Positions 1-33,808 of a stretch of 33,808 bases of DNA are shown in pieces. Position 1 is the first letter of the stretch. Every line of letters begins with the position of its first letter. The notes beneath the pieces were generated by a model. The model was given only the letters and a program-made list of their open reading frames with translations. It searched no databases and was not told the origin of the DNA. Both the position numbers and the translations under genes were made by a program. The stretch spans positions 1 through 33,808 of the IMG/VR virus record IMGVR_UViG_3300011445_000051. One strand, written 5' to 3'. The stretch is from a virus.

Positions 1-462
1 GGGTGTTATTGCCCTATTTCCTGAGGATGGATAAGAAATAGCTAATGCTACTGGTCCAACTGAATTCAAGCTAAACCCTTCTCTATATTGAGGTTTTAAG
101 CCTTTTAGGAGTGCAATACGCTCGGAGGAAAACACTTCCCTGATATTACCTGTTACCTTACCTTTATAGACTATCGGCACCTCTCTACCTTCGATAGCAT
201 CAGCCAACATCTTACCCTCTAGAGTATCACCTAGTATATCCTTAGCGTATTCAACAGCTTGTTTATAATCAGGTTGTTGCATCCACCGATAATGTGATCT
301 CCATTCAACGTCAGCTACCTTAGCTGCACGCTCGACCATGAAGGACGTTCTGAGTAGACCTGATATGAACTTAAGCTGACGAGGTTTTAGAGGTTTGAAT
401 ACTGCTATGCGTTTGAGTTGATATGCACCTGGTAGGGAAACTGCATTATTGGCTGGAGGCAT
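1..462 (-). CDS. Terminase small subunit-like protein (3' truncated by window edge)
   Basis: The reading frame is open from an ATG at 462 to the left edge: 154 codons, no stop. Residues about 27-60 form a helix-turn-helix (RQLKFISGLLRTSFMVERAA, then VADVEWRSHYRWMQQPDY). Next comes the pattern typical of small terminase or phBC6A51-type homeodomain proteins: a helical stretch with LEGKMLADAIEG, then VPIVYKGKVTGNIREV, then RIALLKGLKPQYREG. Such proteins recognise phage DNA and hand it to the large terminase for packaging. The start is 3 nt after the stop of the replication initiator, so the two are probably co-transcribed. The large terminase should lie just beyond the left edge. Composition is AT-richer than the late genes. 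The family call rests on motif pattern only. Confidence 0.75.
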   Translation of the reverse strand, partial: MPPANNAVSLPGAYQLKRIAVFKPLKPRQLKFISGLLRTSFMVERAAKVADVEWRSHYRWMQQPDYKQAVEYAKDILGDTLEGKMLADAIEGREVPIVYKGKVTGNIREVFSSERIALLKGLKPQYREGFSLNSVGPVALAISYPSSGNRAITP

Positions 463-465
463 TAT

Positions 466-1059
466 TCAGTGTCCATTACCACGGCCAAGCCCGGCAATGT
501 CTAAAATGCTCGCAGCCGGCGCAAGGTCCTTGTTTTGTTCTATGATGCTATCCATGTATTTAAGTGCTTCGCATTTCTGTCTTGGGGGTTTATTCCTACT
601 TACCTGCTCCGAGTCTTCATTCTTAATTGCCAATTTAATTGGCTCTTCGCTCTGAGACTTAGGTTTAATTAATGGTTTATATGATGGTTCTGTGGTCGTT
701 TGGCGACCCACCCTTGGGTCGGCTGGCGACCCACCCCCGGTCACTTGGCGACCCACCCCCCCCGCACTGCGTTGGACTGGTAGGCAGTCACTGGCGAGTA
801 TATTGAGGTGATAAACGTGAGGCAATTGCACGCCATCCTTGAAACGTTCCTGGATAGTCAACAGATCCAATGCCACTAACTTCTTAATATTCTCTTTAAT
901 GGCAGTTCTGGACAGCTCGCAATGCTGCTCCATGTAACGATGAGACGGCCAACATACGCCATCGTCGTTGGCATTATCGGCAAGCTTGATAAGTACAAGC
1001 TTGGCTGAGGCACTGCCGACCTTCTGCTCGAATGCCCAGTTTATCGCTCGAATGCTCAT
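466..1059 (-). CDS. Winged-helix replication initiator, lambda O-like in plan
   Basis: A 197-residue protein. Residues 1-80 are a winged helix-turn-helix of the phage replication type: SIRAINWAFEQKVGSASAKL, then CWPSHRYMEQHCELSRTAIKENI. A low-complexity linker around residues 100-125 has two VGRQ units and is encoded by three DNA iterons. The C-terminal third is charged and would be the place for a helicase or loader contact. I start it at the ATG at 1059 because AGGGGG lies six bases upstream; an in-frame ATG at 1110 would put the leader hairpin inside the gene and lacks this site. Probable role: binding the iterons in its own gene and loading host replication proteins. No separate loader (P-like) is visible. 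The family call is inferred from domain order and the internal iterons. Confidence 0.7.
   Translation of the reverse strand: MSIRAINWAFEQKVGSASAKLVLIKLADNANDDGVCWPSHRYMEQHCELSRTAIKENIKKLVALDLLTIQERFKDGVQLPHVYHLNILASDCLPVQRSAGGVGRQVTGGGSPADPRVGRQTTTEPSYKPLIKPKSQSEEPIKLAIKNEDSEQVSRNKPPRQKCEALKYMDSIIEQNKDLAPAASILDIAGLGRGNGH
621..690. other. AT-rich stretch beside the iterons (candidate unwinding element)
   Basis: Positions 656-690 are about 74% A+T by hand count and include TTTAATTAATGG and TTTATAT; 621-645 is similar, with TTAATTGCCAATTTAATT. The stretch directly borders the last iteron at 694. In lambda-type origins the initiator bends the iterons and melts such a neighbouring region. It also codes for the linker of the initiator, so the composition could partly reflect Lys, Asn and Ile codons. 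Confidence 0.5.
694..758 (-). repeat. Three iterons, candidate phage replication origin
   Basis: Three direct copies of GGGTGGGTCGCCANNNGACC (minus strand) lie at 739-758, 717-736 and 694-713. Seventeen of 20 positions are identical in all three. Spacings are 22 and 23 bp, about two helical turns, so all sites face the same side. Each copy contains the inverted arms GGTC and GACC. They sit inside the initiator gene and are followed by AT-rich DNA, the arrangement of lambda ori inside gene O. The origin function is inference; the repeats are read directly. Confidence 0.7.
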
Positions 1060-1067
1060 TTTAACCC

Positions 1068-1108
1068 CCTGCAAGGTTAGGCAGAGGGCGGGAGTGCAGG
1101 CTCCCGCC
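1068..1108 (-). promoter_or_regulatory. Leader hairpin whose loop matches the Shine-Dalgarno (possible pseudoknot)
   Basis: GGCGGGAG (1087-1094) and CTCCCGCC (1101-1108) form a perfect 8-bp stem with a 6-nt loop. On the minus-strand mRNA the loop reads CCTGCA, exactly complementary to TGCAGG (1073-1068), which overlaps the AGGGGG ribosome site of the initiator gene. Loop-to-SD pairing would make a pseudoknot that could limit initiator translation. Pairing is seen in the sequence; control is inferred. Confidence 0.45.
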
Positions 1109-1136
1109 ATGCCATTGATATTACTGACCCCACAAT

Positions 1137-1165
1137 ACGCTAGTTTTATCGCTCTCTAATGTCAA
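1137..1165 (-). promoter_or_regulatory. Candidate sigma70 promoter for the replication and terminase genes
   Basis: A consensus -35 TTGACA (1165-1160) is followed, after a 17-bp spacer, by TAGCGT (1142-1137), which keeps only the first two and last bases of a -10 box. It lies upstream of the leader hairpin and initiator start. The -35 is strong and the -10 weak, as in a promoter needing activation or kept low. Confidence 0.4.
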
Positions 1166-1198
1166 CCATAAATTCATCGGGCATTCCTGAGAAAACAA

Positions 1199-1278
1199 GG
1201 CATTATTGCCTGACTCAATAATATCGCATACTTACAAGCCAAGTGATAGCTAGTGCAAATAAACATGGCACTATTGCC
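1199..1278. repeat. Two near-palindromic operator-like repeats between divergent promoters
   Basis: GGCATTATTGCC (1199-1210) and GGCACTATTGCC (1267-1278) share 18 of 20 bases over AACA[A/T]GGCA[T/C]TATTGCCTGA. Each has inverted half-sites GGCA and TGCC around four bases. The second ends 9 bp before the rightward -35 box; the first lies 34 bp from the leftward -35. This looks like a pair of repressor sites, plausibly for the Cro/CI-like protein at 3041-3250, though nothing proves the pairing. The rest of 1060-1389 holds no convincing gene. A weaker inverted repeat, GCGCA (1321-1325) and TGCGC (1334-1338), overlaps the expected start of rightward transcription. Confidence 0.45.
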
Positions 1279-1287
1279 TGAATTTCC

Positions 1288-1316
1288 TTGACTGCTACGC
1301 TATGTGAATGTAATGT
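1288..1316 (+). promoter_or_regulatory. Rightward early promoter (sigma70-like)
   Basis: TTGACT at 1288-1293, a 17-bp spacer and TAATGT at 1311-1316 make a good host-type promoter facing the early operon. Transcription should begin near 1323, about 65 bases ahead of the first gene at 1390. An operator-like repeat abuts the -35 side. Confidence 0.6.
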
Positions 1317-1389
1317 TATTGCGCACTTAGACTTGCGCTGTTATCTGGCATGAGTCCTGCTTTAATGGGAGTGCAAAGGGGGAACGAAA

Positions 1390-1569
1390 ATGGAAAAACT
1401 AGCATTGACATATGAAGACTTCTCTAAGGAAACTGGCTGGCTTGCGCAGTATGTTAGGACATTCGACAAAGGGCTTTTAGCATACTCAGACAATGCTATC
1501 TATATCGCCACTTGGAATGATGCTTTTGCGATGGATATGAACAATCAACGATGGAAACTAGGTTTCTAA
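1390..1569 (+). CDS. Hypothetical early protein, 59 aa
   Basis: The first gene of the rightward operon. The ATG at 1390 follows a strong ribosome site (AGGGGG seven bases upstream) and the frame ends in TAA at 1567-1569. The small acidic protein begins MEKLALTYEDFSKETGW and is rich in aromatic residues (several Tyr and Trp, ending WKLGF). It has no membrane segment or cysteine motif, and I do not recognise the family. First position after an early promoter fits a small host-interacting or anti-defence protein, but that is context only. Confidence 0.6.
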   Translation: MEKLALTYEDFSKETGWLAQYVRTFDKGLLAYSDNAIYIATWNDAFAMDMNNQRWKLGF

Positions 1570-1586
1570 CACCAACGTGCTCAACA

Positions 1587-1602
1587 CCCGCTGCCAAGCG
1601 GG
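1587..1602 (+). promoter_or_regulatory. Hairpin just upstream of the ardC start
   Basis: CCCGCT, loop GCCA, AGCGGG: a perfect 6-bp GC-rich stem with a tetraloop in the 54-bp gap between the 59-aa gene and the ArdC gene. It ends about 10 bases before the AGGGAG ribosome site. There is no T-tract, so a role in translation or mRNA stability is more likely than termination. Confidence 0.4.
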
Positions 1603-1623
1603 AGAATGGAAAGGGAGAAAGAA

Positions 1624-2517
1624 ATGGATGTTTACAAAATGATAACGGACAGAGTAGTCGAGTCATTAGAGAAAGGCGCCGTACCTTGGCAAAAACCGTG
1701 GGCTGGCGGCAAGTCTGGAATGCCTCGTAATTTTGTCTCGACAAAGGCATATCGTGGTATCAATGTTTTCTTACTATCCTACACTTCGCATTGCTTAGGA
1801 TACCAGTCCCCGTTTTGGGTGTCGTATAAGCAAGCCGCAAGTCTCGGTGGTAATGTCCGCAAAGGTGAAAAGTCTCAATGTCCTGTCGTGTTCTTTAGTA
1901 CCATTGAGAAGAAAGAAGTTAACGAAGACGGTGAACATGATACCTTTGCAATGCTTCGCTACACTCCAATGTTCAACACGGACCAATGCGAAGGTCTCAA
2001 GGTTCCAGACTTGAGTGAAGCACCCAAGAAAGACCATGAGAAGATAGACTCAGCGGAAAAGATAGTCGCCGCCATGCCATGCGCGCCAACCATCAATGTA
2101 AGACCGTCTAACAAAGCATTTTACTCGCCGCTTAATGACTCGGTTACGGTTCCCGAACTTGGTCAATTCGATAACCCTGAATTGTTCTATGCGACGTTAT
2201 TCCATGAACTAGGGCATAGCACTGGGCATGAGACGCGGCTGAACCGTGACTTGAACAACCAACATGGGTTTGGTTCCCATGAGTATAGCAAAGAAGAGCT
2301 AGTCGCTGAGTTCTGCGCATCTTACCTATGCGGCATCGCTGGCATTGAGAACCGCACTCTTGAGAACCAAGCCGCTTACATCAATTGTTGGTTGACCATC
2401 CTTAAAGACCAGAAGCAAAAGAAATGGTTGACATGGGCGGCGTCTCAAGCACAAAAAGCGGCTGACTATATTCAAGGCATAACTGCGGTCAAGACTGATG
2501 AGCAGATAGCCGCTTAG
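1624..2517 (+). CDS. ardC: ArdC-type antirestriction protein (ssDNA-binding plus metallopeptidase-like domains)
   Basis: A 297-residue, two-domain protein. Residues 1-130 match the ArdC N-terminal (DUF1738) domain: VVESLEKGAVPWQKPW, then the NFVSTKAYRGINVFLLS block, then PFWVSYKQAASLGGNVRKGE and PVVFF. Residues about 155-285 match the MPTase-PolyVal domain, with a zinc motif HELGHSTGH (194-202) and a downstream EELVAEF (224-230) that should supply the third ligand. Family members bind single-stranded DNA and protect incoming plasmid or phage DNA from restriction. I use the ATG at 1624 because AGGGAG precedes it at proper spacing; the ATG at 1606 has the ribosome site too close. Hairpins lie on both sides, and the leader style recalls conjugative elements, so acquisition from one is plausible. 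Confidence 0.85.
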   Translation: MDVYKMITDRVVESLEKGAVPWQKPWAGGKSGMPRNFVSTKAYRGINVFLLSYTSHCLGYQSPFWVSYKQAASLGGNVRKGEKSQCPVVFFSTIEKKEVNEDGEHDTFAMLRYTPMFNTDQCEGLKVPDLSEAPKKDHEKIDSAEKIVAAMPCAPTINVRPSNKAFYSPLNDSVTVPELGQFDNPELFYATLFHELGHSTGHETRLNRDLNNQHGFGSHEYSKEELVAEFCASYLCGIAGIENRTLENQAAYINCWLTILKDQKQKKWLTWAASQAQKAADYIQGITAVKTDEQIAA

Positions 2518-2518
2518 C

Positions 2519-2595
2519 CTTGCCCCTCGTCCCTTTCCAGGGGCAAGCGCCGTGAGTCTGGCAACTCACCAAGCCCGCCGGCGATACGGGCGGGC
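2519..2595 (+). promoter_or_regulatory. Cluster of three consecutive hairpins after ardC
   Basis: The 111-bp gap after ardC holds three inverted repeats in a row: CTTGCCCCT with AGGGGCAAG (2519-2527 and 2539-2547), GTGAGT with ACTCAC (2552-2557 and 2564-2569), and GCCCGCC with GGCGGGC (2573-2579 and 2589-2595). None is followed by a U-tract. They could attenuate or process the operon transcript, or form a small structured RNA. A good ribosome site (GGAGG) for the next gene follows at once. Confidence 0.45.
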
Positions 2596-2628
2596 ATTAA
2601 ACTAACTCAAGAGGACGGAGGCAAAACC

Positions 2629-2913
2629 ATGAAAACTCCTAACTGCACACAATTAGATTCCCTGCTGGCTATGGCGCCAGGCGAAGCATTCCAGGACCGT
2701 GATTCATGGCGCAAGTTGGCGTTTTGGGCTGAAGAACAATACTCGTCAGTCGAGGCCCAGCGCGACGAACTTGCGGACGCAGTACGCACGCTATTGAATA
2801 TAGAAGGTCCGGCCAAACATGGCGCAACATTCAAAGCATGGCATGGCCTTGACGTTGAATGGCATTTCAACAAAGCCCGCGCCGCCCTCGCCAAACTGGA
2901 GGCAAAGAAATGA
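2629..2913 (+). CDS. Hypothetical early protein, 94 aa
   Basis: The ATG at 2629 sits eight bases after GGAGG. The protein is acidic to neutral and mostly helical, with AFWAEEQYSSVEAQRDELAD (about 33-52) and a basic end (NKARAALAKLEAKK). It has no cysteine pair, signal peptide or membrane segment. It overlaps the next gene by ATGA. The family is unrecognised; helical early phage proteins of this size often bind other proteins, but nothing here shows a role. Confidence 0.65.
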   Translation: MKTPNCTQLDSLLAMAPGEAFQDRDSWRKLAFWAEEQYSSVEAQRDELADAVRTLLNIEGPAKHGATFKAWHGLDVEWHFNKARAALAKLEAKK

Positions 2914-3044
2914 AAGACCTAGACGTTTACCTGCTGCTATTCCTAGTTATCATCGGCATCGGCTCATGTAGCATTTACAACGTCACCAAGGTCGATGCCG
3001 AGGTGACGCGCATGATTGAGCAGTCCCTACAGGTGAAACGATGA
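2910..3044 (+). CDS. Small single-span membrane protein, 44 aa
   Basis: Begins at the ATG at 2910 inside the stop of the previous gene (ATGA overlap), with GGAGG upstream. Residues about 7-25 (YLLLFLVIIGIGSCSIYNV) form one hydrophobic span containing one cysteine, followed by a short charged tail. Probably an inner-membrane microprotein of unknown function, translated by coupling within the operon. Confidence 0.6.
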   Translation: MKDLDVYLLLFLVIIGIGSCSIYNVTKVDAEVTRMIEQSLQVKR

Positions 3045-3250
3045 TAAAGTCAGGCGCCGATCTTCGCCATGAGCGTAAAGCCCTGGGCATAACTCAAACT
3101 AAGTTTGCCCAGGTGTGTGACGTAGCCAGGAATACCATTATCGAGTGGGAGAAACGAGACAAGCTCCCTTTTGTCCTGGCCCTTGGGCTAACTCAATTAA
3201 CTCAACAATTGACCTTGAGACAGATAATAGGAGGCCAGGATGAAACTTGA
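3041..3250 (+). CDS. Cro/CI-type helix-turn-helix regulator, 69 aa
   Basis: Residues 4-45 fit an HTH_XRE fold: ADLRHERKALGITQTKFAQV (first helices), CDVARNTIIEWEKRDKLP (recognition helix and following turn). The protein is short, as expected for a Cro-like DNA-binding domain with no oligomerisation or cleavage domain. It starts with ATGATA overlapping the previous TGA, and its end overlaps the next gene by 11 bases. A natural target would be the paired near-palindromes at 1199-1278, but that link is inferred. With no integrase in the window it is not evidence for lysogeny; it may time early expression. Confidence 0.7.
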   Translation: MIKSGADLRHERKALGITQTKFAQVCDVARNTIIEWEKRDKLPFVLALGLTQLTQQLTLRQIIGGQDET

Positions 3251-3341
3251 AAGAGGATCGCCGCTAGGACCAATTATCGGGCTGGCGTTTTGCCTGATGT
3301 TTTGGGCTTTGGTGTGGGCGTTTATCAGCGCGCTGGTATGA
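3240..3341 (+). CDS. Membrane microprotein, 33 aa
   Basis: The ATG at 3240 is preceded by GGAGG inside the end of the regulator gene. After a short basic start (MKLERGSPLG), residues about 11-33 are nearly all hydrophobic (PIIGLAFCLMFWALVWAFIS), giving one membrane span. Its good ribosome site and position support it. Function unknown. Confidence 0.5.
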   Translation: MKLERGSPLGPIIGLAFCLMFWALVWAFISALV

Positions 3342-3349
3342 GGGGTGAA

Positions 3350-3535
3350 ATGACAAAGAAAACCATCCTTGAACTCATCACGTTAATGGCGAGTTTCAAA
3401 ACCACGGCATCGGCAACAATAGCCGATATGGGCGACTATGACAAGATTTTATCAGGCACTAAAAACAGCGGCAAGCTGCGCCGACTATCGCTGGACATTA
3501 CCCGCAAGCTGGCCGAGTTGCGCGCTGGCAAATAA
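3350..3535 (+). CDS. Hypothetical early protein, 61 aa
   Basis: I choose the ATG at 3350, five bases after AGGGG; an in-frame ATG at 3338 overlaps the previous stop but lacks the spacing. The protein (MTKKTILELITLMASFKTTA and on) is small, helical and basic at its C-terminus (KLRRLSLDITRKLAELRAGK). No known motif is seen. It could be a small DNA- or protein-binding helix bundle. Confidence 0.55.
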   Translation: MTKKTILELITLMASFKTTASATIADMGDYDKILSGTKNSGKLRRLSLDITRKLAELRAGK

Positions 3536-3551
3536 GGACGGAGGCAAGTTT

Positions 3552-3824
3552 ATGGCAAGACAACAGTGTCAATTTTGTAGCATATATTACACCCCGCCTA
3601 AATTCTATCGGTCCCCTAGCCAGTCCTGTGATAGATGCTGGCTGGAGATTAACGCGCAACTATCAAGGGAAGGAAGCAAAATGAAAGAATATCCGCATGA
3701 ATGCGATACCGACTACGAATATGAAAAGATTGGGGAGGCACAACGCCTAGCCCATGACGAAGGCATATGTAAGCCGCCTTGTGATTATTGCGAGGCTGAA
3801 GCCAAAGAAACGGGGGAGAAATGA
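3552..3824 (+). CDS. Cysteine-rich putative zinc protein, 90 aa
   Basis: The ATG at 3552 follows GGAGG at good spacing. The N-terminal half has a CQFCSIYY pair and a CDRCW pair, enough for a four-cysteine zinc ribbon. The C-terminal half is acidic with a second Cys group (CDTDY, then CKPPCDYCEAEA). An internal ATG at 3681 with its own AAGGAAG site could also yield the last 47 residues separately. It overlaps the next gene by ATGA. Zinc binding is inferred from cysteine spacing. Confidence 0.6.
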   Translation: MARQQCQFCSIYYTPPKFYRSPSQSCDRCWLEINAQLSREGSKMKEYPHECDTDYEYEKIGEAQRLAHDEGICKPPCDYCEAEAKETGEK

Positions 3825-4504
3825 GCGAGCAACTATACAGCCAAGCCCTGAGCGTTTTAGACAACGCCAAGCTGATACCGGCGGCCCGCACCGACGAGGA
3901 TTATAGCGCCCTGGGCCACTTCATTGTTCACTGTAAACGCCTTATCGCCAAGATAACCGAAGCCCATAAACCGAGTATCCAAGCTGCCCATGACTCCCAC
4001 AAAGCGGCAATAGCCCTGCGGGATAGCCATGTTCAGCCCATTACCGCGGCTTTAAGGATCGTTGAGCCGCTGGCGCTGGCTTACAAGCAAGCCAAGGATG
4101 CCGAGGCATGGGCAGAGACAAATAAATTACTAGGTACTGCCCGTTGGATTAAGGAGGCCACAGCCCTAGCCGATGCCGAAGCCCTGGAAGCTATGGGCTT
4201 TGCCGAGGACGCCGATGCCAAGCTGGCCGAAGCCGTGGCCCCAACGCGCATAACGCCTATTACAAGCACGCTGCCAAAGGTGCCTGGCTTGTCTACTCGA
4301 AAACGCTGGACAGCCCGCATAACGGACGCCAGGGCCGTCAAACGCGACTATTGCCAGCCGTCCGAGTCTGCCATCAAGGCCAAGGTCGACAATGCGTTCT
4401 ATAAAGTGTCTCAAGTGACCCCGGAAATGATACAAGCATTACAGGACGAGGTTGGGGGGATCGTGGTTGAAGAAGTCGAAACGATGGTAGGACGGACGAA
4501 ATGA
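3821..4504 (+). CDS. Helical phage protein of early replication region, 227 aa
   Basis: Residues 1-150 are helical and Ala-rich with long coiled-coil-like runs (KQAKDAEAWAETNKLL; LADAEALEAMGFAEDADAKL). Residues about 160-195 contain RKRWTARITDARAVKRDYC, and the end is acidic and amphipathic. The architecture (long helix, then a W-containing strand segment, then an alpha end) resembles proteins found beside ssDNA-annealing or SSB genes in phage early operons, and an SSB-like gene lies two genes downstream. The exact family is not recognised. ATGA overlaps both neighbours. Confidence 0.6.
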   Translation: MSEQLYSQALSVLDNAKLIPAARTDEDYSALGHFIVHCKRLIAKITEAHKPSIQAAHDSHKAAIALRDSHVQPITAALRIVEPLALAYKQAKDAEAWAETNKLLGTARWIKEATALADAEALEAMGFAEDADAKLAEAVAPTRITPITSTLPKVPGLSTRKRWTARITDARAVKRDYCQPSESAIKAKVDNAFYKVSQVTPEMIQALQDEVGGIVVEEVETMVGRTK

Positions 4505-4848
4505 GCAACCTTAGCCTGCTGGAGCGGCGCATTGTGGCTGCGGAAAAGTTAGGCGAGTCCTGGGCTGAGTTACATGCCACTTGGATGCAGCTCGACGACG
4601 CAAAAAAGAATGTCCTAGCCGCGCTTATGAATGACCTGGACGACGGCGAAAAGAGCGAGGCAAAGCTGGATAGACTGGCAAGGGGAAGCAAAGAATACAA
4701 AGACTATTGCACTAACCTGGCACTTGCCAAAGGCGCCGAGCTAAGGGCTAAGGTCAAGTATGAGTGCGCACGCGACTACTTTGAAGCTGGACGTTCGGCG
4801 GAAGCAACGGAAAGAGCAAAATTAACGCATCTCAACCATATTCCATGA
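4501..4848 (+). CDS. Hypothetical helical early protein, 115 aa
   Basis: Starts by ATGA overlap with the preceding gene. Highly charged and helical throughout (LLERRIVAAEKLGESWAELH; MNDLDDGEKSEAKLDRLARG), consistent with a coiled coil. One CxxN segment (YCTNLALAKG) and one later Cys do not make a metal site. It probably acts with the similarly helical product of the upstream gene, judged only from co-translation. Family unrecognised. Confidence 0.55.
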   Translation: MSNLSLLERRIVAAEKLGESWAELHATWMQLDDAKKNVLAALMNDLDDGEKSEAKLDRLARGSKEYKDYCTNLALAKGAELRAKVKYECARDYFEAGRSAEATERAKLTHLNHIP

Positions 4849-4858
4849 GGGGGGAAAC

Positions 4859-5413
4859 ATGCCAATTATCGAGGTCGACGCATCAACCAAAGAGCCGAGA
4901 ATATATCAAGGTCGTAAAAAATGGGGGGTAAAACCAAAAGGCGAGGACGGCTGGTTAAATATGTTCTGTGATTTTCGACCTATGAAAAACATGCGATTTC
5001 AGGTGTCCATCAAAGAAACTCAAGGCAAAGATGGCAGGGTGTTCCGGGATGCCGAGATCATCGGTCCAGTAGGTCTAGCGCCAGACACACCACCACCGGC
5101 ACCACCACCTCAGTCACCATCCGTAGAGGCGCAATTCAATCAGCTTAAACCCAATTCATATGCCGAGGCACCACGAAATAGCAAAATTCCCTGGTCCGAC
5201 TGGTCTTTAGTGTGCAGAGCCGCCCATGAGCTGGCTTGCTTGCTGGAGCCTGACGACCAAGGCGAGCATATCTGTGAGCGGTCCAATGCCAGAGCCGCCC
5301 TGGTCAATACCGTGATGATAGCTTTCAGTAACGGCAAACTGGAAACCCCGATCGAAGCCGGTCCCGTCGGTGATGGTGATGCTGAGGGCAAAGAAGATGA
5401 CATCCCCTGGTAA
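4859..5413 (+). CDS. SSB-like protein with a DIPW C-terminal tip, 184 aa
   Basis: The ATG at 4859 follows GAGGGGGG. Residues 1-72 are beta-rich with a core such as GWLNMFCDFRPMKNMRFQVS followed by DGRVFRDAEI, plausible for an OB-fold. A proline-rich linker follows (PDTPPPAPPPQSP, 76-87), then a second region around 105-165 with paired Cys and His (CRAAHELACLLE). The protein ends GDGDAEGKEDDIPW. An acidic linker ending in D-D-I-P-aromatic is the hallmark of bacterial SSB tails (E. coli ends DDDIPF), which recruit replication and repair enzymes. Role: probably coating ssDNA at the phage fork and recruiting host or phage partners. The tip is clear; the OB-fold is inferred. Confidence 0.6.
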   Translation: MPIIEVDASTKEPRIYQGRKKWGVKPKGEDGWLNMFCDFRPMKNMRFQVSIKETQGKDGRVFRDAEIIGPVGLAPDTPPPAPPPQSPSVEAQFNQLKPNSYAEAPRNSKIPWSDWSLVCRAAHELACLLEPDDQGEHICERSNARAALVNTVMIAFSNGKLETPIEAGPVGDGDAEGKEDDIPW

Positions 5414-5576
5414 AACCAAGAAACGCAAACGCAAATACTGGTATGAAATTACCACAACCGAATGCGTATTGTGCGGTAGGGGTAAGGAATACAGAGAGCG
5501 CAAGTATGGACGCAAGCCAGCCGCCGCCAAACGCTACCGCTACGAGCAATTTGCCTGCGATGGACACTTTTTATGA
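5397..5576 (+). CDS. Basic zinc-knuckle protein, 59 aa
   Basis: The ATG at 5397 lies in the last codons of the SSB-like gene with GAGGG upstream. After a very basic start (SPGKTKKRKRKYWYE) comes CVLCGRGKEYRERKYGRKP and, near the end, CDGH, giving a C-x2-C...C-x2-H zinc site. Small proteins with the CxxCG...EYRER...P...CxxHF pattern are common in phage early operons; they are likely nucleic-acid binders. Its first bases repeat almost exactly at the start of the following gene. Confidence 0.65.
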   Translation: MTSPGKTKKRKRKYWYEITTTECVLCGRGKEYRERKYGRKPAAAKRYRYEQFACDGHFL

Positions 5577-5851
5577 TATCCCCTGGTAAAGACGTTATCA
5601 GTGTCGGCGGCTGGATACTCCAAGCCGCCCTATGTCCCCGTGGCTGCCGTATCTATCCGGTATCGAGCCTGGCCCTGCACATGCTTATCCATGACAGGAT
5701 AGATGCCGGGATAACCGACACACACCATTGGGCCGAGCACCGGCCCGCCAAGCGCCATGTCAGTAACAGGCATGGACGCCCGCGTAAGCGGCAAAGCGAG
5801 AAAGCCAAGGGTGTGAGCATCAGGCGACGGGGGAGGGGGGCTTACGAATGA
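5573..5851 (+). CDS. Hypothetical basic protein, 92 aa
   Basis: Starts with ATGATATCC overlapping the previous TGA. It opens MISPGKD, nearly the same as the MTSPGKT of the gene before. It has a CPRGC pair near residue 21 and His-rich and Arg-rich segments (THHWAEHRPAKRHVSNRHGR, then RRRGRGAYE). The strongly basic tail suggests nucleic-acid contact. No family recognised. The frame is coupled to both neighbours, but codon content is less convincing than for neighbouring genes. Confidence 0.5.
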   Translation: MISPGKDVISVGGWILQAALCPRGCRIYPVSSLALHMLIHDRIDAGITDTHHWAEHRPAKRHVSNRHGRPRKRQSEKAKGVSIRRRGRGAYE

Positions 5852-5916
5852 GCGTGGTAATCTGGCTGATGTTTATTATCTACGTTTTCTGGCGAATCAT
5901 CGAAAGAAGCAAATGA
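5848..5916 (+). CDS. Membrane microprotein, 22 aa
   Basis: A 22-codon frame fits exactly between two ATGA overlaps: its ATG (5848) lies in the stop of the previous gene, and its TGA (5914-5916) overlaps the ATG of the nuclease gene. A GGGAGGGGGG run upstream can serve as ribosome site. The peptide (MSVVIWLMFIIYVFWRIIER plus SK) is one hydrophobic helix with a basic end. It may act at the membrane or mainly couple translation. Confidence 0.45.
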   Translation: MSVVIWLMFIIYVFWRIIERSK

Positions 5917-6218
5917 AACAACGCGCACCAAAGATGACGGAAAAGATGTTTCAAGGCCGAGTCATACAAGCCTTGAAAATAGCCGGGTATGCTCATTATC
6001 ATACTTACAATAGCATCAGGTCGGTAAAAGGCTTCCCGGATTTAATAGCCCTTAACGGGAAAAAGAAGCGGATTATTGCCATCGAGGTTAAGACGGAAAC
6101 CGGCAAGGTGACAGCCGACCAGTCCGAATGGTTGACATTATTCAGCATGTGCGGAGTCGAGACTTGGCTATTGCGTCCAGGTCAATTTGACGAGTTTTGG
6201 GAGTCAATACGAAAATGA
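5913..6218 (+). CDS. VRR-NUC domain nuclease, 101 aa
   Basis: A complete stand-alone VRR-NUC fold of the PD-(D/E)XK superfamily: an N-terminal helix with Gln/Arg (FQGRVIQALKIAGY), KGFPDLIAL (39-47, metal-binding D43), IAIEVKTE (55-62, with E58 and K60), and TADQSEWL (67-74, with Q70). Length near 100 residues is usual for phage members, which cut branched or flap DNA and are often annotated as Holliday junction resolvases. It likely trims recombination or replication intermediates before packaging. Overlaps both neighbours by ATGA. Confidence 0.85.
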   Translation: MKQRAPKMTEKMFQGRVIQALKIAGYAHYHTYNSIRSVKGFPDLIALNGKKKRIIAIEVKTETGKVTADQSEWLTLFSMCGVETWLLRPGQFDEFWESIRK

Positions 6219-6478
6219 GCGACAAATACGACGAGCAGGCGAAGAAAATATTCTACGATGTCATATTTTCCCAGTGTGACGCTGATCTACCGGATAAAGT
6301 TGCTATCGAAATTATCGCCGCCGCGCTGCGGGAACAGGGACAGTTAATTGAACACTTGACCGAGGCTCTAATAGGGCTTGGGTGTGAGTATAGGGACGGC
6401 GTGTTTATAAATCCACAGAGAGAAATTGCCGACCTCCGCGCCGAGAATGAGCGGCTACAAACCGAGAAGCCGGATTGA
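6215..6478 (+). CDS. Hypothetical protein with C-terminal coiled coil, 87 aa
   Basis: Last gene of the rightward operon. The ATG at 6215 overlaps the nuclease stop. It begins MSDKYDEQAKKIFYDVI and ends in a charged helix (EIADLRAENERLQTEKPD) typical of a short coiled coil. One Cys in each half does not form an obvious metal site. Function unknown. Its stop codon is only six bases from the stop of the convergent lysis gene. Confidence 0.6.
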   Translation: MSDKYDEQAKKIFYDVIFSQCDADLPDKVAIEIIAAALREQGQLIEHLTEALIGLGCEYRDGVFINPQREIADLRAENERLQTEKPD

Positions 6479-6483
6479 CCGGC
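6469..6483. terminator. Small hairpin spanning the convergent stop codons
   Basis: GCCGG (6469-6473), loop ATTGA, CCGGC (6479-6483): a perfect 5-bp GC stem covering the stop of the rightward operon and the 6-bp gap to the leftward lysis gene. No T-tract follows in either direction, so it is a weak terminator candidate at best. It is the only structure seen at the point where the two long transcripts meet. Confidence 0.2.
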
Positions 6484-6484
6484 G

Positions 6485-6880
6485 CTAGTCGCTGAAGAAC
6501 GTATGCGCCCCGATTTTAACGAGTTTATTTTCTTCCTTAGCCCAAGTTGGTCGGGTCGCCAATACGGATAGGTTGCAATATAACACGGCACCCATAGTCA
6601 AACCAGTGTCTCTGCTTTGATTCCAAGCGCGTATGCAGTCTTGGACTACAGGGTCCATATCGTTTAACTTCAGCGCCCGTATTAGGTAAGCCCTATCTTC
6701 CCACCCAGAGAATTGCCAAGGTCTTGCCACGGTGCCGGCTACGGTGCCATCGCTTGAGTAGTTGCGCAGCATACGGTTACGGATTACTTCGCCAACCGCA
6801 ACCTTGCCATTGTAAGACTCACCAGATGCCTCTTGCCAGATGGTGATAATTGCCAAGGCATCAGGATTGACAACATTCAT
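6485..6880 (-). CDS. SleB-type cell wall hydrolase (endolysin), 131 aa
   Basis: Matches the Hydrolase_2 / SleB family: a catalytic-type Glu in IWQEASGES (14-22), then GKVAVGEVIRNRML, then the conserved WQFSGWED region, then a long helix, and IGAHTFFSD at the C-terminus. Related enzymes cleave the glycan strand of peptidoglycan. The start is the ATG at 6880, which overlaps the previous stop; an upstream in-frame TTG at 6895 is also possible. No signal peptide is seen, so it should need a holin to reach the wall. It is the last gene of the late block, next to several small membrane proteins, which supports the lysis role. Confidence 0.85.
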   Translation of the reverse strand: MNVVNPDALAIITIWQEASGESYNGKVAVGEVIRNRMLRNYSSDGTVAGTVARPWQFSGWEDRAYLIRALKLNDMDPVVQDCIRAWNQSRDTGLTMGAVLYCNLSVLATRPTWAKEENKLVKIGAHTFFSD

Positions 6881-7158
6881 TGGACTAACCGGCAACCATC
6901 GGCAAACTTAGGGTTGAATTGACTCTCCGCCGGCATTATCAGCCAGATCGCCATGCCCGACGGTGGGGGACCTGATACCTGGGTGCAGGAATAAACCTTT
7001 TGGTTTTGCTTGCGGTACTCAGCCACCTGCTCAGGTGTGAGCGATTGCCCTTGCCCGAGCGCGTTGCCTATCAACATCCCGGTGCAGCCGGGGAGAAGCG
7101 CCACGATGATAAGCAGCGCAGCTAGAAGAAGCAAGTTTTCTAGCCAGGGTTTAGTCAT
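6877..7158 (-). CDS. Small lipoprotein, possible outer-membrane spanin, 93 aa
   Basis: Starts at the ATG at 7158, eight bases inside the previous gene. Residues 9-24 are a signal sequence ending in the lipobox LLPGC with Cys 25, so the product should be lipid-anchored, either inner or outer membrane. The mature part is about 69 residues with a short helical region (LTPEQVAEYRKQNQK) and two more Cys. Position directly before the endolysin fits an Rz1-type spanin, but it is not proline-rich and is longer than most Rz1 proteins. Confidence 0.65.
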   Translation of the reverse strand: MTKPWLENLLLLAALLIIVALLPGCTGMLIGNALGQGQSLTPEQVAEYRKQNQKVYSCTQVSGPPPSGMAIWLIMPAESQFNPKFADGCRLVQ

Positions 7159-7273
7159 GGAAGTGAGACAGGAAAAACTCATTGATGGAGCTTCGTTCCT
7201 CGGGTGTCAGGGGTGTGGCGTCGGGGAGTATTTCTTTCGCCAGCACTATCCATAAAAGCCATGCTTCAATCAT
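7151..7273 (-). CDS. Hypothetical lysis-region protein, 40 aa
   Basis: A 40-codon frame from the ATG at 7273 to TAA (7153-7151). It overlaps the preceding 51-aa gene by eight bases and the lipoprotein gene by eight. It starts MIEAWLLWIVLAKEILPDAT, so the N-terminus is weakly amphipathic or hydrophobic, and ends in a polar helix. It could be a lysis regulator or a partner of the lipoprotein. Support is from tight packing only. Confidence 0.45.
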   Translation of the reverse strand: MIEAWLLWIVLAKEILPDATPLTPEERSSINEFFLSHFHD

Positions 7274-7421
7274 TGCCTTCTCTCCGTGCCATCCGGAACA
7301 GCATCACCACAAAGACCACCACCACCAAGACAAACAGTAGCATGATAAGCAGCATGTGACTATCGAAATAAAGCGACCAGTAACCGACGGCTAGATAGTA
7401 AAGCTGGTCGGTGACCGGCAT
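7266..7421 (-). CDS. Small membrane protein of lysis region, 51 aa
   Basis: The ATG at 7421 overlaps the previous TGA (TGATG), and the frame ends at 7266. After a 20-residue aromatic start, residues about 22-43 are one long hydrophobic span (HMLLIMLLFVLVVVVFVVML) followed by RMARREGND. The short basic cytoplasmic tail gives a single-span topology. A holin-like or pinholin-like role is possible from context; no family match is claimed. Confidence 0.55.
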   Translation of the reverse strand: MPVTDQLYYLAVGYWSLYFDSHMLLIMLLFVLVVVVFVVMLFRMARREGND

Positions 7422-7606
7422 CACCTAAAGCTAAGGGTCGGCCCGTACCCGCCCAGGATACCGACGATCCACAATACGCAAAGCACCACCACAACGACAC
7501 GGATTATCTTCAGCAGAAAAGGGTCGGTGACAAGCTGCGATGCCACCCACCACAACAGCGCCAAAAGGATGACTGCAATTAACAGGGGAATGATAGGTAT
7601 GACCAT
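7421..7606 (-). CDS. Two-span small membrane protein, Thivi_2564-like, 61 aa
   Basis: An excellent ribosome site (AGGAGG) precedes the ATG at 7606. Two hydrophobic segments (about 2-22, PIIPLLIAVILLALLWWVAS; and 33-53, KIIRVVVVVLCVLWIVGILG) are joined by a short polar loop (DPFLL). This resembles Thivi_2564 family membrane proteins known from phage and proteobacterial genomes. In this cassette it is a good holin candidate. Confidence 0.65.
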   Translation of the reverse strand: MVIPIIPLLIAVILLALLWWVASQLVTDPFLLKIIRVVVVVLCVLWIVGILGGYGPTLSFR

Positions 7607-7615
7607 TTAAACCTC

Positions 7616-7918
7616 CTAAGTTTGCGTTGCGTCCTCTATTTTCTGACTTGCACGTCCCGCCACTTCGCCTTCGATAAGCGCCAGTTTGCGGGTCGCGTCC
7701 ACCAGCGCCGTGTGCATTCCGTTGGTGTGCTCGCGTATCTGATTGACTGCGGCCATGACAAAACCAATCCCTATCGCGACCATCCCTGCAATAATTATCA
7801 AGGAGACCAGCAGCGAGTTGGTGAGAAACGCCGACTCTTTTGCTTCGAGCGCCGCCAGTACGGCGTTGATGACAGGTTCGGGATTGTTCGCTATTTCAGC
7901 GGCAAATAAGTTAAACAT
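7616..7918 (-). CDS. Membrane protein with C-terminal helix, holin candidate, 100 aa
   Basis: Two in-frame ATGs lie at 7921 and 7918; the AGAGGTGG site fits the second better. The protein has a mildly amphipathic N-terminus (FNLFAAEIANNPEPVINAVL), one clear membrane span around 36-59 (LLVSLIIIAGMVAIGIGFVM), and a C-terminal coiled-coil-like helix (ALVDATRKLALIEGEVAGRA). The layout resembles either a holin or an inner-membrane spanin (Rz-like), with the coil in the periplasm if oriented N-in. Confidence 0.55.
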   Translation of the reverse strand: MFNLFAAEIANNPEPVINAVLAALEAKESAFLTNSLLVSLIIIAGMVAIGIGFVMAAVNQIREHTNGMHTALVDATRKLALIEGEVAGRASQKIEDATQT

Positions 7919-8226
7919 CATCCACCTCTCGGCAAAGCTGGCCGGTCGTATAGGAATTTTGGAATACAGGGAAATGTATCTACCGGCATTCTATCCCAGT
8001 CAATAGGCGACCCCTTCGGTGTGGTGTAAATGTAGATGCCGAGTTTGCTCCCGCAGATAATTTGCCCATGCTCCACGGCGCGCTGTGTGTGCGACCATAT
8101 CGTTATTCCGATGTTGAGTAGAATTAGCACCAGCAAAAAGAAGAAAAGCGCATTACCGCCAAACATGCGCAGAGTACCGCCGAATGCCGATACCTCAACG
8201 CCATCTCTGTGCGTTTCTTCTGCCAT
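7918..8226 (-). CDS. Single-span membrane protein, 102 aa
   Basis: After a 24-residue polar start (MAEETHRDGVEVSAFGGTLR) comes one strong span (about 26-44, LFFFLLVLILLNIGITIWS), then a soluble part with two Cys (IICGSKLG and FPCIPKF), which could pair in the periplasm. It is the first gene of the lysis block. It may be a holin or antiholin, or a structural anchor. Overlaps the next gene at its stop. Confidence 0.55.
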   Translation of the reverse strand: MAEETHRDGVEVSAFGGTLRMFGGNALFFFLLVLILLNIGITIWSHTQRAVEHGQIICGSKLGIYIYTTPKGSPIDWDRMPVDTFPCIPKFLYDRPALPRGG

Positions 8227-8229
8227 TCT

Positions 8230-8331
8230 TCATGGTCCTATCACCTTGGCGCACACGGGCGTTACCACACCCTCGCAAATCAGCTTGATTGCCTTGTCGA
8301 GCCGCTCATACAGAGCGGGTAAGCAATCTTC
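8230..8331 (-). other. Open in-frame stretch after the beta-helix stop; no clear start
   Basis: Directly after the TGA of the beta-helix gene the same frame stays open for 33 codons, reading EDCLPALYERLDKAIKLICE then GVVTPVCAKVIGP, before a second TGA. The sequence looks coding (helical, two or three Cys, sensible codons) but has no ATG, GTG or TTG start; only a CTG. It may be a TGA readthrough tail, a remnant of a frameshifted small gene, or chance. Otherwise the 105-bp gap holds only the ribosome site of the next gene. Confidence 0.3.
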
Positions 8332-10431
8332 TCACGACTCCATCATCGTGTAGCTGCCCACGGTCAACCGTGGCGTGTTGGTGTAGGTGTCGATAGCCGA
8401 CCCACTGCCGTCATATATCCTAAAGTCATAGGTCGTGCCAACCGGCGCCGACGTGCTTATCTTCAGCACATACTCACACTCAGTCTCGGAGTTGTTTAAG
8501 GCGATGCTTGGGTAGTCGCTTGAGGTGCGTATCACGGCACAGGCGGTATTGCTTGCCTCGTCGCTGGTGAGTATTTCCGTGGTCGCCGTGCCCGCTGCCA
8601 CAATGTCGGTGTCTGCGGTGACGCCATGCCATGAAATAAAGTCGGCGCCCATCGCGTCCGGTGTGAGTGTGTAGGCGCCGGCGTTCTTGGAGTACCGTAG
8701 GTTATAGACGCTACCAACGGTATCGTCGCTACGAAACTTGACGCGCAGGCGGAATGCCGCGCCTGGCGGCAGGGTGATAGGCACGTTCTCGGCGCAGGTA
8801 GCGCATTGCGTGACGACCGTATTAGCCGCCCCGCGCAGCTTGAAAAACTGATAGCGCGACTGGACGACGACGTGCGCCGGCGCCGCCCCTACGTTGTTTG
8901 TGCCGCTTGCCGCCGCGTGTGTGCGGACATAAGCATTAAAGTGGCTGACGTTCACGGTACCGTTGGGGTCGCCTATTGATACGGAGTCCATGAGCGATGG
9001 CGCTGCGCTGCGCGTCATAGCATCAGTCAGGCTTTGCCCGTTGGTGACGGCTGAAGCTAGGACGACTTCGACGGTTGACTGACCGCTGATGGTCGCGCTT
9101 ACCAGCCCGCCGTTACCTAACGTCTTGGACACGCCGGCGACGACTATCGCCCAATTACCCACCGTGGGCGTTTGCAGCGTCACGTTGTTACGCGACGACT
9201 GGATAGGGCAGTCGTAGGCCGTATGGTAATGCGTCGGCTCGTCATTCTCGACGACGGATTTATTGCGCACGCATGACTCCAAGGCGCCTTGGTCCGGTTG
9301 AGTACCGACAAAGCGCCCGGTGCTTCCAGACCAAGTTCCTACTGTTGAGATTTGCGTCCCCGCGTCGATACAAGCAGAGCTATCCGATAAGCTGAAATTT
9401 CCATTGGCGGGGTCAATCATACAACCCGCCGTGGTCCGGTTTGTGGTGATAGTAACATCCGGGTCGGTGCCGCTAATTGCCGTGCCGCCGACTTGGATTA
9501 TGTTATTGGCGATGAGACACGCCGAGCCGGTGGCACAACCGCTGATGGTGATGCCGGGGACTGCCGAGGCTTCGTAAATCGTGTTGTGAAGCGCCTCGTT
9601 TGCCGTACCGTGCATTGTAATCCCGGTCGTGGTGTAATCTGCAACGATATTGTTGTGAGCGGTGTTTTTGTTGGATTGACTACCAAAATATATCCCATCC
9701 CGGTGCGTTGCCCCATGAAAATAGCTGTTGCGAATGACATTATTTGTAGGCAAAACGTAAAACTGTATCCCGTGTCCGTCGTAGTCCGTGCACTCAATAT
9801 GCTCCATGATTGAGTTGTGCCCTGCCCAATAAAGGCAATGCGCCCCCGGCTGGTGGTCGGCTGTGCTCCAGCGGCTTATCTTCCCCCGGCTGATGCGCCA
9901 GCCATTCGCCGAGCTGCTTGGGCCGATTGCCGCGCCGGTGTCCACCGCTTGCCCTGCTGGTGGTCCAAGGCATTCAAAATCCTCAATGACTATGTTGGTC
10001 GTTGCCGCGCTTGAAGTGCCATCAAAACAACTCGTGCCGGTGGTGGCGTTGCTCAAATCCCACTTGAGATACTTAAAGGTAACGTTAGACCGCGCCGAGG
10101 TGAAAGCAACTCCCTTGACCGCCGTGCCGGTAGGTTGCAGCACCGGCCAACTTGCCTTGGTTGCCAATTCACCCCTGATCGTGATGCCGCTCGTTGGATT
10201 GGTGATCGTTGCGTTGGTGGTATAGGTGCCCGCCTTGACATAGACCTCGTCGCCGCTTGCCGTAGCGCAGGCAACGGCTCTAGCAAACGATCCGTAATTA
10301 GGAGTCGGGTCTGCGGTGCCGTCAATATCCGTGCAAACAGCGGAGTTACTGCCGCCACTCGACGCCCAATAGCGTGTAGCGTTGGCGTCGGTGGTTATCA
10401 GCAATGCAAGCAGAGCAAGTAGAAGTCTCAT
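8332..10431 (-). CDS. Secreted right-handed beta-helix protein, 699 aa
   Basis: Starts at the ATG at 10431, spaced properly from GAGG; an in-frame GTG lies at 10437. MRLLLALLALLITTDANA is a Sec signal peptide with cleavage after ANA. Residues about 45-320 are a parallel beta-helix: GDEVYVKAGTYTTNATI, SGITIRGEL, repeated xNxI and GI rungs (NNVIRNSYF, HNNIVADYTTTGITMHG, LHNTIYEASAVPGITISG). ACIDAGTQ...QPDQGALES (353-386) is the usual helix-end signature. The remaining 300 residues are beta-rich and of unknown fold. It probably binds or degrades surface polysaccharide. The signal peptide is unusual for a virion protein; secretion may matter. Confidence 0.7.
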   Translation of the reverse strand: MRLLLALLALLITTDANATRYWASSGGSNSAVCTDIDGTADPTPNYGSFARAVACATASGDEVYVKAGTYTTNATITNPTSGITIRGELATKASWPVLQPTGTAVKGVAFTSARSNVTFKYLKWDLSNATTGTSCFDGTSSAATTNIVIEDFECLGPPAGQAVDTGAAIGPSSSANGWRISRGKISRWSTADHQPGAHCLYWAGHNSIMEHIECTDYDGHGIQFYVLPTNNVIRNSYFHGATHRDGIYFGSQSNKNTAHNNIVADYTTTGITMHGTANEALHNTIYEASAVPGITISGCATGSACLIANNIIQVGGTAISGTDPDVTITTNRTTAGCMIDPANGNFSLSDSSACIDAGTQISTVGTWSGSTGRFVGTQPDQGALESCVRNKSVVENDEPTHYHTAYDCPIQSSRNNVTLQTPTVGNWAIVVAGVSKTLGNGGLVSATISGQSTVEVVLASAVTNGQSLTDAMTRSAAPSLMDSVSIGDPNGTVNVSHFNAYVRTHAAASGTNNVGAAPAHVVVQSRYQFFKLRGAANTVVTQCATCAENVPITLPPGAAFRLRVKFRSDDTVGSVYNLRYSKNAGAYTLTPDAMGADFISWHGVTADTDIVAAGTATTEILTSDEASNTACAVIRTSSDYPSIALNNSETECEYVLKISTSAPVGTTYDFRIYDGSGSAIDTYTNTPRLTVGSYTMMES

Positions 10432-10443
10432 ATTCACCTCACT

Positions 10444-11424
10444 TTATTGAAAGATAATCGGCGCAATGGGCCGAGCCGTTGAGTACACCGGAGTTTTGAT
10501 TGCGTACCACCAGTATTTGACGCCTGCGCTTTGCACGTTGGCGTTTAAGCCTATCGTGAAGCCGGTGGCCGTGAAGCTCTGGATAAAGTCCGTGTTGCAC
10601 GCCACGTTTGTCATAGGACACGCGAAATCGCCAGTCATGGCGGAAGTGCGAAAGATGCCGACTCCGGCGTTGGTGTCGCTCTTGACGATGACGAGATCGG
10701 GCTGAAAGCCCACGGTGATTGCCAGCCCATCTGATGGTGAGCCACCAGCGGTGTATGTGCCCGATGTTGCGTAGCCGCCTACATCCTTGATGGCAAGCGG
10801 ATAATAATCCACCGTGCCGCCCGTGCCGTCGTTGACGCGCACTGTGGTTCCAACCTCGAAGCCGTCGGCGTTGAATGCTTGAATATGATTGGTTACAACG
10901 CCTGCCGCTGTAAACAGCAAAGCCGCATCCCCCGCCATCGCACTTAAACGCCAAGCATTAGAGTCGTCGGCTTCACTAGCGATGATAACCGCGCCGGGTA
11001 GAAACGCCGGGCTTATGACAATATCCCTGTCATCTACGCTATTGCCGACATAGGTTCCCACCGCCAGATCATTATTGGCGTCGGTACCCCAGGCAACATA
11101 AAAGCAGTTGTCGGTGCCGCTGACATTGGTTGTTGAACTCCCTCCGACTTGGAATGTCCCAGTACCAAGTGACTGAATCTTGTTGGTGGTGATGCCGCCG
11201 CCACCGCCTAGGTCATCGGCACCGTCGCCCGCAATGGACGACGTTTTCATCGTTGCGTGCGTTGCGCCGTTGCACTTTATGATGATGGCGGATATGGCAA
11301 ACGAGGCGGCAGTGGAGATATTTCGGTCGTCGGCTCCGTTGCCGCTAAACATGCCGACCTCGAAGCGAAAGGCATGGACGGGTGTGGCGAGTAACAGCGT
11401 TAAAAGTATGGCGAGTAGTTTCAT
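10444..11424 (-). CDS. Exported protein with three repeated virion-type modules, 326 aa
   Basis: MKLLAILLTLLLATPVHA is a Sec signal peptide ending VHA. The mature protein is three copies of a module of about 95 residues (roughly 21-112, 122-213, 222-311), each with GxYxGN.DDRxI, a hydrophobic pair of strands (VIIxS), SAMAGD, TNxIQSF...GFxVG, and a closing YyLAIK. This matches the kind of module seen in phage tail or fibre proteins (DUF7483-like). Cysteines (CNGATH, DNCFYV, FACPMTNVAC) could form disulfides after export. Probable adhesin or surface protein; exact role unknown. Confidence 0.6.
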   Translation of the reverse strand: MKLLAILLTLLLATPVHAFRFEVGMFSGNGADDRNISTAASFAISAIIIKCNGATHATMKTSSIAGDGADDLGGGGGITTNKIQSLGTGTFQVGGSSTTNVSGTDNCFYVAWGTDANNDLAVGTYVGNSVDDRDIVISPAFLPGAVIIASEADDSNAWRLSAMAGDAALLFTAAGVVTNHIQAFNADGFEVGTTVRVNDGTGGTVDYYPLAIKDVGGYATSGTYTAGGSPSDGLAITVGFQPDLVIVKSDTNAGVGIFRTSAMTGDFACPMTNVACNTDFIQSFTATGFTIGLNANVQSAGVKYWWYAIKTPVYSTARPIAPIIFQ

Positions 11425-11427
11425 GGC

Positions 11428-13221
11428 TTAATCCGAAAGTGAAGTCACGGAATATTCCATCGTAAACCCAAGGTGGTGCAGCGTAGCCGCCGCCGTGGTC
11501 GGGTTAGCCGTGGCGTCGTACTGCCAGCGAAACTGTAGCAGGCGCGACGTGCCCGCCGTGCAAGTGCCGTTGGGCGTCACGGCTGCGGAGGTGGTCATGT
11601 CGATGGCGTTACTGCCAGTCACCGCTGCGTCGTCTATCGCTATCTCGGTCCCCCAAGTGTTGTTGATGGTGGCGGTCGCCAGTCGGCACGATGCCGCTAT
11701 GTCGCCAAACATCGAGCCGGTATCGGCGGCTGTCTGGACGTAATGGTGAGTAAAGGTCACTGTGCCGCCATCCCACGACTTTCCCATGACCGCCTCGCCG
11801 TAGATGGATGAAGCATCGTTCTCTGTGCAGATAATGGTATAGCGCGGAGCACCGCTGTTGATGGTCGCTAAGGCTGGCGACGCGCATTGCGCCGTGTCCG
11901 TGGTCAGCGATGCCGCCGGGAAGTACACGGTCTTGGTCGGCTTATATGCCGTCCCGAATGTATACTTACCGAGTTGCGATGCCGCGTCTGGGTCGATGGT
12001 CAGTATTGCCGCCGCCCCTTCGGTGTCGTAAAAGCCGCAGACTTGGTTAGTCATGCAAGTAAAGTAACGGTCTGCCGCGACGCTCGGCTCTATCACCATC
12101 TGGTTTGCGTCGGTAACGTAGACATTGATATAGACGGTGCCATTGCCGAATTGGCAGGGGTCGGCTTCGGTGCATTTGGTGGTTGCATTGCCGTTAGTCA
12201 TTACGCTTTCGAGGGTCTGCGATGAGCCGCTTACCCCTGAGAGTGCCAAGTCCCATGAACCACCACCGGCATTCCATACGCAACGGTTACGATATGTCCC
12301 GCCGCCAGTTTCACAGTCGGTTGTTGCCAGCGCGTCGGTAACGGTGACTTCTTGTCCGTCGACAGGCGTAGCGGGTAGCGTTGCCACGGTGACAAGCGGG
12401 GGTATCCAGCCCGCCGCCGCTAGTGCGCTTGACGTGGTAGCCGTCGCCGCATTGCCGCTTACGTTGCCGGTCACGTTGCCGGTCAGCGCCGCCGTAATGG
12501 TGCCTGCAGCAAAGTTGCCGCTGGCATCCCTGGCGACAAGCTGGCTTGCTGTGTTGGTGGTGGTGGCGCCATGAGCGCCGGTGCCGGTAAGCGCACTATG
12601 CGTATTCATTTCCACCTGAGTCGTTACATCGAAGCATCCCTCGACAGCGCCCGCGGCGTCCACACCGAGGGGAGCATTGCCGGCGCTACAGTTAACGCCA
12701 TTAGCCGCCAATGCCGGCACTGTGGTAATGGCTTGCCAGCTATTGTCACCGCGTAGGTAATTGGTGGCGTCCGGTGTGCCCGAGCCTAGCCGTGCTGCCG
12801 CTGCGGTGCCGGTGGTAAGTTGTGAAGCGTTTAACGCAGTCAGCCCGGCGCCGCTGCCCGTTGGCGCCACATAGTCTGTGCCTGCTGCTGCGATGGACTG
12901 GACGCCGGTGCCGGTCTGGTTCTTGACGATGCCGGTGGCAAGTACGCTCATGGCTTGCTCATTGTCCAGCCCGGCATCGGGGGTCTGAGTAATGTAAGTC
13001 GCCGTTGTTGGTGATCCTGAGCCGCTGGTATCTACGTCCACCCATGCCGCCGAGCGGTAAATGTAAAGGTGCCCCGAGGTGCGCCCGCTTACCGTGGTGG
13101 TCTGAGTGCAGACATCGCCTTCCTCTGGTCCTACCACCGTGCCGCAGTCGGTGCGCGTGTAGTAGGTGGCAAAGGCCGGTGAGGCGATAAGTAAACAGAG
13201 AAAGATTAAGAGTTTCTTCAT
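11428..13221 (-). CDS. Tail-fibre-like protein with signal peptide, 597 aa
   Basis: MKKLLIFLCLLIASPAFA is a clear Sec signal peptide (AFA then T). Residues 40-165 resemble fibre shafts, with YIYRSAAWVDV and a GSGAGLTALNASQLTTGTAA tract. Residues 226-262 contain the classic phage fibre collagen-like tract SQLVARDASGNFAAGTITAA followed by LTGNVTGNVSGNAAT. The C-terminal 330 residues hold many Cys in CETGGGTYRNRC, CTEADPC, CMTNQVCGF and similar pairs, and look like a beta-rich receptor domain. It overlaps the gp16-like gene by ATGA. A fibre with export signal and disulfides is odd; it may act from the periplasm or cell surface. Confidence 0.65.
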   Translation of the reverse strand: MKKLLIFLCLLIASPAFATYYTRTDCGTVVGPEEGDVCTQTTTVSGRTSGHLYIYRSAAWVDVDTSGSGSPTTATYITQTPDAGLDNEQAMSVLATGIVKNQTGTGVQSIAAAGTDYVAPTGSGAGLTALNASQLTTGTAAAARLGSGTPDATNYLRGDNSWQAITTVPALAANGVNCSAGNAPLGVDAAGAVEGCFDVTTQVEMNTHSALTGTGAHGATTTNTASQLVARDASGNFAAGTITAALTGNVTGNVSGNAATATTSSALAAAGWIPPLVTVATLPATPVDGQEVTVTDALATTDCETGGGTYRNRCVWNAGGGSWDLALSGVSGSSQTLESVMTNGNATTKCTEADPCQFGNGTVYINVYVTDANQMVIEPSVAADRYFTCMTNQVCGFYDTEGAAAILTIDPDAASQLGKYTFGTAYKPTKTVYFPAASLTTDTAQCASPALATINSGAPRYTIICTENDASSIYGEAVMGKSWDGGTVTFTHHYVQTAADTGSMFGDIAASCRLATATINNTWGTEIAIDDAAVTGSNAIDMTTSAAVTPNGTCTAGTSRLLQFRWQYDATANPTTAAATLHHLGFTMEYSVTSLSD

Positions 13222-16200
13222 TGTGGTGCCTCCGGAGCACTCTTTGCTGGTTCATTGGCAAACTTCCGCAACGTCAACTCCTCGTCGCGCCCCAAGCCAG
13301 AATCGTAAATCCCATACTTCATGAGATTCTCGCGTTGTTGCGGCAATAGAGAATCCAAAAGCCCTATGGAGCCAGTCACGTCAGCCTCGACTACGGCGCG
13401 TTGTTCAGGTTGCAACATCGGCAAGTATTTACCCGCACTTGACATAGCTACCTTCTTTGCTAATTCAACATTTTCGACCAGTAAAGCATTCTTTGCCAAT
13501 GTCCTACTCTTTGCCAAGTAATTCATAAATGCTTCGCGCTTGAACGCTTCGGTGCCGTCTTTGTATTCGGGCCTGTCAAGTAATTGTTTCTGAATCCCGC
13601 CATTCACGTCGCGTACCAGATTGCGATAAATCACAATCCAGCGGTCGCGCTGTTCTGGCGTCAACTCCACTGGCACAGCTTCGCCCGGCAATGCAGTTCT
13701 CAAGTCGAAGTCATCGCGCACATTGCCGCCGCCGGTCGACCACGGAAACGCCGGCATTTTGATTTGCAGCCTGTCGCCTTCGAGTTTAATCGGGTCTGTC
13801 TCCCCAGGCTTTAGGACAAACGGATTGCCGATATTGTTAAGTCCAGCCAGGAAGTCGCCGCCGATTGCCATATTCTTTCTAAGCCACTCCGAGCCTACCG
13901 CTTGCGGCACCAGTATGGGATCGCCGTAGCCGTCGCGCAGATAAGGCATCTGTTTGGAATAGCCGAACACCCTGGCGAATGGCCCCTTGCGAATGCCGTC
14001 GATAAAGCTACGCGATTCGCGCCGCACCGGGTCAAGTTCGCGCTCAATTGCCAGCCCTAATGGCCCACCAGTAGCAATGGCAGTAAAAGGTGAAGCGAGC
14101 AATTCAGCGCCGATTCGACTGATAGACTCACCACTGCGCCAAGTGCCAATGAGTTCCGAAATCTTACCGGCATTCTGCCACCATGTATTAGAGAGAACAT
14201 CGCGGGATACCACCAGACTTATAGCCGTGGCTGTCTGTTCCAGCGTCATGTCATCAAGCTGATTGGCAATCTCCGCGAAGTCTGCGTACATCTCTAGCGG
14301 CGTTGTGCCAGGCTCCGCTGTGTTAGCGAAAGAGTATTGAGTACCATCGGCAGAATGAAAACTATATGGTTGCTTGGCTGCTAAGTATGAACGCCGCATC
14401 TGCGGGTCGGTTGGCCCGCCGCCTGTACCTAGTCCGGTCTGAAATAGCGGGAAAAAGAATTGTCCAAACATATTCGCCAAGGTGAGCCGCGCAACCGCCA
14501 TGTCAGCCCGTGTGCCACCGGCTAGAATGTCCTCGTACAGACTACGGCTTGCCATCTGTAGCCCAGGTGTGCGGTTCCAGCCCCATTTGACCAAGTTCAT
14601 GCCGCTTTTAACAAACGGGAAATAAGCCGCAAGCGGCCCCCACTGCAATAATCTCTGCGCTGCTTTACCGAATGTTCCTAACTCATTCTGAAAAGTTGCA
14701 TGATTGGCAATGTCAATGGCGCGTTCTTGGTTCTCCAAGGTCGGCATGATACGCCTGCGCGTAACGTAGTCGATATACTGTTTAGACCCTGGCTTGTAAC
14801 CAAGGTGCGCCGCATCACGAAACGCCGATGCCCACACCTCACCGTTGTATGCTAGCGCCTTACCGAAGGCGTCCAAGCCACGGACGTTATCAGAGCCGAA
14901 GTTGATTGCTCTGCCGAATGCGCCGCCTATCTGGTGAATCGGGAAATCCAAGCGCCCTTGTGCCTGTGAATTGACTTTGAAAGCGTCGAGATAAGCCTTG
15001 GATGCTTCAGCCATCGCCATACGATGGCCCATCATAAAGGCAAAGCCTTCGCCTTGCACAAGCCCCTTCTTGTCACTGAGCGTAAAGAATCCACCGACTT
15101 CTTTTTCAAGCACGTTTGCCACCGACCACATACTGTTGCCGATAGCTTGGCGCGTCCAAGTCACCGGACGAAGTAGCAATAGCCCGGAGAATCCTTCTCT
15201 AAATTTCTGCCATCCGGTCGCGCCTGCTTTCACGGCATCGGCGCCGATTACTTGCAGAGTTTCCAGCTTGCCCGGCTCATTAGCTAAAGCCATAACATCT
15301 TCAGCCATTGTCTGTGCGGCTGCGGTTCTGTCCATCTTCGCCATTGCTTCAGAATCCCAATGACGGAGCATTTCATTGATAGCTTTATTTGCCGGCGCCT
15401 GGTCGAAGTATTTCACCACACGCCCGCCCGTGACGTTGGTAGTGCGCATTTGAGTTGTCAAACTGAACATGTCGAGGGTATCGGTCAGAAACTTATCGAC
15501 CGTTTCCGGCTTGGTAGGGTCGAACGCTTTTGTAGTGGCAACCCATTGGCCTACCGGCGTTGCCGCTTTGTTAGCAGTCCCGAGGGCTTGCAAATAAGCC
15601 ACTACATCGTCATCGTTTATGCGTTTACCAGGGAATAATGCGCGAATGTCATCCGGCGTAAGCCCTAACTTCTCGGCTTCCTTTGTCGCCATGGCAAAGG
15701 ATTTCGTTTCCGTTATGCCTTCGAGTTTCTTCTTGATTGCGTTGAACTCATCCCAAAATGTCTTGGGAATGTCCGATGCTGGCGGGAGTTTCAACGCATC
15801 GGTGGACACGCCCGGCAATGCCACACCGTCAGCCGCGAGTCCCTGCTTGATTGCATCGTCGGCTAGTTTCTCGGCTTGCGCTAACTTCGCTGCTTCATCG
15901 GCTGCCGCCGCCGCTGCTTTAGCCGCCGTCTTAGCTTCCTTTGCCGCGCCTATGGCTTGTACGCCTTTAGCAAACGACTTCGCCATAGTGCCGACTGGAA
16001 CGAAGCCGCTGCCTACATCGGTTGCAATGCCTATCACGGTTGCTAGTCCCTGCGGCGCCCCGGCATCAAGCGCCCAATGCTTTGCTACCGCCCCGTTTAC
16101 TTCGCCGAATGCTGTCAGCGGCGCCAACATCAATTGAATCTCACGCCACATTAAACGAAACGGTAAAGCCAGATTCTTGCCAACGCTTTTCTCGGGATCG

Positions 16201-16427
16201 TGCTTGCTGGCAAGGTCGACAAACTCGTTCCAGTTTTCAGTGACATGCTTGATGGTTTGCGTGAAATAGGTTTTCAACATGCCCTGCTCGCCAATGAGTT
16301 CGTCAAGATTCATGGCGGCAAGCCGGCGCATCTTATCGTTACGTTCGCCCACGGTAATGTACTTCTGCCGATAGGCGTCGTTGATGTCCTCTGGCGTAGG
16401 ACGGTCCTGCTTTTGTAATTGTGGCAT
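13218..16427 (-). CDS. Large internal virion protein, gp16-like position, 1069 aa
   Basis: A large, soluble, mostly helical protein. The N-terminal 180 residues contain TPEDINDAYRQKYITVGERN. Residues about 165-200 are an Ala/Lys-rich helix (AAKEAKTAAKAAAAAADEAA). The middle carries long helices, and the C-terminus ends in a charged helix region (LGRDEELTLRKFANEPAKSA). Size and order (after the gp15 analogue, before fibres) match T7 gp16, the ejection-core protein that enters the host envelope. I see no lysozyme-type motif at the N-terminus, unlike T7 gp16. Start ATG at 16427 overlaps the stop of the previous gene (TAATG). Function inferred from order and size. Confidence 0.6.
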   Translation of the reverse strand: MPQLQKQDRPTPEDINDAYRQKYITVGERNDKMRRLAAMNLDELIGEQGMLKTYFTQTIKHVTENWNEFVDLASKHDPEKSVGKNLALPFRLMWREIQLMLAPLTAFGEVNGAVAKHWALDAGAPQGLATVIGIATDVGSGFVPVGTMAKSFAKGVQAIGAAKEAKTAAKAAAAAADEAAKLAQAEKLADDAIKQGLAADGVALPGVSTDALKLPPASDIPKTFWDEFNAIKKKLEGITETKSFAMATKEAEKLGLTPDDIRALFPGKRINDDDVVAYLQALGTANKAATPVGQWVATTKAFDPTKPETVDKFLTDTLDMFSLTTQMRTTNVTGGRVVKYFDQAPANKAINEMLRHWDSEAMAKMDRTAAAQTMAEDVMALANEPGKLETLQVIGADAVKAGATGWQKFREGFSGLLLLRPVTWTRQAIGNSMWSVANVLEKEVGGFFTLSDKKGLVQGEGFAFMMGHRMAMAEASKAYLDAFKVNSQAQGRLDFPIHQIGGAFGRAINFGSDNVRGLDAFGKALAYNGEVWASAFRDAAHLGYKPGSKQYIDYVTRRRIMPTLENQERAIDIANHATFQNELGTFGKAAQRLLQWGPLAAYFPFVKSGMNLVKWGWNRTPGLQMASRSLYEDILAGGTRADMAVARLTLANMFGQFFFPLFQTGLGTGGGPTDPQMRRSYLAAKQPYSFHSADGTQYSFANTAEPGTTPLEMYADFAEIANQLDDMTLEQTATAISLVVSRDVLSNTWWQNAGKISELIGTWRSGESISRIGAELLASPFTAIATGGPLGLAIERELDPVRRESRSFIDGIRKGPFARVFGYSKQMPYLRDGYGDPILVPQAVGSEWLRKNMAIGGDFLAGLNNIGNPFVLKPGETDPIKLEGDRLQIKMPAFPWSTGGGNVRDDFDLRTALPGEAVPVELTPEQRDRWIVIYRNLVRDVNGGIQKQLLDRPEYKDGTEAFKREAFMNYLAKSRTLAKNALLVENVELAKKVAMSSAGKYLPMLQPEQRAVVEADVTGSIGLLDSLLPQQRENLMKYGIYDSGLGRDEELTLRKFANEPAKSAPEAPQ

Positions 16428-17812
16428 TAGAAGTCTTTCACCTTCTTCATCTTGTCAGGCGTTGACTGAGCCTTTTCGGTAATGCCCCTCTTGAATGTCT
16501 CAAGTTTCTTTTCCGCCGCCTGTTTGCCATCCTTGCGGTAAATCGACTCAATCTGAGCCTTCTCATGGACTGCCATGTTTCCCATTATCGAATTGACTAT
16601 CGGGTTACTCTGCACCCAAGCGTCGTACTCGGTCTTGAGGTGAGAGATTTGTCTGTTGTCGGCGGCTATTGCGTTGGCTTGACGTGCAATACCTTGGTTC
16701 TCCAATGTGGTCCTATCGCTCTGTAATTCATCCTTGTACTTGAGAATCCATTTGTTAGGCGCACCGAGTTCCTTGGAGAGTCTATTCAGCTTTGCCAGTG
16801 CTCTATCAAGTGCCGTAAAGTTACGCCCGCCCGCGGTGTACTCATCCCATATGGCATCTGCCGCCGCGAGTCTGCCGCTGTCGCCGCTTCCTTCGTTGAC
16901 TTCCTTGAGTGTTCTCGCTTCGGATGGACGGACCAGCGGGTTATTGCCAGCCAGCGCATCATTGAGCCATACCGGGTCGAGTTTGCTGAAGTTAGCCGCC
17001 GAATAAGCTGCGTCGTACACCAGCTTCTTATTCTTGTTGGTAATGCTGTCGGTGCGGGATTCCTCTTTTTGAATCTCGGTTCTCGCCTTGCTTTCAATTT
17101 CAAGTATGCGTGCGTTGCCTAATGGCGCCAGCCGATTCTTGATTCTGTCATCGGTGAATATTCCTTGAGGGTTTCCCCGCGTTACCAGCGTTGCATATTC
17201 TTCCAATGCCTGAACATTGAACTTCGTCATTTCCTGTTCAGCTTGCTTCGGGCTTAATGTCGGCGGTACTGGTCTGCCGGCAACCATCGTCGGTGTTGAC
17301 GCGGTATTGATGGTTGCTTGGAATATCCGCCGCGCCGCGTCTTGTTCCATCGGGTCGTCTGTTTCGGCAACACGCCGGGATAACATAGTGCGCAGGGTTT
17401 CAATGTCGGCCACTTGTTTTCCATGCGCGGCTTGTACTTGAAGCCCGGAAACACGCCTGACGTTCTCGCCGAAGCGCCGGTCAGCGTGAAGATTGAATAC
17501 GTCTTGAGTATCTTTATCGGTGTAACGCGCCCCTAAAGTCTGACGGATGTCCTTGTCTTTTTGAATTATCTCATCCCGCCAGGTATTAAGGTCGGCATTT
17601 GCCGGTAGTGCGTTGATGGCATCGTCCATCAAAATGTCGTACTCACTTGACGCCTTGGCGGCATCAATGGGCTTCTGCCGCGCCAACGCGGTATCGGCAA
17701 GTTGCGCAATGGTATGAAACACCCCCGCCCCAAAGTCCTGCGGCGTAGTCCTAGCCAATGGCCCGGAGAACGGGATATTAGGAGAGGCAAACAGCCTCGG
17801 CAAATCAGCCAT
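16427..17812 (-). CDS. Internal virion protein, gp15-like position, 461 aa
   Basis: Helical and charged throughout, with a Pro-rich start (MADLPRLFASPNIPFSGPLA) and long amphipathic helices such as KARTEIQKEESRTDSITNKN and a Lys-rich end (EKAQSTPDKMKKVKDF). It sits between the fibre-anchor gene and the 1069-residue protein. In T7-type virions this slot holds gp15, the middle ring of the ejection core. No catalytic motif is evident. Motif evidence is weak; the call rests on gene order, size and composition. Confidence 0.5.
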   Translation of the reverse strand: MADLPRLFASPNIPFSGPLARTTPQDFGAGVFHTIAQLADTALARQKPIDAAKASSEYDILMDDAINALPANADLNTWRDEIIQKDKDIRQTLGARYTDKDTQDVFNLHADRRFGENVRRVSGLQVQAAHGKQVADIETLRTMLSRRVAETDDPMEQDAARRIFQATINTASTPTMVAGRPVPPTLSPKQAEQEMTKFNVQALEEYATLVTRGNPQGIFTDDRIKNRLAPLGNARILEIESKARTEIQKEESRTDSITNKNKKLVYDAAYSAANFSKLDPVWLNDALAGNNPLVRPSEARTLKEVNEGSGDSGRLAAADAIWDEYTAGGRNFTALDRALAKLNRLSKELGAPNKWILKYKDELQSDRTTLENQGIARQANAIAADNRQISHLKTEYDAWVQSNPIVNSIMGNMAVHEKAQIESIYRKDGKQAAEKKLETFKRGITEKAQSTPDKMKKVKDF

Positions 17813-18529
17813 TTAGATTGCAACCTCAAATGTCAGAGTACCGCCAGCCGCCGGCGCCTCATCAGTCAAGCCCACGGTGATGTCATTAGCCGTTTGACTG
17901 ACCACCTTAAACGCCGTGTGAAACGTCGAGCTAAAACCGATAATCTTGGCGTTACTGTCGTTGAGTCCATGCGTCACCACCGCCGAGATATCAGCCGGCG
18001 CCAAGACTACATCGACAACGGTATGAGTAATTGCTAAGGCTGAGGCCAGGACATTTGTGACCATATCCTCATCGGTATTCCAGCGCAGTATCTGCCCGGC
18101 TGCGGGGTCGGAAACGGTAATGTCGATACTCGTTGACGTGGTAGGGAAGTGGAGCGCCTTACGCGCCAGATAGGTCAATTCCTGGGCAAACATGGTAAGC
18201 CGGTCAAAGACTTCCTCGAATACCGATGATGGTATCGGCGCCCCTTCTTCAAGGTGGACAAGCTGAGTAAGCGCGGTCTGCCGGGTGAGAAACAACTCGG
18301 TGCCGCTTGCCAAGGCTGTAGCCAGGACTATCTGCCCACCGGCGCTGTTATTCACATACGCCGCGGCGATGGTGTAGTCAGTATCGAGTACCAACGTGGT
18401 CGGTGTCCCGCCGATAACTAATGTTTCAACCAGCATGTCGGCTTTCCTGAGTATGCGAAACGTGAAAGCGTAGTTGGTCAGTAAGCCGGTGCCGGTGTAG
18501 TGGTCTGGTGTGAAAGCAGACTGGATCAT
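17813..18529 (-). CDS. Fibre-anchor protein with T7 gp17-type N-terminal domain, 238 aa
   Basis: The ATG at 18529 overlaps the previous stop. Residues 1-140 match the phage T7 tail-fibre N-terminal domain (PF03906): YTGTGLLTNYAFTFRILRKA, then LVLDTDYTIAAAY, GGQIVLATALASGTELFLTR, and SSVFEEVFDRLTMFAQELTY. That domain attaches the fibre to the tail. The following 100 residues are a short beta-rich tail (VTHGLNDSNAKIIGFSSTFH) with no enzyme domain. It may be an adaptor onto which a separate fibre or depolymerase docks. It lies between the gp14- and gp15-like genes, which differs from T7 order. Confidence 0.75.
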   Translation of the reverse strand: MIQSAFTPDHYTGTGLLTNYAFTFRILRKADMLVETLVIGGTPTTLVLDTDYTIAAAYVNNSAGGQIVLATALASGTELFLTRQTALTQLVHLEEGAPIPSSVFEEVFDRLTMFAQELTYLARKALHFPTTSTSIDITVSDPAAGQILRWNTDEDMVTNVLASALAITHTVVDVVLAPADISAVVTHGLNDSNAKIIGFSSTFHTAFKVVSQTANDITVGLTDEAPAAGGTLTFEVAI

Positions 18530-19197
18530 GCTAGTAACCTCGCTCCCCCGCTTTTCAATGACGGCGCTGCGGCCCCGATAATGCCGCTCCAAAGGTCAGC
18601 CTCGCCCCGCCGGCGTGCCAATCTTTCCTGCTCTTTGTAACTGGCGGCGCCTATCTCCCCTTGGTAATACTCCATTTGCGATGCAATAGCCGAGTTGCGC
18701 ACACTGTCTAGATAGACCAGCATGGGCGAGCCTGAGAATGTGGTGCCCTGCGCTCCCGCCTGAGCGCGTATCTCGCCGAGTTGAGCGCGTCCAACGGCAT
18801 CTTTGATGTTCTTGTTCGCCGCGCCAACCATCCTGCTTTGCCGAGCCGCCTCTTTATTATAGGCGGCATTGGTATTGCCGGAAGCGTAGCCGCTTACGCC
18901 TTGGAGTAGAGTTGCTCCCTGTTGCAGATATTGGAGCGTCTGGCCTGCGGTAAGACCAGATGCCCCTGTTTGTGCCGCCGCTGCTGCCTGCGCTGATTCA
19001 ACAGCGGCCTGCGTTCCTACTCCCTCCGCCACCGTTGCTGCTCCCCATGATTCTGCTAATGCGCCAGCCCCCACCTCCGAAGCCGCTGCGGCCCCGCCAC
19101 CTTGAGCAAACATAGCCGCAAGCCATTCATGGCATTGATGCCGCGTGCCTAGCTGGATGGCGTCGGACATCGAGTTATCGAGTAAGTCGAAATTCAT
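18526..19197 (-). CDS. Internal virion protein, gp14-like, 223 aa
   Basis: Residues 35-110 are extremely Ala/Gly-rich, as in ejection-pore proteins (GGAAAASEVGAGALAESWGA). The C-terminal half has long charged helices with AYNKEAARQSRMVGAANKNI, then AQLGEIRAQAGAQGTTFSGS and NSAIASQMEYYQGEIGAASY, a pattern shared by gp14-like virion core proteins of T7-type phages. It would form part of the pore through the outer membrane. ATG at 19197 overlaps the preceding stop. Confidence is moderate because the gp14 family is divergent. Confidence 0.65.
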   Translation of the reverse strand: MNFDLLDNSMSDAIQLGTRHQCHEWLAAMFAQGGGAAAASEVGAGALAESWGAATVAEGVGTQAAVESAQAAAAAQTGASGLTAGQTLQYLQQGATLLQGVSGYASGNTNAAYNKEAARQSRMVGAANKNIKDAVGRAQLGEIRAQAGAQGTTFSGSPMLVYLDSVRNSAIASQMEYYQGEIGAASYKEQERLARRRGEADLWSGIIGAAAPSLKSGGARLLA

Positions 19198-19643
19198 TGC
19201 GCCCTCACCATCAATTTCATATCCGGCGTAAGTTTCTTAAACACTTCGGGATATTTGCATTCATCCGGTTTCACATACTTAAAACCTAGCGCCACAAGCC
19301 ACCGCTCATTCTCGGGCTTGCAAGCGGCATAGACCTCATCGAGCTTTACCGAGTGCTTGTCGAGTAACTGCTTTACTAGCCGGTGCATGGTCAGCGGGTA
19401 AACGCGCCTGAGTAACGGCGTGAAGTAAGTCCATGCCTCACCTATCCCTGGACGCTGCACCGACAAGCCCGCGGCGCCTATCGCCATGCCGTGCAGGTAA
19501 ACGGTGTAGCCGGGACCGCTTTCCTGCGCCCGCCATGCCATGCGGTACAGCTCCTCGTCGGCATCGGGCACGATGTCGAATAAATGAGCGGCGCGGAATG
19601 GTATCAGTTGGAGCTTCGTAAAATCACCTTTGTCGTTCTGCAA
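19194..19643 (-). CDS. gp13-like GNAT-fold protein, 149 aa
   Basis: The pattern FRAAHLFDIVPDADEELYRM, then YTVYLHGMAIGAAGLSVQRP, WTYFTPLLRR, and the end KPENERWLVALGFKY fits a GNAT-type acetyltransferase fold as found in T7 gp13-like (DUF2833) phage proteins. T7 gp13 is needed for virion assembly. The frame has no ATG at its beginning: a TAG lies just upstream, so the start is the TTG at 19643 (CTG at 19652 is the only other option). The nearby ATG at 19671 is in another frame and reads only 15 codons. Confidence 0.65.
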   Translation of the reverse strand: MQNDKGDFTKLQLIPFRAAHLFDIVPDADEELYRMAWRAQESGPGYTVYLHGMAIGAAGLSVQRPGIGEAWTYFTPLLRRVYPLTMHRLVKQLLDKHSVKLDEVYAACKPENERWLVALGFKYVKPDECKYPEVFKKLTPDMKLMVRAQ

Positions 19644-19672
19644 AACTTGCAGCGCCTATAATGCTTGTCATG

Positions 19673-19837
19673 TCAGCCCTTGTACTCGAATACTCCTATG
19701 TTGCCGCAATGAGAACAGCGTTTGTAAGTCGTCACGTCCTTTACCCGCCACGGCACGCGCATATTGGGGTATCTCCCCTGCGCATCCGGCATTAACTGGC
19801 GCACCTCCCCGGTGTCTGGGTTCTCGACAATAATCAT
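19673..19837 (-). CDS. Small zinc-ribbon-like protein, 54 aa
   Basis: The ATG at 19837 overlaps the preceding TAA (TAATG) and the frame ends in TGA at 19673. The sequence opens MIIVENPDTGEVRQLMPDAQ and ends with RCSHCGNIGVFEYKG, a CxxCG knuckle common in phage ribbons. Only one CxxC pair is present, so metal binding would need a dimer or partner. Sits between the Ig-like protein and the gp13-like protein; function unknown. Confidence 0.6.
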   Translation of the reverse strand: MIIVENPDTGEVRQLMPDAQGRYPNMRVPWRVKDVTTYKRCSHCGNIGVFEYKG

Positions 19838-20793
19838 TAAACCACCGGGATATTGAGAAACGACACCGCTCCTACGGCATCAACTATCGTCACGACAATC
19901 GGCACGCCGATAGGTGACACGCAACATTGCTCATCGACTATCGCCTGAGTTCTCACGTCTATGTAGGTCGTGTAGTCGACATAGCCGGCGTTGCCGTAAT
20001 TGCCGCCCACCTGACAAGCCCCGCGTGCTATCGGGAAATTGACTGTCTCGCTAAATGCCGGTGCGCCGCTCCATACCGTACCGTTGACGCCATTCTTGCC
20101 GGCAATGGCGGCAACACCAGTTACCGATCCGCTCTTACCGCCGTCCACGGTGCACTTAAAATCGTATGACACCCAACTGGTAATATCGTTAGGGTAGGTC
20201 GGTCCCGGCGTGCCTATTTCCGTGCCACCGTAATCGACCGTCACATAATGCTGCGTGTCTGCTGCCAGGTCGTCGCCGATAGGGTGCGGATAAGCGCCCA
20301 CACCCTGCACCGTCATCACCGAGCCTTCCAGCAATGGACTGGTAATTGCCCCTATGTTCATATTCAAGCCAAGACAGTCGAGCGACCGTAGAAATGTCTG
20401 CGTGACTATCTCTGTCTTCATCGGCTCACCGCTGCCCAGGCAAGGCGATAATCCGGCGCAGTCATTACACCCGTACTGCAACACCGGCTGAAAGAAGTTT
20501 ATCAGTGCGCCTAATTCATGGATCGCTAGCGTTGCCGTGCGCGTGCCCGTAACCGTCAGGAATCCCCCGGTTGCCACCCAGATAAACGGCGGTGCCCCGC
20601 CCTCTATAGTTAGCTCAAGCGAGTAGTCGGCAAATGTGCAACTAAGAGCCAGCTTATTGCCGCTAATTGAAAGTGGCGATATCGGGCAAGGCGGGTCCGG
20701 GCAAGCCACTGGCCCCTGCGGTTCGCCGCATAGCGTCGGGTCGCTGCCGCCGCCGGTAAAGGTATTCCAGCCTATTGGTGTCTGTACCGCCAT
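19837..20793 (-). CDS. Beta-rich, cysteine-rich virion-region protein, 318 aa
   Basis: A predicted beta-sandwich-type protein with no catalytic motif. It has a Cys-Pro-rich beginning (CGEPQGPVACPDPPCPISPL), a strand region (LALSCTFADYSLELTIEGGA), and more Cys later (YGCNDCAGLSPC and QCCVSPIGV). The Ile-Gly-rich ends and repeated bipolar strands fit a tail or adhesion module. It lies right after the nozzle gene. Not secreted (no signal peptide). Might decorate the tail; unrecognised family. Confidence 0.55.
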   Translation of the reverse strand: MAVQTPIGWNTFTGGGSDPTLCGEPQGPVACPDPPCPISPLSISGNKLALSCTFADYSLELTIEGGAPPFIWVATGGFLTVTGTRTATLAIHELGALINFFQPVLQYGCNDCAGLSPCLGSGEPMKTEIVTQTFLRSLDCLGLNMNIGAITSPLLEGSVMTVQGVGAYPHPIGDDLAADTQHYVTVDYGGTEIGTPGPTYPNDITSWVSYDFKCTVDGGKSGSVTGVAAIAGKNGVNGTVWSGAPAFSETVNFPIARGACQVGGNYGNAGYVDYTTYIDVRTQAIVDEQCCVSPIGVPIVVTIVDAVGAVSFLNIPVV

Positions 20794-20794
20794 G

Positions 20795-23700
20795 CTACAC
20801 CTTCTTGAACATCAGCATGTGCGAGTCTTGGTGCACCACCAAGGGAGTCGCGTTGGTCACGTTCTGCGCCACTTGGAACGTCAAGTTGCCGGCGTTGGCG
20901 CCGTTACGCACCGTGAAGTGGAACACGCCGGAGGTATCGAAACCCGCCGATACCGAGTAAACGAGTTCAGTCGATAAATCGTAAGCTAGGTAGCCATAAG
21001 AGGCGTCGAACCATTTGCCCTCTGCCAACGCAGGACCGACAAACGTAAACTTCATATCGGGGGTCGCGCTAGCGCATTCGTAGCGCAAGACTACATGCCC
21101 GACGTAGGTGGCGTTGGCTTCCATCAACAGCGACATATCGGTGTCGGTCAGCGTGTCGTTGGTCAGGTTCAAGTCTGCGGCTTGGTTTGCAATCATGGCT
21201 TCCTCTTCTACTGGCGGGGTTATTGTTCCGGCATCGACTATCTGGATAGCGGCTACGCATTCATTGGCAATGGAAATATCGGTGTCAAGCACGATCCAGG
21301 TAATGATCGGCACGCCATTGACCGATATGGTGTAACTGTCGGCGTTGGTATCGCTCGCCTCTATCCTGAGAATATCGCCCTGCACCAAGGTTGCCGCCAC
21401 TGAGGTCAGCACCGTGCCGATGGCGGTAAGCGGCTGGTTCTGGTACAGCACCAAGGCAATCACGTTCTGGTCCGGTAAGTACAATGCCGCCAAGCCTGTG
21501 AATGCCAGCTCGTCAGCCGTAGTCGTTACCCGGATAGCGATACCCGCCGCCTCGGTGCCGTCGTCATACATCATCTGAGCAAACTGCCCGAACGGGCAAG
21601 TATGCCCGCATTCCCGCGAGAAGCTGCCGAATACCGCAGCGTTGTTGTCCGTAGCGTTATCGCCAAAGCCGGGATTCTCGTCCACCGTTTCACAGCACCA
21701 TTCCGTGCCTATCTCCAGGTCGCCGACGATATTCATCACCTCTGCCGGGAATGGCAAAGTCTGTTTGAATGACACCCGACAGAATGGATTGTAATTAGTC
21801 TGCTCGGTACATAATTTACCCTCTTGGAGCGGGATAGCCGCGTCCATGGGGTGATCGGGTCTGAGTATCGGCAAGCCGACATTGGCGCTGTCGTCCACGT
21901 TGAGAGTCAGCCCTGGTCCCGCCCTGCGCACGCGCATACCTAGCGCCTTCCAGCGCCGGCACATAAACATGCCGCCCTGCTCAGGCGGTATCAGCGGCTC
22001 GCATGTCAGCCCTTCGGACTCGTAGGCAAGCCCGTACTCCACCTGACCTACGGTAATGGCAGGCTCAAGGGTAAATTGCCCGCCGGTCACTACGGCATCG
22101 CTGAATAGCATACCGTCGCCAACGACTTTAACCGTGGCGCCCTCTAGGTGGCCGGCGCCGGTAACAACCAGGCTGGTATTAGGGACCGCCACCACCGCGC
22201 AGTCAGTCTGAAGGCTGTGCCACTCACGATTAAGGTCGGCATCCGGTTCCATGTGTTCGATGAAAGTCTCGGTCACGCCGTTAATGTCCCGCTCGATACT
22301 GGCCCAAAGCCAGTCCTTGCCGCTGGAGGGTCGGGGTATGCAGGCAACGCTGGTCACTTCGCCGGTAGTCGGGTGAGTCGACCATGCAATGACGTTCTCG
22401 TCCTCTTGGTAGGTCAGCGCCAAAAGCATTCCATCGTCGCGCACTAGCCAAACAATCGAGTCGGGTTCCTGTTGGAATGCCGCGTCCATCAGGGAGTTAT
22501 CTTCGGTCAGGTGCTCGGCTAAGGTAAGAAGCGAAGGCGACTTGAACTTGTCGGTTACGAAATCAAAGACCAGCTCCCTGATTTTCTTCTGTCCAAACTG
22601 CACATGAATAAGCTGCCCGCCGATACGGATAGGCGGGATGTTGGCGCTACCTCTGCTTGAGATAGGCAACACCGTGAAGTCTGAAGGTGATAGCGCCTTG
22701 CCAGGGGTCGATGCCGTTACCTCATACGCGCTGCCGCCGGTGCCTACTTGGAGCGAGCGCACCGCCTTAATCCAACGGATAGGGTTTACCTGGTCGTCGT
22801 CAATGGTGCGCTGGATAGCATCGTCGGCATTGGCGCCCTTTGAGAAGTTCTCGAAGTCGCCGCTTACGCTGCCGTTGATAGTCTGTCCCTTGCACAGCCA
22901 CATACGCGACTGGAAGAAGCAGCCGCACACCGGATAACCGAGCACGTCGCTCCATGCTTCGACCTCGATGCCCCATACCGTCGTGCTTGGCGGGTCGCCA
23001 TACGGTAAGCCGCTGGCCGGATCGTTAGGCACGTCAATAAGCGTATTCAGGATGACGCCGTTCATCTTGGCGCCATTGATATAGGCGGTGAGCTTTATCA
23101 GCCCGCCGTATATCGTCATGTACTTGTTGACATCGGACGGACGGAAAATGTTAGCGCCGGCGTCTAGTCCCACGCCTTGCCCGGCAAGCCGATTGGTAGG
23201 GTCTACGGCTATGGCGCCAAAGCCCTCGAAGTGCCATTCGTCCTGGGCTATCGACGTGCCGATAAAGTCGCTGACAACATCGGCGACGAGGATATTGGCG
23301 GAAGTAAAGGCGGTAATGACAGCCCTGCCGGCGGCGCTTACCAGTGTGCGCCCAACATCGCCGTTAAGCCAACATGCGTTAGCCGCCGTGATGGTGATAC
23401 CGTCGCCGGTTACAGCCGAGAGCGTCAAGGTGGCGCTGTTAAGTTCGGTGCCGGTAGGCGAGTCGAGACTGGTTGCCGGCGGGTTAAACGATACCGCGCT
23501 TAAAGTGAACTCATCAGGCGAGACCGCTATTCTGGCGAGCTTCTGCACCGGGTAAATGCCGGTGCAGAGATACATGACATCGGCGCTTTGAAAGCTGCCT
23601 ATCTTGATAAGGTCCAGGTCGGCAATGCCGAACGGGGTCACTAGCTCATGGGGAATTGCCGGGTTAACCGGGTCCATGAGCGGAACGCCGTCTTTGAAGA

Positions 23701-23983
23701 ATCGCACATAGAAGTCGCCGAACTCAAGCATGTAAGCTTGAGTTGACGAGAAGCGGAAGTCTATCAGCCTGACATCGGCATTCTCCAGCCCGCTATATTT
23801 AGCCTTGGCGCTATAGGCAAACCCTTCACGCCGCTTGACACCGCCCATGGTAACGGGGAGCCAGTTTCGAAGGATACGGCAAGCCGACGAATACTTCTCG
23901 GTCTTGTCCTGGCGTGCCTCGAAACGCGGGGAGACTTCGCCGACATTGAGCGCAAAGTTAATTCTGGAGACATTGAACGCCAT
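20795..23983 (-). CDS. Tail tubular protein B / nozzle-like, 1062 aa
   Basis: The N-terminus has the nozzle signature: NVGEVSPRFEARQDKTEKYS, then ILRNWLPVTMGGVKRREGFA. This G-x-x-SPR...R-x-D...Y...N...GG...RR-G pattern is typical of podovirus tail nozzle (gp12) proteins. A central region has WHFEGFGAIAVDPTN, PVCGCFFQSRMWLCKGQTIN and GGQLIHVQFGQKKIRELVFD. The C-terminal third (about 700-1062) is rich in beta sandwich sequence and probably extends the nozzle or holds an Ig-like domain. Larger than T7 gp12 (about 790 residues). It is coupled with the gp11-like gene by TGATG, the usual order. Confidence 0.75.
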   Translation of the reverse strand: MAFNVSRINFALNVGEVSPRFEARQDKTEKYSSACRILRNWLPVTMGGVKRREGFAYSAKAKYSGLENADVRLIDFRFSSTQAYMLEFGDFYVRFFKDGVPLMDPVNPAIPHELVTPFGIADLDLIKIGSFQSADVMYLCTGIYPVQKLARIAVSPDEFTLSAVSFNPPATSLDSPTGTELNSATLTLSAVTGDGITITAANACWLNGDVGRTLVSAAGRAVITAFTSANILVADVVSDFIGTSIAQDEWHFEGFGAIAVDPTNRLAGQGVGLDAGANIFRPSDVNKYMTIYGGLIKLTAYINGAKMNGVILNTLIDVPNDPASGLPYGDPPSTTVWGIEVEAWSDVLGYPVCGCFFQSRMWLCKGQTINGSVSGDFENFSKGANADDAIQRTIDDDQVNPIRWIKAVRSLQVGTGGSAYEVTASTPGKALSPSDFTVLPISSRGSANIPPIRIGGQLIHVQFGQKKIRELVFDFVTDKFKSPSLLTLAEHLTEDNSLMDAAFQQEPDSIVWLVRDDGMLLALTYQEDENVIAWSTHPTTGEVTSVACIPRPSSGKDWLWASIERDINGVTETFIEHMEPDADLNREWHSLQTDCAVVAVPNTSLVVTGAGHLEGATVKVVGDGMLFSDAVVTGGQFTLEPAITVGQVEYGLAYESEGLTCEPLIPPEQGGMFMCRRWKALGMRVRRAGPGLTLNVDDSANVGLPILRPDHPMDAAIPLQEGKLCTEQTNYNPFCRVSFKQTLPFPAEVMNIVGDLEIGTEWCCETVDENPGFGDNATDNNAAVFGSFSRECGHTCPFGQFAQMMYDDGTEAAGIAIRVTTTADELAFTGLAALYLPDQNVIALVLYQNQPLTAIGTVLTSVAATLVQGDILRIEASDTNADSYTISVNGVPIITWIVLDTDISIANECVAAIQIVDAGTITPPVEEEAMIANQAADLNLTNDTLTDTDMSLLMEANATYVGHVVLRYECASATPDMKFTFVGPALAEGKWFDASYGYLAYDLSTELVYSVSAGFDTSGVFHFTVRNGANAGNLTFQVAQNVTNATPLVVHQDSHMLMFKKV

Positions 23984-24597
23984 CAGTAATTGCCATAACC
24001 ACCATTCCGCACGTCGATAAAGTCAGTCGATACCTCTATCTCGCGGTTCCCTTCGCCCTCGTCCACGCCCACGGCTTCATCAAACTCACGGTAGGCGTCC
24101 ATCAGGAACTTCTCGGCTAGTTTCACGTCCTTGCCGAATGAGGCGGCAAGCCGTGACGCTAGAAGCGCCGCGCACGCATTGAATAGCAGCCGGTCCCACC
24201 TATTCACGTCGGTAATGTTGGCTTGGTAGATAATGGCGGCGTTCTCCAAGTGGCAGTACAGAACGCGCTTGCCTTCGCTGTCCACTTCCCAGGAAAAGAC
24301 ATGGCGCTGATTAGTATACGGGAAACAGATAAGCCGGCGCACCGCTAGGCAGTCCGATGGTGTGCGGTAGGCGTAGGTCCACTCCCCGAGGCTTTCGTTG
24401 TTGGCGGTAAGCGATAAGGTCGCCCGGCGCCGCGCACAATTCCAGTCGCGCATTCTTAGGACTTGCTCCTTGGTATTTGCCAAGTGCGCGTTGATTGCCA
24501 CCACCGTCTTGTTGTTTAATGAGGTCAGCAGCGACGGCACGGAGTCTTGTCCGATAAGTGCCAGGGCCTGATTAGCTAGGTCGGTGTCTGTGCTCAT
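23983..24597 (-). CDS. Tail tubular protein A-like adaptor, 204 aa
   Basis: Resembles gp11-type adaptors between portal and nozzle: DTDLANQALALIGQDSVPSL at the start, a W-containing strand (DWNCARRRATLSL), an aromatic core (WTYAYRTPSDCLAVRRLICF), and LLFNACAALLASRLAASFGK, then KLAEKFLMDAYREFDEAVGV near the C-terminus. Length about 200 is usual. Placed directly before the nozzle gene as in T7. Confident from signature plus neighbour. Confidence 0.75.
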   Translation of the reverse strand: MSTDTDLANQALALIGQDSVPSLLTSLNNKTVVAINAHLANTKEQVLRMRDWNCARRRATLSLTANNESLGEWTYAYRTPSDCLAVRRLICFPYTNQRHVFSWEVDSEGKRVLYCHLENAAIIYQANITDVNRWDRLLFNACAALLASRLAASFGKDVKLAEKFLMDAYREFDEAVGVDEGEGNREIEVSTDFIDVRNGGYGNY

Positions 24598-25727
24598 ATA
24601 ATTACCTTAATCGGTGCGCCGCCGGTGGTTAGAACATGGATTTGCTTTGCACTGGAAATGACAACCTTGACCGTGGTGCCGCTGTCGGTAAGCACCGTGC
24701 AGGCAATGCCATTCGGCGCTATTAAGACTTCAACTTCATCGCCGTCGGATATGGCGAACGGTCCCTGCAAGATGGCGTCAGCGCCGGTGATGGTGTAAGT
24801 GCCAGGTTCAAGGTTGAGAGCGCGACCTACCAAAGCCGTTAAATCGGCTCCGGTAATGGCATAAGTGCCGGCTTCCAAGTCAAGCGTCCGGCCCGCTATA
24901 GGCGTTAAGACTGTGCCGGTGACGGTGTAACTGCCAGCCTCTAATTCAAGCGTCCTAGCCGCCAGCGTCGTTAAGTCAGCTCCAGTGACAACGTAGGTGC
25001 CAGCCTCAAGGTTGAGATCGTAGGCGGTCGGCGTGCCGCTGTGATCCAGTGTGGCTTCCGCGCCACTAAGAACATAACTCCCCGCTTCAAGGTCGAGCGA
25101 GTAAGCGTTGATTGCCGGCTTATCCGGCCTAAACATCGTCGGTGGACGATAGGCAATGCGAATCTTCGAGTACGGGTTAGGCCAGTCGTGTTGTAGAAAC
25201 GGCTTCTGTTTTTCCGGCAGTCGTACCGTGTAGCCGTAAGCCGCAAAGTTTAACGGTCGAGGGTTTGGATTAGGCCAGTCGGTTTTGGCGAATGGCGCCA
25301 GTGTTACGGGAACGTAGACGGTCGTTAAGTCGGCACCAGTTAGGGCGTAACTGCCGGCTTCGAGGTTTAGCGACCGAGCAGCCAGCGGTGTGAGATCGGC
25401 GCCCGTAGTGGCGTAAGTGCCAGCTTCGAGATTCAGGCTGCGAGCGGCTAACGAGGTGAGATCAGCGCCGGTTATCGCATACGATCCCGCTTCAAGGTTA
25501 AGTGAATGAGCAACTGCGGGTTTAAGGGTTGTCGCATTGAGATTCGGGATGGGCTGGGCAAGGATCGCCGCCATCGCCGACGTAGCAATAATTTTGGTGA
25601 CTAGGGGAATACGCCTAACTTGAACGCCTGGAGCGCCGTATGTTTTACCTAAAAGATTCTGGACCCATCCAATTTCATTGGCCTGGTTGTATCTTTTCGG
25701 TGGCGGTCGGTAAGAGTTGAATGGCAT
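24594..25727 (-). CDS. Tandem-repeat virion-region protein, 377 aa
   Basis: The ATG at 25727 follows the previous stop by one base. The protein has eight copies of a 20-26-residue unit, L-x-LEAG-[ST]-Y-xx-TG-ADLT-xLAARx: three at residues 76-140 and five at 211-320. They are split by a segment with two DWPNP motifs (150-154, 181-185), a motif seen in other phage structural proteins. The final 55 residues form a small beta domain. The repeats likely build a beta-solenoid or extended fibre-like rod. No enzymatic motif. It sits just before the tail-tube genes, so a tail or head spike is likely. Confidence 0.6.
   Translation of the reverse strand: MPFNSYRPPPKRYNQANEIGWVQNLLGKTYGAPGVQVRRIPLVTKIIATSAMAAILAQPIPNLNATTLKPAVAHSLNLEAGSYAITGADLTSLAARSLNLEAGTYATTGADLTPLAARSLNLEAGSYALTGADLTTVYVPVTLAPFAKTDWPNPNPRPLNFAAYGYTVRLPEKQKPFLQHDWPNPYSKIRIAYRPPTMFRPDKPAINAYSLDLEAGSYVLSGAEATLDHSGTPTAYDLNLEAGTYVVTGADLTTLAARTLELEAGSYTVTGTVLTPIAGRTLDLEAGTYAITGADLTALVGRALNLEPGTYTITGADAILQGPFAISDGDEVEVLIAPNGIACTVLTDSGTTVKVVISSAKQIHVLTTGGAPIKVII
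24768..25502 (-). repeat. Coding tandem repeats, unit about 66 bp
   Basis: The DNA behind the eight LEAGSY-type units falls in two blocks, 25308-25502 (three copies) and 24768-25097 (five copies). Copies differ by many synonymous changes, so the array is old or held by protein selection rather than a fresh slippage product. Confidence 0.7.
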
Positions 25728-25728
25728 C

Positions 25729-26451
25729 TTAGAACCATGACATCGTAGATAAAGGTAATGGCAGAGACACAACTCCCATAGCAGCATAGGACAGGCCATT
25801 GCCACTGTTATAAAGAGTCGTAATCTCAGCCGAAGAAAGAACCCGTTTCCAAATCCCTACCTGATCCAAATCGCCGTTTAAGAAAGCTGCATCAGTACCA
25901 AGCGAACCAACGCGAAATTCCGCTGATCCAGCTAATACGCCGGTTGTGTGTGACGCAGTTTGCGCCGCCGCTCCGTTCAATGACACCCCAATCAGATTGT
26001 TTACGCTATCGTGATAAGCGACAACAAAACCATAAGTGCCGCTGCTAATACTCGCCGTTGTAACAGCGGTTTTCACTGCCACGCCATTGTTAGAAACTCT
26101 AAATTCTGCCTTAGCGACAGTGGTATCGTTTATCTCTACCATATATTCACGATTGTCAGTTGCGCCATTCCATTTCGACACAAAACATTGCTGCACACCG
26201 CCGCCCGCTGAAACGATTTTGATCCACAGTGCGATACTAAAATCAATGTCACCCATCTGTAGGCTGGTATTACTGGCATGTTTTAGAGTTTGAGAACTTG
26301 AAGATACAAAATGTGATCCATTACCTACCTTGCCGGTTACGGATGTTACAGTATTAACGTCTGTCAAATTGTTTGCCGCACCCACAGCATCAACAAGAAT
26401 GGCACCAGACTCAAACTCAAAAAACGATATTAGATTGTCAGTCAAAGCCAT
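25729..26451 (-). CDS. LamG / concanavalin-like lectin, 240 aa
   Basis: A single LamG-type jelly roll: LISFFEFESGAILVDAVGAA (the first strand, residues 7-26), NNLTDVNTVTSVTGKVGNGS, then FSIALWIKIVSAGG (the W-containing core) and the closing DLDQVGIWKRVLSSAEITTL plus YNSGNGLSY. This is the standard laminin-G/pentraxin-like end signature in phage adhesins and bacterial surface proteins. Expected to bind host glycan. It lacks a signal peptide. DNA here is AT-richer than the neighbouring tail genes, which suggests later acquisition. Confidence 0.8.
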   Translation of the reverse strand: MALTDNLISFFEFESGAILVDAVGAANNLTDVNTVTSVTGKVGNGSHFVSSSSQTLKHASNTSLQMGDIDFSIALWIKIVSAGGGVQQCFVSKWNGATDNREYMVEINDTTVAKAEFRVSNNGVAVKTAVTTASISSGTYGFVVAYHDSVNNLIGVSLNGAAAQTASHTTGVLAGSAEFRVGSLGTDAAFLNGDLDQVGIWKRVLSSAEITTLYNSGNGLSYAAMGVVSLPLPLSTMSWF

Positions 26452-26454
26452 AGT

Positions 26455-26775
26455 TTATCTTAATTTGTTGAACGCCTGTAAAATCGCCGCCTTGACGTTG
26501 CTGACACTTGAATCAGTATCGAGTTTGCTTTGCACGGATAACAGTTCGTTGAATGCTTCATGCGCAATCGTATCAGTCGGAAAGCCGTATTGAATTCTAA
26601 TTTCGGCATAGTGCGCATCAGCAGAACCATCGCCATCAATCATCAATTGCATGTTGGCGATTTCGTTGTTTAGTCCATCGGTTCCGTAAAGAGCCGAATT
26701 TAGATTTCCCATGATGTTATTGAGCCGAATCGAACGAGACTTACTTGGATCGTGTGGTAAATATGTGAATGCCAT
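26455..26775 (-). CDS. Hypothetical small virion-region protein, 106 aa
   Basis: The ATG at 26775 has AGGAGGG at ideal spacing. Starts MAFTYLPHDPSKSRSIRLNN and is mostly helical and acidic, with a long helix at the end (VSNVKAAILQAFNKLR). It may be a short tail or baseplate accessory. Sits between a small ORF and the LamG gene. Family unrecognised. Confidence 0.6.
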   Translation of the reverse strand: MAFTYLPHDPSKSRSIRLNNIMGNLNSALYGTDGLNNEIANMQLMIDGDGSADAHYAEIRIQYGFPTDTIAHEAFNELLSVQSKLDTDSSVSNVKAAILQAFNKLR

Positions 26776-26783
26776 GTGCCCTC

Positions 26784-26858
26784 CTACTGTGCTTTGATAA
26801 TCAAATTAGTTGGGGATGATGGCGCCGCCCCTGCGACGAAAGGGACTTCATTGTTCAT
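26784..26858 (-). CDS. Microprotein, 24 aa
   Basis: The frame begins at an ATG (26858) inside the stop of the previous gene (ATGA) and ends TAG just before the next ribosome site. The peptide MNNEVPFVAGAAPSSPTNLI plus IKAQ is extended and Pro/Ala-rich, without a membrane span. Support is packing and context; the gap would otherwise be unexplained. Confidence 0.4.
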   Translation of the reverse strand: MNNEVPFVAGAAPSSPTNLIIKAQ

Positions 26859-27361
26859 CAGTCCGGCTCGATTACGATATGAGACGCAAGCGCCGTCGAT
26901 GCCGTCGAACCCGTATGAGCGGACAAACTAATCTCGCCCACGTTTACCGCTACGCCGTACTGCGAAATTTCTTCGCCTGGCGCGGCCACCCAACGCACAA
27001 TCCCGCCGAAAGCGTTGAACGAGAGTTGCAGCAAGTGAAACGCGGCGTTTCTCTGCGGCATGGTGGTGGCGCTAAAGCCTGGTGTCGGTGGCGCCGCCAG
27101 CGCGGCAGTATGCACGCTCAATGGCGCCAACGAGCCGTTGGTGCCGAGCGTGATCGAGGTCGCGGCAATCGTCGAGTCACGCGCCACAACCATAATCATC
27201 GGCGCCGACGCGGTGGCTTGCCCACCCAGGTACACCTCGTAAGTCCTGATGAACTGCGTCGATGAACCAAGCACAAAGCACGCTCCGTTGGCGGTCATGG
27301 TGGCGCCGTTACCAACTACCGTCGCCGTCCAGGTCGGATTGGAAAAACTCCATTTAGCCAT
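26858..27361 (-). CDS. Putative virion beta-strand protein, 167 aa
   Basis: Beta-rich and Ala/Thr/Gly-rich with alternating hydrophobics (KWSFSNPTWTATVVGNGAT; TYEVYLGGQATASAPMIMVV; GGIVRWVAAPGEEISQYGVA). No catalytic motif. The length and pattern fit a capsid or tail decoration protein. It starts with ATG at 27361, overlapping the previous gene by eight bases. Unrecognised beyond that. Confidence 0.55.
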   Translation of the reverse strand: MAKWSFSNPTWTATVVGNGATMTANGACFVLGSSTQFIRTYEVYLGGQATASAPMIMVVARDSTIAATSITLGTNGSLAPLSVHTAALAAPPTPGFSATTMPQRNAAFHLLQLSFNAFGGIVRWVAAPGEEISQYGVAVNVGEISLSAHTGSTASTALASHIVIEPD

Positions 27362-27566
27362 TAGCTTTCTCCTTTTCTTCCTTTACTCTATCCAATTGTT
27401 CACCTAATTCGCGCAGCGCAGAGGCCACGGTTGGACGAAAAACAACCGGACATCCACTTACATGAATAAACTGTCGGCGCTCGCTATCGCCGATCTGATC
27501 CCAATAGCAGTCAAGCTCGCCAATACACGGCAACAACTTCTCCACCTGCTCGTCATATTTATCCAT
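27354..27566 (-). CDS. Hypothetical protein, 70 aa
   Basis: The ATG at 27566 follows the stop of the zinc-ribbon gene by two bases. The start MDKYDEQVEKLLPCIGELDC resembles the opening of the last early gene (MSDKYDEQAKK), though the rest differs. It ends in a charged helix (LGEQLDRVKEEKEKANG). Two Cys near residues 14-20 and one later. Unknown function. Confidence 0.55.
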   Translation of the reverse strand: MDKYDEQVEKLLPCIGELDCYWDQIGDSERRQFIHVSGCPVVFRPTVASALRELGEQLDRVKEEKEKANG

Positions 27567-27568
27567 CG

Positions 27569-27868
27569 CTAGTCTCCCGTCACAATAATCGGCCCGCCGT
27601 GGTGAGCCGCTTTTTCCGCCGCTTCGATAACCTTCATCCACGGTCTGCACTCCAGCCCGCACGCCGGCTTGTCGCACACATAATGGTCACACTTTACGCA
27701 ATAGTGGCGTGGGCGTTTGCGCGTAGGCGATAGCACCACCACCGAGCCACAGTGAGAGCATGTTACCGTTGGCGACTCCCACACTTGCCCCTCGGGCGCG
27801 AGCGCGTTGCCGGGACTAGCTCGGTGGTCGATGATGAGGTAGCCCTCTTTGGTTCGTTGACTGCTCAT
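27569..27868 (-). CDS. Zinc-ribbon protein, 99 aa
   Basis: Starts at the ATG at 27868, overlapping the previous stop. It holds a CSHCGSVVVL pair and a CVKCDHYVCDKPACGLECRP group, giving two or three CxxC knuckles. Similar small zinc ribbons with an IIDHR...PGN opening occur beside virion genes in environmental phages. Probably binds metal; role unknown, possibly regulatory or structural. Confidence 0.65.
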   Translation of the reverse strand: MSSQRTKEGYLIIDHRASPGNALAPEGQVWESPTVTCSHCGSVVVLSPTRKRPRHYCVKCDHYVCDKPACGLECRPWMKVIEAAEKAAHHGGPIIVTGD

Positions 27869-28449
27869 AAGCAAATCTGCGCCATTAAGTTGGTAGAGCC
27901 TAAATCTCCACCCGCAAAATCATCAATTGATTCAGAACCGGCTGCGCCAGTATACCCCGCGATACGCACACCGATAGCGCCCGTTGCCGGAATGTCGCCA
28001 TTGCTCACACTTAGAATCGTCCCACCGTTGCGATTTAGAACCAAATCGCTGCCGTTTACTTGGAAATAAATTACGTCACTTACCGCCCACGCGGTGGTAT
28101 CATCTCCGGCTATTTGAGTTAGCACCGTTGCGATAGATTTATAAATTCGTGTCCACGGTGCGCCGGTGTAATGCCTTGCCATATAGTAGGTACCAACAGC
28201 ATCATCGAGGCGTAAAAACAAAGCCCAATTAGCATTACCATTTGCTTTAGCTGATATAGTAAATTGGGCAAACTGATTTGCACCTGGAGTAGACGCATTC
28301 CAATAGACAGCACTGTCTGCGATATCAAGAGAAGAACACAACCTATTGCTAATAATTCGGGCATCAGCATATCCCCCACTTATTGTGGTCCAATTACCAC
28401 CTACGGGATTTGCGTCAGCGCGGTTAAAATCATCAGCGATAGCAGTCAT
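27865..28449 (-). CDS. Concanavalin-like lectin/glucanase-fold protein, 194 aa
   Basis: Begins MTAIADDFNRADANPVGGNW, a characteristic opening of phage jelly-roll domains. Further core strands are FAQFTISAKANGNANWALFL and VIYFQVNGSDLVLNRNGGTI, and the end is GVRIAGYTGAAGSESIDDFA, closing the sheet with the ...IDDFxxGDL motif typical of this fold. Likely a glycan-binding adhesin or tailspike domain; no catalytic residue can be named. Overlaps pectate lyase by TGATG. Confidence 0.7.
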   Translation of the reverse strand: MTAIADDFNRADANPVGGNWTTISGGYADARIISNRLCSSLDIADSAVYWNASTPGANQFAQFTISAKANGNANWALFLRLDDAVGTYYMARHYTGAPWTRIYKSIATVLTQIAGDDTTAWAVSDVIYFQVNGSDLVLNRNGGTILSVSNGDIPATGAIGVRIAGYTGAAGSESIDDFAGGDLGSTNLMAQICL

Positions 28450-29516
28450 CAGGGCAACTCCACGTCCTGCCAGCCCGAACCTGCTTCAACAGCCGCCAAT
28501 AACGTATCATCAGCAGTCTCAGCAGTATAAGAGTATGACGCGGATGGATTGAAAATACTTTCAGGAGTACGTTCCTCCACTAGTGCGCCACTTAAAAGAT
28601 ATTCACCGATACATTTAACGTACAACGATGGCCCAGGCTCAATACCGCCTATGTCCGAATCTAACATCAATGCAACGCCGCCAGCATGTTTTTTGTAAAT
28701 GTCATTCTCTGAATAAAATTGAACATTGAGTCCCGCTTGAACTCCAAGTACATTACGATCCAGATAATTATTGAATGCGTGTATCTTCCCCCATCTACAC
28801 AATGGATGACGAACATAGGTCGCTTGGTAATGGTTGTGATGCAACGTGATTGTCATATCTGCATCTTGTGTGCTGCTAGGATCGGAAATCAATACCGCTT
28901 TGTCGCCATAGCCAGGAGCTTCACCACCACCACCGCCGCCTGTAGTCGTCGGCCATTTACACCATGAGATAGTAATTCCGTAAGGCGCAATATCACCGTT
29001 TGGAAAAGCACTGCCAATATCAGAACCAACAAATAGCAGTTCATCCGTTGCATCGTGAAACGTGCAATGATCTATCCAGATGTTAGAAGCAGCCCCGCCT
29101 ATGATAACCCCACCGTTACTAGTAATTTCCTCAAATGTGATGTTGTGAATGATCACGTTATCAGTAACGAAATCGCTCACGGACCACACGCCTATTTCCA
29201 TCCCAGAACTGGAAATCAGTACGTTTGCGCCCCTGCCATCAATAGTTTTATTGGATCGAATTTTGAGTACCGTAGATTGCGTGATAGTCCCCGACACATC
29301 AAACACGATCCAATAGGGCGTAGTTGATTCTGCGCCTGCGCGAAGCGAACCAACGCCTGAGTCGTTCAGGTTGGTGACGTGATACAGCTCGGCACCCGCC
29401 CCGCCTACGGTGTCTTTACCGAAGCCGACGACGTTGGCAAGGATGTTCTCCCATGGTCGCAGATTGCTGGAACCTGCCGGCAAACCCGGCGCTTCGTAAG
29501 TTACTGTAGGCGCCAC
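28449..29516 (-). CDS. Pectate lyase family 1-like depolymerase, 355 aa
   Basis: I start it at GTG 29516, which overlaps the TAG of the previous gene; upstream codons in frame overlap that gene entirely. The PL1 signature is clear: VTNLNDSGVGSLR (47-59), IVFDVSGTI (70-78), KTIDGRGAN (90-98), NIWIDHCTFHDATDELL (145-161), DKAVLI (205-210), and VRHPLCRWGKIHAFNNY (235-251), with R236 in the place of the catalytic Arg and K206 at the Lys position. The DELLF strand replaces the usual D-x-x-D, so calcium binding may differ. No signal peptide; virion attachment is expected. Role: opening acidic polysaccharide (pectin-like capsule or biofilm) around the host. The GGGGGG loop near 193 is unusual. Confidence 0.8.
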   Translation of the reverse strand: MAPTVTYEAPGLPAGSSNLRPWENILANVVGFGKDTVGGAGAELYHVTNLNDSGVGSLRAGAESTTPYWIVFDVSGTITQSTVLKIRSNKTIDGRGANVLISSSGMEIGVWSVSDFVTDNVIIHNITFEEITSNGGVIIGGAASNIWIDHCTFHDATDELLFVGSDIGSAFPNGDIAPYGITISWCKWPTTTGGGGGGEAPGYGDKAVLISDPSSTQDADMTITLHHNHYQATYVRHPLCRWGKIHAFNNYLDRNVLGVQAGLNVQFYSENDIYKKHAGGVALMLDSDIGGIEPGPSLYVKCIGEYLLSGALVEERTPESIFNPSASYSYTAETADDTLLAAVEAGSGWQDVELP

Positions 29517-29728
29517 TATCCCATCCCCGCGCCGGTCATGCCCAGTTTTCCCGGGTCCATGCTGAACTCGAAATGTCTTCGACCGCATACTTTGCAACGC
29601 TCCACTACGAGGTCCGCTTTCAATTGGTGCGGCTCGCAGTTCTCTTTTATTCGGCAACACTCGACCGGCCTATCCTCTCGTGGAATGTAGGTGGCACGGT
29701 AGAGTTCGCCGAGGGTAGTATCGCTCAT
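29516..29728 (-). CDS. Small zinc-ribbon-like protein, 70 aa
   Basis: ATG at 29728 overlaps the previous stop. The protein has VECCRIKENCEPHQL and VERCKVCGRRHFEFS, a likely four-Cys knuckle, then ends GAGMG. Similar proteins called phage zinc ribbons are common in environmental phages next to virion genes. Function unknown. Confidence 0.6.
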   Translation of the reverse strand: MSDTTLGELYRATYIPREDRPVECCRIKENCEPHQLKADLVVERCKVCGRRHFEFSMDPGKLGMTGAGMG

Positions 29729-30156
29729 GTCAGTGTGAAGATGTTCCCGGCAACGCCAACGGCGGCGTTGCTGAACTTCGCTGAAAATGTTTCGCCGTTA
29801 CCTAGTGTCAGCGGCGAGCCGTAGTCCCACCAGCATATTAAGCCGGTAGCTACAGTGCTGTTCTGGAGCACCACATACTGCCAGCTTTGCCAGTCGGCAG
29901 CGGTGGCGGTCCACATGAGGGACGTGCCGCGAAGCCGTCCGGTGCCCGCAGGACTCTCGTCATAGGTGTTGAGAGTATCCTCGCCGCCCGCCGTGTAGCC
30001 GGTGCCGGTCGGTTGCGTCACGTCGGTCAGCACCGTGTCAGTATTGACGATCGGATCGGTGGCGCGCACCAAGGCGATTTTCAGAGCGTCGGTGTTGAGG
30101 TTGACGCCAAGCCCAATCTGCTCGGCAAAGTCGAGTATCTTATTGTATGTTGCCAT
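29725..30156 (-). CDS. Putative virion protein, 143 aa
   Basis: The ATG at 30156 is preceded by GGGGGAGCG. It starts MATYNKILDFAEQIGLGVNL and is beta-rich (ALKIALVRATDPIVNTDTVL; GYTAGGEDTLNTYDESPAG) with a strand-rich end (GETFSAKFSNAAVGVAGNIF). This matches a widespread phage structural family that appears near capsid and tail-fibre genes; N-terminal helix then beta barrel. Role likely decoration or fibre base. No enzyme motif. Confidence 0.6.
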   Translation of the reverse strand: MATYNKILDFAEQIGLGVNLNTDALKIALVRATDPIVNTDTVLTDVTQPTGTGYTAGGEDTLNTYDESPAGTGRLRGTSLMWTATAADWQSWQYVVLQNSTVATGLICWWDYGSPLTLGNGETFSAKFSNAAVGVAGNIFTLT

Positions 30157-30164
30157 CGCTCCCC

Positions 30165-30620
30165 CTAAAGTTTATGCGCTGCCTTGAACGCCTCGAAGGC
30201 TTTCTTTACTGCGTCGAGTTCTGCCTGCTTTGCCGTCTTTTCCGCTCCGAGCTTGTCAATCTCCCTGCTGTACTGCGCGCCTAGTTCCCCAAGCTGCTCC
30301 ATCTTGCGGTCATGATCCGCTCTAGTCTTGGCAAACTCGGCTGTAAGCGCCGCCGTCTTTGTAGCCATACCGTTAGTGAAATCGTCAAACGCTTTACGCG
30401 CCAAGTCTGTTTCCCGCGCCAGTTTCGCCTTGGCGGTTTCGAGCACGGCTATCTCGTCGGCGAGCGCCTTCTTGCGTGACTCGTCTTCTTTGGTCGCCTT
30501 GGCAAACGCTTTCTCCGCGGCTTCCGCCGATTCGACAATCTCGATACACGAGGTTATCGCGGGGGCGAACTGCATCATCGGCTTTAACGCTTCTCTGATT
30601 TGTATGGCTGTCATGGTCAT
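30165..30620 (-). CDS. Coiled-coil protein, 151 aa
   Basis: GGGGGC is well spaced from the ATG at 30620. Residues 30-145 are an almost continuous heptad-type helix (AEAAEKAFAKATKEDESRKK; AKAKLARETDLARKAFDDFT; LGAQYSREIDKLGAEKTAKQ) that ends FEAFKAAHKL. Such proteins act as fibre shafts, scaffolds or rods. Given its place among adhesin genes, a short shaft or chaperone is reasonable. Confidence 0.6.
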   Translation of the reverse strand: MTMTAIQIREALKPMMQFAPAITSCIEIVESAEAAEKAFAKATKEDESRKKALADEIAVLETAKAKLARETDLARKAFDDFTNGMATKTAALTAEFAKTRADHDRKMEQLGELGAQYSREIDKLGAEKTAKQAELDAVKKAFEAFKAAHKL

Positions 30621-30629
30621 GGTCGCCCC

Positions 30630-31094
30630 CTATTGAAGAAATCCTTGTATATTGACATTGCGCGTGCCGGTGCCGGGATGGACAAAGCAGATAGCGTGCA
30701 GCGCCGTGGCTTTGATAGGCGTCGTGAAATGAACGGCGTTGTGAGTAAATGCCAGTGAGAATCCAGCCCACAAAGACGCTGTGGCACTGCCGCAGTCGGC
30801 GCCAGTGCCGCTTCGTATCAGCATGTAATTTGTCGTGGTGCTGATAATACTACTGCTCCATGAGATGTCGGTGATATAGCGCGAGCCGGCGGTTGGCGCT
30901 GAACAGCCAGTCACTTCGGTCAGTGCCGTTGCCGTCGAAATTATCGTGCAGTTAAACCCCTGCCCTAGCGACCCGACACGCGAATAGATTTGTGCGTCTG
31001 CAGGTCTATTCATCATTAACGCAGCGAACCCGTACATAACCAACACAACCAACAGCGTTATGCCACCACGATATTGTTGAACAATACTTTTCAT
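30630..31094 (-). CDS. Exported or membrane-anchored virion-like protein, 154 aa
   Basis: The ATG at 31094 overlaps the glycosyltransferase stop and has GAGG at good spacing (an ATG six bases earlier is too close). After MKSIVQQYRGG there is one long hydrophobic segment (ITLLVVLVMYGFAALMM) followed by NRPADAQ, a possible Sec cleavage site. The mature part is beta-rich with Cys pairs (FNCTIIST, TGCSAPTAG, ADCGSATAS, AICFVHPG) suggesting disulfides. Likely surface or periplasmic; function unknown. Confidence 0.6.
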   Translation of the reverse strand: MKSIVQQYRGGITLLVVLVMYGFAALMMNRPADAQIYSRVGSLGQGFNCTIISTATALTEVTGCSAPTAGSRYITDISWSSSIISTTTNYMLIRSGTGADCGSATASLWAGFSLAFTHNAVHFTTPIKATALHAICFVHPGTGTRNVNIQGFLQ

Positions 31095-31759
31095 TGCCAT
31101 GCCTCTTTCACCCAATCTAGTTTTTTGTATACCTCTAATGGTTTTGGAAATCCGTGGCATATCCATAACGGCGTCGATTCAGGATTAGCCGGTCTGTCCT
31201 TCGGTTCGAGATTCCAATAGTGCGTGTTGAATCCCTTTATCTTGTCGGGGAATAAGCGGTTAAAGGTCGGTGCGCCCGGTAACTGCTCGCTCAGATATTC
31301 CTGATCGCTATAATGGGTTTTCATTATCTCATCGCCATGTTGAGCGAAGTTCTCCCATACATGCGTTGCGTATCCTGGACGCAGACTCCACAACGAGCCA
31401 TTGTAATACTTAGGCGCATCCACATTGTTGACCGTCTGCCATGTCGCTAGAGCGCAGAAGTCACCGCGCCAGTCTAGCAACCAGTCGATATTCCCGGTGA
31501 TTACCACGTCCAGGTCGATTGCAACAATCTGGTCATTCTCGATACATTGCGGTGGAGCAAAGAGCGGTATCTTGCACCACCACCCCTTCATCCAATACGG
31601 CAATGGCCGGCACTCTATGCGAGCATCGACACCGGATCTATCTTCCGTAAAACATACAAAACGGAAGTCTCTATTCGTGTTGCGCCGTATCATGGATTCC
31701 AGCTTATTCACATACTCGGACTTGTAAAAATGTCCCTGCTTGATACATACAACATTCAC
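31091..31759 (-). CDS. Glycosyltransferase, GT-A-like, 222 aa
   Basis: I start it at the second GTG (31759), giving MNVVCIKQGHFYKSEYVNKL, the common opening of this family; another GTG lies at 31762. RDFRFVCFTED (30-40) is the nucleotide-binding strand, and IDLDVV (81-86) contains the D-x-D metal/nucleotide site. Then YNGSLWSLRPG (119-129) and a C-terminal HGFPKP. Length 222 suits phage glycosyltransferases. It could glycosylate virion proteins or host surface glycans. DNA is AT-richer than the tail block. Confidence 0.75.
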   Translation of the reverse strand: MNVVCIKQGHFYKSEYVNKLESMIRRNTNRDFRFVCFTEDRSGVDARIECRPLPYWMKGWWCKIPLFAPPQCIENDQIVAIDLDVVITGNIDWLLDWRGDFCALATWQTVNNVDAPKYYNGSLWSLRPGYATHVWENFAQHGDEIMKTHYSDQEYLSEQLPGAPTFNRLFPDKIKGFNTHYWNLEPKDRPANPESTPLWICHGFPKPLEVYKKLDWVKEAWQ

Positions 31760-32328
31760 CACGGCGCCCCCGTAAGCACGATTAGCCGGTCATCTTCTGA
31801 CCTGTCTTGCCATTCTATCGGCCAACGCTTATCAATCTGGTCAAGCCACCATGCGGCGCTTTTAACTGTTAGGTGCAATGTCTCGCCTATCTTCGCGCCC
31901 CATCCTTCAGGCCACAGTGCAATCTGCATAAAAGCGCCCCACATGCTCACATGCGCAATATTATCCAGCACGGCGTCAACGTGCTCAGGCGGAATGTGCT
32001 CCAGCACGTCGCAGCAGTAGGCCCAATCGAACTTGAGCGTAATCGGTTCCCATAGGCAATATTGGATAAATCGCATCTGGCCTTTACGGAAACTAACGTC
32101 AAGAGCGTTGCGCGTAATGTCCATGAGCCAAACATTGAAACCCGCTTTGGATAGTTCCCATCCTGCCCGGCCCGTGCCGCAGCCTAAGTCAATAAGAGTC
32201 TCGCCTTTATCCCAATCGGCGTGTTGCAGGAATGTCGGCACGAGGAGTTCGCCGGGCGATTTAACCCGATAGCCGGGGACTTCCCAAATTCTCCGGTATT
32301 TATCCTGCTCTTGCTCTGGTGTTATCAT
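31756..32328 (-). CDS. SAM-dependent methyltransferase, 190 aa
   Basis: Class I fold: motif I TLIDLGCGTGR (44-54), then an acidic residue after the second strand (LMD, 68-70), and motif II/III-like DWAYCCDVLEHIPPEHVDAV (101-120). The C-terminal half is small. UbiG-like architecture, no target-recognition domain, so the substrate is likely a small molecule or glycan rather than DNA. It overlaps the glycosyltransferase start, so the two may act on one glycan. Confidence 0.75.
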   Translation of the reverse strand: MITPEQEQDKYRRIWEVPGYRVKSPGELLVPTFLQHADWDKGETLIDLGCGTGRAGWELSKAGFNVWLMDITRNALDVSFRKGQMRFIQYCLWEPITLKFDWAYCCDVLEHIPPEHVDAVLDNIAHVSMWGAFMQIALWPEGWGAKIGETLHLTVKSAAWWLDQIDKRWPIEWQDRSEDDRLIVLTGAPW

Positions 32329-32456
32329 CTTGCGCTGTGCTTAGTACATGGCGGCGTCGAGGTGCAACCATCAACCAGACACTTTGGCGGTGCCACCACC
32401 GGCTCGACTTGAGCTTCATTCACAGGCTTTTTGATAGCCTTTTTTTTAGGTGGCAT
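32325..32456 (-). CDS. Small Lys-rich Cys protein, 43 aa
   Basis: The ATG at 32456 gives MPPKKKAIKKPVNEAQVEPV, and the end CLVDGCTSTPPCTKHSAR has a C-x4-C-x5-C-x2-H spacing that could bind one zinc ion. It ends in TGA overlapping the methyltransferase ATG (ATGA). The basic start could bind nucleic acid; unknown family. Confidence 0.55.
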   Translation of the reverse strand: MPPKKKAIKKPVNEAQVEPVVAPPKCLVDGCTSTPPCTKHSAR

Positions 32457-32464
32457 CGAATCAC

Positions 32465-32677
32465 CTAAACTGCGTCGTCTGCTCGGTCTTCTACCCATCC
32501 CCCGTATTCCTTGGTTGTAGCACTGCTAGGTGATGCAGGTCTTTGGAAACGGCAAATGGTGTTGCCAGATTTATCGACTGCCATGTGCGCGTTAGTCCAG
32601 GTGCCATCGGCTATTTTAGCCCTGGCCCATTCTTCTGCGGCTATTTTCCCGGCTGCGGAGTTTGCAAAATTAGCCAT
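32465..32677 (-). CDS. Hypothetical protein, 70 aa
   Basis: GGAGG precedes the ATG at 32677. The protein begins MANFANSAAGKIAAEEWARA, then NAHMAVDKSGNTICRFQRPA, and ends acidic. No signal peptide, single Cys. Resembles short phage proteins that follow capsid genes, but I cannot name the family. Confidence 0.55.
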   Translation of the reverse strand: MANFANSAAGKIAAEEWARAKIADGTWTNAHMAVDKSGNTICRFQRPASPSSATTKEYGGWVEDRADDAV

Positions 32678-32680
32678 AAC

Positions 32681-32950
32681 TTATTCCTCCCTTAGAGAGC
32701 ATTGCCCGCGCCTGATAAGTTGAATGAGTTTGTCATCCTCGGCTGGCCCGGCATCGTGCAGGCAAAACCCCTGCTTGATGGCGCCGTGCGGATCGGTGAG
32801 AAAGATTGGCATGTCGGTATAGCGTTTGTCGTGAACGCGGCAGCGTGTCGCCATCGGCATTCCTGGGATACCGCCAACGTCTAGGTGCTCGCACTTGAAA
32901 GCGCCGAGGAAACAGCAGACTCCACATTGATTGCAGGTGCCTTTAAGCAT
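32681..32950 (-). CDS. YkgJ-like Cys-cluster protein, 89 aa
   Basis: Starts at the ATG at 32950, eight bases inside the upstream gene. The N-terminus has CNQCGVCCFLGAFKCEHL, the C-x2-CG-x-CC...C pattern of YkgJ/UPF0153-type metal-cluster proteins, followed by RCRVHDKRY and FCLHDAGP. About half the usual family length but with the cluster ligands present. Probably binds zinc or an iron-sulfur cluster; biological role in the phage is unknown. Confidence 0.65.
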   Translation of the reverse strand: MLKGTCNQCGVCCFLGAFKCEHLDVGGIPGMPMATRCRVHDKRYTDMPIFLTDPHGAIKQGFCLHDAGPAEDDKLIQLIRRGQCSLREE

Positions 32951-33530
32951 GACCTAAGAATTCCTTGGTCCACCCGGACATACTACGCAGTGCCGCCTTA
33001 AACTCCGGGTTCCGGTTTACTTCCGCCTTGAACTGGCTCTGGACTTTCAGGTAGCCACCATTCACAGTATCGTTGCTCTGCCAAAAACACGGCTTTGTGT
33101 CCGTGGGACAGCCGCAAAGTACGATGGGAGAACATCCCATCAGCCACGCAATCTGTGCCGCAAACAGTCCTGATAGGGCCATTATCGGTGTCAGTCCCGT
33201 CCATTGGTGCCATTCCCTTTCCCCATACAAGCCGCCGTCATGGACTCTGAAATCCTTATTGCCGTATCCCTTGCTGGTCGCATCGCGTCTCAGCCCGGTC
33301 CAGTGATCCAGCTTCGGAGTGTGAAGAGACACCATATGATCCACATGAGAAAGGTAGACGCCAATGTCGTTAGCAGCAAACTGAACGCATCGGCCCAGTA
33401 TTGATTTGGCGGCTTCCACTTCTTCAAAGACGCCTTTCGCATTTCCGGCTACGATGGCCGGCTGGCCCCGAAGCTCCCCTAAGAGAGCCTCGGAGCCTTC
33501 GCCGGTGTATCCGCCTGACTCCCAAGTCAC
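32943..33530 (-). CDS. Rossmann-like DUF115-type protein, 195 aa
   Basis: The GTG at 33530, two bases after the preceding stop, gives a protein starting MTWESGGYTGEGSEALLGEL; a longer form would overlap the upstream gene by 64 bases. The strand AIVAGNAKGVFEEVEAAKSI (25-44) and later VYLSHVDHMVSLHTPKLDHW look like the DUF115/MAF_flag10-type fold linked to sugar transfer in flagellin and cell-surface pathways, and the end has GLFAAQIAWLMGCSPIVLCG (121-140). Possibly part of a glycan-modifying group with the glycosyltransferase. Family call is moderate. Confidence 0.55.
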   Translation of the reverse strand: MTWESGGYTGEGSEALLGELRGQPAIVAGNAKGVFEEVEAAKSILGRCVQFAANDIGVYLSHVDHMVSLHTPKLDHWTGLRRDATSKGYGNKDFRVHDGGLYGEREWHQWTGLTPIMALSGLFAAQIAWLMGCSPIVLCGCPTDTKPCFWQSNDTVNGGYLKVQSQFKAEVNRNPEFKAALRSMSGWTKEFLGHA

Positions 33531-33532
33531 GC

Positions 33533-33808
33533 CTATTCCGTGAACATGAAAGTGTAGTTGATAACCGTCGTCGCCACCGGAACGACCGCAGACCACGTTA
33601 AGGTAACAATCTTGTCAGTCGTCGGCTGGTAGTGGCAGCCGGTAGCGTTCATGCGACCAACAGCCGCCGCGTCAACATCGAAAGCGGTAACGTACTTATC
33701 CGCCGTGGTGCCGTCGCCCAAGGCCAGGGTCACGCCAGCGCCAGCCGAGGCGCCGGCAGCACCACTAGACACGATAACTTCCAGACACTTCCAGCCGGCC
33801 CGGTGGAC
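33533..33808 (-). CDS. Capsid-region virion protein, C-terminal part (5' truncated by window edge)
   Basis: The frame is open to the right edge (92 codons including the stop at 33535-33533). A GTG at 33772 is one possible start, but a longer gene entering from the right is likely. It is beta-rich and Ala/Gly/Thr-rich (GAAGASAGAGVTLALGDGTT; TDKIVTLTWSAVVPVATTVI) and ends YTFMFTE. This resembles small proteins coded just after the major capsid gene, such as decoration proteins. Function not proven. Confidence 0.5.
   Translation of the reverse strand, partial: VHRAGWKCLEVIVSSGAAGASAGAGVTLALGDGTTADKYVTAFDVDAAAVGRMNATGCHYQPTTDKIVTLTWSAVVPVATTVINYTFMFTE

Follow-up and report, generated by a model that had tools for sequence, protein, structure and literature searches.

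A mobile cassette of fibre-like proteins with predicted Sec signal peptides in the tail module of a T7-type podovirus

Virion fibres are regarded as cytoplasmic proteins. Three consecutive fibre-like genes in a phage tail module nevertheless appear to start with Sec signal peptides, which raises the question whether their products belong to the virion at all and, if not, where they act. We analyzed the whole IMG/VR virus record IMGVR_UViG_3300011445_000051 (33,808 nt; hereafter the window), together with relatives of its genes in viral contigs, cultured phages and bacterial genomes.

The cassette and its surroundings

PHROG profile matches place a T7-type podovirus tail module on the minus strand of the window. 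The relevant features are as follows.

20795..24597, minus strand: T7-type tail tube pair, which defines the virion type; tail tube A (phrog_394, E 4e-31) and tail tube B (phrog_376, E 3e-140)
17813..18592, minus strand: 259-aa protein with a T7 gp17-type tail-anchoring N-terminus (phrog_1640, E 5e-25), without the large receptor-binding part
13218..16427, minus strand: 1069-aa protein that, judged by comparison with BcepC6B and HTVC203P, occupies the position of the last internal virion protein; free of Cys and without a signal peptide
11428..13221, minus strand: 597-aa fibre-like protein, predicted to be exported; modular repeats followed by a conserved domain of about 350 aa at the C-terminus, 14 mature Cys
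10444..11424, minus strand: 326-aa protein, predicted to be exported; three repeats (by eye), DUF7483 and phrog_24898 tail fiber match, 4 mature Cys
8332..10431, minus strand: 699-aa protein, predicted to be exported; N-terminal right-handed beta-helix (predicted), conserved C-terminal domain, 16 mature Cys
6485..8226, minus strand: presumed lysis region, directly downstream of the 699-aa gene, with the next three entries
7918-8226, 7616-7921 and 7421-7606, minus strand: short transmembrane proteins
6877-7182, minus strand: lipobox-like protein
6485-6895, minus strand: cell wall hydrolase (PF07486)

The tail module also contains an internal virion protein (phrog_418), and the 461- and 1069-aa proteins occupy the position of the large ejection proteins. 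The stop codon of the 1069-aa gene overlaps the start of the 597-aa gene, followed in the order of transcription by the 326- and 699-aa genes. The cassette fills the tail-fibre slot, i.e., it lies between the internal virion protein gene and the lysis genes; in BcepC6B, HTVC203P and HTVC010P, cultured phages with a distantly related tail tube protein, annotated tail fibres fill the equivalent slot. Used as a query for relatives, the 1069-aa neighbour gave no match. Scans for promoters and terminators yielded background level only, and none of the bacterial genomes searched for the 326-aa protein to find a host encodes it.

The initial annotation had called all three products fibre or beta-helix proteins; a beta-helix is supported for one of them. 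The 699-aa protein, as the only one of the three, matches Pfam Beta_helix (1.1e-13) and has no PHROG match. The 326-aa protein matches DUF7483 above the curated cut-off (28.0 bits, cut-off 27; E 1.5e-6) and phrog_24898, a "tail fiber" profile (E 1.1e-13). The 597-aa protein matched no family among Pfam and PHROG-type profiles; its residues 228-257 match cyanophage structural proteins. This 30-residue repeat was its only tblastn match in cultured phages, where the 699- and 326-aa proteins gave none. PDB sequence searches returned weak matches only.

An AlphaFold2 model of the 699-aa protein, built with four sequences, reached moderate confidence in the first 250 residues (pLDDT mostly 55-85). 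Its best structural matches in Foldseek were the pectate lyase Pel9A and alginate epimerase/lyase, with the Dettilon tailspike ranking lower. On this model of low-to-medium confidence, the N-terminal half would form a right-handed beta-helix near the Pel9A fold. The model of the 326-aa protein (pLDDT 33) was discarded.

None of the three proteins carries a T7 gp17-type anchor domain of the phrog_1640 type, which is found on the separate 259-aa protein, nor was a virion-anchoring domain of any other known kind recognised on them. The window encodes a gp17-type anchor without another obvious receptor-binding protein on it, which leaves room for a virion role.

Signal peptides, cysteines and relatives of the cassette

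All three proteins start with a short, positively charged and strongly hydrophobic segment that ends in A-x-A, i.e., the tripartite Sec/SPI design. The initial annotation had given the same three consecutive ORFs with cleavage after AFA, VHA and ANA, and both its coordinates and its calls were confirmed. It had added a fourth candidate, which lies in the head-side block.

13168..13221, minus strand: residues 1-18 of the 597-aa protein, a Sec signal peptide ending in AFA, with a GGAGG ribosome-binding site in front of the gene; predicted cut MKKLLIFLCLLIASPAFA^TYY
11371..11424, minus strand: residues 1-18 of the 326-aa protein, a Sec signal peptide ending in VHA; predicted cut MKLLAILLTLLLATPVHA^FRF
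10378..10431, minus strand: residues 1-18 of the 699-aa protein, numbered from ATG 10431 (alternative start GTG 10437), a Sec signal peptide ending in ANA; predicted cut MRLLLALLALLITTDANA^TRY
30630..31094, minus strand: fourth, less clean signal-peptide candidate on a short beta-rich protein with 4 Cys; ...LLVVLVMYGFAALMMNRPADA^QIY

We evaluated the N-termini with a home-made tripartite scorer, not SignalP; of 13 E. coli signal peptides used to try it out, 12 were scored. The 597-, 326- and 699-aa proteins reached values of 14.2, 13.1 and 13.8, i.e., three clear signals level with those of the OmpA class. When the first 60 residues were shuffled with their composition preserved, 0, 1 and 0 of 2000 shuffles, respectively, scored as high. 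Shuffled N-termini of window genes of at least 150 aa were called a signal in 16 of 5000 cases (about 0.3%), and in seven cultured phages 3 of 98 genes of at least 200 aa were called, all of them plausible real signals. A lipobox with Cys at +1 was absent from the three proteins, whose cleavage regions read SPAFA^T, TPVHA^F and TDANA^T. We also weighed release in the manner of SAR endolysins and rejected it in view of the clear A-x-A sites. The fourth candidate has a signal that is longer and less clean, and contig L023 encodes a relative of like shape.

A signal peptide was present in every relative of the window cassette that we found, varying in sequence but constant in design. In all five homologues of the 326-aa protein the mature start FRFEVG is invariant while the signals differ, and codon changes within signals mostly keep signal character (I/L, F/L, C/F, V/A). 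Moreover, the 597-aa homologue in contig L005 has its front 140 residues swapped for the type found in contigs L014 and L020, with a signal peptide still at the start. Judged from this pattern of conservation, the signal peptides are real and under selection.

Paired mature cysteines are usual, not obligatory, in Sec/SPI-exported proteins, and disulphide-bonded exported proteins have even Cys numbers that change by steps of two. The mature 597- and 699-aa proteins are indeed Cys-rich, as first described. Mature Cys counts were even in 15 of 15 members of the window cassette families and fourth-candidate homologues, i.e., 14/14/18/10/10 for the 597-aa family (homologues 14, 18, 10 and 10), 4 in each of five 326-aa proteins, 16/16/14 for the 699-aa family (homologues 16 and 14), and 4 and 2 for the fourth candidate and its homologue. 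These counts are as expected for disulphide-bonded exported proteins.

The cassette is 73-88% identical in DNA between the window, L005 and L014/L020, while the flanking genes are unrelated among the three. In L005 its neighbours are DUF2460, phiJL001 Gp84 and tape-measure genes, i.e., those of a GTA-type siphovirus; in L014/L020 the neighbour is a lambda J-like tail protein of a siphovirus (phrog_31, E 3e-56). Since the genes are this similar in two siphovirus types whose tails are unrelated to that of the window, we conclude that they move as a cassette. Proteins exchanged intact among three tail architectures are unlikely, on these comparisons, to depend on one specific virion socket.

Signal-bearing fibre proteins in other phages

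The same arrangement occurs in cultured phages, i.e., in BcepC6B gp19, PBR31 orf035 and two Bradyrhizobium phage fibres. BcepC6B gp19 and PBR31 orf035, annotated as tail fiber or structural protein, resemble the window proteins in their Sec signal, fibre-like repeats and even Cys counts, as well as in their place between tailspike or internal virion genes and the holin. They differ in being a single gene rather than three, and no sequence similarity was seen; the gp19 tip motif (TAGDW..RARRVR) was not seen in the three window proteins. Bradyrhizobium phage ppBdUSDA122-1 encodes two consecutive signal-bearing proteins (WAX24264, WAX24263), one annotated as tail fiber, with even whole-protein Cys counts (6 and 18) as in the window but with different domains. 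We found no paper on its fibre genes. Tandem signal-bearing fibre genes were also present in contigs L066, L067, L088, L089, L092, L098 and L107.

We sampled 83 complete genes of the BcepC6B gp19 family, which share a C-terminal tip domain, from viral contigs and genomes, reading 80 of at least 435 viral relatives. Signals were present in 48 and absent from 35, a proportion biased by one of the two search patterns, MKKLIA, which favours signal-bearing genes and has no bearing on cysteines. Among 71 non-redundant members (nr90; 44 signal-bearing, 27 signal-less), at least two Cys were found in 40 of 44 signal-bearing forms versus 7 of 27 signal-less forms. Cys density was 8.5 versus 2.1 per 1000 aa (p=1.5e-9, uncorrected for kinship; a kin-corrected test with independent pairs had only 4 well-supported pairs). 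The signal-bearing forms comprised 32 with even and 9 with odd Cys numbers. The tip-domain tree required 22 signal changes, compared with 21.7 for shuffled labels, at least four of them across well-supported branches. For example, L066 (305 aa, with signal) and L133 (832 aa, signal-less) have nearly identical tip domains, and L133 is a bona fide tailspike with a pectate-lyase-like middle. In Klebsiella phage KpV74 and Pectobacterium phage Gaspode, the same tip domain is found at the end of anchored virion fibres.

In the family of Paraburkholderia dilworthii, the tip domain was found in 31 of 398 genomes (about 8%). Signals were present in 19 of 24 complete genes, two of them recognised after start correction, and one further gene had a signal-like front without a start codon. 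The Cys contrast was not significant in this sample (p=0.16), as signal-less forms were few and some of them miscalled. As a natural test we looked at the Lessievirus phages BcepIL02 and JC1, for the latter of which virion proteomics reportedly exists. Four of five BcepIL02 fibre-block proteins lack a signal and the fifth, gp62, scores marginally (9.1) and has no basic signal-like start, so that these phages speak neither for nor against a virion role.

The profile phrog_33320 ("tail fiber") matches through the signal region. PHROGs thus already hold such proteins as "tail fiber", i.e., the sequences are not new, whereas the interpretation is: the new aspect is that fibre modules would be rerouted through Sec. 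In the open-access literature we did not find tail fibres with signal peptides described as a class; the genome section on PBR31 mentions a signal peptide for the gp40 esterase alone and says nothing about gene 35.

Together, the signals, the even Cys counts, the conservation of both in relatives and the association of signal and Cys in the large gp19 family make export of the cassette proteins via Sec very likely. Export as such, proposed in the initial annotation, is therefore strongly supported. Its wording "secreted before lysis" goes too far, since Sec reaches the periplasm and we saw no sequence sign of outer-membrane passage. Relatives that start downstream of the signal do not occur in the window's own families; they do in the wider gp19 family, where the signal-less forms are Cys-poor.

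Possible roles of the exported proteins

T7 gp17-type fibres and P22-like tailspikes share fibre modules with these proteins, with beta-helix likeness only through the 699-aa protein; the gp19 family shares its tip domain with anchored fibres and tailspikes. In contrast to such fibres, which fold in the cytoplasm and bear an N-terminal virion anchor, the window proteins have a signal peptide and no recognised anchor. Most likely, we infer, they are anchor-less glycan- or receptor-binding proteins, for which a role as decoy, depolymerase or receptor blocker may be considered. We propose, with a probability of about 0.45, that the three genes form a mobile cassette for fibre-tip proteins that are exported by Sec, stabilised by disulphides and mask or strip receptors at lysis.

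In this proposal the fibres would be made late, when the tail genes are expressed, pass through the inner membrane with loss of the signal, be oxidised in the periplasm and be held apart from virion assembly in the cytoplasm. As Sec alone reaches only the periplasm, any action before lysis would come from the inner side of the outer membrane, and action outside would begin at lysis. At lysis, or just before it from the periplasmic face, they would bind or cut surface glycans or receptors, and progeny would not be wasted on the dying cell, debris or infected neighbours.

T5 Llp achieves this by another route. Llp and Cor, like the window proteins, are phage-encoded and exported and are proposed to spare progeny useless adsorption; Llp, a small lipoprotein, blocks a single outer-membrane transporter, whereas the window proteins are large, fibre-tip-like and without lipobox. 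Llp is a periplasmic exclusion protein acting on FhuA from the inner side of the outer membrane, and such exclusion proteins are believed also to keep phages from adsorbing to fragments of lysed cells (PMC9586334). In vitro, adsorption can be blocked by a receptor-binding protein in free form, one that has no signal peptide (PMC12946066).

A less probable reading, still to be taken seriously, is that the proteins are virion fibres after all, i.e., exported, folded and oxidised in the periplasm and docked on released particles via the gp17-type anchor or its counterparts. It would agree with the tail-fibre slot of the cassette, with the PHROG label of its relatives and with the 259-aa anchor lacking a receptor-binding part; what keeps it alive is that no other receptor-binding protein is evident on this anchor. 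Also, contig L116 has signal-less versions with the same N-terminal module following a tailspike gene. Since L116 and L121 both encode signal-less forms with the N-terminal module of signal-bearing ones, export is apparently not indispensable everywhere. Yet the cassette occurs in three unrelated tail types with no shared adaptor carried along, and BcepC6B, PBR31 and several contigs encode a complete anchored tailspike ahead of the exported gene. Moreover, we know of no precedent for docking from the periplasm after lysis.

We regard it as improbable that the proteins are glycan depolymerases or lectins released as public goods, which would clear capsule or slime at lysis for the spread of progeny without blocking receptors. 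The beta-helix model would suit such a role, and bacterial enzymes of the right-handed beta-helix fold are normally Sec-exported. Secreted lyases such as Pel9A (1ru4) resemble the 699-aa protein, and only this one, in having a signal peptide followed by the helix; unlike them, it has an extra C-terminal phage domain and lies in a phage tail module. No enzyme domain was seen in the 326- and 597-aa proteins or the gp19 family. Lysis would free cytoplasmic enzymes too, so that export would be needed only for folding.

That the N-terminal segments are uncleaved membrane or virion-docking helices, or that the genes start downstream, is suggested by the signal-less homologues in the wider family but is very improbable: the A-x-A sites come with invariant mature starts, two of the three start codons have a good ribosome-binding site, Met25 of the 326-aa protein is the only alternative ATG start close behind a signal, and the Cys counts are even.

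Masking or stripping of receptors by the exported fibres may reach beyond this phage. As a tentative and on balance doubtful generalisation, it would be common for Gram-negative tailed phages to have an additional, exported set of fibre tips, i.e., virion receptor-binding domains re-fused to Sec signals and equipped with disulphides, which accumulate in the envelope, block or strip receptors at lysis and spread as cassettes. If this is true, automatic "tail fiber" annotation hides envelope-acting proteins of a class that recurs among environmental phage contigs and, in the Paraburkholderia family, in about 8% of the sampled genomes. It would give a testable explanation of how progeny are kept off debris in phages that lack Llp-like lipoproteins, and it would be a warning for host prediction, where such genes should not be taken for receptor-binding proteins.

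Surroundings of signal-peptide genes

In the window, the head-side signal-peptide gene, a less clean candidate than the three fibre-like genes of the exported cassette, adjoins a cluster of small metabolic genes, among them glycosyltransferase-like and methyltransferase-like ones (31091-33596, minus strand; assigned by eye). In six other contigs (L076, L105, L109, L124, L130 and L135), a signal-bearing member of the BcepC6B-gp19 family of fibre-like proteins directly precedes a pair of genes of 227 and 504 aa, and in some of these it lies beside a capsid-like gene, i.e., in the head module and not the tail module. In contig L006, the structural genes are found on the strand opposite to a signal-peptide trio.

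L006:12286-13884, minus strand, three consecutive signal-peptide proteins (225, 145 and 166 aa)

Two different siphoviruses encode otherwise unrelated proteins immediately upstream of their exported cassette, and the C-termini of these proteins have a domain of some 80 aa in common (FTLSQ.PD..LLFCFG, spotted by eye).

L005:2264-3169, DUF2460 protein
L020:4222-4974, 250-aa protein

Proteins flanking the tail tube genes

19837-20793, minus strand, 318-aa Cys-rich protein adjoining a tail tube gene
24594-25805, minus strand, 403-aa protein with 66-nt repeats
25729-26451, minus strand, LamG-like protein
27865-28449, minus strand, phrog_2804-like protein
28449-29660, minus strand, pectate-lyase-like protein

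The 318-aa protein lacks a signal peptide although it is Cys-rich (12 Cys, 38 per 1000 aa), and it sits within the virion module. The repeats of the 403-aa protein gene code for LNLEAGSYAITGADLT-type units, and there is an overlap between the LamG gene and the reading frame that encodes the front of this protein. Relative to the tail tube genes, the LamG-like, phrog_2804-like and pectate-lyase-like proteins, all without signal peptide, are encoded on the head side (25729-29660); they are possibly head fibres or the true receptor-binding proteins.
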